Shown piece by piece: positions 1 to 56,228 of a stretch of 56,228 nt of DNA. Made by a program: the position numbers and the translations under genes. The notes under the pieces are model-generated. The model had not been told where the DNA came from, did not search any database, and saw only the letters and a list, made by a program, of their open reading frames with translations. Within the stretch, counting starts at the first letter, position 1. Every line of letters begins with the position of its first letter. Source of the stretch: Desulfonatronospira sp. (GTDB lineage Bacteria > Desulfobacterota > Desulfovibrionia > Desulfovibrionales > Desulfonatronovibrionaceae); contig SLDX01000036.1 of the NCBI GenBank assembly GCA_007125075.1, forward strand, positions 1 through 56,228. The letters are read 5' to 3'.

Positions 1-385
1 CAAACCCTCCAGTTAAAATATAACCGAAAAGCTATTAAAGCTCTCAAAGCAAATTAAACAAATAAAAAAAACCTTACCAGGTCGACTCACTATTTGATTG
101 TCAAAGAACATAACCGTCGAACTTGTCATTCTTAATCAAAATCAAACACCATGTCAATAAGAAAATGTACTGATTGAAAACTTAACAGGTGCTCAAGGAA
201 CATGAAGTGTATCAACGGCAGGATAATATTATCTATACATTTGCAACCGTGATGTCAACATGAATTTCAATATAAAAAAACAAAAAATATTTGCAGGTTA
301 TCCATTAAATCTGTCGGCACGCTTCTGACTGGAAAAGCACAAGCAAATCATCCCAAATCCTTCGAAGAGCTTGAATCCAGCAACA
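1..385. other. Gene-free A+T-rich stretch
   Basis: I see no credible open reading frame, RNA gene or repeat here. The stretch lies downstream of htpX, which reads leftwards, and is rich in A and T. It may carry the promoter of a gene beyond the left edge, but no convincing promoter hexamers were found. Confidence 0.5.
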
Positions 386-424
386 AAAAGCCCTGCCGTC
401 CAGGTTCGGGGCGGCAGGGCTTTA
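386..424 (-). terminator. Rho-independent terminator of htpX
   Basis: A 12-bp G+C-rich stem (arms 387-398 and 412-423, AAAGCCCTGCCG and its complement) is followed on the minus strand by a T run. It starts about 30 bases past the htpX stop codon. Confidence 0.85.
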
Positions 425-452
425 AAGGTATTAATCATCAAAGAAGGTGCTG

Positions 453-1334
453 CTATTGCCTTCCGGAGCTCTTTAAGGCGGCAATTCGATGTTCAATGGG
501 CGGATGAGTCATAAAAAGCATTTTCCATCCATAGTCCTTTTTGCCGTTGATTCCGAAAGAAGCCATCTGTTCAGGCAAAGGCTCCTGAATGCCTTTTTGA
601 AGTTTTTCAAGGGCGGAAATCATCTTACCTGTTCCAGCCAGTTGTGCTCCGCCGGCATCTGCCCTGAATTCACGCTGCCTGCTGAACCACATGACGATTG
701 TGCTGGCAAGAATACCGAAGACAATCTGAGCCACGATCGAGGTTACAAAAAAACCAATACCGAAACCTTCCTCATTTTTAAGGATGACCCGATCAACAAA
801 ATAGCCGACCACCCTGGAAAGGAAGATGACAAAGGTATTAACCACTCCCTGAATCAAAGTCAGAGTAAGCATGTCTCCATTTGCGACGTGGCTTATTTCA
901 TGGCCCAGTACAGCTTCAACTTCATCTTTGTTCATGGTCCTTAACAGGCCTGTACTGACAGCCACAAGTGCCGAATCCCTTTTCATTCCGGTAGCAAAGG
1001 CATTTGGAGCAGCAGAGTCAAATATGGCCACCTCAGGCATGCCGATTCCCGCGCTGGAAGCCTGGCGCCTGACAGTCTGCACCAGCCAGTTCTCCGTTTC
1101 ATTGGCAGGCCTGTCTATTACTTTGGCTCCGGTCATTCGTTTGGCCATCCATTTGGAAATAACCAGAGAAATAAACGAGCCTCCAAACCCTAGGATCGCT
1201 GCAAATATCAGCAGATGGGTCAGATTCAGGCCCGTTTCGTCCAGATAGCGATGTACCCCAAAAATAGTGGTAATAATAAACAAGACCACCAATATGGCTA
1301 TATTGGTAGCAACAAATAAGGCAACTCTTTTCAT
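453..1334 (-). CDS. htpX: HtpX membrane zinc metalloprotease
   Basis: Inner-membrane M48-family protease that degrades misfolded membrane proteins, usually working beside FtsH. The 293-residue length is normal for HtpX. Two hydrophobic segments occupy about residues 4-22 and 38-60. The zinc motif HEISH lies at 145-149 in the context [16 protein letters not shown], and a further Glu ligand is expected in REFRADAGG near residue 222. Two more membrane segments lie between about 155 and 215. The start is supported by a GGAGG Shine-Dalgarno sequence just upstream. The gene is monocistronic, with its own terminator at 386-424. Heat-shock or envelope-stress control is usual for the family, but no operator is visible. 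Confidence 0.95.
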
Positions 1335-1590
1335 TTCTTCTTAATCCTCCTGGTCCCTGTAACTGGAAATAAATTGGCAGTCCCTGTAAATAACGATTAA
1401 TAAATTTAATTAAATACTTTTAAAAGTCAATATTCCGGCCGCCGGATAAAAAAGGTGAAACAAGGCTTTACAGCCCATTGCAGAACCTATAATTTAAAAT
1501 TTCGAACTTCAGCCTGCTGAACGTAAACCATTAAATATCCATGAAAATGAAGTTTTTTATAAACGCACCGGATATGGGAGGTTCCGCTTT

Positions 1591-2154
1591 ATGCTCAACA
1601 GGGAAAAAGCCATGGAATTATTGCACAGTAACGTGCATGAAAACAACCTTATCAAACACAGCTTGTCAACAGAAGCGGTCATGCGCCGCCTGGCCGAAAG
1701 AATGGGACACGATCCCGAAATATGGGGTCTGACAGGACTTATGCACGATCTTGACTATACTTTGACTGAAAATAAGCCCGAAAGGCATGGTCTGGAGAGT
1801 GCTTCCATGCTTCAGGGCGAACTGCCGCCTGAGGCAATTCGGGCCATTGAGGCTCATGCCGCTGAAATGAACAGCTCTCAACCTCCGTCAACCGATCTTG
1901 AATATGCTTTACGATGCGCGGAAACCTTGACCGGATTGATCATGGCTGCAGCCCTGGTCAGACCCGACAGATTATCGGGCATGAAGAGCAAAAGTCTGAA
2001 GAAAAAGATGAAGGACAAGGCCTTTGCTGCTTCGGTGAACAGAGAGATCATCGGAGAATATAAGTATCTGGGCCTGGAGCAGACCGAATTTCTGACTTTG
2101 GGGATTGAAGCAATGCAGGGTGTGGCTGAAGATATCGGTCTGGATCACAGTTAA
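1591..2154 (+). CDS. HD-domain phosphohydrolase-like protein
   Basis: A 187-residue protein carrying the metal-binding HD signature: His23, the His52-Asp53 doublet (LMHDLDY), His66 and His89 (AIEAHAAEMN). Such stand-alone HD proteins hydrolyse phosphate esters of nucleotides or related molecules; the substrate cannot be deduced here. The ATG at 1591 is preceded by GGGAGG at a good distance, so this start is preferred over upstream ATGs in other frames. The C-terminal 60 residues are lysine-rich and helical. It converges on hemC, with an inverted repeat between them. Confidence 0.8.
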   Translation: MLNREKAMELLHSNVHENNLIKHSLSTEAVMRRLAERMGHDPEIWGLTGLMHDLDYTLTENKPERHGLESASMLQGELPPEAIRAIEAHAAEMNSSQPPSTDLEYALRCAETLTGLIMAAALVRPDRLSGMKSKSLKKKMKDKAFAASVNREIIGEYKYLGLEQTEFLTLGIEAMQGVAEDIGLDHS

Positions 2155-2190
2155 TTTTTGGATTTATGAAAACAGGTTCCCGAATTTGTC

Positions 2191-2255
2191 TCCCGCACTT
2201 ACTTTCTATCTTCTTCAGTTAAGAATGATTAAAAATTTCCAAAGTAAGTGCGGGA
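2191..2255. repeat. 15-bp perfect inverted repeat between convergent genes
   Basis: Arms at 2191-2205 (TCCCGCACTTACTTT) and 2241-2255 are exact reverse complements, separated by 35 bases. The element sits between the stop of the HD gene and the stop of hemC. No T run follows either arm, so it is not a textbook intrinsic terminator. A two-way transcription stop or a small extragenic palindromic element are both possible. Confidence 0.7.
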
Positions 2256-2302
2256 TACAGGGGCAACCAGGCTATAAAAAAAATAACCTCAGGATTCAGG
2301 GC

Positions 2303-3244
2303 TTAAGCGTTCTGGGAAGAATAGAGTTCCCTTAGAATTTCCCTGCCCCCGTCATCCAGGACCTCTCTGGCCAGTTCTACGCCGATATTGCGTGCATCTT
2401 CAGGCTTGCCTGACTTTTCCTTGCGGACCATTCTGGACCCGGTCAAGTCGCAAACCAGACCGACAGCCTTTATTTCGCTGTTTTCATGAAAGCAGCAGCA
2501 GGCAATGGGGACCTGACATCCTCCCTCAAGCTCGGCTAGAAAAGCCCTTTCACATTGTATGCAGACACGCGTGCTGTAATGATCCATAAAGCCCAACATC
2601 TCATCCAGTTCCCCTCTTTCAGCCGCGTATTCAATGCCCAGAGCGCCCTGGCCAACCGCGGGCAAAAAAGAAGGCGGGGCCAGTTCTGTGGTGTAGCCGG
2701 CCTGCAGCCCCAGCCTTTTCATCCCGGCAGAAGCTACAATAATCGCATCATAAAGCCCTTCATTCAGTTTCTTTAGACGCGTATCCAGATTCCCTCTCAG
2801 AGTCTCCACCTTAAGGTCAGATCTTATACTTAGAATCTGCGACTGCCTTCTCAGACTGGAGGTCCCAACCCTGGCGTTTTGAGGTAAAGATTCCAGGTCG
2901 CGGTATTTGTTGGACAGCAAAAGATCAAATCTTGATTCCCGCTCAGGTATGATTCCAAGTTTCAAACCTTCAGGCAGCTTAGCCGGAACATCCTTCATGC
3001 TGTGCACAGCAATATCTGCCCGGCCGTCAAGCAGAGCCTCTTCAATTTCCTTAACGAACAGGCCCTTACCCCCGACCTTGGCCAGAGGCACATCAAGAAT
3101 CTTGTCTCCGGTGGTTTTAATCTTCAAAAGTTCAACTTTCAGAAACTCGTATCTTTGACTGAGCAGGCTGCCGATATGTTCGGCCTGCCAGAGAGCCAGT
3201 TTGCTGCCGCGGGTGGCGATCACAATTTTTTTCATGTTTTTCAT
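2303..3244 (-). CDS. hemC: Hydroxymethylbilane synthase (porphobilinogen deaminase)
   Basis: Joins four porphobilinogen molecules into hydroxymethylbilane in tetrapyrrole synthesis, which feeds heme, siroheme and the corrin ring of cobalamin. The N-terminal signature [14 protein letters not shown], the substrate-binding segment [11 protein letters not shown] near 127-137, and the dipyrromethane-cofactor cysteine in EGGCQVP (Cys243) are all present. The length of 313 is typical. A second in-frame ATG three codons in (3235) is equally possible because neither has a clear Shine-Dalgarno sequence. It lies 42 bp downstream of the thioesterase gene and may be cotranscribed with it. Corrinoid demand by the methyltransferases at 41-50 kb makes tetrapyrrole synthesis relevant. 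Confidence 0.96.
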
Positions 3245-3286
3245 ATTTTACAAGGTTATTAATAATTTAACAGAATTATATTTTTT

Positions 3287-3691
3287 TTAAATACAGTCCA
3301 GGTGCTGTTCATCGCTCCAGGGTCTGGCGTCTTCTCTGGGAGGCAGCTCGCATTTTCTTCCCTGGGCATCAACACGGACAAAGGTGATCTTGTTTTCAAA
3401 AACGATTTTTTCCTGATCAGCTCCGGGCTCATCTGAACAGACAGTCACAATGTATGTGACCGAACTTCTTCCCTGGCTGGAAAATTTAATATTAAAGCGA
3501 AGAATGGAACCATTAGCCACCTGCTGTGAAAAGCGGATCTCGTTCATGGCCACTGTGACCAGCTTACAGCCTCTGTATTCCTTGCTGGCAGCAAGCCAGG
3601 CAAATTCGTCCACCCATTTGAGCATCACTCCGCCAAACAGAAATCCATGGTGATTCAAATGTTCGGGTCTGACCAGGGTATAATTGTTCAT
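3287..3691 (-). CDS. Acyl-CoA thioesterase, hot-dog fold
   Basis: A 134-residue single hot-dog domain of the YciA/BFIT acyl-CoA hydrolase group. Visible family features are the N-terminal NHHGFLFGGVMLKWVDE segment, in which the Gly-rich turn and an acidic residue form the active site, and the strands ANGSILRFNIKFSSQGRSS. It hydrolyses acyl-CoA thioesters in the cytoplasm; chain-length preference is unknown. It sits in a same-strand run between the DUF1786 gene (55 bp upstream) and hemC (42 bp downstream). A role in recycling CoA from fatty acyl-CoA is an inference from the family. Confidence 0.88.
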   Translation of the reverse strand: MNNYTLVRPEHLNHHGFLFGGVMLKWVDEFAWLAASKEYRGCKLVTVAMNEIRFSQQVANGSILRFNIKFSSQGRSSVTYIVTVCSDEPGADQEKIVFENKITFVRVDAQGRKCELPPREDARPWSDEQHLDCI

Positions 3692-3746
3692 ATAAGCTCA
3701 AATCTATATTATAGTATGGATTAAAAAATTTACACAGATCAGCCGT

Positions 3747-4781
3747 TCATTTATTGTACCTGAGAAAAGCGCCTTTGAGCAGCCCAAAGCACCCGGCAAG
3801 CATTACGTCTCCTCCTGGACAAATAAACCGTACGTCAAATTCGGAAAGGATTCTGCGTCTTGGACCCAATACAAAGGTCGGACCGAAATCTTTTGCTGCG
3901 GACTCTTCAAGAATAAGGCAGCCATGCCCCTGATCATCGAAAACCTGTTCGCTGGTCAGGATTCCTTTCTTGAGGCTGTCCAGCTGAGCCCACAGTTTCT
4001 TTCCGCTCAAAAGGCCGGTGTGGTGCTCATAGATGCCAAGCACCCGGTTTTCGTGCACCAGGAAGGCAATTACATGACTGTTTCCCACGTTGACCACGCA
4101 AATTCCACGCTTCAATGCCAGCATCTCCACTTCCGGATCAAAAAGCGCCCCTAAAAGAGCAGCTGCGCCGGTATCGCATACCAGGCCTGTACCTGTGCAC
4201 TGCTTCAAACTGATAAGCCTGGTCATTTCTGCCGGGGGCTGGTCAAAAATCAGTTCATGCAGAAAACCCCCACTTTGAAGCAGGAATTTTTTCCAGATTT
4301 CAAATCTGCCCAGACGGTTGCTGCCTTGAGGATGAAAGCCATGGTCCTGGACGCTGGCCAGGATCAGTTCAGGATACTCCAGACCTGTCTGGGCCAGATA
4401 TCCCTGCCAGAATCCGGGATCAAAATCAGAAAGATAAACCGGCACATGCCCCGCTGGAGAGTTCTCCCGGATTTCAAGATCCATACCCAGAACCCGGTCT
4501 TTGGAATCGGACAAGGCAAAAGCTGCCTCTGAAGTTATTGATGCCTTGCCGCCTTGCTGCAGATGTCTTTTTAACACCCTGGCAAAGCCTCCGCCCATAT
4601 TATGACCGTAAAGGTGAATATTTTTCTTCTGTCTGCTCAACTTTTCTATTTTTCCGGCCACCTGCAGGGCCGGAGAAGGCAGAACAAACTTCGGGCAGTT
4701 ATCCAGTTCTTCCCCGGGAAAAAAATAAAGGACATCCTGGGTGCCGCTGCCGATATCCAGGCATAATGTGGGTTGATCCAT
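3747..4781 (-). CDS. DUF1786 (COG4012-type) ASKHA-like protein
   Basis: The 344-residue protein begins with a phosphate-1-type ASKHA motif (CLDIGSGTQDVL). It continues with ENCPKFVLPSP-like residues (here DNCPKFVLPSPALQVAGKIE) and the YGHNMGGGFA segment, both characteristic of the DUF1786 family as I remember it. A further nucleotide-binding-like segment, GICVVNVGNSHVIAFLV, lies near residue 230. Some database names link this family to pyruvate-formate-lyase activation, without firm evidence. Function unknown; ATP binding is inferred. It is the first gene after the clpB terminator and heads a run with the thioesterase and hemC. Confidence 0.75.
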   Translation of the reverse strand: MDQPTLCLDIGSGTQDVLYFFPGEELDNCPKFVLPSPALQVAGKIEKLSRQKKNIHLYGHNMGGGFARVLKRHLQQGGKASITSEAAFALSDSKDRVLGMDLEIRENSPAGHVPVYLSDFDPGFWQGYLAQTGLEYPELILASVQDHGFHPQGSNRLGRFEIWKKFLLQSGGFLHELIFDQPPAEMTRLISLKQCTGTGLVCDTGAAALLGALFDPEVEMLALKRGICVVNVGNSHVIAFLVHENRVLGIYEHHTGLLSGKKLWAQLDSLKKGILTSEQVFDDQGHGCLILEESAAKDFGPTFVLGPRRRILSEFDVRFICPGGDVMLAGCFGLLKGAFLRYNK

Positions 4782-4830
4782 ATATTTATGTTCCTTAGCC
4801 CCTTAGCAGCTCTTTATCATCTGAGAATAT

Positions 4831-4859
4831 AAAAAGGCAGGTCTTTTACCTGCCTTTTT
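4831..4859 (-). terminator. Intrinsic terminator after clpB
   Basis: A hairpin with arms AAAAAGGCAGGT and ACCTGCCTTTTT surrounds a short loop and has A and T tracts on both sides, so it can act in both directions. It lies 20 bases beyond the clpB stop and separates the chaperone operon from the DUF1786 gene. Confidence 0.88.
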
Positions 4860-4879
4860 GCTTCTGTTTTGTCCAGTAT

Positions 4880-7483
4880 TTATTGGATTTTGATGATCAA
4901 CTGGTTGTTTTCAATGTCAATGATCACTTCCTGGCCGTCAAGAAGCCTGCCTGCAATGATCTCCTTGGCCAGAGGAGTTTCAACATGCTGCTGCAGATAC
5001 CTGCGCAATGGCCTTGCTCCATAAACCGGGTCATAAGCTTCTCTGGCAATAAAATCCCTGGCCTGTTCGCTTAATTGTACGGTAATCTTTCTTTCTTCGA
5101 GCCGATCGCGAATCTGCTGCAGCAACAGCTCGATTATCTGCTTGATTTCTTCCACCAGCAAAGGCTTGAACAAGACTATTTCATCAAGACGATTCAGAAA
5201 CTCAGGCCGGAAATGAGCCTTGACCGTGTTCATGACCTGCCCTTGAACCTGTTCTTTTAAATGTCCTTCAGGCGTAATACCTTCCAGGAGGTATTGCGAA
5301 CCAAGATTGGAAGTCATGATTATCACTGTGTTCTTGAAATCGATGGTCCGGCCGTGGCTGTCGGTCAAACGGCCGTCATCCATGATCTGCAGAAGTACAT
5401 TGAATACATCGGCATGAGCCTTCTCCACCTCGTCAAACAAGATAACGCTGTACGGCTTGCGGCGAACCGCCTCGGTAAGCTGTCCTCCTTCATCGTATCC
5501 CACATAACCGGGAGGCGCACCGATCATTCTGGCAACAGTATGTTTTTCCATGTACTCGGACATGTCCAGGCGTATCATGTTATCCACGGTATCGAAAAGA
5601 TTCAGGGTCAGAGTTTTGGACAGCTCGGTCTTGCCTACACCGGTGGGCCCCAGAAAAAGGAAGGTTCCGATAGGACGCTGTGGATCCTTGAGTCCTGATC
5701 TGGCCCGGAGAACCGCGTCAGACACCGCATCAACCGCCTTGTCCTGACCTATGACTCTTTCATGCAGAATTTCGCCCAGTTTAAGCAGTTTCTCCCTTTC
5801 TCCTTCCATGAGTCTGGTCACCGGAATGCCTGTCCATTTGGAAACTATCTCGGCCACGTCATCAGGCCCTACTTCTTCCCTGAGCAGAGTGTCCCCGCCT
5901 TCACCGGAGAGCACGGCTTCCTTTTCCTCCAGTTCGCGCTCGAGCTGATTCAGCTTTCCATATCTGAGTTCAGCTGCCTTGTTTAAATCGTAAGCACGTT
6001 CGGCATTCTCAATTTCATGCTTTGTTCGCTCAATCTCTTCCTTGATGTTTCGCAGAGAATTAATGGATTCTTTTTCCTGTTCCCAGCGGCTTTTGAGGCC
6101 GTTCTGCTCTTCCTTGAGATCCGCAAGTTCCTTTTTAAGTTTATCCAGTCTCTCCTTGGAAGCTTCGTCCTTTTCGCGTTTCAGGGCTTCCTGTTCAATC
6201 TCGAGCTGCATGATCTTACGGTTTATCTCATCCAGTTCTGTAGGCAAAGAATCTATCTCGCTTCTGATTTTAGCCCCGGCTTCATCGATGAGGTCAATAG
6301 CTTTGTCGGGCAGGAAACGGTCAGTGATGTATCTGTGGGAAAGTGTAGCAGCAGATACCAGAGATGCGTCGCTGATGCGTACTCCATGATGAACTTCAAA
6401 CCTCTCCCTGAGACCCCGCAAGATGGAGATAGTGTCCTCAACACTCGGTTCTTCTACCATCACAGGCTGGAATCTGCGTTCAAGAGCAGGATCTTTTTCA
6501 ATATTCTTGCGATATTCATCAATAGTGGTCGCTCCAACACAATGAAGCTCACCACGGGCGAGCATTGGCTTCAACAGGTTGCCGGCATCCATGGCCCCTT
6601 CCGCCTTTCCGGCTCCGACAATGGTGTGAATTTCATCAATGAACAGCAAAATCCTGCCTTCTGACTGCTGCACCTCTTTCAATACTGCTTTAAGCCTTTC
6701 CTCAAACTCGCCTCTGTATTTTGCCCCCGCGATAAGCGATCCCATATCCAGGGCGAAAATGGTCTTGTCCTTTAATCCCTCAGGGACGTCCCGATTTAGA
6801 ATTCTCTGAGCCAGCCCCTCGGCAATAGCTGTTTTGCCTACACCCGCTTCACCTATAAGTACTGGATTATTCTTGGTTCTCCTGGACAGAATCCTTATGC
6901 AGCGCCGGATCTCACTGTCTCTTCCGATAACAGGATCGAGTTTGCCCTCTTTGGCCTCCTCCACAAGATCCCTGCCATATTTTTTTAGCGCTTCATAGGT
7001 TTCTTCCGGAGATGAAGATGTAACCCGCTGGTGACCGCGCACTTCGGTCAATGCAGACAAAACCCTGTCCTTATCAATCTTGAATTCAGATATGACCCTG
7101 CCTGTAACGGTGGACGGAGATTCGTCCAGAATGCACAAAATAATATGTTCAATGCTTACGTATTCATCCTGCATGTTTTTGGCCAGATCCTGAGCATTGA
7201 TCAGCAGCTTGTTCAATCTCTGAGTCACAAATATCTGACCGGGCTGGGTTCCCGGCCCGCTGACCCGGGGCATCTTTTCCAGCTGTCTTTCCAGGGCTGA
7301 GCTCAAGGCTTGACTGTCGTATCCTGCCTGTTGCAGCAATCTTGACGCCAGTCCCTGATCCTGCTCGAGCAGGGCCTTGAACAGATGTTCGACATCTACC
7401 TGCTGGTGTCCCAGCCGCAAGGCAATGTTCTGCGCCGCGGAAATGGCCTCCTGGGATTTTTGGGTAAACCTGCTTATATCCAT
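4880..7483 (-). CDS. clpB: ClpB protein disaggregase
   Basis: Hexameric AAA+ unfoldase that, with DnaK/DnaJ, extracts proteins from heat-induced aggregates. At 867 residues it is full length. It has a Clp N-domain (about 1-150), a first AAA domain with Walker [14 protein letters not shown] and [20 protein letters not shown], and a charged coiled-coil middle domain (about 400-530, rich in Glu, Lys and Arg), which distinguishes ClpB from ClpA/C. A second AAA domain carries [12 protein letters not shown] and a C-terminal D2-small domain ends the protein. The start is backed by AGGAGAG upstream. It is the last gene of the cbpA-cbpM-clpB operon, 22 bp after cbpM. Confidence 0.98.
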
Positions 7484-7505
7484 AAATGTTCTCTCCTGAA
7501 TGTTT

Positions 7506-7823
7506 TCAAATCAATCTGCGCAACTGCTGGATCTCTTTTTCCTGGCTTTCAATACGCTCAAGCAGATCCACGATGATCATTCCTCCTATTGTGGACAGCT
7601 CAAAATCTCTGCATATACGCACAAGTTTCTGGACCCTGAAAATTTCCTTTACAGGGAAATGGTAACTTTCAACAGAAGTCTGAACTGATTCCACCCAGCC
7701 CATTTCCACCAGTTCGTTAAGCATGTTAGGGGATACTCCTGTAAGCTGAACGAACTGAGACCAGTGTATCAGTTTTGATCTGATCAGGGCGCCATTTCTT
7801 CGTTTATCAATAAAGTCAGACAT
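7506..7823 (-). CDS. cbpM: CbpM-like MerR-type chaperone modulator
   Basis: A 105-residue protein with a MerR-like helix-turn-helix ([27 protein letters not shown]) and a C-terminal coiled coil ([18 protein letters not shown]). CbpM proteins bind the J domain of CbpA and tune its co-chaperone activity; related proteins are annotated as MerR regulators. The open frame extends upstream, but the start at 7823 is chosen because GGGAGG precedes it at the right distance and the longer version would overlap cbpA. Placement between cbpA and clpB supports the role. Confidence 0.85.
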
Positions 7824-7845
7824 TTTATCCTCCCTGAAATAACCG

Positions 7846-8838
7846 CTACTCCCTGGGGTTAAAGCTGGAAACTTCGGAAATTTTCTTCCATAATTCTTTT
7901 TCTTCATCAGAAAGGTCCCTGGGGGCCTTAATCATTATTCTGACCAATTGATCCCCTTTGCCGGTCCCCCGGCCAAGTCCCTTGCCTTTAATGCGCATTT
8001 TCTGCCCGCTGCTGATGCCTGCCGGAATATTCATTTCCACCTCCCCTTCCAGCGTGGGGACTCGAACCTTGGCACCAAGGGCTGCCTCCCAGGGAGCCAG
8101 GGGAAGATCATAAATTATATTGTTCCCATCTATTTTAAACAAAGGATGTGGAACTATTTTCACTTTAAGAAAAAGATCGCCCGCTCTGCCGGTTCCGCTG
8201 CCTGGTGATCCCTGGCCTGAAAGTCTTATCTTGCTACCGTCCTTTATGCCCGCGGGCACGTTGACGTTCAGGGTTTTTGTCTGAAACTCGGGCCAGCCGT
8301 CAGCGCCGATCACCTGTTCCTGCAGGGTGATATTTTTTTTTCCTCCATGGTAGGCATCCTCCAGAGTAAGTTCCAGGACTGCTTCCACGTCCTGCCCCCT
8401 GGCTGAAAAACCGGCTCCGGAAAACGGGTCTCCTCTGAAACCTCTTGATGTTCTGGCTCCAGCTTCCCGAAAATCGCCTCTCTGCCGTCCGAATCCGCCA
8501 AAGATTGTCTCAAAGAAATCGCTGAAACCGCCCATGTCAAAGTCTTTTCCGCCTGTGCTCCGGAAATCATAGCGTACATCCTCATATCCCGGAGGCGGTT
8601 TAAAATCCTGGCCATGCTGCCAGCCCGGACCTAAAGCATCATAACGCTTTCTTTTCTCTGGATCTTTAAGGACCTCGTAGGCTTCGTTCACTTCTTTGAA
8701 TTTATTTTCCGCTGATGGATCGTCCGGATTGAGGTCTGGATGATATTTTCTGGCCAGTTTCTTAAAGGCCTTGCTTATTTCTTCCTGGCTTGCTTTTTTG
8801 TCCACACCCAGGATTTTATAATAATCCTTGAATTCCAT
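7846..8838 (-). CDS. cbpA: CbpA/DnaJ-class co-chaperone
   Basis: The 330-residue protein has an N-terminal J domain (about 1-70) with the HPD motif in [10 protein letters not shown], a Gly/Phe-rich linker (about 75-145, with a [15 protein letters not shown] segment) and two C-terminal substrate-binding domains ([39 protein letters not shown]). The cysteine-rich zinc domain of true DnaJ is absent, so it is a class II CbpA-type J protein that stimulates DnaK. The ATG at 8838 has GGGAG upstream; the longer open frame has no ribosome site. It is first in the operon cbpA-cbpM-clpB, an order also known from Desulfovibrio. Confidence 0.95.
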
Positions 8839-8953
8839 GACTAAATTCTCCCTTGCTGAGCAAGTTTTGAAGCAAATCCTGCAAAAAAATCTGACAATAG
8901 TACTTAAGTCTATAAAAATTTTAGTCAAGTTGTGTATTTTGTCTTGAACACCT

Positions 8954-8992
8954 CACAAAAAAAGCCGGGGGCGACGATTTCGACCCCGGCTT
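8954..8992 (-). terminator. Intrinsic terminator of thi4
   Basis: Arms AAGCCGGGG (8962-8970) and CCCCGGCTT (8984-8992) form a strong stem. On the minus strand the second arm runs into seven T residues. It begins 27 bases after the thi4 stop. Confidence 0.9.
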
Positions 8993-9018
8993 CTCAAAAA
9001 AATTGCTCTGAATATAGT

Positions 9019-9795
9019 TTATCCAAGCCTTTTAATGATTTCCATGGCCACTTTTCTTCCCGATCTGAGCATACCTCCAAAGACCGGTCCCATTCTGAAA
9101 GATCCGAATGTTGCATTGGCGGACATTCCGCAGACATAAACCCCGGGGTATGCCTCTCTGGTGTTCTCCAGGGTATGTTGTTCAGCCAACTCAGCCCACA
9201 TGGACTTTTCCCCCTCAAGTTTGCCCGAAGGTGTATTCAGGCGCACATCCATCTTGCGTTCAATAACCTTCATGATTTCCACCGGATGTCCGGTGGCTTC
9301 GATCACGTAACTGGAGCGGATGGTCAACGGATCAACATGCAGACCGGCGCTTTCCACCGCGGACCAGTTGATTACCAGTCCGTTAACCATGTTTTCGCGA
9401 ATGAGCACGTCCTCTATGCATATAAGGTTAAAAAACCTGGCTCCGGCTTTGGCTGCTTTGGAGCCCAGAGTACATACAGCTTCAATTGAATCAGCAGTGT
9501 AGTATCCCGGGGCGAATTCAACTGAAGATATTTCAAGTTCATCAAGAATCTCTTTGGCCTCTTTCTGGACAACTATCTCGTTGAACATCATGCCTCCGCC
9601 CCACATACCTCCGCCAGGAGCCAGACTGCGTTCAAAAACAGCAGTCTTTTTACCAGCCCTGGCCAGATAGTAGGCTGCCATCATTCCCGAAGGACCTGCT
9701 CCGCAGACGGCAACATCAAGTTCCAGACAATCCAGAAGTTTTTTAGTATAAGACTCAATAATTCCTCGTGAGATAACAATTTCATCCAGGCCCAT
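9019..9795 (-). CDS. thi4: Thi4 family thiazole synthase (sulfide-dependent type)
   Basis: Makes the ADP-thiazole precursor of thiamine from NAD, glycine and sulfur. The 258-residue protein has an N-terminal FAD/NAD-binding fold ([19 protein letters not shown]) followed by [17 protein letters not shown], and a C-terminal [20 protein letters not shown] segment, all diagnostic of Thi4. From memory, the suicide cysteine of the yeast enzyme aligns with the His in AGLHVDPL, as in archaeal enzymes that take sulfur from free sulfide; this fits a sulfidic anaerobe. The start at 9795 is chosen because AAGGAGAG lies upstream. Expression is controlled by the TPP riboswitch and leader terminator upstream. 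Confidence 0.95.
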
Positions 9796-9892
9796 AACAA
9801 CTCTCCTTTTTAGTTTGCACTTTTTTTCCGGACAGAAGTGTAGAATCCACAAAAAGACTTTAACCTCCAACTGGTGCTGCTTCAGGCAGCAC

Positions 9893-9925
9893 AAAAAAAG
9901 GCTGTTTCCTTTTGAGAAACAGCCT
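9893..9925 (-). terminator. Leader terminator between TPP riboswitch and thi4
   Basis: A perfect 10-bp stem (AGGCTGTTTC at 9916-9925 read on the minus strand, and its partner at 9899-9908) is followed by seven T residues. It lies between the riboswitch and the thi4 start, so it is the likely expression platform: thiamine pyrophosphate binding would favour this hairpin and stop transcription. A second smaller hairpin (arms 9874-9880 and 9886-9892) follows directly. Confidence 0.88.
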
Positions 9926-9975
9926 GGATAAATATTTGCTGCGCTGCAGTGCGCATCAATATCATTTATGCCAAA

Positions 9976-10066
9976 GCCGCTTCCCTACGCCGGTATTATC
10001 CGGATCAGGTGCGAGGGGTCTTTCGGGAACATCCGAAATCTCAGGCGCGAAGCCGCCCCCAGCGAC
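9976..10066 (-). promoter_or_regulatory. TPP riboswitch (THI box)
   Basis: Read on the minus strand, the segment shows the conserved thiamine-pyrophosphate aptamer parts in order: a G-rich P2 arm, the CTGAGA box, a variable P3 arm, then ACCTGATCCGGATAAT followed by ACCGGCGTAGGGAAG. It precedes thi4 and is followed by a terminator, so it controls thiazole synthesis by transcription attenuation. Confidence 0.95.
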
Positions 10067-10117
10067 ATATTCTCCATACGATCAATTCTGGAGCTGTAAA
10101 AGAACAACATGCAATTT

Positions 10118-10140
10118 ATCCGGCACAGCTTTTGCCGGAT
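10118..10140. repeat. Hairpin between sod and thi4 leader
   Basis: Arms ATCCGGCA and TGCCGGAT enclose seven bases. A run of A (plus) or T (minus) lies at the 10141 side. It may end sod transcription or simply be a structured spacer; on the minus strand the T run precedes rather than follows the stem, which weakens the terminator reading. Confidence 0.45.
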
Positions 10141-10249
10141 TAAAAAACAATCTGAAAAATTTCGTCTAGAACAATCTGTTTCTAAAAACAAGCCAAAATT
10201 GAAAGCTGACAAAAACCCAGAAATTAAAAATCATGAAAACATTCAAAGA

Positions 10250-10861
10250 TTACTTCTCCAGATTTTCAGCGACAAAGTCCCAGTTGACAAGCTTGTCCAG
10301 GACAGCCTGGACATAGTCCGGCCTACGATTTTGATAATCAAGATAATAGGCATGTTCCCAGACATCTATGGTCAGCAGGGGCTTGTTGTTCCTGGTCAGG
10401 GGCATCTCTGCGTTGGGGGTTTTGGTTACCTTGAGCCTATCACCATCCAGCTCCAGCCATGCCCATCCGCTTCCGAACTGAGTTGTGGCTGCAGAGAAAA
10501 GCTCCTTTTTGCACGCATCAAAGGAGCCGAAAGCGGTTTCAATTTTTTGCATCAATGCCGGGGACGGCTCTTTTCCCCCAGCCGGATTAAGACATTGCCA
10601 GTAAAAAGTATGATTCCATACTTGTGCGGAATTATTGAAAACTCCGACTTTGTCCGGCTGTCTGAAAGAATCGATTATTACTTCTCCCAGAGATTTCTGA
10701 GCCAGAGGTGTTCCCTTGATAAGCTTGTTCAGATTGTCTACATAAGTCTGATGATGTTTGCCGTAATGAAATTCAAGCGTTCTGGCCGAAATTACCGGTT
10801 CTAATGCATTCCGGGCATAGGGCAGATCCGGAAGAACATGTACTGCATCGCCTTGACTCAT
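10250..10861 (-). CDS. sodB: Superoxide dismutase, Fe/Mn family
   Basis: Converts superoxide to oxygen and hydrogen peroxide using one iron or manganese ion. The 203-residue sequence has all four metal ligands in context: His in EFHYGKHHQTYVDNL, His in VWNHTFYW, and Asp and His in TIDVWEHAYYLDY. The family segment FGSGWAWL is also present. The residues around the active site look more like the iron enzyme, but metal choice cannot be settled by eye. There is a strong AGGAGG ribosome site. It is a single gene. In an anaerobe it protects iron-sulfur and radical enzymes during oxygen exposure. No leader peptide is seen, so it is cytoplasmic. Confidence 0.95.
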   Translation of the reverse strand: MSQGDAVHVLPDLPYARNALEPVISARTLEFHYGKHHQTYVDNLNKLIKGTPLAQKSLGEVIIDSFRQPDKVGVFNNSAQVWNHTFYWQCLNPAGGKEPSPALMQKIETAFGSFDACKKELFSAATTQFGSGWAWLELDGDRLKVTKTPNAEMPLTRNNKPLLTIDVWEHAYYLDYQNRRPDYVQAVLDKLVNWDFVAENLEK

Positions 10862-10999
10862 TGCTGCATCCTCCTGAATGGTTTTTTTAAGAATTAGAAA
10901 ATTTAAAACATTTTTGCGGAAAGAATGATGCCTTCTCTTTCATGAAACAAACATTTAAAATGTATAGGCATTGAAATATTTTTGGCAAGCAAGTATCCA

Positions 11000-11368
11000 T
11001 TATTCCAGCTGGTGCCAGCCTTTATGCTCCCCTCCAACCTGCAGGGCGACATACAGTATAGCTACTCCTGCAAGACTGCCCAGAGCCTGAACTCCCACTC
11101 CAAGCTGCAGATAAAGCAACACAGCGATCACGCTTGAAAGCAGATATCCCCAGAAGGCCCATTTTTTCCACATGAAAAGAGCTACCCCGAATATAATGTT
11201 CAGCACCGCGATCACACTCAATCCGGCAAACACCCATTCCGGAGCTCCAGGAAATTCCTCAATCATTATTTCCCTCAAATAAACCTGCCTGAATGCTTCG
11301 AAGCTGTTTGCCGCGATAACCACGATCAGCCAGAGGGTAAGGAAAATGTGGCGTTTTCTTTCCTGCAT
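11000..11368 (-). CDS. Small four-helix membrane protein, unknown
   Basis: A 122-residue, mostly hydrophobic protein with four likely membrane helices at about 8-24, 44-66, 71-90 and 94-110. A charged N-terminus (MQERKRH) and a hydrophilic C-terminus end it. The ATG has AAGGAG nearby (AAAAAGGAGTATCAAATG). I recognise no family or catalytic motif. It stands alone between sodB and a divergent small-protein/PPC gene pair. Confidence 0.65.
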   Translation of the reverse strand: MQERKRHIFLTLWLIVVIAANSFEAFRQVYLREIMIEEFPGAPEWVFAGLSVIAVLNIIFGVALFMWKKWAFWGYLLSSVIAVLLYLQLGVGVQALGSLAGVAILYVALQVGGEHKGWHQLE

Positions 11369-11467
11369 TTGATACTCCTTTTTAGATTTTCATCATTTGC
11401 CTGATTGTTCAGGATTCCTGACACGGAAATCTGCTCAGGCATCATCCGTTAGAGAGCTGGAGAATTA

Positions 11468-11617
11468 ATGAATTTAACTTCAAAGGCATTGAAAAAGCAA
11501 GCTTACACCAAGGGTTTAACCTGGGCCTGGGACATGAATAATTTTTGGGCACTTCAGGATCATGAAGTTGCCGCAATCCGTTCTGGACTGTCAGCGCAGG
11601 AAAGAGTAACAACTTAG
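11468..11617 (+). CDS. Possible 49-residue small protein upstream of the PPC gene
   Basis: An ATG at 11468 with GGAG five bases upstream opens a 49-codon frame ending in TAG at 11617. The product begins MNLTSKALKKQAYTKG, then has a Trp-rich centre (LTWAWDMNNFWALQ) and ends SAQERVTT. The Shine-Dalgarno spacing and the sensible composition suggest a real gene. Only 31 bases separate it from the PPC-domain gene, so the two are probably cotranscribed. No family is recognised, and no signal peptide or membrane segment is present. A spurious frame of this length cannot be excluded. Confidence 0.5.
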   Translation: MNLTSKALKKQAYTKGLTWAWDMNNFWALQDHEVAAIRSGLSAQERVTT

Positions 11618-11648
11618 TTCTTCATAAAAAATTGCGGAGGTAAAGAGC

Positions 11649-12095
11649 ATGCAGTTTGTAGAAGCCGGAACCGGGCGTATTTTCATTCTCAGGCTGGAGC
11701 AGGGAGAGATTATCCATACTGTTATTGAAGATTTTGCTTCCAGACATAAAATAGAAAGAGCAGTACTAACAGCTATTGGAGGTGTGGACAGAGAAAGCAG
11801 GCTGGTGACCGGCCCGGAAGACGGACTGGCCAGACCGGTCAAACCCATGCTGCACAGCCTTGATGACGTACATGAAGTAGTTGGTGCCGGAACCATATTT
11901 CCTGATGAGAAGGGTGATCCGGTTCTGCATATGCACATGGCCTGCGGAAGAAAAAACACTACTGTTACAGGCTGTATCCGTCCTGGAGTTGCGGTCTGGC
12001 AGATCCTGGAAGTTTATCTGCAGGAACTTACCGGCGCAGGCGGGGTACGCAGGCTTGATCAGGAACTGGGATTGGGAGTACTTGAATGTTCCTGA
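11649..12095 (+). CDS. PPC/DUF296 domain protein
   Basis: A 148-residue PPC (plant and prokaryote conserved) domain protein. Recognisable features are the N-terminal IFILRLEQGEIIHTVIEDFA strand-helix, IERAVLTAIGGVDRES, the conserved HMHMACGR strand, and TVTGCIRPGVAVWQILEVYL. The domain forms trimers. In plants it joins AT-hook DNA-binding motifs; in bacteria it stands alone, with unknown role. A GGAGG lies just before the ATG. The histidines in LHMHMA resemble metal ligands seen in bacterial structures of the family, which is from memory. Tail-to-tail with the Sel1 gene, 17 bp apart. Confidence 0.88.
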   Translation: MQFVEAGTGRIFILRLEQGEIIHTVIEDFASRHKIERAVLTAIGGVDRESRLVTGPEDGLARPVKPMLHSLDDVHEVVGAGTIFPDEKGDPVLHMHMACGRKNTTVTGCIRPGVAVWQILEVYLQELTGAGGVRRLDQELGLGVLECS

Positions 12096-12112
12096 TTCCA
12101 AAATCCGTTAGA

Positions 12113-12727
12113 TCATTTCATGCTTTCAGGGTTTTTTGATGTTCTGAACTCGTTGATCATTTTCTCAGCTGCCTGAAGCTCTTCCGGGTTGAGTCCGGCT
12201 TCAAGTCTGTCCCTGCTTTTTCCGGCCTGCTCAAAGCCTTGTGCAGCGGACAGAGAAAACCATTTGTATGCCTTTAAATGGTCAATTTTTACGCTGCGGC
12301 CATGCAGGTAAAAAAGCCCCAGCGCGTTTTGAGCCAGAAAATTATTCTGTTTTGCCGCACGGGTGAACCAGTAAAAGGCAAGATCATAATCTCTTGGAAC
12401 TCCCAGACCCTGAGAATAGTGCAGACCCAGATTTGTCTCAGCATACGCATTGCCCTGCTCTGCTGAAAGTTCAAACAGCTCCATCGCCCTGGAATAATTC
12501 CTGCGAACACCCAGACCGCTTGCATAAAGTTCTCCCAGATTATTCCCGGCTTCTGGACAACCCTTTTCTGCAAGCGGCAGATACAGTGTCACTGCTTTAT
12601 CCCAGTTTCCCTGCTTGTAGGCCTCATGCGCCTCTTCCAGTTCTGCAGAAAATGAATCTGAAAGACCAAGAAAAAATTGAGAAAAAACGAAAACGCTGAT
12701 CAAGACAGTCATCTTCAATTTATACAT
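12113..12727 (-). CDS. Exported Sel1-repeat (TPR-like) protein
   Basis: A 204-residue protein with an N-terminal signal peptide (LKMTVLISVFVFSQFFLGLSDSFSA) and four to five Sel1 repeats. Each repeat has the pattern A.NLG.LY..G.GV..D...A..WF..AA.QG, for example AGNNLGELYASGLGV and AETNLGLHYSQGLGV. Such repeats form superhelical protein-binding surfaces; a periplasmic scaffold or adaptor role is inferred. The start at 12727 is preferred over 12745 because AGGAG lies eight bases before it. It overlaps the end of the transporter gene by eight bases, which indicates translational coupling. Confidence 0.85.
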   Translation of the reverse strand: MYKLKMTVLISVFVFSQFFLGLSDSFSAELEEAHEAYKQGNWDKAVTLYLPLAEKGCPEAGNNLGELYASGLGVRRNYSRAMELFELSAEQGNAYAETNLGLHYSQGLGVPRDYDLAFYWFTRAAKQNNFLAQNALGLFYLHGRSVKIDHLKAYKWFSLSAAQGFEQAGKSRDRLEAGLNPEELQAAEKMINEFRTSKNPESMK

Positions 12728-13739
12728 TGATTCTGCTCCTTGCATTATTGATTCTGCTGACCATTACCCCTCCCACCAGCAACTGCATAAGATGATAAAA
12801 CATGATCGGCAGCAGGATCACTCCCAGACCGGAATGATATTCGAAAATCAGATTGGCCATAGGCACTCCCGCGGCCATTGTCTTTTGAGGAGCACAAAAT
12901 AAAGCGGCCATGGCATTGTAATGATCAAAACCTGCCGCCCTGATCCCCAGAACAACCAGTCCCAGAACAAAAGCCAGAAATATACCTGATCCAACAGCAG
13001 CCAGAACAGCCACCTCTGCTCCTTCGTGATTCCAGACTCCATCCTGCCAGGAATTGCTGAAGGCTGCATAGACGAGGAAGAGAATGATCAAACTGCTGGC
13101 TGTGGAAAAGAATTTTTTATTGGCATCCACCCAGTGAGTGCAAAGCGGCCTGACGATCTGACCGGCCAGCAAAGGAGCCAGCAGAAGCATGGAAATATCA
13201 AACATCAAGCTTCCCAGAGCAAGGTTTATCCCGCCCGCCTGGAGCCAAAGGCTCACCCAAAGCGGGGTGATGAGTATCCCTGCTATGTTGGCCAGGCTGG
13301 AATTGAAGACTGCTCCGGCCACGTTGCCTTTGGTCAGAAAGGTATAGGCAACTGAAGTGGCGATGGTTGTGGGCAATACAGCCAGAAAAAAAAAGCCTGT
13401 CTGCAGGTCCTCGGATAAAAATGCTGACCCGGCCAGAAGAAGAAGCAGTGAACAAAGAGGAATGATCAGGAAAATAAATGCCTGGACAAAAAGATGCAGC
13501 CTCCACTGCAGGGCTCCGGACTTCAGTGCGGCAGGGGACAAAGTAAGTCCCTGAAAAAAGAAAATCAGGATTACACCCAGCCTGGTGGTGATTTCGCTGC
13601 GCAGCAATCCTCCTCTTGCCCCGGGTTCAGTAAAGAGCCAGGCCAAAAGAATAGCAACCAGAAGACCGGCCAGAAACCAGTTGTTTCGCAACCACTCAAC
13701 CAATGAAGAATTCATAGTATCAATACTGATCCGGCTCAT
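12720..13739 (-). CDS. Bile-acid:sodium symporter-like (SBF_like) transporter
   Basis: A 339-residue integral membrane protein with nine to ten hydrophobic helices. It resembles the SBF_like/YfeH branch of the BASS superfamily: ITTRLGVILIFFFQGLTLSPAALKSG near the start, FFLAVLPTTIATSVAYTFLTKGN in the middle, where the two broken helices cross, and ALFCAPQKTMAAGVPMANLIF near the end. Substrate unknown. The ATG at 13739 overlaps the nfeD-like gene by 20 bp; an in-frame ATG at 13715 is an alternative, and neither has a strong ribosome site. It lies in a tight nfeD-like/BASS/Sel1 operon. Confidence 0.85.
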   Translation of the reverse strand: MSRISIDTMNSSLVEWLRNNWFLAGLLVAILLAWLFTEPGARGGLLRSEITTRLGVILIFFFQGLTLSPAALKSGALQWRLHLFVQAFIFLIIPLCSLLLLLAGSAFLSEDLQTGFFFLAVLPTTIATSVAYTFLTKGNVAGAVFNSSLANIAGILITPLWVSLWLQAGGINLALGSLMFDISMLLLAPLLAGQIVRPLCTHWVDANKKFFSTASSLIILFLVYAAFSNSWQDGVWNHEGAEVAVLAAVGSGIFLAFVLGLVVLGIRAAGFDHYNAMAALFCAPQKTMAAGVPMANLIFEYHSGLGVILLPIMFYHLMQLLVGGVMVSRINNARSRINV

Positions 13740-14112
13740 CCCTTACAGGCCGGACCTGCAATGTGAGCCCGTTATGATCGGTAACTACCACTCTGGTTCC
13801 GGAAGGTATGGGTACGTCCCCAACACTTCGTGCCTTCCAGATTTCTCCGCGGATATATATCTGCCCCACAGGATCAAGCGGCAGGCGGACCAGGGCTTCA
13901 GCACCATGCAGCTTGCTGGCCATATCCGTGGGTCCCGGCTGAAGTGCAGATTTATAAAAAGGATAAAGAAGGACATCCTTGAATATTAAAATCAGGATCA
14001 CCAGAAAAAAGGTAAATGCGCTTATCCATTCATTGCTCCAGGCAATCCAGAGCAGAGCAAGAACCAGCAAAAACCCCGGCACCTGAAGAAGTACATAACG
14101 TAAAACACACAT
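13720..14112 (-). CDS. Short NfeD-like membrane protein with OB fold
   Basis: A 130-residue protein with two N-terminal membrane helices (about 5-25 and 30-50) and a C-terminal OB-fold domain typical of NfeD: GAEALVRLPLDPVGQIYIRGEIWKA followed by IPSGTRVVVTDHNGLTLQVRPV. Short NfeD proteins partner with stomatin/SPFH-type membrane proteins, and longer ones carry a protease; this one has neither a protease part nor a visible SPFH neighbour. First gene of the nfeD-like/BASS/Sel1 run. The start is uncertain because only a weak AGG precedes it. Confidence 0.82.
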   Translation of the reverse strand: MCVLRYVLLQVPGFLLVLALLWIAWSNEWISAFTFFLVILILIFKDVLLYPFYKSALQPGPTDMASKLHGAEALVRLPLDPVGQIYIRGEIWKARSVGDVPIPSGTRVVVTDHNGLTLQVRPVRDEPDQY

Positions 14113-14351
14113 GCCTAAATTTTAAAAACAAAAAATTGAAAATACCAAATTAAATCACAATAACATTAAATAAGAGCAGTTATTTTCCAAGCATAACGGG
14201 CTTTTATCAAAAACTGAAACATGGCTGCTCAAATGAAATAGATTTCACCAAAAACCTGACTTGTCAACACTGATCATGATTGTTAGGAATTTATATAACA
14301 AATACTTTATAATTACTAAAAATACTGAAAACAAATTTGCGGTTTGACATA

Positions 14352-14370
14352 ATGTGTAGATTTGACACAT
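14352..14370 (+). promoter_or_regulatory. Palindrome TGTGT-N7-ACACA before the kinase gene (putative operator)
   Basis: The site TGTGTAGATTTGACACA at 14353-14369, extended by A and T, is an imperfect dyad. In reverse orientation it matches the site at 17335-17351 at 15 of 17 bases, including both arms. It lies about 30 bp before the kinase start and overlaps two TTGACA sequences. Autoregulation by the encoded NtrC-type regulator is inferred. Confidence 0.6.
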
Positions 14371-14400
14371 GTGCAAGATTAAAATCTGCAAGGCAAAAAT

Positions 14401-15924
14401 ATGAAGAAAAAAATTTTTTCATTTTCCAGACTTTTCAGCCTGCGTTTAACCCTGGTCATTTACGTAATAACTCCATTGGTCCTGACCTTGACTTTAACAG
14501 GCTATCTGATCTTGAATGCTCTGGAAAGACAAGTGGAAAGCCAGATGCAGAATGATCTGGAACTGGTGGCCCGCTCCATTCAATTGCCCTTGAGCCACGC
14601 ACTGGAGCGGGACCGTGAAGGCAGCATGCTTCAGGCCCTGGAATCGGCTTTTGCCATCGGTCGCGTATACAGCGCCAATGTTTACGACCGTGACGGCAAT
14701 GAAATTGCATCCGCAGGAAGAACAGATCCTGAGCCTGAAAAAGAAAAACTGACCGAACTTGCAGCCGAAGGTGAGAAACTAGGAGAATACGGCCACGTAG
14801 CCGGCAGGGATGTGTACTCGTACTTTGTGCCCTTGACCGATTCAGGAGGCAGAATCAGTGGTCTTCTTCAACTTACAAGACCTGAAAGTGATTTCAAGAA
14901 AGACATACGTGCTATAAGAACCAAGGGTGTCCTTGGACTGTCCCTGGGTCTTTTTGTGATGAGCGGACTGGTTCTTTATGGTCACCACCGGGCACTGGGC
15001 AAGCATTTTACAAGACTGAGCAGCAGCATTTCCAGGGTAGCCCGCGGAGAAAGAAGACATCGATTCCTGGCCATCGGGCCTAAAGAAATCTCAGCCATCG
15101 GCCAGCGCTTCAACCATATGCTGGACAGTATTGAATCTGCAGAATCAGAGATTAGAAGACGAAGAAAAGTGCAGGAGGATTTACAGACCAGACTAAGACA
15201 GGCTGAAAAACTTGCTGCCATAGGCCAGCTGGCAGCTGGAGTCGCTCATGAACTGGGGACCCCCTTGAGCATTGTCAGCGGCAAGGCCCAGAGAACGCTA
15301 AGAAACAAGCAGCTGCCCGAAGACGCCACCAGGACCCTGCGGGAGATTCGACAGGAAGTAGCACGCATGGAACATATTATCCGCCAGCTTCTGGATTTCA
15401 GCAGAAGCAGCCGGCTGCAGAAAAGAGAAGTATCCCTGCAGCAGCTGGCAAGCTCAGCAATAGCCGCTGCTGCTGAAGAAGCGCAAAAAACCGGTTGTGA
15501 ATTAAGACTTGCGGGAACCAATCATAAAATTTGCATTCAGGTCGATCCTACAAGAATAGAGCAGGCCTTGATAAATCTGCTTAAAAATGCCCTGCAGTCA
15601 TCCCCTGGGGGCCGGGTGCTTCTTGACTGGGGCGGCGAAGGGGACTGGGCCTGGTTTCAAGTGGAAGACGACGGTCCAGGCATCGCTGATGAAATGAAAT
15701 CCAAACTTTTTGAACCATTTTTTACCACCAAGAAGGTGGGCATGGGCACAGGCCTGGGCCTTGCCGTGGTTCACGGAATTGTTGAAGATCACAATGGAAG
15801 CATTGAACTCAAAAAAAGCAGGCTCGGTGGAGCATGCTTCAGGATCCTGCTGCCGAATGCTGAAAAATCGAAAGCTGAATCTGACGATAAAAAGGCCAGA
15901 GGTCTAAGAAAAAATGTATCCTGA
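14401..15924 (+). CDS. Sensor histidine kinase (partner of NtrC-type regulator)
   Basis: A 507-residue membrane sensor kinase. Membrane helices lie at about 16-38 and 176-195, enclosing a periplasmic sensor region of roughly 135 residues (39-175) that looks like a PAS/Cache-type fold ([13 protein letters not shown]). A HAMP linker (about 196-248) leads to a coiled coil, then the phosphoacceptor His283 in [12 protein letters not shown]. The ATPase core has NLLKNALQS (N box), DDGPGI (G1) and [12 protein letters not shown] (G2). AAGG lies eight bases before the ATG. It overlaps the regulator gene by 11 bp. The signal sensed is unknown; neighbouring envelope genes suggest an envelope or osmotic cue. 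Confidence 0.94.
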
Positions 15925-17308
15925 TCAAAACAAAAACAATAAAATTCTTGTGGTCGAAGACGATAAAGGTTTGGGTCAACTACTGCTCGAAGAACTTCAG
16001 GATCACGGGTTTGATTCCTTCTGGGCAGCCAGTGCTGAAGAAGGTTTGAGCATCATGGACTCCTGGATTCCGGACCTTGTAGTAACTGATCTGCGTTTGC
16101 CGGGAATGAATGGACTGGAATTTCTTCAAACTGTCCTGGATAACCATGCCCATGCACAGCCCGATTTCTTGATGATCACCGCGTTCGGAACAATCTCCAG
16201 TGCTGTGGAAGCTCTCAAGGCCGGTGCAGAAGACTTTCTGACCAAGCCCATTGATCTGGATCATTTCATCCTTACCGTTAAAAAAACCTTGCGCAACCGG
16301 GCTTTGCGCATTGAAGTAAACGAAATAAAAGATCTACTAAAATCTGATTGTTTTCACGAAATGTACGGCAACAGTTCCAGTATGCGCATTTTATTCGATC
16401 AAATCAAAAGGGTGTCCCAAGCTGAAGGTCCGGTGCTCATTTTAGGAGAATCAGGCACAGGCAAGGAACTTGTAGCCCGGGCGGTTCACCTGGAAAGCAA
16501 ACAGAATAATCATCCGTTCATTGCAGTAAATTGTGCGGGAATACCAGAACATCTGGCGGAAAGCGAATTTTTTGGACACAAGGAAGGAGCTTTTACTGGC
16601 GCAAGCAAATCAAGACATGGACTTTTTGCCCAGGCAGACGGCGGGACCCTGTTTCTGGATGAAATATCGGAAATGCCTTTATTCATGCAGGCCAAACTTC
16701 TTCGGCTGCTGCAGGACGGCCAGGTCAGACCGGTTGGAAGCAACCAGGAAAAACAGGTGGATGTACGTATTCTGGCCGCAACTCATAGTGAACTCGAAGA
16801 AGAGGTCCGCCAGGGACATTTCCGGGAAGACCTCTTCTATCGTCTTGACACTTTTACCCTAAGAGTTCCTCCTTTAAGAGACCGCGAAAATGACCTTGAA
16901 ATTCTTGCTGAACGCATGCTTCGCAGCTTCTGTGTGCAGACCGGCAAGAAGATCTCCGGCTTCTCAGAATCATCTCTTCGCATTTTAGACGGGTATCACT
17001 TTCCAGGCAATGTACGCGAGCTTCAAAATGCTGTGGAGAGGGCAGTAACTTTTTGCGATGGCAAAAAAATACTGCCCAGGCACCTTCCTGCCAGGATCAG
17101 GGAAAATCAGTCTCGAAACCAGGAACGCAGCCTATCCGGTTCACCTTTAAACATCTTGTATGATCAGAGCCTGCCTCCTCTGGCAGAAATCGAACAAAGA
17201 TATATCCGGCATGTATTGGACAGGGTCGGAGGCAACAAACGAAGAGCAGCCTCCATACTGGGCATCGGCCGTCGTACTCTTTACCGCAGACTGGGTGAGG
17301 AATCTTGA
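15914..17308 (+). CDS. NtrC-family sigma-54 response regulator
   Basis: A 464-residue activator with a receiver domain (phosphoacceptor Asp59 in VVTDLRLPGMNG, Lys111), an AAA+ sigma-54 activation domain (Walker A GESGTGKE at 178-185, GAFTGA loop at 225-230, Walker [13 protein letters not shown]) and a Fis-type helix-turn-helix at the end (KRRAASILGIGRRTLYRRL). All motifs needed to activate sigma-54 RNA polymerase are intact. The gene overlaps the kinase gene by 11 bp, so they are a pair. A sigma-54 promoter lies 132 bp past its stop and a second one in the window is at 54669; these are likely targets. Confidence 0.96.
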   Translation: MYPDQNKNNKILVVEDDKGLGQLLLEELQDHGFDSFWAASAEEGLSIMDSWIPDLVVTDLRLPGMNGLEFLQTVLDNHAHAQPDFLMITAFGTISSAVEALKAGAEDFLTKPIDLDHFILTVKKTLRNRALRIEVNEIKDLLKSDCFHEMYGNSSSMRILFDQIKRVSQAEGPVLILGESGTGKELVARAVHLESKQNNHPFIAVNCAGIPEHLAESEFFGHKEGAFTGASKSRHGLFAQADGGTLFLDEISEMPLFMQAKLLRLLQDGQVRPVGSNQEKQVDVRILAATHSELEEEVRQGHFREDLFYRLDTFTLRVPPLRDRENDLEILAERMLRSFCVQTGKKISGFSESSLRILDGYHFPGNVRELQNAVERAVTFCDGKKILPRHLPARIRENQSRNQERSLSGSPLNILYDQSLPPLAEIEQRYIRHVLDRVGGNKRRAASILGIGRRTLYRRLGEES

Positions 17309-17334
17309 GGTTGAACAGCCTGCCAAGCCAGTCA

Positions 17335-17351
17335 TGTGTCAAAAATACACA
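17335..17351 (+). promoter_or_regulatory. Palindrome TGTGT-N7-ACACA, putative enhancer site
   Basis: TGTGTCAAAAATACACA ends 88 bp before the -24 element at 17440, about 115 bp before the expected start of transcription. That is a normal place for an NtrC-type activator to bind. Its reverse complement shares TGTGTA, TTTG and ACACATG with the site in front of the kinase gene. Confidence 0.6.
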
Positions 17352-17439
17352 CATTGATCCTTTTCCAAATCTTTTCAGCTTCACTTTTTTTAATCCGTAA
17401 ACACCAGCACTTGGACGTTTTCTTAAGAAATAATCTTTC

Positions 17440-17455
17440 TGGCACGCCTGTTGCT
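17440..17455 (+). promoter_or_regulatory. Sigma-54 promoter (-24/-12) of the DUF4168 gene
   Basis: TGGCAC, five bases, TTGCT: an excellent match to the sigma-54 consensus with correct spacing. Transcription should start near 17467, giving a leader of about 27 bases before the ATG at 17494, which has its own AGGAGG. It lies between the NtrC-type regulator and its probable target. Confidence 0.88.
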
Positions 17456-17493
17456 CAATAATAATTTTAGGTAACTTTTAACAGGAGGTTTTA

Positions 17494-17919
17494 ATGTTGA
17501 AGAAATTTTGTTTGAGTTTTGCAGTTTTAACAGCAGTCTTTGTGATTATTTTGGGAATGGGCCTTAAGGCTGGAGCGCAGCAGGAATATCAGCCTAATGG
17601 ACAACATCAGGAATATCAGCAGGAAATGATGCAGCAGCAGGCTCCTGAAATTGAACTCAGTGAACAGGAACTGGACAAGGTTGCCGAAGCATACAAAGCG
17701 GTCACTGATGTTCGTGAGCAGTTCCAGGAGGAGCTGGGCCAGGTCACTGATCCGGAAAGAGCCCAGGAACTTCAGGAACAGGCCGGACAGGAAATGGTCG
17801 AGGCGGTTGAAGAACAGGGACTGGAGGTTCAAACTTACAACCAGGTCATGGAAGCCGCCCAGGTGGATGAGGAACTAAGAAACAGGCTTTTGGACAGGCT
17901 CGAAGGGATGTACCAATAA
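17494..17919 (+). CDS. Exported DUF4168 protein
   Basis: A 141-residue protein with a signal peptide (about 1-28, cleaved after KAGAQ). A Gln-rich linker (EYQPNGQHQEYQQEMMQQQ) follows, then a DUF4168 domain: LSEQELDKVAEAYKAVTDVREQFQEEL, ELQEQAGQEMVEAVEEQGLEVQTYNQVM and VDEELRNRLLDRLE. The family is helical, secreted and of unknown function; periplasmic location is inferred. A strong AGGAGG ribosome site and the sigma-54 promoter at 17440 precede it. The lipoprotein gene follows after 21 bases, so both are one transcription unit under the NtrC-type system next door. Confidence 0.88.
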   Translation: MLKKFCLSFAVLTAVFVIILGMGLKAGAQQEYQPNGQHQEYQQEMMQQQAPEIELSEQELDKVAEAYKAVTDVREQFQEELGQVTDPERAQELQEQAGQEMVEAVEEQGLEVQTYNQVMEAAQVDEELRNRLLDRLEGMYQ

Positions 17920-17940
17920 GACATGGGAGGATAATGACAA

Positions 17941-18159
17941 ATGTGGTTGAAAGGTTTAATTTTCTCACTGGCCGCTGTTCTTTTGCTTGGTTTTTCATTG
18001 GGATGTGAACCGGAACAAGACCCTTTTGAAGATCCCGGAGGGCCTGAAGGCTTTGAAGAACCGGGACAGCCTTCTCCGGATCCCTATGGTCCGCCTGAAG
18101 AATATGCACCCCCGGAAGAAGATCCTTATGAACAGCCCGGAGAAGAACCAGGCTTTTAG
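17941..18159 (+). CDS. Proline/glutamate-rich small lipoprotein
   Basis: A 72-residue precursor: a 21-residue signal ends in the lipobox-like GFSLGC, so the mature lipoprotein would start at Cys22. The rest is disordered and rich in Pro, Glu, Asp and Gly (PEEYAPPEEDPYEQPGEEP). It is a clear paralogue of the gene at 55148 (same MWLKG start, same LGFSLGCE junction). GGAGG precedes the ATG. It shares the sigma-54 transcript of the DUF4168 gene and is followed by a terminator. Function unknown; an acidic, extended envelope lipoprotein is what the sequence shows. Confidence 0.82.
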   Translation: MWLKGLIFSLAAVLLLGFSLGCEPEQDPFEDPGGPEGFEEPGQPSPDPYGPPEEYAPPEEDPYEQPGEEPGF

Positions 18160-18187
18160 TGTAGGACATAATTCCGGCTGAAACCTG

Positions 18188-18225
18188 AAGGCCCTCGAGT
18201 TTTTAATAACTTGAGGGCCTTTTGC
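18188..18225 (+). terminator. Intrinsic terminator of the DUF4168-lipoprotein operon
   Basis: Arms AAGGCCCTCGAGT (18188-18200) and ACTTGAGGGCCTT (18209-18221) pair with one G-T wobble and are followed by TTTTGC, then further Ts. Confidence 0.88.
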
Positions 18226-18532
18226 TTTTTCGGCTGATAAAATACAAAATATGAGCAATGCTATCTTTGAAGTCTCTCACTTTATTTCTTAAAGAACTGT
18301 GGCTGCTCGACGTTTGCTATGGAAACTACGTTGTAATCAAGTCACAGTCCGGCACCTGCTTTTATGTACCTGCCGCCACATGGACGTGGACTTCTGAGCC
18401 TGAAAAAATTAACCCATCTGAACCATACTTGACAAACTGCTGAAATTAGTGATCGTAAACCGCTAAAAATTAAAGCAGTACAATTTTTGTAGACCTGGCT
18501 CATTTAAACAATTATTTTTTAAATTATCAAGA
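18226..18532. other. Gene-free spacer before the 1047-residue protein
   Basis: Only short unsupported frames are present, none with a ribosome site. A TTGACA at about 18429 could be a -35 element for the next gene, but no good -10 sequence follows at the right distance. Confidence 0.4.
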
Positions 18533-21500
18533 ATGGCTTCTCAAGACTCATCCACATCCAAAGATCTGCAGGGCCCAAACATGAACAGCCCTGAGCAGGG
18601 AAGAATCTCCTCGCTTTTTTTTGACAAAAGCGACTACGAACTTCTGCATATGGTCAATGAAGTCTACGCGAGAAAGGCTTTTCCAGATCAGAAGAAACTG
18701 CTTGAACCTCATCTTCATCCTCACGGCATCAAGGAAATGGCTGCGCCCAGAGCCCAGCGCATCGCATACTCCGTGATTCAGCTTCTGGGTTCCCTTGAAG
18801 GCGGGGAACGCCGGGACAGAATCAGTGCCTTGCGTTCACTGCGCAATGAAATTTTATACACCGCCCACGGATCCTTAAGAATAAATACAGCACGTGTGCT
18901 GGTGGAAATAATGAAAAGCCTGGTCCGCAGCCATGGAGATTTCAAGCGCCAGCTTGAACTGGCCAGGGATTTCTCCATGATCTCGCTGGGAAAACCCCGT
19001 CAGGTCCGTGATGAACTTAAAAAATACCATCTTCTGGAAATGCCGGAAGAATGGAACCAAGTCACCTTTGACGAACACGTTCACGATGTGAACACCACCG
19101 GACGCAAGTCGCCCACGCACTTGATCATGGATGCCTGGATCAAGGGTATTCGAAGTCTGACAGTCATCTACTATAACCATGTAACCAGGGAAGCTGCCGA
19201 AGAACTTCTGGAAGCGGCACAGATCATGGACATGGATGTTCAGCTGGGCATTGAGTTTTCTTTAAAATTCAGGGACAAGACAACCCGCATGATATGGGTC
19301 CCCAAGGGGTTCAGCGACTCAGCCGATTTCATCGATTTTCTGAATACTCCGCGGATCAAGGAGTTCATGGAAAAAGGACGTGAGGTTTCCAAGCTGAACA
19401 AAGCCTATGTGCTCGACCTTCTGCACTCCTTCAATCATCGCCATCTGTCCGGAATAAACCGCAGGCTGGGCATAAATATGCCCGAGCTGCAGGAAAAAAA
19501 CTTTCTAAGCGCTGTGGGTCTGGGCGAAGTATCTGTACATCATCTGGGCAAATACATCCATGAACGAATATCCTCCGCTCTTGACCACAGGCCCGTGCCC
19601 ACGGAGGCCGAACAATTGACCCCGGCTCAGGAAGCTGCAGACCTGGACACGCGCATACCGGACATCTACGACATCATTGAAAACTATCTGAGACCCGCTC
19701 AAAATCCTGAGGTAACAAGCATTTATGAAATTTCCGAGCCTCCGGAACTTTTGACCCTCACTCTTGCTGAACTGGCTGAACGGCTTAAAAGCCTGCACCC
19801 AAACTCGAATATAATTCTCAACCTGTGCGATCTCAAAGCTGAAGATGTTGTAGAGATTCTTTTTGACTGTCAGGGCATAATAACCCACCTGGAAATTTTA
19901 AATCTGAAAAATCAGGTGCTCGGCCGTGAACACGACAAAGAAAGGATCATCAACCTGCAAAACGCCATAAACGCAGGCAACATAATCAAGCTGAAAAAAC
20001 ACCTGTCTGAACTGGTTGGAGAAGTAGAAAGCAACAAGAGTCTGGACTCTTCGCGCAGGGACAAACTGGTGGAAATCCTCTGCGAAATTTCTACCCTGCA
20101 GTCCTTCTACAAAAACAGACCTTTAATGGGATGCATTGGTTCGGATTCCACAGGCCGTTCCGGCCGGGTATACGGAATGGGCCTGGTCCTGACCGAATCG
20201 CTTCCGAAAAAAGCCCGCAAGCAACTGCAAAACTATAAGGATCGTGCTTACCACAGTCTTGATGTGGGCGTTGAATCGCTGATCAAGGACACGTACGTCC
20301 CCAAAATCCGCTATAACTATCTGGCCGCGGGCATGGCCAGCGCTTTCAGAAAAATCCCGGGGCTCAGCCGTCTGGAATATCAGCGTCTCAGGGAATGGTC
20401 TATCCAGGATTATTACATTCTTTCTCCGAAAAAGAGCAACATCTATACCCTGGGAGGAATTCAATCCACTTTTTTAGCTCCGGCGAGCCGGGCAGACACT
20501 GGCAGAAACCACAGATGGTCTCTATCTGACCTAAAATATCTAAATACCAGGATTAAAATCCTGGCCAAGATAGGCATAGGTTTTATTCCGGCTTTTCTGA
20601 CTTTTTTGCTCACCCATGAATGGTGGCTGCTCATCTACTTCGGGGCTGTAATCTGGTTTGGAATAACAGGCATCCGCAACGTGATCCAGTCCATACTGGG
20701 CTGCGGAGGCATCAACCGCCCTTCCCTGGCCAAATGGAGCACGTTCGTCAGCTGGGACAGATTTGCCGACTCACTTATGTATACCGGCTTTTCAGTTCCA
20801 ATTCTCGATTTTATTTTGAAGACCATGATTCTGGACAGGGGTCTGGATATGACTGTGGCCACTCATCCGCTCATTGTGTATACCACGATTTCCCTGGTCA
20901 ACGGAATGTACCTGTCCACCCATAACTATTTTCGTGGCCTGCCCCGGGCTGCAATCATCGGCAATTTCTTCCGCAGCATACTGGCTATTCCCCTGGCTTT
21001 GCTGTTTAACATGATCGCCGCAGGCCTCCTGGGTTTGATGGGAGTGGTCGCTGTCGAGCGCATTCTCCAGCAGTGGGCGGCAATAATTTCTAAACTGGCT
21101 TCTGATACTGTTGCCGGGGCTATTGAAGGACTGGCGGACAGGGCCTTGTACATCCGGCGCAGAATAATGGACTACAGAAGCAAGTTCCAGCAGCTGTTCA
21201 ATACTTATGCCCATCTGGAGATGCTTTTCCCCATGGACGATGTGCTCGATCTTCTGGAATCAACCCGGGAGCTCATGCTGACCATTGAATACGAAAAAAG
21301 GGATATGGTGAACATTATCATCGTCAATGCCCTTGATCTCATGTACTTCTGGATGTACCAGCCCAGGGCCAAAGGGGTGCTCAAGCAGATTTTCAGACGA
21401 ATGACCCGGGAAGAACGCAAGGTTATTCTTTTGTCCCAGCATGTCCTTTTTCGGGAAAAAAGGATCAGCAGGCTGCTGGTGGAAGGACTTATAGGCAAAA

Positions 21501-21676
21501 ATTTTGCCCGGGCTCTTTCATTTTATCTTGATCACTGGCAGCAGTATATGGAGGAAATTGAAGATGTGGCCAACAAATATCCTCCTGTTCAGGATGACGT
21601 AAAAAAATATTCCATGATCGAAGCCATGTACCAGCCTACTTCGGACAACCTGAACAGACCTTTGGATATTCGCTGA
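18533..21676 (+). CDS. Large PHP-like/membrane protein of unknown family
   Basis: A 1047-residue protein. Residues 177-245 look like a PHP phosphoesterase core: DEHVHDVNTTGRKSP (HxH at 182-184), DAWIKGI, VIYYNH (214-216, where PHP enzymes have TDH) and VQLGIEFSL (GIE at 239-241). A middle part contains ILNLCDLKAEDVVEILF. The C-terminal third has several membrane helices at about 683-725, 785-805 and 820-850, then a soluble tail with EERKVILLSQHVLF. I do not recognise the full architecture; membrane-bound phosphoesterase or sugar-metabolism functions would be guesses. The start is uncertain: no Shine-Dalgarno sequence precedes 18533, and Met17 (18581) is an alternative. Monocistronic, same strand as the asmA-like gene. 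Confidence 0.75.
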   Translation: MASQDSSTSKDLQGPNMNSPEQGRISSLFFDKSDYELLHMVNEVYARKAFPDQKKLLEPHLHPHGIKEMAAPRAQRIAYSVIQLLGSLEGGERRDRISALRSLRNEILYTAHGSLRINTARVLVEIMKSLVRSHGDFKRQLELARDFSMISLGKPRQVRDELKKYHLLEMPEEWNQVTFDEHVHDVNTTGRKSPTHLIMDAWIKGIRSLTVIYYNHVTREAAEELLEAAQIMDMDVQLGIEFSLKFRDKTTRMIWVPKGFSDSADFIDFLNTPRIKEFMEKGREVSKLNKAYVLDLLHSFNHRHLSGINRRLGINMPELQEKNFLSAVGLGEVSVHHLGKYIHERISSALDHRPVPTEAEQLTPAQEAADLDTRIPDIYDIIENYLRPAQNPEVTSIYEISEPPELLTLTLAELAERLKSLHPNSNIILNLCDLKAEDVVEILFDCQGIITHLEILNLKNQVLGREHDKERIINLQNAINAGNIIKLKKHLSELVGEVESNKSLDSSRRDKLVEILCEISTLQSFYKNRPLMGCIGSDSTGRSGRVYGMGLVLTESLPKKARKQLQNYKDRAYHSLDVGVESLIKDTYVPKIRYNYLAAGMASAFRKIPGLSRLEYQRLREWSIQDYYILSPKKSNIYTLGGIQSTFLAPASRADTGRNHRWSLSDLKYLNTRIKILAKIGIGFIPAFLTFLLTHEWWLLIYFGAVIWFGITGIRNVIQSILGCGGINRPSLAKWSTFVSWDRFADSLMYTGFSVPILDFILKTMILDRGLDMTVATHPLIVYTTISLVNGMYLSTHNYFRGLPRAAIIGNFFRSILAIPLALLFNMIAAGLLGLMGVVAVERILQQWAAIISKLASDTVAGAIEGLADRALYIRRRIMDYRSKFQQLFNTYAHLEMLFPMDDVLDLLESTRELMLTIEYEKRDMVNIIIVNALDLMYFWMYQPRAKGVLKQIFRRMTREERKVILLSQHVLFREKRISRLLVEGLIGKNFARALSFYLDHWQQYMEEIEDVANKYPPVQDDVKKYSMIEAMYQPTSDNLNRPLDIR

Positions 21677-21891
21677 TCAAGGCGGCAATGATCTGTTTCA
21701 TGCATAATAAGAATCACAAGAGGCCCTTTCTTTCAAATCAGCACGAACAAGGTTGCCACCTCAGTTCAGATACATTACTGTAAATAAAAAAGACAAGAAA
21801 ATTTTTGCAACTATGTAATTTACGTTCCCACCGGTAAATATCGTAGCAAACCATCTGCTGAATTAATTTTACCAAGCGAGGTTAGCGGCAA

Positions 21892-23832
21892 ATGATGAAA
21901 GCAATAAAGATCCTGATCACACTGGTAGCTGTTCTGCTTATTCTGCTGATCATTTTGATGATCAGCATTCCTCATATTATAGACTTCAACGAACATAAGG
22001 ATGAGCTCGAGGCGGCCATACAGCGGACTACTGGTTATGAAGTAGAGCTTGTCGGAGATATTGAGCTGGAATTTATTCCATGGTTGAGCCTAAATACAGG
22101 TGAGGCCACAGTGGCAAACCCTCCCGGGTTTGAACCGGAAAATCTGGCTTCAGTACGTGAACTGCGGGCAAGACTCAGAGTTTTTCCTTTACTTTTGGGC
22201 AGAATTCAAATGGAACGCATAATTCTTCATGGCCTGGATCTGAAACTAATTAAAGATCAGGATGGTCGACCAAACTGGCATCCCCGTGAACCGGAAAGAG
22301 CTGAAAAAAGTGCTCCCGGTCTGGCCTGGGCTGAAAATGCTGATCCTCAACGCGAAACATCCCGCCGCGTGTATATCCCTGAGCTGGACATCGCAGGTCT
22401 GGAAGTGGTCGAAGCCAATATTTCCTATGAGGATCTTGCTGTCGGACGACATGTAATGATTACCGATCTTAATCTGGATTCCGGAAGAATCACCCAGGAG
22501 GAACCTTTTGAAGTCACGGCCGACTGGAACATGACCAACTTCGAACCCAGGCTTGATGGTCGATTCAACCTGTCAACCACAGCCCTGCTGACTGAAAATC
22601 AATCGCGCATCCTGTTGACTGACACGGTACTGGATATGGACCTGGAAGGTGATCCTCTTCCTGAACCCATACGCGAAGGCAGGCTCCAGGGAGACATAGA
22701 CTACGCCCTTGAAGAGCATGCCCTTGAGATCTCAAACCTCTCACTGCAGGCTTTGGACGGCGAGCTGCAGGGTCATGTCCTGGCAGTAAATCTTGATGAT
22801 ATTCCGGAAATCACCTTTGAACTCGAAGGCGAAAACTGGGATCTGGACAGATTGATCAATGCTGAGAACAACTCTGAGAACAACTCTGAAACCAACCCGT
22901 CAAACTCAGCAGACCAGGCTGCACAAAATCAGGCAGATCAGGGCAACGACATTGAAGATATTGATCTTTCATTTCTGCATGAATACAGGCTTGATGGAAC
23001 AATCTCAATGCGTCAGCTCACAGCTTATCAGGCCCTGATAGATGAACTCAGCACCGCTATAGTTTCCGGAGACGGCCGGTTGGAGCTGTCTCCAGTACAG
23101 GCGGTCTTATACCAGGGCACGCTTGACGGACGAATACTTGTCCGGGATGTTGATGAAGAAGCCCATATTGAAGCTGAATATACCTTAAGTGATGTCCAGG
23201 TCGGACCATTGCTGAACGATGTCGCGGACATGGATTTTATGACCGGCAGAGCGGAAATGGTCAGTGATCTCAGGACATTTGGCACAAATGAAGATATGTT
23301 TATAAACAATCTGTTCGGCAGTGCCGCAATGGAGGTCAGCGAGGGAACCATAAGGGGCATTGATCTGGATTACAAGATCCGGGATGCCTTTGCCAGGGTT
23401 TTTGGCGAACAAAGGCCTGCGGAGGATGAGGAAGGAGTTACTGAATTTTCCACCTTCACGGCTACATATGAAATTGCTTCAGGAATAGCAGTTTCAGAGG
23501 ATCTTTCTTTAACCTCTCCGGTTTTGGAGGTGCAAGGCGATATGCGCCTCGATCTCCCTGAATCCCATATAGATTCCAGAAGCAGAGTCTTTTTGGATGG
23601 AGCATTAGAGGAAGAAATCAGTCGACGTTATGTTCTGCCCGATGCCGGTATACCTTTGCGCATAAGAGGACCTTTTGATGACGTCCGGGTAACCCTGGAC
23701 GTGGAATTTCTTATTGAGGATCTTATCCGTGAAGACGGCGAGCGGCTGCTCAGGGAATTTATGAACCGGATTAGACCTGAAGAGGAGAATAACGGAATCC
23801 AGGATTTTTTAAGAGAAATTATTCCCAGATAG
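21892..23832 (+). CDS. AsmA-family envelope protein
   Basis: A 646-residue protein with one N-terminal membrane anchor (about 4-28) and a long periplasmic part. Its start IPHIIDFNEHKDELEAAIQRTTGYEV and ELEFIPWLSLNTGEATVANPPGF are typical of AsmA N-terminal domains, and the C-terminal part (GSAAMEVSEGTIRGIDLDYKIRDAF) matches the AsmA_2 region. AsmA-like proteins are thought to help phospholipid traffic or outer-membrane assembly. An Asn/Glu-rich insert with repeated ENNSE lies near residues 324-345. GAGG is present upstream of the ATG. It is followed by the duplicated intergenic element. Confidence 0.9.
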   Translation: MMKAIKILITLVAVLLILLIILMISIPHIIDFNEHKDELEAAIQRTTGYEVELVGDIELEFIPWLSLNTGEATVANPPGFEPENLASVRELRARLRVFPLLLGRIQMERIILHGLDLKLIKDQDGRPNWHPREPERAEKSAPGLAWAENADPQRETSRRVYIPELDIAGLEVVEANISYEDLAVGRHVMITDLNLDSGRITQEEPFEVTADWNMTNFEPRLDGRFNLSTTALLTENQSRILLTDTVLDMDLEGDPLPEPIREGRLQGDIDYALEEHALEISNLSLQALDGELQGHVLAVNLDDIPEITFELEGENWDLDRLINAENNSENNSETNPSNSADQAAQNQADQGNDIEDIDLSFLHEYRLDGTISMRQLTAYQALIDELSTAIVSGDGRLELSPVQAVLYQGTLDGRILVRDVDEEAHIEAEYTLSDVQVGPLLNDVADMDFMTGRAEMVSDLRTFGTNEDMFINNLFGSAAMEVSEGTIRGIDLDYKIRDAFARVFGEQRPAEDEEGVTEFSTFTATYEIASGIAVSEDLSLTSPVLEVQGDMRLDLPESHIDSRSRVFLDGALEEEISRRYVLPDAGIPLRIRGPFDDVRVTLDVEFLIEDLIREDGERLLREFMNRIRPEEENNGIQDFLREIIPR

Positions 23833-23938
23833 GGACAGCTTATCGGTTTGCTGGTTATTGCTCATCGCGCAGCAGATCAATTTTAATCGTTTATAAATTT
23901 TGGACTGGGCTTCGGAGAAGCCCGCCCTACCCGGAGAA
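23832..23938 (+). repeat. Intergenic repeat, copy 1 (about 107 bp)
   Basis: Starts at the last base of the asmA-like stop codon and aligns over its whole length with 24019-24127, with only substitutions and one or two small gaps. It ends in a palindrome, GGGCTTCGGAGAAGCCC. Probably an extragenic repeat element, not coding. Confidence 0.75.
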
Positions 23939-24018
23939 AATAATAATATAACGAAAGTTGCCGGATTCAGCAGGCCGCTCTTTCAGCAGGCCGCCGTTCT
24001 CCGAACGGCAGGCCAACA

Positions 24019-24127
24019 GGGACAACTTGTCAGTCTGCAGCTTTCTGCTCATTGCGCAACAGACCTGTTATAATCGCTTATACATTCCGGTCTGGGCTTC
24101 GAAGAAGCCCAGCCCTGCCCCTGGGAA
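24019..24127 (+). repeat. Intergenic repeat, copy 2 (about 109 bp)
   Basis: Second copy of the element at 23832, including the palindrome GGGCTTCGAAGAAGCCC. The 80-base spacer between the copies carries a further short duplication, TTTCAGCAGGCCGC-like, at about 23967-23995. Confidence 0.75.
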
Positions 24128-24175
24128 TACAGTTTTTTCAGCGCATAGATAAGTAACAGAAGGGTTTCGACTTTT

Positions 24176-24643
24176 TTATTTCTGCAGATAATCACTGCTG
24201 TCAAGCATTATGGTCACCGGACCCCAATTGCAAAGTTCGACATCCATTTCAGCCCCGAAATATCCAAAACTGACTCTGGTCCAGTTCTGGAGAACTTTTT
24301 CAGCAAATCTGTCAAATAACCTTTCGGCCACATTTCCGGGCGCTGACCCTGAAAAGCCCGGCCTGCGGCCTTTACTGCAGTCTGCGTACAAAGTGAACTG
24401 AGGAACCAGGAGAAGTTCACCGTTGACATCCATAAGACTTAGATTCATCAAACCCTTATCATCCGGAAAGATGCGCAGACGCAGAATCTTGTCTACCATG
24501 ACATTCCAGGTTCTGGTTCCCGGCAGATGCTCATCTTCAGTTGCAAAACCGACCAGACCCATCACGCCGGGACCGATTTCAACCTTGCTTTGATCCGCAG
24601 CCTTCACTGCAGCCCATCTGGTCCTTTGAAGCAAAACGCGCAT
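24176..24643 (-). CDS. dtd: D-aminoacyl-tRNA deacylase
   Basis: Hydrolyses D-aminoacyl-tRNAs (and glycyl-tRNA-Ala) to keep D-amino acids out of proteins. The 155-residue protein begins MRVLLQRTRWAAV and has the two cross-subunit motifs: LVPQFTLYAD, where most members have SQFTL, and NWGPVTIML near the end, usually NxGPVT. The start at 24643 is preferred over 24661 because it gives the family N-terminus and has GAGG upstream. It lies 53 bp downstream of panB, probably in one transcript. The Ser-to-Pro change in the first motif is unusual. Confidence 0.92.
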   Translation of the reverse strand: MRVLLQRTRWAAVKAADQSKVEIGPGVMGLVGFATEDEHLPGTRTWNVMVDKILRLRIFPDDKGLMNLSLMDVNGELLLVPQFTLYADCSKGRRPGFSGSAPGNVAERLFDRFAEKVLQNWTRVSFGYFGAEMDVELCNWGPVTIMLDSSDYLQK

Positions 24644-24696
24644 TAAACTTCTCTTCCTCACAGGATTGATTGGAAACAGCTCATGCGAAAAATGTC

Positions 24697-25497
24697 TTAA
24701 TCGTCTTTATAGCTATGACTTTCATCCGGAAATTCCCCGTTTAACACTTCCTGCCGGTAGCGGGTAATCGCCTCTGTGATGATTCCGGCCAGATCTGCGT
24801 ATCTTTTGACAAAGCGCGGCTTGAACCGGGTGTTTATGCCCAAGAGATCGTTTATTACCAGAACCTGACCATCACAGTTTGGACCAGCACCAATCCCGAT
24901 GGTTGGGATTTTCAAGCTGGAAGTGATTCTCGAGGCCAGACCTGGCGGAACGGCTTCCAGAACCATGCTGAAGCAGCCGGATTCTTCGAGGCTTATTGCT
25001 TCCTGCAGGATTTTTTCTCCTGCCTCTCCCCTGCCCTGGACCTTATAACCGCCTAATTGGGCTATGCTCTGCGGAGTAAGACCCAGATGACCCATCACCG
25101 GTATTCCTGCTTGAACCATGGCTTTTACCTGGGGCAGGATGGAGCTTCCTCCCTCAACTTTGACCGCGCCTGCACGAGCTTCCTTCAGCAGGCGGCCCGC
25201 ATTGGCAACCGCCTGTTCCAGGCTGACCTGATAGGACATAAACGGCATGTCAGCCACTACCATTGACCTGGCTGTCACCCTGGATACTGCCAGAGTGTGA
25301 TGGATCATATCCTCCATGGTAACTGACAGGGTGTCTTCCTGACCCAGAACAGTCATGGCCAGCGAATCCCCGACAAGTATAATGTCCACATCGCACTGAT
25401 CCACAAATGAAGCCATGGCACTGTCATAAGCGGTAAGCATGCACAATTTTCTCTGACCTTTGGACTTGATTATTTCCGGTACTGTAACTTTGGGCAT
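24697..25497 (-). CDS. panB: 3-methyl-2-oxobutanoate hydroxymethyltransferase
   Basis: First committed step to pantothenate and coenzyme A: adds a hydroxymethyl group from methylene-tetrahydrofolate to 2-oxoisovalerate. The 266-residue protein has all family landmarks: TAYDSAMASFVDQCDVDIILVGDSLAM, VVADMPFMSYQ, VKVEGG, MGHLGLTPQS, and IGIGAGPNCDGQVLVINDLLG. Metal is held by Asp residues in VGDSL and VADMPF. AAGGA precedes the ATG. Operon with dtd. It uses the same one-carbon folate pool that the methyltransferases at 41-50 kb could feed. Confidence 0.97.
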   Translation of the reverse strand: MPKVTVPEIIKSKGQRKLCMLTAYDSAMASFVDQCDVDIILVGDSLAMTVLGQEDTLSVTMEDMIHHTLAVSRVTARSMVVADMPFMSYQVSLEQAVANAGRLLKEARAGAVKVEGGSSILPQVKAMVQAGIPVMGHLGLTPQSIAQLGGYKVQGRGEAGEKILQEAISLEESGCFSMVLEAVPPGLASRITSSLKIPTIGIGAGPNCDGQVLVINDLLGINTRFKPRFVKRYADLAGIITEAITRYRQEVLNGEFPDESHSYKDD

Positions 25498-25674
25498 TGT
25501 TAATTCCTTAAGATTTAATGTCTGGTTTTCTGTTCAATTCAAACATACATATACAAAAACCAAAATATAAACTTCTTTTTGAACCCATCTGAATATTTAT
25601 GTCAAGGAACTCGAATTTGACAGTTTATTGTTGAATACTTAAAAACTAACTTAATTTTTATAAGGTTGAGGTCA

Positions 25675-26079
25675 ATGCATCTGCTTTTAAGAAACAAGAC
25701 CGGTTCCGAAGTGATCAGCAGGACGGATGAAGCCGAAGATTCCCGCACGCATCAGGAAAGATCGTTTCTTTTGTGTTCAGGCTGCCTGAACAGGGTCACC
25801 CGGCACGAAGACAGAATCAATGTGCACGGCAGCCATAAACATGTGTTTGTCAATCCGCACGGGCTGGTTTTTGAGCTTGGATGTTTTGTCTGGGCGGTCA
25901 ATTGTGCGGGTGCCGGCCCGGCAGCATCGGAGTTTACCTGGTTTCCGGGATACACCTGGCAAATCGCAGTGTGTCTCAGCTGCCTTATGCACCTTGGCTG
26001 GAAATATGATGCTCCCGGCAGGGAAGGTTTTTACGGATTCATCCTTGACAGACTGGTCGAAGAGACACATGGCACATAA
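25675..26079 (+). CDS. Stand-alone CULT (cereblon-type) domain protein
   Basis: A 134-residue protein matching the CULT domain, the thalidomide-binding part of human cereblon. Two zinc-type CxxC pairs lie at Cys34-Cys37 and Cys100-Cys103. The aromatic-cage segment reads WFPGYTW...CLSCLMHLGWKY, with Trp89, Trp95 and Trp109 spaced 6 and 14 apart, exactly as Trp380, Trp386 and Trp400 in cereblon. FYGFILDRL closes the fold. NPHG and VFELGCF precede the cage. The natural bacterial ligand is unknown. The ATG at 25675 is chosen (AAGG nine bases upstream) rather than the TTG at 25666. No neighbour in the same operon. Confidence 0.9.
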   Translation: MHLLLRNKTGSEVISRTDEAEDSRTHQERSFLLCSGCLNRVTRHEDRINVHGSHKHVFVNPHGLVFELGCFVWAVNCAGAGPAASEFTWFPGYTWQIAVCLSCLMHLGWKYDAPGREGFYGFILDRLVEETHGT

Positions 26080-26139
26080 ATTTAAGTATCTGCCATGTTT
26101 TATAATCCAGATCAAAAATCAAATCATTCTGACAGCTTT

Positions 26140-26985
26140 CTATTGATCACGTTTTAAAAGATGCATGGGATCAACGGCTTCACCAAGCACATAAATGCCC
26201 AGATGCAGATGTGGTCCGGTCGCCCTTCCGGTCATGCCCACCAGCCCCACAAGTTGCTGATCTCCCACAAACTCATCTTCGCTTACATTGATCGAGCTTA
26301 AATGCATATACAAAGAATGCACGCCCACACCATGATCCACAATCACTGTCCGGCCTCCGAAATAGAAATCCCCGGTCAGCACTACGCGACCGGGCGCAAC
26401 CGCTTTGACCGGCGTACCTTCTGCTCCTCTAAAATCCACTCCCTGGTGTGCCGATCTGGGCTGGTTGTTCAGGAATCTCTGCACGCCAAAGGGAGAACTC
26501 ACCTCACCAGGTACAGGATCTGAAAATCCATTTTCCAGATATCTGTTCATGGTCACGGTTGACAGTGCGGACCTGATGCTGATTCGATCCCGGGAAATAC
26601 GCTCCAGCACTTCCTCAGGAGGAGTAACCATTTCCTGCGGCAGGCTCAGATGCTGCTCCGGATATTTCTTATCTTGAATATTGATGCTGAATGATTTCAG
26701 CTCTTTTTGTTCATCCCATAAAAACTCAATTTGCAATGGATACTCACCCCTGCGCTCCAACCCAGCTCCCAGAAGTATTCGCTGTTCTCCAGGAAGCTCA
26801 ACAGGCACCTCTAAATCCTTATCCAGCCAGTTGACCCTGATGCCCGCAGGTTTTCTGTCTGCGTGGATTTCAATCCAAAAAGGTTCTCCGCGGCCGATTT
26901 CTTCAGGCACATCAACTTTCACTGCCAATGCGGGAACAGTCCAGAACATTAAAATAACCAGACAAAAAAGAGCTCTTCTGATCAT
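26140..26985 (-). CDS. Exported M23-family metallopeptidase
   Basis: A 281-residue protein with a signal peptide (about 1-21), an N-terminal Ig-like domain (about 22-100: VDVPEEIGRGEPFWIEI) and a C-terminal LytM/M23 peptidase domain. Zinc-site motifs are HQGVDFRG, where the first His and Asp are ligands, and GPHLHLGIYV, which holds HxH. All catalytic residues are present, so it is probably an active peptidoglycan endopeptidase. GAGGAG lies before the ATG. Convergent with the CULT gene and divergent from the YkgJ-type gene. No EnvC-type coiled coil is present. Confidence 0.92.
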   Translation of the reverse strand: MIRRALFCLVILMFWTVPALAVKVDVPEEIGRGEPFWIEIHADRKPAGIRVNWLDKDLEVPVELPGEQRILLGAGLERRGEYPLQIEFLWDEQKELKSFSINIQDKKYPEQHLSLPQEMVTPPEEVLERISRDRISIRSALSTVTMNRYLENGFSDPVPGEVSSPFGVQRFLNNQPRSAHQGVDFRGAEGTPVKAVAPGRVVLTGDFYFGGRTVIVDHGVGVHSLYMHLSSINVSEDEFVGDQQLVGLVGMTGRATGPHLHLGIYVLGEAVDPMHLLKRDQ

Positions 26986-27096
26986 AAATTCTCCTCAGCT
27001 TTTCATCACTTCAGCATGGTTTTTTTGTTGAATACTGATTTTAATTATCTCCAATCCTTAAACTGCATCAGCTTCTGGAGATTGACTTTCGTGACC

Positions 27097-27789
27097 ATGA
27101 ACGAATACTTTACAGCTGTGTTTTCGAAAAAAAATTTAAATGAAACCCGCACCTCGTGCATCAAATGCGGGGAATGCTGCCGCAGAAACGGCCCTGCCCT
27201 GCATCGGGACGATCTGTACCTGATCAGTGAAAAAATACTGGACCGGAACCGGATGATTCTTCTGAGGCGCGGCGAACCGGTCATGGACAATGTTTTTAAC
27301 AGGCCTCAGCTCCTTAATGAAGAACTGATCAAAATCAGGGCAAGAAAATCAGGGACCTGGACATGTTTTTTTCTGGATCAGTCCAATCTTTGTTCCATAC
27401 ACAACAAAAGACCCAGGGAGTGCCGACTGCTCGAATGCTGGAATCCTGAACAGCTGATAAACTATTACCAGACTGACAGGATCACCAGACAGGATCTCAT
27501 AGTTTCCGGATCGGCCATGGAGGAGCTGATAACCGTGCATGAGCAAAGATGTTCTGTCCTAGAAATTGCTCGCCTGTTGAAAGAAGAAATTGAAGATCCA
27601 GGCAAAAATGCAGGAAAGATGAACGCCATGCTTGCATTTGATCGTTCCTTCAGAGAAGAATTCGCAAAAAAAACAGGTACAGACGAATCAGAGCTGCTCT
27701 ACTATTTCGGCCGTCCTCTGGGGGAACTCCTTCGCCCTCTTTCCGTATTTCTTAAAAAAAACCCTCAGGATTTTCTGCTTGCCGATTGA
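27097..27789 (+). CDS. YkgJ-family cysteine-cluster protein
   Basis: Carries the CxxCxxCC motif near the start (CIKCGECCRRNGPALHRDDL) and a second pair downstream (CFFLDQSNLCSIHNKRPREC followed by RLLEC), the layout of the YkgJ/UPF0153 zinc- or iron-binding family. At about 230 residues it is longer than the minimal domain; the extra C-terminal 120 residues are helical. Function unknown. The Met at 27097 is preferred: it begins close to the domain, whereas the upstream frame to 27016 encodes an unlikely leader and neither has a perfect ribosome site. Tail-to-tail with the next gene, eight bases apart. Confidence 0.8.
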   Translation: MNEYFTAVFSKKNLNETRTSCIKCGECCRRNGPALHRDDLYLISEKILDRNRMILLRRGEPVMDNVFNRPQLLNEELIKIRARKSGTWTCFFLDQSNLCSIHNKRPRECRLLECWNPEQLINYYQTDRITRQDLIVSGSAMEELITVHEQRCSVLEIARLLKEEIEDPGKNAGKMNAMLAFDRSFREEFAKKTGTDESELLYYFGRPLGELLRPLSVFLKKNPQDFLLAD

Positions 27790-27796
27790 TTGAGGA

Positions 27797-28807
27797 TTAT
27801 TCTCCTGAAATTTCCTTTGATTTCTGTCTGGCCATATCCGCCAGCTTGCCTGCCGCATCAGCCAGGGACATTATCGATTCCCTGGAAAAGCCGCCCAGCT
27901 CAATCCGGCGATAAATCCACTGAGCCTCGTAAACCACGTCCTGTCCGGCCTCAAGTATCTCTGTTCCTGCAACTTCCTCAACAACCAAGGTCCTTATATT
28001 TTCTCTGCGGGTTATAAGTTCCTTGATCCTGTCCGCCAGTTGATCCCTTCTGTACTCTTCAGATTCATCTTCAATCTGCCAGTATTCAAAATAAACCGAA
28101 TTCAGCTCCTCAACAGTATCCAGGTAATCGCCAACCCATTCAAGCACACCGTCATGTTCAACAGTTTCCACGAAAACAATGGACAACTGCTCCAGTCTCT
28201 CCGCGAAAAGACCGAGCATTTCCACGGTTTCCTCCCGGGTCAGCAGACGTTCTTCCCATCCCTGTTGACCTCGGACATCCCTGGTTCTGGTCTCAGCAAG
28301 ATGAACAAGTTCCTGAAAGAGCTCAGGGCCGTAGCTTCTGACCAGAAGATCGATGACCGAAGGCTGCAGAAGCTGTCCGAAAATTTCCTCCCTGGCCTTC
28401 AGAACCTCGCGCTCTTCGTATCTAAGACCCGTCAGGTCGGTTGCGTAATGCATATTCAGTTCTTTGAAGCTAAGTGTCAGGTATCCACCTCTTCCTGGAG
28501 AATCTCCCGGATGATAGTGCCCGAATATCAGCTCAGCCAGGTCGCTGATGAATGTGGAAGTGATGACTTGATCCTCAAGACCTTCTTCAGCCTCCTCTTC
28601 GCTGATATCTTCCGAATCTTTAAACACTTTTCCATTAAAAGGATCCGCCTGAGTTACCAGTACAGGACTGTCTGGCTGTGCATCAGGATAGCCGGCCGAA
28701 TCAGGATCAGGAGATGGTTCACGAAAAAAATGATATCTTACGCCTGCTCCTGTTCCGATCAATAAAAGGATCAAAACAATTATAATAATTATTTTTTTTG
28801 GACTCAT
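27797..28807 (-). CDS. Membrane-anchored acidic protein, unknown
   Basis: A 336-residue protein with a single N-terminal membrane helix (IIIIIVLILLLIGTGAGV, about 6-23) and no obvious cleavage site, then a Pro/Asp-rich linker and a long helical, strongly acidic body (EDISEEEAEEGLEDQ, VEEVAGTEILEAGQDVVYEAQ). No family recognised. GGAG lies eight to nine bases before the ATG. It follows the MrfAB-type helicase gene by 92 bp on the same strand and may be its last operon partner. Confidence 0.7.
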   Translation of the reverse strand: MSPKKIIIIIVLILLLIGTGAGVRYHFFREPSPDPDSAGYPDAQPDSPVLVTQADPFNGKVFKDSEDISEEEAEEGLEDQVITSTFISDLAELIFGHYHPGDSPGRGGYLTLSFKELNMHYATDLTGLRYEEREVLKAREEIFGQLLQPSVIDLLVRSYGPELFQELVHLAETRTRDVRGQQGWEERLLTREETVEMLGLFAERLEQLSIVFVETVEHDGVLEWVGDYLDTVEELNSVYFEYWQIEDESEEYRRDQLADRIKELITRRENIRTLVVEEVAGTEILEAGQDVVYEAQWIYRRIELGGFSRESIMSLADAAGKLADMARQKSKEISGE

Positions 28808-28899
28808 AAGCTGCTCCGCCTTTGAGCTGGTTTTATATACTTTATTTAATAAACATTAAGAAGCCGAAACAAAACAGTTTTTTTTATTCCGGACCAATT

Positions 28900-31764
28900 T
28901 TACCAGTCAACAGGAAGTCGGACTTTTTGACGCGCCTTGTTCTGAAAAAACAGGCAGCCCTTTTCCCTGCCGTGCAGATACAGATCTCTGGTAATTGAAA
29001 CATCTCTACGGCAATAATCAATGATCCTGTCCACCTGTCCCTGCTTCCACCACTTCAGAGCCAGCAATCCGTTGGCTGACTTGATGATTCCCAGTGTATG
29101 CCTGGCCAGATGATCAAGGGACAGACGATGACCAAGCCTGGACTCCACCCGGTGCAATATGTCCAGTGTGGGCAGGGAATCAAAATTATATTCGATCTGC
29201 CCTTTAAGCACTCTGTAATCAAACTTCTTGAGATTGAAGCCTACGATCAGAGGAAATTGCTCAAGATAATCCGCCAACCGCAGGCCCTGGTTCTGGTTAA
29301 AGGTCACAAAATCGTCATTTCTGGAATCATAAACCACCGCGCAACTGATGCCCATAAGATGACAGTTCTGCCAGCCCCCCACTTCCTGAGCTGAAAGTCT
29401 GGTTTCCACATCAAGGACAGCATAATCAGAAACTGACTGAAGGGTTTTGGATATTTTCCCGGATTCCTGCTTCTTTAGCACAAACCCGCCTGAATTTAGG
29501 GTGTTGTCCTGTTCACAGGTCAGACTTTTAAGCATGTGCAGGGCTGCATCCTTATCCAATGGTCTGTTTCCTGAACCGCATTTGGGTGAGTGAATGCATG
29601 CAGGGCAGCCGTTTTCGCAGGTACAGGAAGAAATTATCTGCAAAGCCCTGGACACAAGGGCATTGTCCGTTTCAAATGCCTGTCTGCAAAGGCCTATGCC
29701 TCCCGGAATGCCGTCGTAAATAAATACCGCTCCTTTTTTGAGCTGTTCATGATACGGTATGGCTATACCGCCAAGATCATTTCGTTCCGTAAGGATTATC
29801 AGGGGCATACATCCGATAAGACCATGCTCCAGGGCGTGAAGACCGCCCATGAAGTGCAGCCTGAGCTTTTCAACTTCATGCCGGACATCATCATTGAATG
29901 TATACCAGAGACCCTGGGTTTCGAAATTCACAGGGGGCAGATCCAGAGGGACCAGCCCTATCAGGGACTGACCGCGCACCAGCCTTTTTTCATAAGCGCT
30001 GACCTGCTCACTGACCTGCAGGCGTCCAAAGTATAATTCTCCGGAGGGTGTGGTTTTGCAGTTCTGGACTTCAATGATACTGGTCACCTTTTCGACCAGA
30101 GGTCTTGTGTAGTAAGCCAGTCGTGTCTTCTTCCGGACATAAACAGCAAAAGAAGAAGCATCCAGTTTCTCCACCACATAGATTTCTCCCAGATGCAGGT
30201 AAACAGCTCCAGGATGGGTTTCCTTGAAGACTCTTAAACCGTCTATTTCTCCCAGGTATTCACCGGTCAATTGATCAAAAATATTATACGTTTGACCTGA
30301 GCCCCTTAAGTCGACCTCCATGTGCGGATAGCTGTTCTTCGGAAAATAACAGCTCCCGTCAGCTGCACTGAACACCAGACCTTCTCTTTCCAGTGACCGC
30401 ATACACTTTCTGGCTTCCACATCGAGCATCTCTTCCTGCATGCCCAGAGGCAACTCTGCCGAGGCACAAACAAGATGTCTGCGCATGACCTCGGGATTGT
30501 CCGGATTGATTACCGCGTTTTCCGGATTTAAGCGGAAGAAATTCTGTGGATTGCGAAGGAAATACTGATCAAGCGCATCTTCATGGCCGATGAGAATAAC
30601 CGCGCTGTTCCGGCCGCTTCGGCCTACCCTGCCGCCGCGCTGCACTGTGGACATGATGGAACCCGGATAACCTACCAGAAGGCACAGATCAAGGTGTCCG
30701 ATATCTATGCCCAGTTCCAGAGCGCTGGTGGACACCACAGCCAGTAGTTTTCCCGAAGCAAGCTTGTATTCGATTTCCCGGCGCTGTTCGGGCAAAAATC
30801 CAGCCCGGTAAGAACTTATATATGGTTTGAATTCTCCGGAACTCTGAGCAGCCCACATGGCTATCAGTTCCGTCATCTTCCTTGACTGAGTATATACTAT
30901 GGTCCTGAGGCCCAGTTCCAGTGCATTCTTAAGCAATCGGATCGCGGTTGTTGCGGCTCCTCCCAGCTCAGGATCAAGAAGGAGAAAGTTCTTTCTGCCG
31001 TTTGGAGCGCCTCCTTCATCTATTACGGCGGGACTAAGACCTGTAAGTGCGGTGCAAAGCCTGTCCGGATTGCCGATGGTCGCCGAGCTGAAAATAAAGT
31101 TAGGCTCTTGTCTTGAATAGTGACTGCATATACGTCTGAGCCTTCTGAACACCCAGGCCATGTTGGACCCCATGATTCCTCTGTAGGTATGCACCTCGTC
31201 AACAATTATGTATCTGAGCCTGGAGAAGAATTTTTTCCAGCGGCGGTGATGGGGCAACAGGGACCTGTGCAGCATGTCCGGATTGGTCAGCAGAATATGA
31301 GGAGGATTAGCGCGAATTTCAGCCCTTTTCTGAGGCTCTGTGTCCCCGTCATATACGGCGCATTTAAGACTGACCTCATTTTGAAGGAGTGAACCCAGCT
31401 GCTCAAGATTTAAAAGCTGGTCCCTGGTCAGGGCTTTGAGCGGAAACAGGTAAAGAGCCCTGGCGGAAGGATCGAGCAGGATCGATTCAAGGACAGGCAG
31501 GTTGTATATGAGCGATTTTCCGCTGGCTGTCGGAGTTGCGGCAACTACGCTCCGGCCAGAACGAATCAGATCAGCAGCCCGTGCCTGATGGGTGTAAAGC
31601 CTGCTTATTCCAAGCCTGATCAACGCCCTGGAAAGCGGCTCAGGCAATCCGGAAATTTCTGCGTAATCACCATTCTTTGCCGGAAATACTTTTTCGGCTG
31701 CAACCTTAATGCCTTGCAGGTCTCCCCTGCCCAGCCGGCGCAATAATAAATCCACCGGGTCCAT
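28900..31764 (-). CDS. Fused MrfA-type helicase and MrfB-type exonuclease
   Basis: A 954-residue protein. Residues 1-700 are a DEAD/DEAH helicase of the YprA/MrfA type: Walker A ATPTASGKS at 76-84, DEVH at 189-192, a second RecA domain with LELGIDIGHLDLCLLVGYPGS and QRGGRVGRSGRNS, then a DUF1998 region with the four-cysteine metal site CTCENGCPACIHSPKCG. Residues 780-954 are a DEDD exonuclease of the MrfB/YprB (RNase_H_2) type: Asp785 and Glu787 in LDVET, Asp849 in NLKKFDY, and Tyr917/Asp921 in DYCRRD. In Bacillus the two activities are separate, neighbouring proteins that repair mitomycin C lesions. GAGGG precedes the ATG; only 16 bp separate it from the regulator gene upstream. Confidence 0.9.
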   Translation of the reverse strand: MDPVDLLLRRLGRGDLQGIKVAAEKVFPAKNGDYAEISGLPEPLSRALIRLGISRLYTHQARAADLIRSGRSVVAATPTASGKSLIYNLPVLESILLDPSARALYLFPLKALTRDQLLNLEQLGSLLQNEVSLKCAVYDGDTEPQKRAEIRANPPHILLTNPDMLHRSLLPHHRRWKKFFSRLRYIIVDEVHTYRGIMGSNMAWVFRRLRRICSHYSRQEPNFIFSSATIGNPDRLCTALTGLSPAVIDEGGAPNGRKNFLLLDPELGGAATTAIRLLKNALELGLRTIVYTQSRKMTELIAMWAAQSSGEFKPYISSYRAGFLPEQRREIEYKLASGKLLAVVSTSALELGIDIGHLDLCLLVGYPGSIMSTVQRGGRVGRSGRNSAVILIGHEDALDQYFLRNPQNFFRLNPENAVINPDNPEVMRRHLVCASAELPLGMQEEMLDVEARKCMRSLEREGLVFSAADGSCYFPKNSYPHMEVDLRGSGQTYNIFDQLTGEYLGEIDGLRVFKETHPGAVYLHLGEIYVVEKLDASSFAVYVRKKTRLAYYTRPLVEKVTSIIEVQNCKTTPSGELYFGRLQVSEQVSAYEKRLVRGQSLIGLVPLDLPPVNFETQGLWYTFNDDVRHEVEKLRLHFMGGLHALEHGLIGCMPLIILTERNDLGGIAIPYHEQLKKGAVFIYDGIPGGIGLCRQAFETDNALVSRALQIISSCTCENGCPACIHSPKCGSGNRPLDKDAALHMLKSLTCEQDNTLNSGGFVLKKQESGKISKTLQSVSDYAVLDVETRLSAQEVGGWQNCHLMGISCAVVYDSRNDDFVTFNQNQGLRLADYLEQFPLIVGFNLKKFDYRVLKGQIEYNFDSLPTLDILHRVESRLGHRLSLDHLARHTLGIIKSANGLLALKWWKQGQVDRIIDYCRRDVSITRDLYLHGREKGCLFFQNKARQKVRLPVDW

Positions 31765-31780
31765 TTATGGCCCTCTATAA

Positions 31781-33154
31781 TCATTTGGCCTGAATATTAT
31801 ATTTCTTCAGCTTATACTGAAGCAGACTCTTGGAAATGTTCAACAGCTCCGCAGCTTTGACCTGGACGAAATTTGCCTTGACCAGCGCCCTTCTGATCAA
31901 AGCAGCTTCAATCTTTTCCAGAGTGCCTGCAAGCTCAAGTTCCGTAGGCAATAGATCCACAGCACTCTTGAACTGAGCTTCCTCATCCTTGATTTCACTC
32001 GGCAGATCTTCCACCCCGATTTCGTTCTTGGAAGCCAGAACCAAGCACCTCTCCACGACATTTTCCAGCTGACGTACATTGCCCGGCCATTCATAGGCTG
32101 AAAGATACTCAAGTGCGTCAGGAGCGAATTTTTTCTGTTCGTAATTATTTTCGGAAGAAAACTTCTGCAGGAAATGGGCAACCAGCAGGGGTATGTCCTC
32201 GCGCCTCTCGCGAAGCGGAGGCAGGTGTATATCGACCACATTCAACCGGTAGTAAAGATCTTCGCGAAACTGTCCCTCATCTACTGCCTGTTTAAGATTC
32301 TTGTTGGTCGCGGCCACCAGACGGATATCGGCATGGACAGTCTTTGAACCGCCAACCCGCTCAAAAGCTTTTTCCTGCAGCACCCGCAGGAGCTTGACTT
32401 GCAGCTCCAAAGACATCTCCCCCACTTCGTCCAGAAAAAGGGTTCCTCCGTGAGCCAGCTCGAAACGTCCCTTTTTCATGGCTATGGCTCCGGTAAATGA
32501 ACCTTTTTCATGTCCGAACAGTTCGCTCTCCAGAACTCCGGGACTCAGGGACATACAGTTTATGGAAACAAAAGGTTCGTCTTTTCGCGGAGAAGCATAG
32601 TGAATGGCTTTGGCGATAAGTTCTTTCCCGGTTCCGGATTCTCCGGAGATAAGCACGGTTGATTTTTGAGGGGCCACCTTGGCCACGATCTGAAGAACCT
32701 CGCGCACGGCTCTGCTGCGGCCTACCAGTCTGTGCGGACCATATAGTTCGGCCAGGGATTGTGTCAGAAATCTTTTTTCCTGTTCAGCCCTGGATAGAAG
32801 AGCTGCCTTGCGCACGGAAAGAATAAGCTCGTCATTGGAAAACGGCTTGGAAATGTAGTCGAACGCGCCGCAGCGCATGGCTTCAACAGCACCGTCAATG
32901 CTGCCGTAAGCGGTCATTATCAGCACCGGAATGTGCGGGTGCTGCTTCTGGACATGCTCAAGTATCTGCTGCCCGCTGATGCGTGGCATTTTCATATCCG
33001 TAATGACCACATCGACTTCGGATTCCTCCATATAATCCAGAGCCATCTCCGGATCAAAAAGGGCGGTGACTGTATGGCCATCTTCCTCGAGCAGAGTTTC
33101 AAGAATCAGGAGATAGTTCTTCTCATCATCTATGACTAAAATATGACTGTTCAT
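31781..33154 (-). CDS. NtrC-family sigma-54 response regulator 2
   Basis: Receiver domain (Asp53 in [10 protein letters not shown]), AAA+ domain (GESGTGKE, Walker [13 protein letters not shown]) and Fis-type C-terminus ([21 protein letters not shown]). The sigma-54 contact loop reads GSFTGA rather than GAFTGA, a variant found in functional activators. The start is ATG 33154; an upstream in-frame GTG at 33160 is possible. It lies 121 bp downstream of the kinase gene and 16 bp before the helicase gene, suggesting an operon of kinase, regulator and MrfAB-like protein. Confidence 0.94.
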
Positions 33155-33275
33155 ATACACTGTTTCCGTGGATTATTAATTGCAAACCTGCATACAGTTG
33201 TCTTCTAAGGTTCCGGACCAGAGCCTTCATCAGAACATGATAAGCTTCTGTCACCGATGTCTTGATCAATACGAT

Positions 33276-34712
33276 TTACTCCATGTTCACAGGATTGAAT
33301 CTGATCTCCACACGCGCACCCCCACCCGGGGCATTGGACAGATGCATGTCAGCACCGTGGTTTTTCAGAATACCGGAAACAATAGCCAGCCCAAGTCCGG
33401 TGCCTGTATCCTTGGTGGTGTAAAAAGGCTCTATATATCGATCAAGCATGGACAACTCGAATCCTGAGCCGGAATCTTCAACAATTACAGCAGGCACTTT
33501 ATCCCTGATGAGGATATCCACCCGTATATAGCCTCCGGATGGCGTAGACTGTATAGCATTTATCAATATATTATAAAAGGCCCTGTAGAGCAAGTCCTTA
33601 TCCCCTGAGACCTTCAAGTGCGCTGGAAAAGACTTTTTTAGAACAAGACCCTGCTTCTCAATTTCCGACTTCAAAAAAGAAATTACCTCTTCCCAGACAC
33701 TGACCAGATCGACCCCTTCAAGCTTTGGCCGCTTGGGTCTTGCGTAATCGAGGAAGTCGTTGACGGTTTGACTTAGCCTTTTTGACTCGTCAAATATGGC
33801 CTCCAGGAGCCGGGCACTGGCTGATCCTTCTTTTTTTGCTCTATTGTGCAGAATTTCGCTGCTGCTGCGAATAATGCCCAACGGATTTCGAATCTCATGA
33901 GCAATGCTTGCAACCACCCTGCCCATACTTGCAAGCTTTTCGTTCTGGTGCAGTTCTTTTTCCAGCTTTTCCTTCTCCCGTATCCTCTGCACCAGCATCT
34001 TGTCTGTACGCAGAATTATCATGTACAGCAAAAGAAAAAGAATCAGTGAAAAAGTAAAAGAACCGATCAGGATCATCAATTGAAACCGGACCACTGTTTC
34101 ATAATCAGCTGTAATGTCCTGTGTGAATTCAAGTATCCCCATTATGTTGTCGTCTTTAATCCCCAATGTCCTTTCAGCTCTTAAAGGATAGACTGTCCGC
34201 AGAACTATTGAATCCGATTCCAGAGAAAAGCTGAACATGGCCTGCCAGTTGGAGATGTTTTTCTGCAGTTTGAAGCTGTGCATTCCTTGATCAAATGCGT
34301 TTTTTATGCTTCTGTCGGCCAGATCATCCCTGCCTACGAGATCCTCGCTGGTTGAATAGGAAACCATCCCCTGGTGGTCATATATGCTCACATCAAGGAC
34401 ATGAAAACTGTGGATGGTGGATCGGATCACTTGTTCCAGCCGTTCGTATTGAGCTCTCTGGCGCAGCTCTATGCGTCCGAAACCCAGAACTGTGGGCAGA
34501 GTGAAACGTTGATAGATCTGGTGGTTGAGGTTCTCAGCCAGAAGCAGTGCGAATTCATGGTTTTTGTTCAGGACGGTTTCACGGGCATAGTTGGCGATGA
34601 ACGCAGAAAGAGCCAAGGTGGAGGCCAGAATCACAATCAGTGAACTCCAGGACAAAAACTTGACAAAAGGAAATGGTTTGGATGGATCAAAACGAAATAA
34701 GGGCTTAAGCAA
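33276..34712 (-). CDS. Sensor histidine kinase 2, TTG start
   Basis: From a TTG at 34712, which has GGGAG seven bases upstream, the product is 478 residues. It has membrane helices at about 21-41 and 211-233, a periplasmic sensor domain of about 165 residues (VLDVSIYDHQGMVSYSTS suggests a Cache/PAS-like fold), a coiled coil, His272 in SIAHEIRNPLGI, and an ATPase core with NILINAIQS, VEDSGSGF and GTGLGLAIVSGI. The open frame continues upstream to an ATG at 34850, but that extension is not kinase-like and lacks a ribosome site. Signal unknown. Partner of the regulator at 31781. Confidence 0.9.
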   Translation of the reverse strand: MLKPLFRFDPSKPFPFVKFLSWSSLIVILASTLALSAFIANYARETVLNKNHEFALLLAENLNHQIYQRFTLPTVLGFGRIELRQRAQYERLEQVIRSTIHSFHVLDVSIYDHQGMVSYSTSEDLVGRDDLADRSIKNAFDQGMHSFKLQKNISNWQAMFSFSLESDSIVLRTVYPLRAERTLGIKDDNIMGILEFTQDITADYETVVRFQLMILIGSFTFSLILFLLLYMIILRTDKMLVQRIREKEKLEKELHQNEKLASMGRVVASIAHEIRNPLGIIRSSSEILHNRAKKEGSASARLLEAIFDESKRLSQTVNDFLDYARPKRPKLEGVDLVSVWEEVISFLKSEIEKQGLVLKKSFPAHLKVSGDKDLLYRAFYNILINAIQSTPSGGYIRVDILIRDKVPAVIVEDSGSGFELSMLDRYIEPFYTTKDTGTGLGLAIVSGILKNHGADMHLSNAPGGGARVEIRFNPVNME

Positions 34713-34969
34713 GCTGAAACTCCCGCCCTGGACAACTGCGCAGGTTGATCTTGCAGGCTGAAATGTAGACCTGGTCCTTAAAAAGCAAAGGTTTTGAAAA
34801 AGAAAAAGCCATAATTTTTGATTTGTGCAGACCCGGAAAGGCGTATTCAATATTTTTATTCAAAATCATTTTACAGAAAACAGCAAAAATTTGCCAATAA
34901 AAATTTTTTTTATGCTATTCAGCACTGAAAAGGATCGAATAACCAGAGACATCTGTAAAAAAAGGCTCC

Positions 34970-35058
34970 TTGATCCTTAATCCTTGATCCTGACTCCTGA
35001 TTCCAGACTCCTGACTCCTGACTCCTGATCCTGACTCCTGATTCCTGACTCCTGATTC
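34970..35058. repeat. Heptad repeat tract (GACTCCT type), locus 1
   Basis: About a dozen imperfect seven-base units of the form GACTCCT, GATTCCT or TGATCCT in tandem, immediately downstream of the aminotransferase stop. Related tracts occur at 47187-47258 (opposite orientation), 52740-52767 and 54466-54500. Confidence 0.8.
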
Positions 35059-35067
35059 CAGAAACGC

Positions 35068-36243
35068 CTACAACCTGGAAAGAAATCTCCCTATCCTGGA
35101 CAGACAGTCCATGAGAATATCTTCCTGAACCGCGTAGGAAATACGGACGCAGCGATCATCGCCAAAAGCTTCCCCCGGGACCAAAGCGATCTTTTCTTCT
35201 TCAAGTACAGCTTGGCACAACTTTGTGGAACTGTCCACCTGAGTATTGTAAAAATAGTCAAGTTGGGGAAAGACATAAAAAGCCCCATCCGGTTTGGGAC
35301 ACACAGCCCCCCTCCAGGAAGAAATAATATCCAGGGCCATATCTCTGCGCCGGACAAAGCTTTCCCGCATACCGGCCACCATTTCGAAAGGACCTTCCAG
35401 GGCTGCCAGGCCAGCTTTCTGGGATATGGAGCAGACATTGGAAGTTGACTGGCCCTGAATCTTGCTCATGGCTTTAATCAGATCCTGATGGGCAAGGACA
35501 AAGCCGACCCGCCATCCGGTCATGGAAAAGGTCTTTGACAGTCCGTTGACCACAGCTGCTTTTTCCGGATGACCGGCCCAGAAGGAACATAAGGATGCAG
35601 GCTCCGCAGGTGGATATACCAGTTGATCGTACACCTCGTCGCAGATAACGAAGATATTCCTGGAAACCGCCCATTCAGCCAACTCTTCAAGCTTGCTGCG
35701 GGAATAATGACATCCTGTCGGATTTGAAGGGGTATTAAGAATTAACACCTTTGTCCTTGGAGTAACCAGAGTTTCCAGCTTTTTTTTGCTTATCAGAAAA
35801 TTGTCATCCGGTTCAGAGGGTACAATTACAGCGGTACCTTCTGCCAACTGGACTAAGGCTGGATAACTTACCCAATAAGGAGCGGGTATGAGCACCTCGT
35901 CTCCCGGATCTATCAGGGCCTGCAGCAGATTATACAGGCATTGTTTTCCGCCGTTGGAAATCATGACTTCCGTCCAGGAGCACTCAATACCGTATGTTCC
36001 GGAAAAGTATCCTGCTGCCGCTTTTCTCAGTTCGGGTATGCCGGGCACTGCCGTATATCTGGTAAATCCGTCATCAAGGGCCTGCTTGGCAGCCAGGATT
36101 ATGTGCTCCGGCGTGGGAAAATCAGGTTCGCCGACTGCCAGGCTGACTACATCCTCTCCTCTGGAACGCATTTCCTGAGCCTTGGCATTAATAGCCAGAG
36201 TAGCCGATGGTTGAATACTGGAAACTCTTCTGCTAAAAGACAT
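35068..36243 (-). CDS. Class I PLP-dependent aminotransferase (aspartate type)
   Basis: A 391-residue aminotransferase that moves an amino group between an amino acid and an oxo acid using pyridoxal phosphate. The family motifs are clear: ISNGGKQ, PAPYWVSYP, NTPSNPTGCHYSR, ICDEVYDQLVY and the PLP-lysine motif NGLSKTFSMTGWRVGF. The sequence is closest to the Ib aspartate aminotransferases, which also accept glutamate or prephenate in some members; exact substrate is not proved. GCAGGAAAG precedes the ATG. Single gene, divergent from the ferredoxin-AOR operon. Confidence 0.93.
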   Translation of the reverse strand: MSFSRRVSSIQPSATLAINAKAQEMRSRGEDVVSLAVGEPDFPTPEHIILAAKQALDDGFTRYTAVPGIPELRKAAAGYFSGTYGIECSWTEVMISNGGKQCLYNLLQALIDPGDEVLIPAPYWVSYPALVQLAEGTAVIVPSEPDDNFLISKKKLETLVTPRTKVLILNTPSNPTGCHYSRSKLEELAEWAVSRNIFVICDEVYDQLVYPPAEPASLCSFWAGHPEKAAVVNGLSKTFSMTGWRVGFVLAHQDLIKAMSKIQGQSTSNVCSISQKAGLAALEGPFEMVAGMRESFVRRRDMALDIISSWRGAVCPKPDGAFYVFPQLDYFYNTQVDSSTKLCQAVLEEEKIALVPGEAFGDDRCVRISYAVQEDILMDCLSRIGRFLSRL

Positions 36244-36439
36244 CTTTCCTGCTCCTGATGCAAAGGTTTTATTGAGGCAAGGTACTTTCTGAATCTTATG
36301 AATTTTATTGCATAAACTTTACAAAACGATGATAATGAATATTTTATTTTGCTGTAAAAAACCGCATAGCGGCAATAACTATAATAAATCTTTCAACCAA
36401 GGTAAAATATAAATTTACCCACCGAACCGGAGGAAATCT

Positions 36440-36865
36440 GTGAAGGTACTTCGAACACCCCACATGGAAAGATGCATTGGCTGTTATTCATGTTCTCTGG
36501 CCTGTGCCCGCAGTGTCTACAAGTCATTGTCGTGGAAAAGGGCAGGCATTCAGATCCGTTCATCCGGCGGCATAAGTACAGGATTTGAAGCCGGAGTCTG
36601 CCTGGCCTGCGATCCGGCGCCCTGCGCTGCTGCATGTCCTACTGATGCTCTGCGCCAAAGAAAAGGCGGCGGGGTAATTTTCAGGGAAAAGCTGTGCATA
36701 AACTGCGGCGAGTGCGCCAAGGCCTGTCCGGTAGATGCGATATATTTTGATCCGGAATGGTCTACGCCGGTATTATGTATCCACTGCGGCAGATGCGTCT
36801 CTTTTTGCCCGCACGATTGTCTGGAAATGATGGATGTATCCAAGGAGAAAAAAAATGCGGAATAG
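36440..36865 (+). CDS. Polyferredoxin, electron partner of AOR
   Basis: A 141-residue iron-sulfur protein with cysteine sets for four [4Fe-4S] clusters: CIGCYSCSLAC, CLACDPAPCAAAC, CINCGECAKAC and CIHCGRCVSFC. It starts at a GTG (36440) that has GGAGG eight bases upstream, so the GTG is trusted. A perfect TATAAT -10 lies at 36380, although no matching -35 is evident, and a small GGTAAA/TTTACC hairpin lies at 36401-36419. It overlaps the aldehyde oxidoreductase gene by 11 bp, so it is the likely electron acceptor of that enzyme. Cytoplasmic. Confidence 0.9.
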   Translation: MKVLRTPHMERCIGCYSCSLACARSVYKSLSWKRAGIQIRSSGGISTGFEAGVCLACDPAPCAAACPTDALRQRKGGGVIFREKLCINCGECAKACPVDAIYFDPEWSTPVLCIHCGRCVSFCPHDCLEMMDVSKEKKNAE

Positions 36866-38627
36866 ATTCAAGGTTATGGTTGTGGATTTATCCAGGGAGA
36901 AATCCACAGTTGAATATTTTGACACCCGGAACACCTGGCTGGGAGGCAGCGGTCTTTCCGCGGGACTTTTCAGTCATTACGCCTTGATGGATGAGGACCC
37001 CTTTCATCCCGACCAGCCGCTGATTCTGGCGATTGGACCGCTGACAGGCTATTTTCCCCTTATGAGTAAAACCGTTCTGGGCTTCATGTCTCCCTACAAC
37101 GGCCAGTATGCTGAATCTCACGCGGGTGGACGCTCGGCCCTGGCCCTCAAATTCGCAGGCTACGACGCCCTGGTGCTCAAAGGCCGGGCCAGAAAGCTGA
37201 TCTGCGTCGGTCTTGGCTCCAAGGAAGTTCATGTCCAGGACGTACATTTTCTGAAAGGTATGGACATATTCAAGACCGGCAAGAAAATGCGGACCATGAA
37301 ACCGAGAAATCCCGGACACAGAAGCATTCTGCGCATAGGACCAGCCGGTGAAAACCTGGTCCGTTATTCCTGCATCAATGTGGATACCTACAGGCATTTC
37401 GGACGCATGGGCGGCGGCACGGTCATGGGAATCAAGAACATCAAAGGAATCATACTCTCCGGGGACAGCCACATGGATCTGGATCCTGAACTGAGAAAGG
37501 AATACACAAAAGTCTATGATGAAATCTACACTCAAGTAGTTCAAAGCGGAACCATGCGCAAATATCACGACCTGGGTACACCGGAAAACCTCATTCCCCT
37601 CAATGAACTGCACGCTCTTCCATGGCGCAATCTCCAAAGCACTCACGATCCAGGGGTGGAAGCCATCTCCGGTGAGACATTCGCCAGGGACCTCCTGTTA
37701 AGGCAAGTGGCCTGCGCCGGTTGTCCTGTCGGCTGCATTCATATCGGACTTCTTCGTGAACGGTTTGGAAAGGAGCATGAATATCTCTACAGGCAGGTAT
37801 CCTACGACTATGAACCCATATTCGGAGTAGGCAGTATGCTGGGCGTTGCATCCGGGCCCGGGGTGCTCACCTTGCTTGAGGATGTTGAAAAATTGGGTCT
37901 TGATGCCATAAGCGCCGGAGTTGCCCTGGCCTGGGCGACCGAAGCTTTGGAAAAAGGCCTGATAACCAAAGATCAGACTCTGGCTCCTCTTGAATTCGGA
38001 AACGTTCAGGCCTATCAGGAAGGACTCAGGCACATTGCTGAACAACCCAACAAATTCTATCAGACCCTGGCTATGGGCACAATGGTGGCTGCAGAAAAAT
38101 TCGGTGGAGAGGACTTCGCCTGTGTACTGGGTCAGGAGATGGCAGGATACGCTACAGGGGAGAACTATTACGTAAGTCAGGCTCTGGGCCTCAGGCATTC
38201 TCACCTTGATACCGGAGCCTACAGTTTCGACCAGGAGAAGGATTCCAAGGATACCGGGGAAGCGATAAGCTTTATGCAGGATCAGGAAGATTACCGGGTT
38301 CTCATGTGTTCCATGGTCGGCTGCCTTTTCGCCCGTAAAGTATACCCTAAAAACAACCTGCTCAAAGCCTTGAATTCAGTTGGCTATTCATTCAATGAAC
38401 ACGAATTGGACGCTGTAGTTAAAAACATCAAGGCCCACCGCTGGGCGCTTAAATTCAGAACAGGATTCAAGCCGGAAGAGGTTAAGATTCCTTCCAGATA
38501 TCTGGAGGTTCAAACCTGGAAAGGAAAAGCTGATCCGGACTACATGAACAGGCTTAAAAAAGAGTATGCACAGGTTTTAAGAGAAATGGCCGAAAACTGG
38601 CAAAAAGAAATGGAAGCCGAGAAATGA
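36855..38627 (+). CDS. Aldehyde:ferredoxin oxidoreductase family (tungsten enzyme)
   Basis: A 590-residue member of the AOR family, which oxidises aldehydes to acids with a bis-pterin tungsten (or molybdenum) centre and one [4Fe-4S] cluster. Family segments are WLGGSGLSAGLF, AIGPLTGYFPLMSK, SHAGGRSALALKFAGYDALVLKG and RIGPAGENLVRYSCI. The cluster cysteines CAGCPVGC lie at 287, 290 and 294, with a fourth cysteine near MCSMVGC. The start at 36855 is set by AAGGAG. Substrate unknown. Operon: polyferredoxin, this enzyme, then nitroreductase, all with overlapping ends. Confidence 0.93.
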   Translation: MRNRFKVMVVDLSREKSTVEYFDTRNTWLGGSGLSAGLFSHYALMDEDPFHPDQPLILAIGPLTGYFPLMSKTVLGFMSPYNGQYAESHAGGRSALALKFAGYDALVLKGRARKLICVGLGSKEVHVQDVHFLKGMDIFKTGKKMRTMKPRNPGHRSILRIGPAGENLVRYSCINVDTYRHFGRMGGGTVMGIKNIKGIILSGDSHMDLDPELRKEYTKVYDEIYTQVVQSGTMRKYHDLGTPENLIPLNELHALPWRNLQSTHDPGVEAISGETFARDLLLRQVACAGCPVGCIHIGLLRERFGKEHEYLYRQVSYDYEPIFGVGSMLGVASGPGVLTLLEDVEKLGLDAISAGVALAWATEALEKGLITKDQTLAPLEFGNVQAYQEGLRHIAEQPNKFYQTLAMGTMVAAEKFGGEDFACVLGQEMAGYATGENYYVSQALGLRHSHLDTGAYSFDQEKDSKDTGEAISFMQDQEDYRVLMCSMVGCLFARKVYPKNNLLKALNSVGYSFNEHELDAVVKNIKAHRWALKFRTGFKPEEVKIPSRYLEVQTWKGKADPDYMNRLKKEYAQVLREMAENWQKEMEAEK

Positions 38628-39220
38628 ATCTTCACGAAATGGTGGTCAGAACCAGAAGTTTCCGGCGTTTTAATGAACAGCACAGGGTAAGTATCGAAAC
38701 CCTGACTTCCCTGGTGGACCTGGCCAGGCTGACAGCTTCGGCGGGCAATCTGCAGCCTTTGAGATACATCATCAGCAATGATCCGGAAGTAAACAGAGAA
38801 ATTTTTACCTGCCTTTCCTGGGCTGCTCTTTTGAAGGAATGGCCCGGACCTGCAGAAGGAGAGAGACCATCAGCATATATTGTCATACTGGGTGAAAAAA
38901 CTAAAGCCAAAACCGCTGTCTGGGATATGGGCATAGCTGCTCAGACCATCATGCTCGGTGCCACTGAATCAGGGCTTGGCGGCTGCATCCTTGGTTCAAT
39001 AAACAAGGAAAAACTGAACCCGATGCTGCAGGTTCCTGATCATCTTCAAATACTTCTTGTCCTGGCTCTGGGCAGGCCCAGGGAAAAAGTGATTCTGGAA
39101 ACGCTTAAGCCTGGTCAGGACATCAATTACTGGCGCGACGAAAAAAAAGTGCACCATGTCCCTAAAAGACCTCTGGAAGAGATTCTTATCCGTATCCATA
39201 GCGGGCAGGATAAGGAATGA
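38624..39220 (+). CDS. Nitroreductase-family flavoprotein
   Basis: A 198-residue FMN enzyme of the nitroreductase superfamily. Features are MVVRTRSFRRFNEQHRVS at the N-terminus (FMN phosphate contacts), ARLTASAGNLQPLRYI, GIAAQTIMLGATESGLGGCILGS, and LALGRPREKV. Substrate cannot be deduced; flavin-linked reduction with electrons from the adjacent polyferredoxin or NAD(P)H is possible. It overlaps the AOR gene by four bases (ATGA), a sign of translational coupling. Confidence 0.88.
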   Translation: MNLHEMVVRTRSFRRFNEQHRVSIETLTSLVDLARLTASAGNLQPLRYIISNDPEVNREIFTCLSWAALLKEWPGPAEGERPSAYIVILGEKTKAKTAVWDMGIAAQTIMLGATESGLGGCILGSINKEKLNPMLQVPDHLQILLVLALGRPREKVILETLKPGQDINYWRDEKKVHHVPKRPLEEILIRIHSGQDKE

Positions 39221-39224
39221 ACCG

Positions 39225-39254
39225 GTTCCTGACCTGCCCGGCAGGAACTTTGAT
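39225..39254 (+). terminator. Weak hairpin after the nitroreductase gene
   Basis: Arms GTTCCTG (39225-39231) and CAGGAAC (39242-39248) followed by TTTGATTTC. A probable operon end, but the T run is short. Confidence 0.5.
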
Positions 39255-39284
39255 TTCAAACATCCAAGGGTTCTTTATCGTCTG

Positions 39285-40148
39285 TTAATACATTTTTCGA
39301 TGGCTGAAGCTTGTTCCCAGAACGTTAAAAGTGTTTTCAACAATAAAAATGGCCTGCTGATCTATTGAAAAGACGGCCTGCTCCAGCTGTTTGAGCATGA
39401 TATTGTTGGTTATGGTCATGATAATATTCTTGTCCTGTCCGGAGTAGGCTCCCCTGCCCCGCAGAAAGGTGGCTCCGACCTTGAGTCTGTGCATCAGGTC
39501 TTTGGCTATCTCTTCATTGTGCTCGGAAATTATCATGACCAGTTTTCTATTATTGAACATGCTCAGGGTGTATTCAATAATATAAGACATGATGAACACC
39601 AGGATCAGGGAAGCAATAATGAGGTCTATCTCGATTATGAACAGGCTTACAGAGAAAAGAAAGAAATTAAAGACAAAGTAAAACTTGCCGATTCCTAAAT
39701 TGTATTTCTGATTGAGCATGACCGCGACCACATCCAATCCTCCGTTTGAGCCCAGCGATCTGAGAACTATACCACAACCCAGTCCTCCTATACATCCAGC
39801 TGCCACAGCTGCGTAAAACTGGTTTTGTATACCCAGATCAAAAGGTAAAAGCTCATAGGCCAGGGTTGCCACCACCATGGCATACAGGCTGTACAGGAAA
39901 AACCTTCGGCTTACATACATCCAGCCCAGTATAAAAAGAGGAATGTTCAATAGAAAGAACAAGATCCCTGCTGACAGGACGGGATTGACGTAAAATATTA
40001 GAAGTCCTACTCCGAATACTCCGCCGGGGATAAACTGGTGGTGGACGACAATGCCTTTAAGGGCCAGAGCAAGGATCACCGAACCCAGGGTCAGCAAAAG
40101 CAGATTCCACCAGATGGTGTAAGCGTATTTCTGCAGATAAAAAGTCAT
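39285..40148 (-). CDS. YitT-family membrane protein (DUF161/DUF2179)
   Basis: A 287-residue protein with six likely N-terminal membrane helices containing KGIVVHHQFIPGGVFGVGLLI and GLGCGIVLRSLGSNGGLDVVAVMLN, the family signatures. A cytoplasmic DUF2179 domain follows (ISEHNEEIAKDLMHRLKVGATFLRGRGAYSG). The substrate is unknown; some family members have been linked to export or uptake of small molecules. An AGAGA lies upstream of the ATG. Convergent with the nitroreductase operon. Confidence 0.88.
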   Translation of the reverse strand: MTFYLQKYAYTIWWNLLLLTLGSVILALALKGIVVHHQFIPGGVFGVGLLIFYVNPVLSAGILFFLLNIPLFILGWMYVSRRFFLYSLYAMVVATLAYELLPFDLGIQNQFYAAVAAGCIGGLGCGIVLRSLGSNGGLDVVAVMLNQKYNLGIGKFYFVFNFFLFSVSLFIIEIDLIIASLILVFIMSYIIEYTLSMFNNRKLVMIISEHNEEIAKDLMHRLKVGATFLRGRGAYSGQDKNIIMTITNNIMLKQLEQAVFSIDQQAIFIVENTFNVLGTSFSHRKMY

Positions 40149-40306
40149 GTCAGTCTCTCTTGGCTAAGCTTCCAGTATCTAAAATTTACCAGTATAAGAA
40201 TATTGCGGGTTTTAAGGCATCATATCTCATGCCCTGACGCCGCAGCTTGATCCTGCCCTCAGTCACGCGCTTATTCTTGCGCTCACTTCCCCGATAAAAA
40301 TCACAA

Positions 40307-40340
40307 GCTCCCAGAAGCATGAAATCATGTCCCTGGGAGC
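40307..40340. repeat. Nested stem-loop upstream of YitT
   Basis: Outer arms GCTCCCAG (40307-40314) and CTGGGAGC (40333-40340) enclose an inner CATGA/TCATG hairpin. It is too weakly followed by T to call a terminator. It could be a regulatory RNA structure in the YitT leader (minus strand). Unsupported as a gene: the short frame at 40186-40458 covering it has no ribosome site. Confidence 0.4.
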
Positions 40341-41182
40341 CCTTTAGCCCTTTTGAAGTCCGAGGATATTTTACAAAGAGTTCTTTCAAAGGGTCAAGAC
40401 AAAGTTCAGCTAAAAATAAATTTATATATCGGCGATTCGAAATCATGAAGTATAACAATTTTTGATAAACATTATTACATTTCAGGCCATGCAGACAAAA
40501 GAAAGTAAGCTAATTATTACAAATATTTACATTATTTTTTAGATATAAAAAATCTTTTTTTGTTGACCTGTTTTTCCCTATCTACAATTAAGCCGTTTAA
40601 ATTATTAAATAAATCAATTAGATTCTGAAAATGCCAAATAAAAAAGTCTGCCTCTGAATCGAGGATTAATCTTGATATTTGGAGTCATTACATTTTGGGT
40701 TGAAAAACGTTCTAATTTGTAATAAGAATTATATAAATCAGAAAGACGGGCAGGAGAAAATTATGTAAAGCCATAAACATTTGACATTGGAGTTTAAAGC
40801 TTTAACTATTTAAAAACCATGATTTCAACTCACAACAAATCATTATTTTCAGGACAATGTTGCTTTCTGTTTCTCACTGCGATGCTTGCCCTGACAACGA
40901 TACACAGCTCGCATTAATAAGGTGCAACGTTATATGGTTCTGCATCCTGCTGTACTCAGGACACACTGGACATGACATACAGACAGAAAAAAAGCTGCTG
41001 CATCTCTTGATCAAAAATCACCGGTTTCGGTTCCCTGCCGAAACATGCCTGGATAATTACCGCGGGCATCCTGCTCACGGCGTGCAAGCTGATCCCCATA
41101 CACATTCCTGACTTGCACCTAAAAAGAATAATCAACTGAGCTGCCGCATATACCGGCAAATCAAAACTCAAGGAGGCTGAGT
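40341..41182. other. Long gene-free A+T-rich region before the corrinoid operon
   Basis: More than 800 bases with no credible gene. A TTGACA at 40781-40786, 16 bases and TAACTA (40803-40808) is the best promoter candidate, and a TTGAAA/TAAGAA pair at 40700-40728 is weaker. If the first is used, the operon has a leader of about 370 bases. I looked for a cobalamin riboswitch here and found no convincing conserved box. Confidence 0.45.
40781..40808 (+). promoter_or_regulatory. Candidate sigma-70 promoter of the corrinoid methyltransferase operon
   Basis: A perfect -35 (TTGACA) and a fair -10 (TAACTA) lie 16 bases apart. They are the only good pair in the 1-kb intergenic region upstream of the operon. 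Confidence 0.45.
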
Positions 41183-41821
41183 ATGTCTGAAAAATTTGGA
41201 AAAATTGCTGACGGTCTGCTGCACGGCAAAATCGATGAAGTCGCTGCGCTAACTCAGGAACTGCTGGATGAAGGCGTTGATCCTGATGAAGTTTTACAGA
41301 AAGGACTTTTTGCAGGCATGGATGTTGTCGGGAAAAAATTCAAGAACTGCGAAATGTTTATTCCCGAAGTTCTGCGCTCGGCTAAAGCCATGCATGCCGC
41401 CATGGACAAGCTGCGCCCCGTTCTCTCTGAAGAAGGCGGCTCCAGGGCCGGTACCGTGGTCATGGCCACTGTGCAGGGCGATCTGCATGACATAGGCAAG
41501 AACCTGGCCGGCATGATGATGGAAGGCGCTGGTTTTAACATCATCGACATGGGCATAGACCGCAAGACAGAGGATATAGTGGATATGGTCAAAGAAAAAA
41601 AACCCCAGATACTTGGCTTGTCCGCTCTTTTGACCACCACTATGCCCAAAATGGGAGAAGTTATAAATGCTTTAAAGGAAGCAGGCATCCGGGATCAGGT
41701 CAAGGTGATCGTGGGAGGCGCTCCTGTAACTGATGATTTTGCCCGTGAAATCGGTGCAGATGCTTATGCTCCCAATGCGTCCATTGGGACAGAAAAAGCC
41801 CTGGAACTGATCAAGGCTTAA
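41183..41821 (+). CDS. Methylamine-type corrinoid protein (MttC-like)
   Basis: A 212-residue cobalamin-binding methyl carrier. An N-terminal four-helix cap (about 1-85, FAGMDVVGKKFKNCEMFIPEVLRSAKAM) precedes a Rossmann-like B12 domain with the base-off ligand motif DLHDIG (Asp100-x-His102-x-x-Gly105), GLSALL (Ser147) and IVGGAPV (178-179). Similar proteins accept methyl groups from MttB-type methyltransferases and pass them to a pterin-linked methyltransferase. AAGGAGG stands before the ATG. It is the first gene of the operon, 44 bp before the first MttB-like gene. Confidence 0.95.
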   Translation: MSEKFGKIADGLLHGKIDEVAALTQELLDEGVDPDEVLQKGLFAGMDVVGKKFKNCEMFIPEVLRSAKAMHAAMDKLRPVLSEEGGSRAGTVVMATVQGDLHDIGKNLAGMMMEGAGFNIIDMGIDRKTEDIVDMVKEKKPQILGLSALLTTTMPKMGEVINALKEAGIRDQVKVIVGGAPVTDDFAREIGADAYAPNASIGTEKALELIKA

Positions 41822-41865
41822 AAAAATCAACCAAAGTTGGAAAAAAAGAACACAGGAGCCTTATT

Positions 41866-43317
41866 ATGCCTAAAATCAACCAAACCATACAGACAACCCC
41901 TTATTTTCAGGTCCTGTCCGAAAATCAGATCGAGATGATCTACTCAGCAGCTCTGGACGTTATCCAGAGCACCGGCTCGCGCTTTCATCACGATGAAGCA
42001 CTGGAGCTGTTCAAAAACAGCGAAGCTGTGGTGACAGACGGCAATCTGGTCAGAATACCGCTGTCTCTGGTGGAAAGAGCCATTAAGTGTCATCCCCGCA
42101 AAATAAATCTGACTGGAAGAACGGGCAAAAATACCATTAAACTGGAAAAAAACGTGGTCAATTTTGGAACCGGATCCGACCTGCCCTTTACTTATGACCG
42201 GGAAACAGGTGAACGCAGGCGCACAGAATATAAAGATGTGGTCAATGCGGCAAGGATCGTTGATTATCTTCCGAATCTGGACTTTTTCATGTCCCACGGT
42301 ATTGTCCAGGATGTACCCAATCCCCAGACCTATGACCGGCACCAGTTCATGGCCATGCTTGAAGGCTGCACCAAGCCGATGGTCTTGACCACTGTAGACG
42401 GGGAAGGCCTTGAGGATATGTGGAAAATGGCCGCCCTGTTCCGCGGGGATGAAAAGGAATACAGCCTGAACCCCTTATTTGTAACCTATATTGAACCGAT
42501 TTCCCCGCTCAAGAATGACCGCACGGCAGTTGAAAAACTCCTGTTCTGCGCGGAAAAAGGCATCCCGTGCATGTATACCCCCTGCCCCAGTTCAGGAGCT
42601 ACTGCACCTGCGACCATGGCCGGGATGCTGGTCCAGTCTCTGTCGGAAACCCTTATGGCCTCGGTGCTGACTTATCTGAAAAAGCCTGGAATGCCCCTGA
42701 TTATGGGCGGAGTGACCACTGTCCTGGACATGATCACCACCACCTACTCCTATGGAGCACCCGAACTGTCACTGGCATCTGCAGCCAACACGGATATCTC
42801 CAAATGGATCGGTCTGCCCATGTTTTCAACAGGAGGATGCACCGATGCCAAGGTTCTTGACGAACAGGCAGCTATTGAATCGGCAACCAGCAATTTTTAC
42901 GCCTATTTGTCCGGAGCCAGCCTTGTACATGATGTTGGCTATATAGACAGCGGAGTAAACGCCTCTCTGGAAAGCCTGGTCATGAACGACGAAATCATCG
43001 CGATGATCAGACAGATGGGCAAAGGGATCAATACCGAGGAGGAATATCTGGCTTTAGAGCTTATCGACAAGATAGGCCCCGGCGGTGAATACCTGACCAC
43101 GGAACATACCTTGAAGCATTATAAGGAATGGTTTCAGCCAAGGCTTCAGGATAGATCGGATTACGAGACATGGGTCCGCGAGGGTAAAAAGACCATGAAT
43201 GATCGTATCCGCGAGGAAACAGACCGCATTCTCAGGGAACATTATCCTGAGCCCATAGATGACAAAATCCGCCAGGAGCTTGAAGAAATAATTAATGCTG
43301 CTGAAAAGCGTCATTAA
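41866..43317 (+). CDS. MttB-superfamily methyltransferase 1 (non-pyrrolysine)
   Basis: A 483-residue member of the trimethylamine methyltransferase superfamily. The frame is continuous through the full family length with no in-frame amber codon, so it is of the non-pyrrolysine (MtgB-like) type, whose known members demethylate glycine betaine, carnitine or other quaternary amines. Landmarks include MYTPCPSSGATAPATMAGMLVQSLSE, YGAPELSLASAANTDISKW and STGGCTDAKVLDEQAAIESAT. Substrate unknown. AGGAG precedes the ATG. It follows the corrinoid gene and precedes a second member by 148 bp. Confidence 0.93.
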   Translation: MPKINQTIQTTPYFQVLSENQIEMIYSAALDVIQSTGSRFHHDEALELFKNSEAVVTDGNLVRIPLSLVERAIKCHPRKINLTGRTGKNTIKLEKNVVNFGTGSDLPFTYDRETGERRRTEYKDVVNAARIVDYLPNLDFFMSHGIVQDVPNPQTYDRHQFMAMLEGCTKPMVLTTVDGEGLEDMWKMAALFRGDEKEYSLNPLFVTYIEPISPLKNDRTAVEKLLFCAEKGIPCMYTPCPSSGATAPATMAGMLVQSLSETLMASVLTYLKKPGMPLIMGGVTTVLDMITTTYSYGAPELSLASAANTDISKWIGLPMFSTGGCTDAKVLDEQAAIESATSNFYAYLSGASLVHDVGYIDSGVNASLESLVMNDEIIAMIRQMGKGINTEEEYLALELIDKIGPGGEYLTTEHTLKHYKEWFQPRLQDRSDYETWVREGKKTMNDRIREETDRILREHYPEPIDDKIRQELEEIINAAEKRH

Positions 43318-43465
43318 TGAACAATCAATTAGGTTCTGGAAATTGAATTTATGAAGAAGTTTTGGATCCGGCAGAAAATCTTTTGTCTGCAGGAGACTGC
43401 TTCACCTTAAATTATGATTCACTGCTCCTAAAAGGTCCACAGTAAACACCCCGAGGAGGATTTTT

Positions 43466-44938
43466 ATGGCTAATGATAAAACCAACTGCATTGTTAATCG
43501 CAGTCCAAGGTTTTCATTTTTATCCGAGGATCAGAAGCAGACCATCTTTCATGGAATGCTCAAAGTCCTGCAGGATACCGGAGCAAATGTTCACCACGAA
43601 CAGGCCCGGGATATTTTCAAGAAACATGGATGCAAGGTGGATGGAGTAAGGGTTTATATTCCGCCCAATCTTGTCCGCCAGGCTTTGCAGTCCGTTCCAT
43701 TGATGACCACGATCTTTGACTGGGAAGGCAACCCCCGCATTTATATTGAGGAAAACCGCAGCTATTTCGGCCCGGGTCCTACTCTTGTCTATTTCAGGGA
43801 TCCATGGACTCTGGAACGCAGGAAATGTCTGCGCAAGGATGCCACAACAGTGGCCAGGGTGTGCGATGCCCTGCCCAACATCGGTTTTGTGGAGGGACTT
43901 GTTACCATAAGCGATGTACCCAGAGGGACTGATGACGTATTTGAGTTTGCGGACATGATCCAAAATACCACCACACCGATTATGGCCTGGTCCTATCATC
44001 GAGGCGGAGCCAGAGATCTGCACCGCATAGGGTGCATAATGGCCGGTGGAGAAGAAGCTTTCAAGAAAAAGCCAAACTACATTTTGTACAGTGAGCCCAT
44101 TTCTCCACTCGTCAGCGATTTTCACGCCATTGACAAGCTCATGTACTGTGCCGAACACGGGATACCACAGGATTACAGTCCATGCGCAATCGGCGGAGGA
44201 ACGGTTCCGGCCACTCACGCAGGCCAGCTGGTGGTAGCTCTTTCTGAATCAATGGTGGGCGTTGTTCTGTCTCAGCTCATAAATCCGGGAACCTGCATTA
44301 TTCTGGGCGGAGTACAATCCATTCTGGACATGCGCCGGGGCATCTATTCATATGGAGCGCCGGAATTGAACGTGCTGAGCGGCGGCCTGACTGAAATGGC
44401 CCGTTACTGTGGACTGCCGATGTTCGGAACAGCCGGGTGTACCGACACCAAGGTCATGGAGATTCAGTCCGGCATAGAGGCAACTCTGCAAATACATACA
44501 TCCATGCTTACCGGGGCCAATTTTGTTCATGACTGCGGCTATACCGAGTCAGGCAAGACCGGAGACATCTTCCAGACGGTCATGGATGATGAAATCATCA
44601 GCATGGCCAGAATCATTGAAGAAGGCATAGAGGTCACCGAAGAGACACTGGCCGTGGACGTAATCAACAGCGTAGGCTCAGGTGGTCATTATCTCTATGA
44701 AGACCACACCATGAAATGGTTCCGCAAGCATTGGCGCCCTACCCTGATGGATCGACAGAGCTATGAAGACTGGGACAAATCCGGGCGAAAGACCATGCAG
44801 GACCGGATCATGGAAAAGACCCGCGATATTCTTGAAAATCATGAAGGACCCATTTCCAGAGTGCCCGAAGAAGTGAAAAAAGATATTCAGAAGGTTATCG
44901 ACGGCGCAGTGGAAAGAGTTGAAAAAGAAGGACTGTAA
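43466..44938 (+). CDS. MttB-superfamily methyltransferase 2 (non-pyrrolysine)
   Basis: A 490-residue paralogue of the gene before it, sharing SLVERAI-like and YGAPELN...CTDTKVMEIQSGIEAT patterns but clearly diverged, so a different amine substrate is plausible. No in-frame amber codon occurs. GAGGAGG lies just before the ATG. Methyl transfer to the corrinoid protein at 41183 is inferred from order and family. The C-terminal part (YEDWDKSGRKTMQDRI) matches the same region of the first copy. Confidence 0.92.
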   Translation: MANDKTNCIVNRSPRFSFLSEDQKQTIFHGMLKVLQDTGANVHHEQARDIFKKHGCKVDGVRVYIPPNLVRQALQSVPLMTTIFDWEGNPRIYIEENRSYFGPGPTLVYFRDPWTLERRKCLRKDATTVARVCDALPNIGFVEGLVTISDVPRGTDDVFEFADMIQNTTTPIMAWSYHRGGARDLHRIGCIMAGGEEAFKKKPNYILYSEPISPLVSDFHAIDKLMYCAEHGIPQDYSPCAIGGGTVPATHAGQLVVALSESMVGVVLSQLINPGTCIILGGVQSILDMRRGIYSYGAPELNVLSGGLTEMARYCGLPMFGTAGCTDTKVMEIQSGIEATLQIHTSMLTGANFVHDCGYTESGKTGDIFQTVMDDEIISMARIIEEGIEVTEETLAVDVINSVGSGGHYLYEDHTMKWFRKHWRPTLMDRQSYEDWDKSGRKTMQDRIMEKTRDILENHEGPISRVPEEVKKDIQKVIDGAVERVEKEGL

Positions 44939-45131
44939 ACCTTGGTAATGCGGTGACAGAAACCGGCAACAGGACGCAAAAACAGAATAAATAAGCATAT
45001 ACCAGAAACTTATTTTATTTCTAAGCTTCTTAGACTTAAGGCAACAGTCTCGCAGGATGCGTGGTTCTGCTCCTGGTTTCTGATCACTGTTCCGGAGTTT
45101 TTTAACTTATTTCAAACTTACTTAAGCAAGA

Positions 45132-47186
45132 ATGATTATGACTGCACTCAAACTGAACACCCGCAACCCATGGGATCAAATTATAAAAACAGATATTGAA
45201 AGGGATTATGTTGTTGGTATTGATACCGGAGGCACTTATACCGATGGTGTGCTCATGGACTACCGGACCAGGGAGATTCTGGCTTCGGCCAAGACACTGA
45301 CAACTTATGAAAATCTAACCACCGGCATCATAAAAGTTCTCAAACAGCTCAGAATTCACAACCCCTCACAGGTCAAGCTGGTGGGAATTTCAAGTACCCT
45401 GGCCACCAACTTCATTGCCGAGGGCAACACCAAACAGGTAGGCCTGATCCTTATTGGATATGACCGCGAACTCATTGAAGGCTATGGTCTTGACGCCAGA
45501 TTTGCCACTGAAAGTTTCGCCTATTTCAAAGGAGGACATAACGCCCAGGGTGAAGAGCAGTGTCCGCCTGATCTGGAAGGAATCCTTTCCTGGGTCGAAG
45601 GTCACGCAGTCGATCTGGAAGCTCTGGCGATTTCCAGCTACTTCAGCCCCCTGAATCCAGAGCACGAAGAAAAGGTATTGCGGGCGGTGCGGGAAATAAC
45701 AGACATGCCGGTTGTCCTTGGACACCAGCTCTCAACCAGGCTGGACTCCGTCAAGCGTGCGACGACGGCATCTTTAAATGCCTCCCTGGTGGCAGTCATG
45801 CATGAATTTATTCAGGCGGTTAAATCTTCTCTAAGAGATCTCGGGTTAAAGGCCCCATTGATGATCGTCAAGGGAGACGGATCTCTAATGCCTTATACCG
45901 AGGCTGCGCAAAAACCCGTAGAAACCATACTTTCCGGACCCGCTGCCAGTGCCATAGGCGGACGCTTTCTGTCCGGTCAGGAGAGAGCCCTGGTCATTGA
46001 TGTGGGCGGTACCACAACAGATATGGCTTTGATCGAAAACGGCAATATCAACGTCTCTGATGAAGGCGCTAGGGTTGGAACCATGGAAACCTCTGTTCAG
46101 GCAGCCCGCATACGCACAGTCTGCATCGGTTGCGACAGCAGAATCGATATAATTTCCAAAAAGGAATTTCGTGTCGGACCAAACAGAGTGGTTCCGTTGT
46201 CAAGACTGGCAGCCATGCATCCACAGGTGGAAGAAAAACTGCTGAACATAGATAAAAAGCATCGCACCGGAAAAAGCCGGAATAATATTGAATACTGGTT
46301 CCTGGCCAGGGAATTAGATCATGATGATCCCTTGCCTGCTCATTCCCGAAAAACGGCGCTCCTGGAAATGCTGGCTCAGGGACCTGTCAGCGTTGCAGAA
46401 CTGCTGGACAGGATGAAACTTAACCATCCTGTCCAGCTCAATGCGGAAGACCTGATCCAGAAAAGAATCGTGGGAGTTTCCACGCTTACCCCGACCGACA
46501 TTTTACACGCCAGGGGTGAGCTGAACCTGGACAATGCTGATGCAGCCAGAAAAGCCCTTCAGTATGCCTGCAGTCTTCATGATCTGGATCCCGGGGAATT
46601 CTCAGCCAGACTCATGGAGCATATTGTCTTCAGGCTGACCAGGGAAGCTTTAATTTTTCTGGCCAGGCACGGCAATGCCGATAATCTGCCTGAAGAACCT
46701 GACGGAGAATGGGCCGACTGGTTCTTCGAAGAAGGGTTTCACAAAAAGGATCACTGTATAAGCATAAGTCTGTCCAGCCGGTTCCCGGTCATCGGCATCG
46801 GTGCGCCCGCACAGATTTTCGTGCGTCTGGTGGCTGAGAAGCTTAATTCCAGATTTGAGCTGCCCGATCACCCTGAAGTTGCCAATGCTGTGGGTGCGGT
46901 TGCCGGATCGGTTGTAGTGGACAAGGAAGCGCTTATTTATCTCCAGGAATCAGATTCTTCCCGATCTTACATTGTGCAGTTCGAAGGAGAAAAGACATCT
47001 TTCAAAGAAGCCGAAGAAGCTTTGGCTTTTGCGGAAAGAAAAACCGGAAGATCAGCTCGTTTTGCAGCTGAAGAGGCTGGAGCGGATAATCCCCGGCTGA
47101 AAATGAACAGGAAGATCGAAGGTGCTCTGCAGCGGATTCAAGCCAGGGCTGTAGGCAACCCCAAGCTTTCCGAGCAATTCGGGTGA
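45132..47186 (+). CDS. Hydantoinase/oxoprolinase-type (HyuA-like) ASKHA protein
   Basis: A 684-residue protein of the HyuA group: VVGIDTGGTYTDGVLMD (phosphate-1 loop) at the start, ISSTLATNFIAEG, VKRATTASLNASL, LMIVKGDGSLM, and VIDVGGTTTDMAL further on. Classic members hydrolyse hydantoins or oxoproline with ATP; others act as activators. It lies in the corrinoid operon beside the RACo-type activator, so ATP-driven conditioning of a cofactor or substrate is a guess. The alternative start is the ATG at 45138; no good ribosome site is visible for either. About 70 residues longer than the minimal family. Confidence 0.82.
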   Translation: MIMTALKLNTRNPWDQIIKTDIERDYVVGIDTGGTYTDGVLMDYRTREILASAKTLTTYENLTTGIIKVLKQLRIHNPSQVKLVGISSTLATNFIAEGNTKQVGLILIGYDRELIEGYGLDARFATESFAYFKGGHNAQGEEQCPPDLEGILSWVEGHAVDLEALAISSYFSPLNPEHEEKVLRAVREITDMPVVLGHQLSTRLDSVKRATTASLNASLVAVMHEFIQAVKSSLRDLGLKAPLMIVKGDGSLMPYTEAAQKPVETILSGPAASAIGGRFLSGQERALVIDVGGTTTDMALIENGNINVSDEGARVGTMETSVQAARIRTVCIGCDSRIDIISKKEFRVGPNRVVPLSRLAAMHPQVEEKLLNIDKKHRTGKSRNNIEYWFLARELDHDDPLPAHSRKTALLEMLAQGPVSVAELLDRMKLNHPVQLNAEDLIQKRIVGVSTLTPTDILHARGELNLDNADAARKALQYACSLHDLDPGEFSARLMEHIVFRLTREALIFLARHGNADNLPEEPDGEWADWFFEEGFHKKDHCISISLSSRFPVIGIGAPAQIFVRLVAEKLNSRFELPDHPEVANAVGAVAGSVVVDKEALIYLQESDSSRSYIVQFEGEKTSFKEAEEALAFAERKTGRSARFAAEEAGADNPRLKMNRKIEGALQRIQARAVGNPKLSEQFG

Positions 47187-47258
47187 CGGATAAGGATGGG
47201 TTCAGGATCAAGGATTAAGGATTCAGGATCAAGGATTTAGGATTAAGGATTGGGTTCA
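47187..47258. repeat. Heptad repeat tract, locus 2 (reverse orientation)
   Basis: Tandem imperfect units such as AGGATCA, AGGATTA and AGGATTC right after the HyuA-like stop codon. They are the reverse complement of the unit at 34970-35058. Confidence 0.78.
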
Positions 47259-47388
47259 GTTCCCGGAATTTAATAATAAGAAAATCAAATGTTATCAGCA
47301 TAAAGCTAAGCTCAAAATTCGATCTTGAGGCTTTTTGCCGATAAATTTTATAAAAGCACTAAAAACAAAAAACTTCTAGAGAACTTAA

Positions 47389-47937
47389 ATGCAACATCAG
47401 TACATTCTTGCGGCTATGGGCAGCAACAGACCAGGTGTGGTGGCTGAAGTGACTGAGGCCATCTATACTGCGGCCTGCAGCATAGAAAACTCCTATATGA
47501 CTCTTATGGGAATACACTTCACCCTGATGATCCATGTGGTCGCAAATGATCATGAACAATACAGACGACTGGAAGACAACCTTCAATTACTGGAACATAA
47601 AGATGACCTGCAGGTGCATGTTTTCCCAATGGAGCATGATGAAATTGAACTGTCCAGGGCAAGAGAAAGTGAACCCCATTATGAAATACGGGTGCGGGGA
47701 ACCAATAAGGCCGGAATAGTTTACCGTACATCCAAATTGCTGGCCAGCAGGGGAATTAACATAATCAAGCTGAGCACCAAGGTTGACCGGTCCAGACATT
47801 TGCAGCAGCCGATTTTTACCATGCGCATCGCCATAGAGGTGCCCCAGAAAGTCAACGGCAAGTCCCTGCGAAGAGACCTGGAAGCCCTGGCTGAAGATCT
47901 GCAGGAAACCATAACTTTGACTCGTAAACGGGATTGA
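47389..47937 (+). CDS. Double-ACT-domain protein (GcvR-like)
   Basis: A 182-residue protein made of two ACT domains (about 1-85 and 92-178), each starting with a typical ligand-binding turn: GSNRPGVVAEVTEAIY and GTNKAGIVYRTSKLLASRGINI. The layout is that of GcvR, the glycine-cleavage repressor partner. ACT domains bind amino acids, often glycine or serine. Demethylation of betaine yields dimethylglycine and then glycine, so sensing of the amino acid is a plausible inference. It abuts the RACo gene. Confidence 0.85.
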   Translation: MQHQYILAAMGSNRPGVVAEVTEAIYTAACSIENSYMTLMGIHFTLMIHVVANDHEQYRRLEDNLQLLEHKDDLQVHVFPMEHDEIELSRARESEPHYEIRVRGTNKAGIVYRTSKLLASRGINIIKLSTKVDRSRHLQQPIFTMRIAIEVPQKVNGKSLRRDLEALAEDLQETITLTRKRD

Positions 47938-47951
47938 AAAGTGAAAACACC

Positions 47952-49670
47952 ATGCCCCGGATAAAAGTTCAGCCCATAGATGTAACCATAGAAGCCCGTG
48001 AAGGAGAAACCCTCCGGGATATTCTGCTTCGCCGAGGCATAAATGTGGAAAGCCCCTGCAATGGAAACGGCCTTTGCGGGAGTTGCGGCGTCTGGATAAC
48101 AGAACATGAAAGTGTTCCTTACACACCTAATGAGCATGTTTCAGAAAGCGATCTGGAAAAAGGATATCGTTTGACTTGTATGGTCATTCCTGAACAGGAT
48201 ATGACCATTAAGCTGTCCATGAATTTTGTCCGCGATGCCAAGATTTTCAGGGAGTCGCAGACCATTCTTGAAGGAGAACTGGCTCCGACCTACAGGCTGG
48301 TCAGCGCGGTCAAAGTTCTGGATCATCAGAACACCACTGAGTTTATCTATGATAATTTTCCAGAAGCCCAGGCTTTAAATATCTGGGAAGACGATTATGA
48401 GCCAAAGGGTCTGGCCATTGACCTGGGCACCACCACTATAGTGGTCACTCTGGTTTCTTTGAAAACCGGAGTGGAACTGGCTACTGCTTCAAGGCTTAAT
48501 CCTCAGATTAATTTCGGGCACGACGTAATGACCAGGATTCAGCACGGCTCCACCCAGGAAGGACTTCATGAACTGGCTGAATCGGTACGCAAGGGCATAA
48601 ATGAACTGATCCACGAAGTATGTGTCGATTCCGAATCCAAACGTCAGGAGATCCTGGATGTCGTTGTTGGAGGCAATACGACCATGCTCCAGATCCTGGC
48701 CGAAATCGATCCCGCACCCCTGGGGGCAATCCCTTTTACTGTGGATATCAAAACCGGCATCAGCTATCCAGTGAAGCAATTCGGGATAAGAATCAATCCA
48801 GCCGGCCGGGTATACATCGCCCCTGTTCTGCATGCATTTATCGGCTCAGATATCAGTGCGGGCCTGCTTATTCACAGTGATTTCTTCGATGACACCAAAT
48901 CGGTGCTTTTTGTGGATGTAGGCACCAACGGAGAAATCGCCCTTAATTTTTTCGGCAGACGACTGGCATGCTCAGCCGCGGCCGGTCCCGCGTTTGAAGG
49001 TATGGGGCTGTCCTGCGGAATGCGCGCATCATTCGGGGCAATTGAGTCAGTATCAACCAATGGTCAAAAGATTTTGCTTTCCACTGTGGGCAATGCTCCT
49101 CCAAGGGGCATCTGCGGCAGCGGCATTGTGGACCTGGTTGCCGCTTTGCTGCGTCTTGGAGTTATTGACCAGACCGGACGATACTGCAGTCTGCCTTGTG
49201 CGGAACTTCCCGTGGCTGCACGCTCACGGCTCAGGGAAATTGAAGGCCAGACCGCCTTTATACTCGGCAGGGACATAGCCTTTACCCAAAGAGATGTGCG
49301 CCAGGTTCAGCTGGCCAAAGGCGCTGTGCGCGCGGCCATAGACGTGCTTATGGATGAAGCGGGCTGCAGGGTTGAGGACCTGGATTCAATAATTATTGCC
49401 GGCGGCTTCGGATTCTATCTGGACCCGGAAAATCTTGAAACAATAGGCATTATTCCCAAAGGAACAAAGGATCGGGTGGAATTCGCCGGAAATGCCTGTC
49501 GCAGCGGTTGCGTCTGGATGCTTACTGATATCTCTTATCGACGTTTTCTGGAGACCTGTATTCAGGACATTGAACATGTATCAGTGGCTCAGTCTCCAAA
49601 ATTTATGGAATTATACGCAGAAAGCATGGAATTCTCGGGAATCGAAACAGAATCAGCATCCTGTGATTGA
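47952..49670 (+). CDS. RACo/RamA-type reductive activator of corrinoid proteins
   Basis: A 572-residue protein that restores Co(II) corrinoid to the active Co(I) state using ATP. The N-terminal [2Fe-2S] ferredoxin domain has Cys36, Cys42, Cys45 and Cys76 (CX5CX2C...C). A middle domain and a large ASKHA domain follow: GLAIDLGTTTIVVTLVSL, VVGGNTTMLQILAEIDP, FVDVGTNGEIALN. I choose the ATG at 47952; the frame also allows a TTG at 47934, which would overlap the ACT gene by four bases. This architecture is that of RACo (ferredoxin plus ASKHA), distinct from the dicluster RamA of methanogens. Works with the corrinoid protein at 41183. Confidence 0.93.
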   Translation: MPRIKVQPIDVTIEAREGETLRDILLRRGINVESPCNGNGLCGSCGVWITEHESVPYTPNEHVSESDLEKGYRLTCMVIPEQDMTIKLSMNFVRDAKIFRESQTILEGELAPTYRLVSAVKVLDHQNTTEFIYDNFPEAQALNIWEDDYEPKGLAIDLGTTTIVVTLVSLKTGVELATASRLNPQINFGHDVMTRIQHGSTQEGLHELAESVRKGINELIHEVCVDSESKRQEILDVVVGGNTTMLQILAEIDPAPLGAIPFTVDIKTGISYPVKQFGIRINPAGRVYIAPVLHAFIGSDISAGLLIHSDFFDDTKSVLFVDVGTNGEIALNFFGRRLACSAAAGPAFEGMGLSCGMRASFGAIESVSTNGQKILLSTVGNAPPRGICGSGIVDLVAALLRLGVIDQTGRYCSLPCAELPVAARSRLREIEGQTAFILGRDIAFTQRDVRQVQLAKGAVRAAIDVLMDEAGCRVEDLDSIIIAGGFGFYLDPENLETIGIIPKGTKDRVEFAGNACRSGCVWMLTDISYRRFLETCIQDIEHVSVAQSPKFMELYAESMEFSGIETESASCD

Positions 49671-49739
49671 CAGCTGCTGTTTTATATTCGGCAATTGAAC
49701 ACCTGATAAGCTTAAATAATTTTCAAAATGGAGGTTATT

Positions 49740-50540
49740 ATGCACATAGTCGGAGAACTGATAAACGCCAGCAGAAAAAGCGTGGGCGAAGCCATCAAGA
49801 CTCAGGATGCAGAGACCATAAAAAAATTGGCCAGGGAACAATACGAACATGGAGCGCATTACATAGACGTCAACGCCGGGATATTTGTAGGCAGAGAAAA
49901 GGAATATATGCAATGGCTTATAAATCTGGTTCAGGAAGAAGTTGATGTCCCTTGCTGTATAGACAGCCCCGACCCGGTTGTTGTAGAATCGGCATTGAAG
50001 ATGCACAAGGGGGGCATTCCCATGCTCAATTCCATCTCACTGGAAAAGGACCGTTTTGAAAACCTGCTCCCCATAATTGCTGAATATAAGTGCAAGGTTG
50101 TTGCTTTATGCATGAGTGACGAGGGGATGCCGGAGACCGCTGATGACCGCTTCTCTATTGCAGAAAAGCTGGTCAATGTTCTGGTTCAAAAAGGCGTAAA
50201 TCCAGATGACATATATGTGGATCCCCTGGTCCAGCCTATCTCTACGAACAAATCATATGGGGTTGAATTTTTAGACTCCATAGAAATGATTATGACCAGG
50301 CTGGAAAGCGTGCATACTATCTGCGGCATGTCCAATATATCCTTTGGATTGCCCAAAAGGCCCCTCCTGAACAGAGCATTTGTGATCATGAGCGTGCTTA
50401 AGGGGCTGGATACCGCCATCATCAATCCACTGGATTCCAATATGATGGCAAATATCATCGTTGCTGAAACCCTTGCCGGCAAGGATGATTACTGCATGAA
50501 CTTTCTGGAGGCTTACCGGGCCAACAAACTGGAAATTTAA
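49740..50540 (+). CDS. Methyltetrahydrofolate:corrinoid methyltransferase (AcsE/MtgA type)
   Basis: A 266-residue TIM barrel of the pterin-binding (DHPS/MeTr) family. HIVGELINASRKSVGEAI, the YIDVNAG segment (pterin-binding Asp), CCIDSPDPVVVE, MLNSISLEKDRF and ICGMSNISFGLPKR are characteristic of methyltetrahydrofolate methyltransferases. It would transfer the methyl group from the corrinoid protein to tetrahydrofolate, linking amine demethylation to central one-carbon metabolism. The start at 49740 is set by TGGAGG. In Desulfitobacterium a homologue (MtgA) does this in glycine betaine demethylation. Confidence 0.93.
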   Translation: MHIVGELINASRKSVGEAIKTQDAETIKKLAREQYEHGAHYIDVNAGIFVGREKEYMQWLINLVQEEVDVPCCIDSPDPVVVESALKMHKGGIPMLNSISLEKDRFENLLPIIAEYKCKVVALCMSDEGMPETADDRFSIAEKLVNVLVQKGVNPDDIYVDPLVQPISTNKSYGVEFLDSIEMIMTRLESVHTICGMSNISFGLPKRPLLNRAFVIMSVLKGLDTAIINPLDSNMMANIIVAETLAGKDDYCMNFLEAYRANKLEI

Positions 50541-50551
50541 AAAAAACAGGG

Positions 50552-51292
50552 ATGATCGGAAAAGACATGTTCAAGGGAGAAAATCAAGGAGAAGACAGCG
50601 TTCTCAAATCCAAGTCCCCGCGGGTGGTTATCGCCTGCGGGGTTTTCAGGCCTGAACTCGAACTTTTGCGCAGCGGACATGAGGATGAGGTCAAGACAAT
50701 ATATCTGCCGCAGAACATGCACCGCTCGCCTCATCTGCTCCCGGAAATGATTCAGGAACAGGTGGATCAGGCTGAAAATTACGCATCCAGAATAATTTTA
50801 GGCTACGGACTTTGCTCCAACGGGATAGTAAATGTAAAAGCCCCGAAACAGGGGCTGGCCGTGACCAAGGCTCACGACTGCATTGCTCTTTTCCTGGGCT
50901 CTCTGGAAAGATACAGGCAGATCAGCCGGAATAATGCCGGGATATACTATCTTACCAGGGGCTGGATCGAAGAAGGAAAAGATCCTCTGGGGACTCTGGA
51001 GAAGGAATATATTCCCAGATTGGGCCGGGCCTGGGCTGAATGGGGTTCCAAAGAAGAGATCAAGCACTACTCACAGTTCATGCTTATCAATACCGGCGTC
51101 GGCGATATCGAAGCTTTAAGAGAAAGGTCCAGAGAAAACGCCCGGTATTATGAAAAGGATTTTCAGGAAGTGGAAGGTGACCTTACCTATCTGCGAAAGA
51201 TTCTCTTCGGTCCGTACGACAGGGAATATTTTTACCTGGTCCGGCCATTTGAGCGGGTGCAGCAGCGCTGGTATGTCCTGGAAACAGCCTGA
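50552..51292 (+). CDS. DUF1638 protein
   Basis: A 246-residue DUF1638 protein: VVIACGVFRPELELL near the start, IILGYGLCSNGIVNVKAP, and AHDCIALFLGSLERY are the conserved blocks. The family turns up near MttB-type methyltransferases and corrinoid genes, with unproven function. The conserved Cys in GLCSNG and CIAL may bind metal, which is a guess. The ATG at 50567, with GGA six bases upstream, is an alternative start. It is separated by 11 bp from the methyltransferase gene. Confidence 0.85.
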   Translation: MIGKDMFKGENQGEDSVLKSKSPRVVIACGVFRPELELLRSGHEDEVKTIYLPQNMHRSPHLLPEMIQEQVDQAENYASRIILGYGLCSNGIVNVKAPKQGLAVTKAHDCIALFLGSLERYRQISRNNAGIYYLTRGWIEEGKDPLGTLEKEYIPRLGRAWAEWGSKEEIKHYSQFMLINTGVGDIEALRERSRENARYYEKDFQEVEGDLTYLRKILFGPYDREYFYLVRPFERVQQRWYVLETA

Positions 51293-51420
51293 TCCGAAAC
51301 TGCTGAATTATTATAATACTTTTTTTGAACCTTGAGCATCATTTTTACCTGGCCTCTAAGTTCTTCTCTGAGGTTTATACGGGGTACAGCTTATTGATGT
51401 GCAAAATAAAAGGAGGAGAA

Positions 51421-52269
51421 ATGAACACTGATCAAGACTCAGTCATTCAAACCGCAAAGAAATATTACGACAGCCACGATGCCCATACATTTTACTGCAC
51501 TGTGTGGGGCGGCGAAGACCTGCACCTGGGCATTTACCGCCGGCCTGAGGATACCATTTTCAAAGCCAGCAGACGCACAGTGGAGCGAATGGCCTCATAT
51601 TCCCGCAATTTGAAAAATAAAGGCAGCACTGCCAAAGTACTCGATCTGGGCTCAGGAATCGGAGGCACTGCCCGCCATCTGGCAAGGACATGCGGCTGCA
51701 GGGTAGTGGCCCTGAATCTCAGCGAATCGGAAAACAACCGGCACCGCAAGATGAATCAGGAACAGGGTCTGGACAATCTGATAGAGGTGGTGGACGGCAA
51801 TTTTGAGCGGATTCCCTATGAAGACCAAACCTTTGATGTGGTCTGGTCCCAGGATGCTTTCCTGCACAGTCCGGATAGAAAACAGGTTTTAAAGGAGGCT
51901 GTGCGGGTCCTGAAATCTGGAGGAGAACTTATATTCACCGATCCCATGCAGACTGAAGATGCTTATGCGGAATATCTGGATCCGATATTGAAGCGCATTC
52001 ACCTTAGTTCTCTGGCTACACCTTCATTTTACCGATTAACAGCGGAAGAACTGGGTCTGAAACTGAAGGCCTTTGAGAACTTGCAGGTACATCTGACCAA
52101 CCATTACGCCAAAGTCCTTGAAGACACGTTAAGGCTCGAAGAGGAACTGTACAGGAAAAATGTCAGTCAGGAATATCTGGAACGCATGAAGCAGGGGCTT
52201 AACAACTGGAGCAAGGGAGGCAGGTATGGACATTTGACCTGGGGCATTTTCTGCTTTGAAAAGCAATAA
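51421..52269 (+). CDS. SAM-dependent methyltransferase, sarcosine/dimethylglycine type
   Basis: A 282-residue class I methyltransferase. Motif I VLDLGSGIGGTARHLA (73-88) begins the SAM-binding fold; VVALNLSESENNRHR, IPYEDQTFDVVWSQDAFLHSP and GGELIFTDPMQTED follow. The N-terminal FYCTVWGGEDLHLGIY and the C-terminal LERMKQGLNNWSKGG resemble dimethylglycine/sarcosine N-methyltransferases of halophiles that form glycine betaine. Exact substrate unproven. The start at 51421 is chosen for its strong AAAAGGAGGAG. It is last in the corrinoid locus and followed by a palindromic terminator. Confidence 0.85.
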   Translation: MNTDQDSVIQTAKKYYDSHDAHTFYCTVWGGEDLHLGIYRRPEDTIFKASRRTVERMASYSRNLKNKGSTAKVLDLGSGIGGTARHLARTCGCRVVALNLSESENNRHRKMNQEQGLDNLIEVVDGNFERIPYEDQTFDVVWSQDAFLHSPDRKQVLKEAVRVLKSGGELIFTDPMQTEDAYAEYLDPILKRIHLSSLATPSFYRLTAEELGLKLKAFENLQVHLTNHYAKVLEDTLRLEEELYRKNVSQEYLERMKQGLNNWSKGGRYGHLTWGIFCFEKQ

Positions 52270-52290
52270 TCTATACGAATTCTGATGAAA

Positions 52291-52336
52291 AATTATTTTT
52301 GACTGCCGGTTTATAAACCGGCAGTCAAAAATAATT
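52291..52336. terminator. 46-bp perfect palindrome, bidirectional terminator
   Basis: Arms at 52291-52312 and 52315-52336 are exact reverse complements around a two-base loop, with A and T tracts at the ends. It separates the methyltransferase gene from the oppositely directed RHH gene and should stop transcription from both sides. Confidence 0.92.
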
Positions 52337-52571
52337 AAGCGTGCCTGCCTCTTTTTATCAAGTCTGTCAGGAAAGAAAACTCATCTGCAGTGACAGCCGG
52401 ATTCCGGCATCTTAATGTATCTCCTTTCTCCAGCTGTTCCAGGTTGAAACGGTCAATAGCCAACCGCACCGCTTTTCTGATGAAAGCGGAACGGCTGGTG
52501 CCCAGCTGCTTTGAGATATGTTCAACTGCCTGAAGCATTTCTTCATCAATTGCCATCTGAACGGTTTTCAA
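52335..52571 (-). CDS. Ribbon-helix-helix (CopG/Arc-type) protein, TTG start
   Basis: A 78-residue DNA-binding protein. The N-terminal strand LKTVQMAIDEEMLQAV and helix-turn-helix part KQLGTSRSAFIRKAVRLAI give the RHH fold. The TTG at 52571 is preferred because GGAGG lies six bases upstream and the strand begins there; the ATG at 52616 would add residues of no known fold. No toxin or other target gene is adjacent. Likely an orphan repressor, possibly for its own promoter. Confidence 0.8.
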   Translation of the reverse strand: MKTVQMAIDEEMLQAVEHISKQLGTSRSAFIRKAVRLAIDRFNLEQLEKGDTLRCRNPAVTADEFSFLTDLIKRGRHA

Positions 52572-52739
52572 TTTACTCCTCCACTTAGGGGTAATTGTTG
52601 GAAAATAATTAACCAATCTTATTTAATAATTCATATTATTCCCTTGTCAAAAAAATATTAAAATTTTTTTGAAATATACCTGCAAAAAGGCTTGAATCAT
52701 ATTTTGAATTTAATTCCATGTTGCTAACTATTTACTTTT

Positions 52740-52767
52740 ACTGATCCTTTATCCTTGATCCTGACAA
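52740..52767. repeat. Heptad repeat tract, locus 3
   Basis: Three to four units of the TGATCCT/TTATCCT type in the gap between the RHH and EB_dh-like genes. Short, and less clear than loci 1 and 2. Confidence 0.55.
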
Positions 52768-52849
52768 CTGAAGCCTGCAAAATATTTTTTCAGACTTTCT
52801 GTCCATATTTGAAAAAAAATAATTCCAAAGGCACATTATGATTTTGGTC

Positions 52850-54232
52850 TTATTTTATGCTGCATGCCCTGATATCCGCGTCAACGCCGATTCCCAGAGT
52901 TTTGACAAAACTTACATAATGTCGCCTGTTTGAGGTATGATCGTCAAAAAGGCCGGTGCCGATATTGTATGTCTTACCCGGAACCAAAATTTTATCGTCA
53001 GGATTGCCGGTATCCAGTTTTCTTCTTAGCTCTACCGTCCAGACACCATTTGCATATGAACCATTGGCCGTGACGTCTCCGGCACTGCCTTCAGGTTTTC
53101 TGAGAACTCGTCTTGAGAGAATGTCTCCTTTTTGGAAATCTACCTCAGGATCAAACTTTACAGCAGTTTCGCCGATTATCAATGGAAAATCCCTGATATG
53201 CTCCTCAAACCTGGATTCAGGTATGGCCTTGAATCCTGTTATACTCTGGTCATACATCCATTCCGGTTCATCAGGAGTTTTAAACGGCTGCATTCCGTCA
53301 TCAGATTTCCGGTATTCAAAAACAAAATCATCACCGGCATACCCGACAGGATTTGACCTGGCCGCTCTCCACTGCCATAAATCCATAAATTTACCCTGAT
53401 TAAAAAGATTGTCCAATTCTTCCCGATTTTTCAGTTTATCCCAGGCGCCGGCTTCATTCTGCTCAGTCCTGGTAATGAGCAGGTATTTGCGTACGTCTTC
53501 GCGATCCAGGCCTTCACGGCCTAGATATGGATGTTTACGGACCTGCTCGCTGGAGGGTTCGTGAGACATTTGGCGCATACTGTTGTGACAGGTTATGAAA
53601 CATCCGGATTTGGAAAAACTTGCCTGGCAAGCATCTGATGCCTTCAGATTTTGATCATCAATAATAACAGCCAACCTGTCCTCATAGCTTGGCAGAATAT
53701 TTTCCCTGTCCGCTTCCGGTCTTTGTGCGCCGTATCTTTGCCACTCATGACCGTCAAATCTCCACAGGTCATGGGTTTGTCCCGGTCTATCGGATGCCCA
53801 TTGAAATCTGATGTAAAAATACTCATTGTCATAGGCCGCTTTTACCTGGACATCCTTTACAGGCTGTTTGCCGGGAATCGGATCCGGTTCCCGAGGCCCT
53901 GGTTCAATAAGTTCTTCTCCCAACTCCCCGGGCTGATGACAGTTGCTGCAGCGCATATCACCCACTCCTGCCGCTCCGGCATGCTCCCTGCTGACAAGCC
54001 ATTGCCAGGAAGTCTGTCCCGGATAAAAGGCCGTAATGGATGTTGATTCAATCATGTCCCAGTCGCCGGGAAACCGGAAAAGATTTTTTGCTTCAATTTT
54101 AATTTCTTTCCCGGATTGATGCTCTTCTACGTTCATTTCCTTATCCCTGCTTTGAACGCTCAACGTTCCGGCAACCACCAAGGCTGTGACCAGTATTGGG
54201 ATGAAAAAAAGAAAAATTTTATTTGAACTCAT
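52850..54232 (-). CDS. Exported ethylbenzene-dehydrogenase-like (EB_dh) heme protein
   Basis: A 460-residue protein with an N-terminal signal anchor (about 6-24), a c-type heme motif CSNCH at 95-99, then a region related to the EB_dh heme-binding domain (VKAAYDNEYFYIRFQWA near 130). A second cysteine set CFITCH at 211-216 has three residues between cysteines instead of two. Members of this family are electron-carrying subunits near DMSO-reductase-type enzymes; none is encoded here. Periplasmic location and electron transfer are inferred. GAGGAG precedes the ATG. Confidence 0.82.
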   Translation of the reverse strand: MSSNKIFLFFIPILVTALVVAGTLSVQSRDKEMNVEEHQSGKEIKIEAKNLFRFPGDWDMIESTSITAFYPGQTSWQWLVSREHAGAAGVGDMRCSNCHQPGELGEELIEPGPREPDPIPGKQPVKDVQVKAAYDNEYFYIRFQWASDRPGQTHDLWRFDGHEWQRYGAQRPEADRENILPSYEDRLAVIIDDQNLKASDACQASFSKSGCFITCHNSMRQMSHEPSSEQVRKHPYLGREGLDREDVRKYLLITRTEQNEAGAWDKLKNREELDNLFNQGKFMDLWQWRAARSNPVGYAGDDFVFEYRKSDDGMQPFKTPDEPEWMYDQSITGFKAIPESRFEEHIRDFPLIIGETAVKFDPEVDFQKGDILSRRVLRKPEGSAGDVTANGSYANGVWTVELRRKLDTGNPDDKILVPGKTYNIGTGLFDDHTSNRRHYVSFVKTLGIGVDADIRACSIK

Positions 54233-54465
54233 TACTTACTCCTCTTTGATTATTCTTAATATAATTCTGAACACCTAAAAATAAGTGTCAACAGCATTGT
54301 ATTTATTGAGAAAAGACAAACCTGTATTTTTTAAATATTTTAAAAGGAGCAGACATAGAAAGATGTTACGTTTTTATCTCATTCTGCACCTTTTTTTCTC
54401 ATTACATTTGTCTACCTGTCCTGAAGGAGAAACCCCGAAATATGTTCCTGATCTTGTAACCATGA

Positions 54466-54500
54466 CCCCTTAATCCTGATCCCTTAATCCTTATCCTGTT
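54466..54500. repeat. Heptad repeat tract, locus 4
   Basis: Tandem imperfect units of CTTAATCCTGATCC type, related to the tracts at 34970, 47187 and 52740. Confidence 0.6.
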
Positions 54501-54606
54501 TGCCAGTTTGTCCCATAATGTGCCGCACGCCCGAAATAAAACAAATCAGGAGCAATATAACAGCTGCCGTTCAATTTTTCATTGGCAGGTTACAACCAGG
54601 TCTTGT

Positions 54607-54623
54607 CACACAAATTCGACACA
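54607..54623 (+). promoter_or_regulatory. Half-match to the TGTGT-N7-ACACA palindrome
   Basis: The 3' half reads AAATTCGACACA, close to AGATTTGACACA at 14358-14369, but the 5' half is CACAC rather than TGTGT. It lies 45 bp before the -24 element at 54669, closer than usual for an enhancer. Confidence 0.35.
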
Positions 54624-54668
54624 ATTTTTAATCACGGCTTGCCTGAATCAACACTTAACTTTTTTGTT

Positions 54669-54684
54669 TGGCATACACATTGCT
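54669..54684 (+). promoter_or_regulatory. Sigma-54 promoter (-24/-12) of the 93-residue protein gene
   Basis: TGGCAT, five bases, TTGCT: correct spacing and near-consensus. Transcription should begin near 54696, about 50 bases before the ATG at 54746, which has AAGGAGGG upstream. The same promoter class drives the DUF4168 gene. Confidence 0.82.
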
Positions 54685-54745
54685 TGTTTAAATATTTAGT
54701 ATCCAAACAACAGCAAATTTTTAACAATTTAAGGAGGGTATTAAG

Positions 54746-55027
54746 ATGTTTTTTCAAATCGGCAGACAGCTGCTGAGTGTGTTCTTTGCCATTATGTTAG
54801 TGCTGGGCACTGGTTTTTCAGTATACGCAGGTGATGTTAATGAAGCAGACGAGCGCCGCAATGATGTCAAGGAATACAAGCCGGAAAAAGAGAAAGAACA
54901 TGGTATGGAGCGTGCTCCTGAAAGGGAGTACGATACTGAAAAGGAATATGATACTGAAAGGGAGTATGACCCGGAAAGCAATTACGGACCTGAAGAAGAC
55001 GATGATTATGAGAATCCATTCAATTAA
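54746..55027 (+). CDS. Small exported acidic protein with repeats
   Basis: A 93-residue precursor with a signal peptide (about 1-28, cleaved near VYA-GD). The mature part is short and very charged, with Glu/Asp/Arg/Lys repeats of EREYDTEKEYDTEREYDPE type. No family recognised; such sequences are disordered and may bind cations or other proteins. AAGGAGGG lies before the ATG. Driven by the sigma-54 promoter at 54669; a hairpin follows. Confidence 0.72.
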   Translation: MFFQIGRQLLSVFFAIMLVLGTGFSVYAGDVNEADERRNDVKEYKPEKEKEHGMERAPEREYDTEKEYDTEREYDPESNYGPEEDDDYENPFN

Positions 55028-55071
55028 CTGCTGGGATTCATCAAATCCGGTTGATCTGAATCTAAACTTAT

Positions 55072-55110
55072 AAGGCCCTTCCGGCACAAGGCGCTCGAAA
55101 GGCCTTTTAC
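55072..55110 (+). terminator. Terminator-like hairpin after the 93-residue gene
   Basis: Arms AAGGCCCTTC and GAAAGGCCTT pair with one mismatch and are followed by TTTTAC. It may limit read-through into the next lipoprotein gene. Confidence 0.65.
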
Positions 55111-55147
55111 TCGTCAGCAAACCTGAATAATAAGGAGGTATTAGTTT

Positions 55148-55378
55148 ATGTGGCTTAAAGGTATAATTTTCACCCTGGCAATGGTCCTTATGCTGGGTTT
55201 TTCCCTGGGTTGCGAAACCGAACCCGAAGACCCCTGGGAAGAACCTGGGCCCCCGCCCCCGGAAGAACCTGCACCGCCCCCGGGCGAACCTGCTCCTCCG
55301 CGTGACGAACCGGCTCCTGAAAACTATGGGCCGGCTGAAGAAAACAACGCTGAACCGCAAGATGAACGCAGGTTCTAG
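55148..55378 (+). CDS. Proline/glutamate-rich lipoprotein, paralogue of the 17941 gene
   Basis: A 76-residue precursor: signal with GFSLGC (Cys22 as lipid site), then a Pro-rich acidic chain (PPPPEEPAPPPGEPAPP). The first 22 residues match the 17941 product almost one for one (MWLKG, LGFSLGCE). AAGGAGG lies 12 bases before the ATG. Probably expressed from the sigma-54 transcript with partial read-through of the hairpin at 55072. Function unknown. Confidence 0.82.
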   Translation: MWLKGIIFTLAMVLMLGFSLGCETEPEDPWEEPGPPPPEEPAPPPGEPAPPRDEPAPENYGPAEENNAEPQDERRF

Positions 55379-55382
55379 AACA

Positions 55383-55431
55383 ATTGCCCTCCGTATTGCA
55401 TTCGTACTTAGCGAATCAATAAGGAGGGCAA
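55383..55431. repeat. Inverted repeat between lipoprotein and chaB
   Basis: Arms ATTGCCCTCC (55383-55392) and GGAGGGCAAT (55422-55431). The second arm includes a GGAGG that lies 20 bases before the chaB ATG, too far for normal use. The structure could be a terminator of the lipoprotein gene. Confidence 0.5.
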
Positions 55432-55446
55432 TATTATTTTACAACT

Positions 55447-55674
55447 ATGCCCTACGGAAACAATTCAGAGCTTCCTGATCAGATTAAAGAAAACCTTCCT
55501 GATCACGCACAAACTATATACCGAAAAGCTTTCAATTCTGCCTGGGAACAGTATGATTCCCCGGAAAAACGCAGGAGCAGTTCAGACAGGGAAGAAACAG
55601 CGCACCGCGTTGCCTGGTCAGCTGTGAAGAATGTTTATAAGAAAAATCATTCCGGACAGTGGGTGCGCAGATGA
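55447..55674 (+). CDS. chaB: ChaB-family protein
   Basis: A 75-residue protein matching ChaB: LPDQIKENLPDHAQTIYRKAFNSAWEQY, then EETAHRVAWSAVKNVYKK. ChaB is a small protein first linked to the ChaA cation transporter; its biochemical role is uncertain. No ChaA gene is in the window. There is no good ribosome site at normal distance; the start is the only Met in frame. Confidence 0.85.
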   Translation: MPYGNNSELPDQIKENLPDHAQTIYRKAFNSAWEQYDSPEKRRSSSDREETAHRVAWSAVKNVYKKNHSGQWVRR

Positions 55675-55742
55675 CTGAAAAGCTCCAATAGATGATTCAC
55701 GAAAAAAAGAATTGCAGGTTAAAGTTTAAACCGGAAGAAATT

Positions 55743-55772
55743 AGCCTCTCCAGATAAAAATCCGGAGAGGCT
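55743..55772. terminator. Hairpin between chaB and the PA2779-like gene
   Basis: Arms AGCCTCTCC (55743-55751) and GGAGAGGCT (55764-55772). On the minus strand it is followed by AATTTCTTC, a weak T run, so it may end the PA2779-like transcript. Confidence 0.5.
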
Positions 55773-55959
55773 GGTGGAGGATTAGGGACAGGAAAAATTC
55801 GCCAATGCTTATACAATCAGTTGAACTCTTGTATCGTTTTCAGGCAACATTTTCAAGTTGATTTTTATCCAAAATCGAACAGCCGCAACCAACAACCGGT
55901 CATTTTAATCTGAAGTCAAATCGATGAAACAAAGACTTATAAACCTTAAAGCCCCAGAA

Positions 55960-56228
55960 CTACTGAACCACGACCCTTCTATCGGTAACATGAAGAATTA
56001 AGAGAACCAGCAGGACAACTACCAGAGCTCCGATTACAAAGCCTATTGCCGCGCCGCCGATTTCATCTGAAAGCGAAGCCAGCTGATGCAGCTGCTTATC
56101 ATCAAGGGCTTCCATCCTGGCCATTACTTCTTCCTGTGAAAGGCCGTAATCTTTAAGACGCTGGGCAACGACCTTATGTTCAAGAGCCGCTCTGATAGAT
56201 TCAATTTTTTCAGACCGCTCCAACGCTG
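55960..56228 (-). CDS. PA2779-like protein, truncated by the window edge
   Basis: The open frame runs to the right edge without a stop; a TTG at 56223 is only a possible start, so the N-terminus is probably outside. The visible 87 residues show the PA2779 C-terminal pattern: LKDYGLSQEEVMARMEALDDKQLHQLASLSDEI, followed by one membrane helix (AAIGFVIGALVVVLLVLLILHV). PA2779 proteins lie in the envelope and are of unknown function. Confidence 0.7.
   Translation of the reverse strand, partial: ALERSEKIESIRAALEHKVVAQRLKDYGLSQEEVMARMEALDDKQLHQLASLSDEIGGAAIGFVIGALVVVLLVLLILHVTDRRVVVQ

Follow-up and report, generated by a model that had tools for sequence, protein, structure and literature searches.

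In the 56,228-nucleotide stretch of Desulfonatronospira DNA analysed here (the window), a histidine kinase and an NtrC-type activator probably form an autoregulated, ZraPSR-like envelope-sensing circuit, which would control the operon of a DUF4168 protein and a small putative lipoprotein; we give this reading a probability of roughly 0.75. All of the parts named in a first-pass annotation of this DNA (kinase gene, activator with GAFTGA, sigma-54 promoter past the activator stop, DUF4168 gene, gene for a Pro/Glu-rich small protein and terminator) were present, and a palindrome was found at two places.

14353–14369, minus strand: palindrome, exact match, putative activator site with predicted autoregulation, 32 bp before the kinase start
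14401–15924, plus strand: histidine kinase gene (Pfam HisKA and HATPase_c), overlapping the activator gene
15914–17308, plus strand: NtrC-type response regulator gene (Pfam Response_reg, Sigma54_activat and HTH_8)
17335–17351, plus strand: palindrome copy TGTGTCAAAAATACACA, 88 bp upstream of the −24 element, candidate binding site of the activator
17440–17455, plus strand: sigma-54 promoter TGGCACGCCTGTTGCT (−24/−12), 132 bp after the activator stop
17494–17919, plus strand: DUF4168 protein gene (Pfam), 141 aa, predicted exported from its hydrophobic N-terminus
17941–18159, plus strand: gene for a small Pro/Glu-rich putative lipoprotein, 72 aa, partner of DUF4168
18187–18222, plus strand: intrinsic terminator (stem −25.5 kcal/mol, z −6.7)

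Genes of the DUF4168 locus

The kinase starts with long hydrophobic helices, read as two putative transmembrane segments, and continues with a periplasmic sCache/PDC-like sensor, HAMP, HisKA and HATPase_c, with the H-box at residue 283. The model of the sensor (mean pLDDT 70.5) had a PDC fold and aligned with the sensor of WalK (Z 15.7, rmsd 2.3, 130 aligned) and with CitA (Z 13.6); the Pfam sCache_3_3 match of the kinase fell under the family cut-off. The nearest solved kinase was the catalytic part of ZraS (3.3e-35). The activator consists of a receiver, an AAA+ domain and a Fis-type HTH, with Walker A at residue 178, GAFTGA at 225 and the recognition-helix motif at 450, and among its solved relatives LuxO and two NtrC-family entries ranked ahead of ZraR (9e-83). 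For the sigma-54 DNA-binding family, one match was present.

The first product of the operon was assigned to DUF4168 (PF13767) with 57.7 bits against a curated cut-off of 25.8 (2.5e-15, Pfam), and Pfam gave no Metal_resist match in it up to E 0.1. We infer that this protein is exported. Its model, built on six close sequences, was a mostly helical domain with no significant match in Foldseek (best E 2.5); the top VIA-align match (Z 5.4) was to unrelated helical proteins, with no ZraP or CpxP among the matches listed, and a PDB sequence search yielded two matches at chance level. No Pfam family was found for the 72-aa protein. Because its lipobox is loose (Ser at −3) and the Cys is absent in one of the 14 loci read, this product is likely but not certain to be a lipoprotein.

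Sigma-54 promoter and palindrome in the genome

We infer that the transcript of the DUF4168 operon starts at approximately 17466. On its own, the promoter match is weak evidence in the window: allowing one mismatch, the sigma-54 pattern matched twice against 2.66 expected, which is the chance level, and the match alone was dropped as evidence. The stricter pattern TGGCAY-N5-TTGCW also occurred twice, the mean over 200 simulated sequences being 0.27 and the largest value 2. Across genomes the evidence from the pattern is strong, because TGGCAY-N5-TTGCT had 46 sites in seven genomes of the genus and the reversed pattern had 2. As a descriptive count, 26 of 47 sites lay before small secreted proteins.

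The palindrome TGTGYC-N5-KRCACA stands upstream of both the DUF4168 promoter and the kinase gene. It occurred exactly at four places in the 2.17-Mb genome; two of these were inside ORFs, and the two intergenic ones were those of the DUF4168/kinase locus. The combined pattern of palindrome and promoter was found once in this genome, at the DUF4168 locus.

Second sigma-54 module

The window contains a second promoter of the same class before an acidic secreted protein, as the first-pass annotation had reported.

54514–54528, plus strand: upstream motif CATAATGTGCCGCAC, unlike the palindrome, before the second sigma-54 promoter
54669–54684, plus strand: second sigma-54 promoter TGGCATACACATTGCT, GG-N10-GC
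54746–55027: acidic secreted protein gene, downstream of the second sigma-54 promoter

Beyond the acidic secreted protein gene come genes for a lipoprotein paralogue of the MWLKG type and for ChaB. The annotation had placed this module in the same regulon as the DUF4168 operon, an assignment that we could not support. The acidic, disordered envelope layer that it had suggested is hypothetical, and DUF4168 itself was modelled as mostly helical. Using 60 shuffles for each promoter region of the genus and its sister genus, no good palindrome match was found in the 250 bp upstream of 54669 (score 7.6, p ~0.07, 150 bp from the promoter), and a different motif, CATWMTGTGCCGCAC, was present. This motif was common to 54669 and two other acidic-protein genes (C100 and C16), 140–167 bp before the promoter, and had five exact matches in the genome and none when reversed. 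As far as tested, the CATAATGTGCCGCAC motif appears to lie outside the DUF4168 circuit.

A single regulon, in which the activator of the DUF4168 locus drives both the DUF4168 operon and the acidic secreted proteins of 54669 and similar modules to form an acidic layer, is unlikely, since the palindrome scores of 54669, C100 and C16 were inside the shuffled range (p 0.07–0.22), these promoters bear CATWMTGTGCCGCAC instead, and two further promoters (G005 C186 and G004 C237) were also without the palindrome. Such a regulon would agree with the common promoter class, the similar leader peptides and, in part, the lipoprotein paralogues, and in sister species a site resembling the palindrome lay 93 bp before each of three acidic-protein promoters (scores 13.3–13.7, p ≤0.02). 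Two sigma-54 enhancer codes can be told apart in this way, which a promoter-only reading would merge. A paralogous DUF4168 operon on contig C28 had no palindrome (score 4.1, p ~0.63) and was dropped as a target of the activator.

Conservation and distribution of the proposed circuit

In all 12 operon-bearing genomes, which belong to two genera, the palindrome (up to two mismatches) was located 88–112 bp before a sigma-54-like GG-N10-GC promoter followed by the DUF4168 gene. As the motif was derived from members of the genus, the five sister-genus genomes test it more fairly. Three of these five (G007, G008 and G012) carry the kinase on a separate contig among different neighbours, in G011 it adjoins the DUF4168 operon, and in G010 (77% complete) it was not found; where the kinase is unlinked, the palindrome stays with the operon. 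In distant families the palindrome was degenerate, mostly not significant per region, and up to 231 bp from the promoter: P values (200 shuffles each) were 0.055–0.68 for six f5 regions, 0.185 for G212, and 0.010 and <0.005 for two f6 regions.

Upstream of the kinase, the palindrome (up to two mismatches) was found in four of the six genus members read and in none of three sister-genus members, in which mostly a half site, GACACATG, was left. No sigma-54 promoter was found before the kinase between 14113 and 14400. A sigma-54 promoter was considered for the NfeD-like gene, which is divergent from the kinase, and rejected, as four of five kinase-upstream regions scanned had none; the sole weak match (three mismatches, L007) points toward the kinase.

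The combined pattern matched 23 times in 18 genomes, nine times at DUF4168 genes, and its reversed control once. It was absent from six of the 12 main operons, and matches also occurred in two genomes of genera without the system. Five of the 14 matches outside the module were inspected: L229 (G007) and L230 (G008) precede a receiver-like protein, which may be a further target, L223 and L241 are inside long genes, and L243 faces no gene.

Among 247 genomes of the class, the kinase (E <1e-90) was present in 17 and DUF4168 in 18, and all 17 kinase genomes had DUF4168 (Fisher 2e-25, a value that overstates independence as the genomes are related); within the family, the kinase was accompanied by DUF4168 in 10 of 10 cases. 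DUF4168 occurred without the kinase in G193. The two genes were neighbours in 14 of 18. In a tree that included eight further activators from the Desulfonatronospira genome analysed here, those of the DUF4168 loci grouped as a single clade (0.998); a motif filter had removed the remaining matches. Five locus records (L005, L006, L007, L008 and L016) are apparently the same as contigs of G003, G001, G002, G004 and G005, respectively, and were counted once.

The palindrome conservation, the 17 shared genomes and the neighbourhood of the two genes give good in silico support to a self-contained circuit of kinase, activator and sigma-54 promoter that would target the operon of DUF4168 and the putative lipoprotein, and the earlier proposal of such an NtrC/sigma-54 circuit gains from the conserved promoter and palindrome and from the single combined match in the genome. 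Alternatively, the kinase and activator might act chiefly on genes such as those of a class III cytochrome or a ZraP-type protein, with DUF4168 as a bystander. In favour of this, a class III cytochrome gene (Pfam) in G006 and its counterpart in G003 have a sigma-54 promoter preceded at 95 bp by the palindrome (scores 21.3 and 17.1), but the constant company of kinase and DUF4168 in class and family, and the restriction of exact intergenic palindromes in the own genome to their locus, make this improbable. It is more improbable still that another regulator binds the palindrome and the kinase-activator pair is a mere neighbour: the palindrome was assigned to the activator by sequence alone, but it is the same at the kinase and DUF4168 genes and remains with the operon even when unlinked from the kinase.

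Proposed model and comparison with known systems

In the ZraPSR-like circuit that we propose, the kinase would sense a periplasmic or membrane condition via its Cache-type domain and phosphorylate the NtrC-type activator. The activator would bind the palindrome at 17335–17351, loop to the sigma-54 polymerase at 17440 and turn on the DUF4168-lipoprotein operon; bound to the second site, at 14353–14369, it would also regulate the operon that encodes the kinase and the activator itself. Both products of the DUF4168 operon would be exported and have their role in the envelope. The likeliest picture is that of a buffer or chaperone-like protein, helical and periplasmic, that works with a lipoprotein partner, and the products may feed back on the kinase in the manner of ZraP. 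The circuit would provide a regulatory context for the DUF4168 family, and the palindrome a precise candidate binding site for an uncharacterised activator of haloalkaliphilic (soda-lake) sulfate reducers.

The first-pass annotation knew of no described system with these parts. This held for the output genes, as DUF4168 was not mentioned by name or accession in the literature searched; it did not hold for the architecture, which is already known from ZraPSR (HydHG) of Escherichia coli and resembles DVU3382-DVU3381/DVU3384. ZraPSR likewise combines a membrane kinase and a sigma-54-dependent regulator with one small periplasmic protein as the main output. Its features recur at the DUF4168 locus as a periplasmic-sensor kinase with HisKA/HATPase_c, an NtrC-type regulator with GAFTGA and a Fis HTH and, judged from sequence and conservation, a gene for a small exported protein that is preceded by a sigma-54 promoter and, farther upstream, by an activator site. 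zraP is divergent from zraSR, and DUF4168 was divergent from the kinase in all nine kinase-bearing loci read outside the genus and sister genus; in Desulfonatronospira, unlike in ZraPSR, the effector operon lies downstream of the activator gene in the same orientation. The predicted output also differs, being DUF4168 and a Pro/Glu-rich putative lipoprotein and no ZraP/Metal_resist protein. According to PMC7657598, the direct targets of ZraR are zraP, zraSR and mgtA; the DUF4168 locus has candidate regulator sites at the corresponding places, before the effector operon and before the kinase gene.

A broader reading is tentative and falls somewhat short of even chances: DUF4168 and its lipoprotein partner may take the role of ZraP in a distinct envelope-stress response of Desulfovibrionales, feeding back on the kinase, and in Desulfonatronospira this response may have been copied and re-wired to a second sigma-54 enhancer code, driving a family of acidic disordered secreted proteins.

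In Desulfovibrio vulgaris, DVU3382-DVU3381/DVU3384 and DVU1418-DVU1419/DVU0036 are described in PMC4641369 as GAFTGA regulators of the envelope stress class with their own operon and one or two further targets, and the targets are called hypothetical in PMC3333781. The DUF4168 circuit is likened to DVU3382-DVU3381/DVU3384 by this description and not by sequence, both being from sulfate reducers, with the own operon and few others as described or predicted targets; the DUF4168-linked kinase was found in only 17 of the 247 class genomes. Zra2 of Vibrio cholerae (VC_1314-1316) is another Zra-like system with a small protein that, according to PMC10848872, lacks similarity to ZraP or CpxP, but its response regulator is CpxR-like (158 aa), in contrast to the NtrC-type activator of the DUF4168 locus. 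The association of sigma-54 with lipoproteins and envelope functions in Francke et al. 2011 (PMC3162934) is a general theme of exterior control held in common, not a matching system.

Also in favour of the ZraPSR-like model, a ZraP-type gene (PF13801) that carries a separate sigma-54 promoter precedes the DUF4168 gene of G007 by approximately 600 bp.

Components and spread of the sigma-54 circuit

Sequence comparison points to a conserved, well-supported sigma-54 circuit that is probably autoregulated and has an uncharacterised output: ordinary logic built from new parts. The window corresponds to contig C93 in a genome of 2.17 Mb, and its nearest relatives at the circuit locus are metagenome genomes under the name Desulfonatronospira. 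The kinase, activator, promoter, two small proteins and terminator described in the first-pass annotation were all found at the locus, and on sequence inspection the function-critical motifs of the circuit proteins were unbroken.

Features of the circuit locus
14401-15924, histidine kinase, overlapping the activator gene
15914-17308, NtrC-type activator, overlapping the kinase gene
17440, sigma-54 promoter TGGCACGCCTGTTGCT, 3' of the activator gene
After the promoter, DUF4168 protein of 141 aa, predicted to be exported
After the DUF4168 gene, Pro/Glu-rich lipoprotein-like protein of 72 aa
Closing this two-gene unit, predicted strong terminator

In the same genome the sigma-54 DNA-binding family has a single match, and the sigma-54 activator domain has 20, of which two are partial or weak. 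A 1047-aa protein 3' of the lipoprotein gene (18533-21676) had no significant match in Pfam and is also kept in relatives (loci L008 and L016).

A family search of 18 genomes found the kinase in 10 and DUF4168 in 12, both within the same two of four genera. Two genomes, G005 (66% complete) and G010 (77% complete), had DUF4168 with no kinase found, and G009 of the sister genus had neither. Among 247 genomes of the class, DUF4168 occurred in 18 and the kinase in 17, all 17 being common to both; G193, with DUF4168 and no kinase, was the sole exception. The two genes adjoined in 14 of 18 cases and stood apart in G007, G008, G012, and G193. Beyond the genus and sister genus, DUF4168 was divergent from the kinase in all nine kinase-bearing loci read (identities 46–64% for the kinase and 53–65% for the activator). 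The circuit activators formed one clade (0.998), apart from eight other own-genome activator sequences, namely those passing the filter. A lipoprotein partner lay 3' of DUF4168 in all 14 loci read from the two genera (12 genomes plus two paralogues), with the lipoprotein Cys in 13; in f5, a more distant family of the class sample, it was called in four of six kinase-linked loci, the exceptions being L194 and L195. G062 has a second DUF4168 copy with no kinase beside it.

Promoter and putative activator site

A promoter sequence match is by itself insufficient evidence, given the window size. In seven genomes of the genus, TGGCAY-N5-TTGCT gave 46 sites versus 2 for the reversed control. Together with one site of the sister genus, 47 were read downstream: 26 precede an automatically picked ORF of ≤200 aa with a hydrophobic N-terminus, the mature part being acidic in 24, and the genes behind other sites include flagellin-like, alcohol-dehydrogenase-like and activator genes (labels by eye, except Pfam results). 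The DUF4168-operon promoter is off consensus in G004 and G007. In G004 (L143, contig C89), about 200 extra bases with inverted-repeat-like ends, seen by eye, separate the promoter from the DUF4168 start; this stretch is perhaps a small mobile element.

Comparison of upstream regions yielded the palindrome TGTGYC-N5-KRCACA, a putative activator site. It lies 88–101 bp 5' of the promoter with ≤1 mismatch in 7/7 genomes of the genus, and at 96–112 bp with ≤2 mismatches in 5/5 operon-bearing genomes of the sister genus. Four exact copies occur in the own genome (14353-14369 on the minus strand, 17335-17351 on the plus strand, and two within ORFs). For the window, a Markov model gives an expectation of 0.03 on one strand. 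As a single pattern, palindrome plus promoter occurred once in this genome, at the DUF4168 operon, and 23 times in the 18 genomes, with one occurrence for the reversed control. Nine of the 23 were at DUF4168 genes (6 of 12 main operons and three paralogues) and 14 elsewhere, including two in genera without the system.

Upstream of the kinase, the palindrome was present with ≤2 mismatches in four of six genus members read and in none of three sister-genus members; the half site GACACATG stood 5' of the kinase start in nine of the 10 sequences read. Although DUF4168 is not divergent from the kinase in this genus, a separate copy of the site stands before the kinase, a sign that the kinase-activator operon is probably autoregulated. 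In L129 and L130 (G004 and G006), the kinase match passes through in-frame stops, probably overrunning a shorter kinase end.

In sister species, some genes for acidic proteins, leaderless DUF4168 proteins and class III cytochromes have palindrome-like sites (at 93–117 bp, scores 9.6–21.3); therefore, regulon content seems to shift from species to species. The cytochrome gene (L106:2093-2575 in G006, where the Pfam assignment was obtained, and its counterpart L092 in G003) has a sigma-54 promoter with the palindrome 95 bp upstream. A sigma-54 promoter also lies 5' of a ZraP-type gene near DUF4168 (L125:4192-4712 in G007, where PF13801 was assigned, and L067 in G001), and the circuit palindrome is absent at both genes.

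The second module

The promoters at 54669 and 17440 belong to one class, and the lipoprotein gene at 55148 encodes a paralogue of the 17941 product, with 57% identity. The module's proposed membership in the same regulon was not borne out: motif scoring found no palindrome in the upstream region, which carries CATWMTGTGCCGCAC instead. A separate activator with a second enhancer code is thus likely to serve this module.

Positions of CATWMTGTGCCGCAC
54514-54528 (window), 5' of the 54669 promoter
Own genome, C16:13339, C100:5748, C59:16 and C127:18055
Relative G005, C16:4209 and C186:3717

The five exact own-genome copies, with no reversed match there, lie before three acidic-protein genes (C16, C93, and C100) and at two contig ends; where downstream sequence is readable, the motif precedes the sigma-54 promoter of a gene for an acidic secreted protein. 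Among the 17 remaining genomes, two had reversed matches with one mismatch allowed, four in all. A ChaB-family gene (55447-55674) directly follows the second MWLKG-type lipoprotein gene.

Comparison with known systems

The circuit shares its logic with ZraPSR. zraP is divergent from zraSR, as DUF4168 is from the kinase in the nine distant loci. The circuit differs in its effector, which by Pfam is DUF4168 and not a ZraP/CpxP-family protein, and it is therefore not filed as a ZraPSR member. PMC7657598 gives E. coli ZraR few direct targets (zraP, zraSR, and mgtA) and cites a work whose title calls ZraP a chaperone and repressor of ZraSR. The literature searched contained no mention of DUF4168 (PF13767). 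By published target descriptions, the circuit can be set beside two GAFTGA regulators of D. vulgaris, which PMC4641369 places in an envelope-stress category with their own operon and few other targets; an earlier mapping called these targets hypothetical (PMC3333781).

Predicted structures

In the DUF4168 model (mean pLDDT 73.6; six close sequences), a Gln-rich stretch of low confidence comes before helices at 57-81, 87-107, 112-124, and 126-140, and structure comparison with the model gave no convincing relative. The kinase sensor was modelled (mean pLDDT 70.5) as a PDC/Cache domain like those of WalK, CitA, and DcuS, so the signal could plausibly be a small ligand, peptide or ion.

Follow-up and report, generated by a model that had tools for sequence, protein, structure and literature searches.

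The Desulfonatronospira sp. window, the whole stretch of 56,228 nt that was analysed, contains a cassette in which a corrinoid protein and two MttB-type methyltransferases are encoded together with an SDMT-family enzyme, a predicted SAM-dependent sarcosine/dimethylglycine N-methyltransferase. Judging from its sequence and gene neighbourhood, we give about even chances to the view that the cassette is a halophile-specific, partly corrinoid-dependent system for glycine betaine biosynthesis. More tentatively, the MttBs may act as methylating enzymes that have a Glu/Cys/Cys/His metal site replacing pyrrolysine, and a methyl-THF/B12-dependent betaine synthesis, shared by Desulfobacterota and Bacteroidota, may replace GSMT and spare SAM in anaerobic halophiles. 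Betaine building from B12-bound methyls was suggested by the position of the cassette amid betaine-making and methyl-donor-recycling genes in salt-lake bacteria of two phyla. Desulfonatronospira is a haloalkaliphile of soda lakes. Desulfonatronospira thiodismutans has been listed among the organisms that make betaine via glycine methylation (PMC12807369). We found no report of corrinoid-dependent betaine synthesis in the open-access papers searched.

Gene content and order of the cassette

The original prediction, a non-pyrrolysine MttB-type corrinoid/THF methyl-transfer operon with a RACo-type activator, was right. ORFs and Pfam confirmed one corrinoid protein with two MttBs, and profile matches confirmed RACo, a methyl-THF methyltransferase and DUF1638 in order on the forward strand; three further genes, for a hydantoinase-A-like ATPase, a double-ACT protein and, in last place, SDMT, had not been named. 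In the ORF list, all the cassette genes lie on the forward strand (41183-52269), with intergenic gaps of -4 to 202 bp. The first (41183..41821) encodes an MtgC-like corrinoid protein of 212 aa with the Pfam domains B12-binding and B12-binding_2 and a cobalamin motif, DLHDIG, at residue 100; it scored 224 bits against NF047996, under the cut-off of 370. The genes for MttB-A (483 aa, 41866..43317) and MttB-B (490 aa, 43466..44938) follow. HydA (45132..47186; PF05378/PF01968) is a HyuA-family ASKHA ATPase without a HyuB partner, and its AF2 model (pLDDT 84) matched acetone carboxylase beta and N-methylhydantoinase in Foldseek at E 1e-24 to 1e-26; it is a candidate corrinoid reactivase or partner ATPase. 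The GcvR-like double ACT-domain protein (47389..47937; PF13740, PF01842; PRK11589, 48 bits) is possibly a glycine or amino-acid sensor.

The RACo-type reductive activator of corrinoid protein (47934..49670; PF14574, PF17651, PF00111) possesses the Fer2, RACo middle and C-terminal ASKHA domains, and starts with TTG, the ATG at 47952 being a possible alternative. It is followed by an MtgA/AcsE-like, pterin-binding methyl-THF:corrinoid methyltransferase (49728..50540; PRK07535, 347 bits, cut-off 259) and the DUF1638 protein (50552..51292; PF07796), in which C29, H57, C88 and H108-D109-C110 are invariant (alignment, n=14) and whose AF2 model (pLDDT 88) resembled no fold in the PDB at E below 0.001. 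SDMT (51421..52269) retains the TDPM motif and has SDMT 2o57 as its best PDB match (E 6e-61), while its score against NF041675 was 369 bits (E 2e-110), the equivalog cut-off being 550 bits; the ORF list places its start at TTG 51325, and the ATG at 51421, behind GGAGGAG, is likelier. A probable transcription terminator, a 20-bp perfect inverted repeat with a T-run (52292..52335), closes the operon. Upstream lies an AT-rich spacer (40150..41182, forward strand, 38% GC), a place directly before the cassette that metK occupies in all five of the other Desulfonatronospira loci reaching it. An Rfam scan over 35-56 kb gave no match, and promoter matches were not above chance.

Desulfohalobiaceae and Desulfobacteraceae share this cassette with Desulfonatronospira, as do around a dozen hypersaline Bacteroidales. 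Its gene order is conserved in these two additional families and in another phylum, which rules out a chance arrangement.

Catalytic pocket and phylogeny of the MttB pair

MttB-A and MttB-B, the only MttBs of the genome, are 39% identical to each other and match PF06253 across their full length (333 and 284 bits, respectively; cut-off 25 bits). Neither ORF contains an in-frame stop or amber codon, so neither is a pyrrolysine-type trimethylamine methyltransferase; pyrrolysine position 334 aligns with Cys325 in both (codons TGC and TGT). Glu210, Cys240, Cys325 and His355 are located at the catalytic pocket of both proteins, and all cassette MttBs carry Glu/Cys/Cys/His around the pyrrolysine position. 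These residues constitute a putative metal site, whose metal we infer.

The original prediction had likened the operon to the smaller Desulfitobacterium MtgABC system and proposed a superfamily tree as the check. In our tree, built without MtpB, MtcB and MtyB sequences, the two proteins belong to separate cassette-A (100/100) and cassette-B (100/99) clades, and D. hafniense MtgB falls outside the 58-row clade (99/93) that contains them both; neither groups with it. MtgB is proposed to contact betaine through Y94, N199, R309 and H345 (PMC6855144). With a one-residue numbering offset accounted for, none of the four is kept in the cassette MttBs, which have Ser/Pro, Glu210, Phe320 and Asp356 instead; MtgB, in turn, has Leu/Leu/Leu at the positions of their Cys/Cys/His. 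A close likeness is therefore not supported. We had also considered the metal site as proof against quaternary substrates, and dropped this argument because these residues also occur in a Halobacteroidaceae relative (L047) that is probably catabolic.

Genomic setting and direction of methyl transfer

MttB-A and MttB-B are always inherited as a pair, with SDMT and genes of the SAM cycle as neighbours. This points towards consecutive steps along glycine, sarcosine, dimethylglycine and betaine. SDMT is present at all 17 cassette loci whose contig covers that end; by sequence, the Desulfonatronospira sp. enzyme is near, yet separate from, the GSMT-linked SDMTs. Many copies adjoin genes for MetK, AhcY, MetF, MetH, SHMT or PGDH, identified by NCBIfam scores above cut-off, or a stretch encoding the MetH activation domain. 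No GSMT was found in the Desulfonatronospira sp. genome (97% complete), so that the classical GSMT-SDMT pathway was not detected there, and classical GSMT was undetected in 17 of the 25 cassette genomes, including G187 (99% complete) and four more Desulfobacteraceae. It is present in the other 8/25, usually away from the cassette (elsewhere in the genome in G005 and G006; a 234-aa ORF next to it in G005 belongs to no Pfam family), and G562 has the cassette with SDMT and an adjoining, separate GSMT-SDMT-AhcY-MetK set; the MttB pair is therefore not always needed. Likewise, SDMT without GSMT is not by itself proof of a corrinoid route, since G018 (100% complete) has SDMT with neither GSMT nor a cassette-type MttB pair.

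In the proposed synthesis, MtgA would transfer the methyl of methyl-THF to the corrinoid of MtgC, and MttB-A and MttB-B would methylate, not demethylate, passing it from methyl-MtgC to glycine-series amines, most simply from glycine to sarcosine and from sarcosine to dimethylglycine. SDMT would drive the last, energetically uphill, quaternary step with SAM. The corrinoid would be kept active by RACo, or in Bacteroidales by a MetH-type SAM activation domain, and perhaps also by HydA. A lone MetH activation domain lies directly 5' of MtgC in G562, and the neighbouring "MetH" of G824 and G594 has homocysteine and activation domains only. We weakened the argument that such split MetH proves a flow from methyl-THF through MtgC to homocysteine, because the G574 MetH-like copy lost one zinc cysteine and G824 and G594 additionally hold an 893-aa MetH without activation domain; it now supports no more than the sharing of an activation domain.

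To our knowledge, every characterised MttB enzyme demethylates, which counts against synthesis. Demethylation, as originally predicted, is possible, and the halophile gene neighbourhood argues for synthesis. A doubtful but serious rival is turnover, in which the MttBs would take betaine to dimethylglycine and sarcosine, methyl-THF would enter C1 metabolism, and SDMT would remake betaine at need, serving osmolyte homeostasis from one operon. It stays serious because catabolic relatives exist: the nearest known clusters with HydA and multiple MttBs (strain DCMF, Sporomusa, Frackibacter) are betaine-induced or occur in betaine fermenters, and they are abundant in betaine-grown DCMF, where betaine is broken down stepwise to sarcosine (PMC9768040). 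Oxidation of methyl-THF is also feasible for sulfate reducers, and the relatives L047, L102 and L104 are without SDMT, L047 adjoining BCCT carriers and MetVF. However, making and breaking one solute in one transcript would be futile, SDMT without GSMT would merely reverse the work of the MttBs, no carrier gene is nearby, and MetF, MetH, AhcY and MetK adjoin the cassette in Bacteroidales carriers.

It is improbable that, as originally predicted, the MttBs perform MtgB-type betaine demethylation and the second enzyme handles a further quaternary amine (carnitine, proline betaine or choline). All non-pyrrolysine MttBs of known function act on quaternary amines (PMC8604678), but both fall outside the MtgB group in the tree built without MtpB, MtcB and MtyB, lack its proposed contacts, share the Glu/Cys/Cys/His pocket, always occur together beside SDMT, and are accompanied by no genes for transporting or processing another amine. 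Least probable is that the MttBs draw on another methyl source and the cassette feeds methionine/SAM, with SDMT methylating imported sarcosine or dimethylglycine. MetH parts and core-methionine-synthase-like genes alongside some copies (L036, L139-L141) favour this, whereas methyl-THF-to-corrinoid transfer is already covered by MetF and MtgA, and no uptake genes are nearby.

SAM-based betaine synthesis is among a halophile's costliest tasks, and its energetic burden is believed to restrict the range of anaerobes at high salt. If true, corrinoid-dependent synthesis would yield betaine from methyl-THF at lower cost and give MttB-type enzymes their first anabolic function, and mttB in saline metagenomes could no longer be taken as a straightforward sign of betaine or methylamine degradation. 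The Cys/Cys/His pocket is a candidate non-pyrrolysine means of handling amines with a free electron pair.

Comparison with known methyl-transfer systems

The HydA-type glycine betaine methyltransferase clusters of strain DCMF (first half), Sporomusa ovata and Ca. Frackibacter (Holland et al. 2022, PMC9768040) resemble the cassette in combining several non-pyrrolysine MttBs with corrinoid protein, a hydantoinase-A protein and a single methyl-THF methyltransferase; L047 looks like such a cluster. They differ in having BCCT carriers and betaine-fermenter hosts, whereas the cassette operon includes SDMT, RACo, ACT and DUF1638 genes, and its relatives have SAM-cycle genes as neighbours. No BCCT betaine carrier matched within the 56,228-nt window; this, like the pocket residues unlike those of MtgB, was counted for synthesis. 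D. hafniense MtgABC (PDB 2qne, 9yce) likewise combines an MttB-superfamily enzyme, a corrinoid protein and an MtgA-type methyltransferase, but its MtgB is only distantly similar to the cassette MttBs.

The GSMT/SDMT pathway of Halorhodospira, Aphanothece, Methanohalophilus and Thioalkalivibrio has an SDMT-family enzyme in common with the cassette, and MetK, AhcY and MetF neighbours in common with its relatives; the cassette has a corrinoid/folate methyl-transfer system in place of GSMT. MetH also moves a methyl from methyl-THF through a corrinoid to an acceptor, and some Bacteroidales copies pair MtgC with a MetH activation domain; in the cassette, by contrast, the proposed acceptor is an amine and the transfer would be made by MttB-type enzymes.

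Gene content of the unit

ORF calls and profile matches recovered, at the same positions on the + strand (41183–52269), the genes that the original prediction had read as an MtgABC-like MttB demethylation operon. The observation itself was confirmed, and its reading was supported in part: the arrangement stood, while a second quaternary amine substrate is unlikely. The unit contains three further + strand genes, encoding a hydantoinase-A-like ATPase (HydA, 45132–47186), a double-ACT protein (47389–47937), and an SDMT-family methyltransferase with a likely start at 51421, preceded by a GGAGGAG site (the ORF listing gave TTG 51325). The genes are spaced −4 to 202 bp apart, and the unit is closed by a 20-bp perfect inverted repeat (52292–52335). 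The genome possesses exactly two MttBs, MttB-A (41866–43317) and MttB-B (43466–44938).

The predicted model of HydA exhibits the full HyuA/acetone carboxylase beta fold in structure comparison, and no HyuB partner accompanies it; as a guess, HydA might serve ATP-driven reactivation. DUF1638 (50552–51292) has invariant Cys and His residues, typical of a metal site, and a PDB fold search with it returned no match. Upstream, 4Fe-4S ferredoxin-like, aldehyde ferredoxin oxidoreductase-like, and nitroreductase-like proteins are encoded in a row (36440–39220); genes of the latter two types and a YitT-like gene (39285) also lie upstream of the cassette in G005 (locus L077). Adjoining the operon end is an ethylbenzene-dehydrogenase-type haem protein with CxxCH motifs (52853–54232, − strand).

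Clades and pocket residues of the MttB pair

In a 71-row tree including Desulfitobacterium hafniense MtgB and Methanosarcina barkeri MttB, the cassette MttB-A and MttB-B formed two clades (support 100/100 and 100/99), both inside a 56–58-row clade that contains neither reference protein. The A and B branchings match in their main groups, and the two proteins therefore travelled together. The M. barkeri MttB active site is lined by Met249, Pyl334, and Tyr364 (PMC9842639). The corresponding residues are Cys/Cys/His in the cassette MttBs and Leu/Leu/Leu in MtgB, with Glu and Asn, respectively, at position 219. The MtgB residues proposed for betaine binding, Y94, N199, R309, and H345 (PMC6855144), are all replaced in the cassette MttBs. 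Glu/Cys/Cys/His is common to all cassette A and B rows and a few close relatives. Its Glu/Cys/Cys part resembles the zinc site of MtaB, which we treat as a lead only. Judging from these residues, glycine, sarcosine, or dimethylglycine could coordinate a putative metal through the free electron pair, and this metal could aid either deprotonation in methylation or the leaving group in demethylation.

Distribution, gene neighborhood and GSMT

Named contigs matching the window at 93–99% are from Desulfonatronospira of soda-lake sediments. The cassette order is found again in Desulfohalobiaceae (L036), Desulfobacteraceae (L041, L043, L044, L099), and hypersaline Bacteroidales (L037–L040, L042, L137–L141; 8 of 393 Bacteroidales genomes sampled). 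The common order is MtgC, MttB-A, MttB-B, HydA, [ACT, RACo], DUF1638/MtgA, SDMT, with SDMT in first place in the Desulfobacteraceae variant; SDMT is present in 17 of 17 loci whose contig covers that end, the window counted. Elsewhere, L046 (1–2247) carries a tandem pair of MttB-B type genes, whose products share 79 and 51% identity with the window protein, and the Desulfobacterota genome G330 (L101, L103, L104) has 33 MttB matches, including one MttB-A-HydA-MtgA cluster without SDMT.

The cassette neighborhood is anabolic. MetH, MetF, AhcY, MetK, and PfkB-type kinases flank the Bacteroidales copies, MetK, PfkB, and SHMT flank L036, and PGDH flanks L041. metK lies directly upstream of mtgC in all five other Desulfonatronospira loci reaching that point, a place occupied in the window by a 1-kb AT-rich spacer (40150–41182). 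In genome G562, mtgC is immediately preceded by a stand-alone MetH activation domain, and the upstream MetH of G574, G594, and G824 has homocysteine and activation domains only. Since such plug-in activation domains are found where RACo is missing, they probably reactivate MtgC. The hypersaline Bacteroidales loci with a lone MetH activation domain beside a corrinoid protein, or with such two-domain MetH proteins, are L162 (6069–7799) and L139–L141. A 357–359 aa protein with weak methionine-synthase similarity adjoins SDMT in L036 (17079–18152) and L106 (8191–9270), and could represent a core methionine synthase that works independently of folate. Between SHMT and mtgC, L036 encodes a 1181-aa protein in which a GlcD-like FAD domain is fused to iron-sulfur domains (4124–7669).

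With the N-half of a Roseinatronobacter GSMT-SDMT fusion as query, GSMT, which catalyzes the first step of the SAM route, was undetected in 17 of 25 cassette genomes, most of which are drafts of unknown completeness. As a caveat, G018 (100% complete) has SDMT without GSMT and lacks the MttB-A/MttB-B pair. The GSMT-less carriers include the window genome (97% complete), G187 (99%), and all five Desulfobacteraceae-type genomes. In the other eight, GSMT is usually far from the cassette, beside B12 or MetE/MetF genes; G562 alone has a full classical GSMT-SDMT-AhcY-MetK set adjoining the cassette, which has its own SDMT. The classical set is found in a control genome, G029, which lacks MttB.

Proposed betaine synthesis, possible turnover and known systems

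In the proposed route, MtgA would transfer the methyl group of methyl-THF to MtgC, MttB-A/B would pass it to a glycine-series amine, and SDMT would perform the last, SAM-dependent step. On general grounds, transfer of an N-methyl group between folate and secondary or tertiary amines should be nearly thermoneutral, and formation of a quaternary amine is uphill, which would be why SDMT alone is retained as a SAM enzyme. Betaine synthesis by the cassette is the favored reading, with roughly an even chance of being correct; betaine turnover is the less likely rival. A Halobacteroidaceae relative, L047, which has BCCT carriers and MetVF-type genes and lacks SDMT, looks catabolic.

Desulfonatronospira thiodismutans already appears among the organisms listed as making betaine via glycine methylation (PMC12807369). 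In the open-access literature, we found no description of halophiles in which MttB/HydA parts are united with SDMT and SAM-cycle genes. The HydA-type betaine cluster (PMC9768040), which was described from proteomics for strain DCMF and from synteny for Sporomusa and Ca. Frackibacter, is the nearest known architecture, and the cassette is therefore built of parts of known kind.
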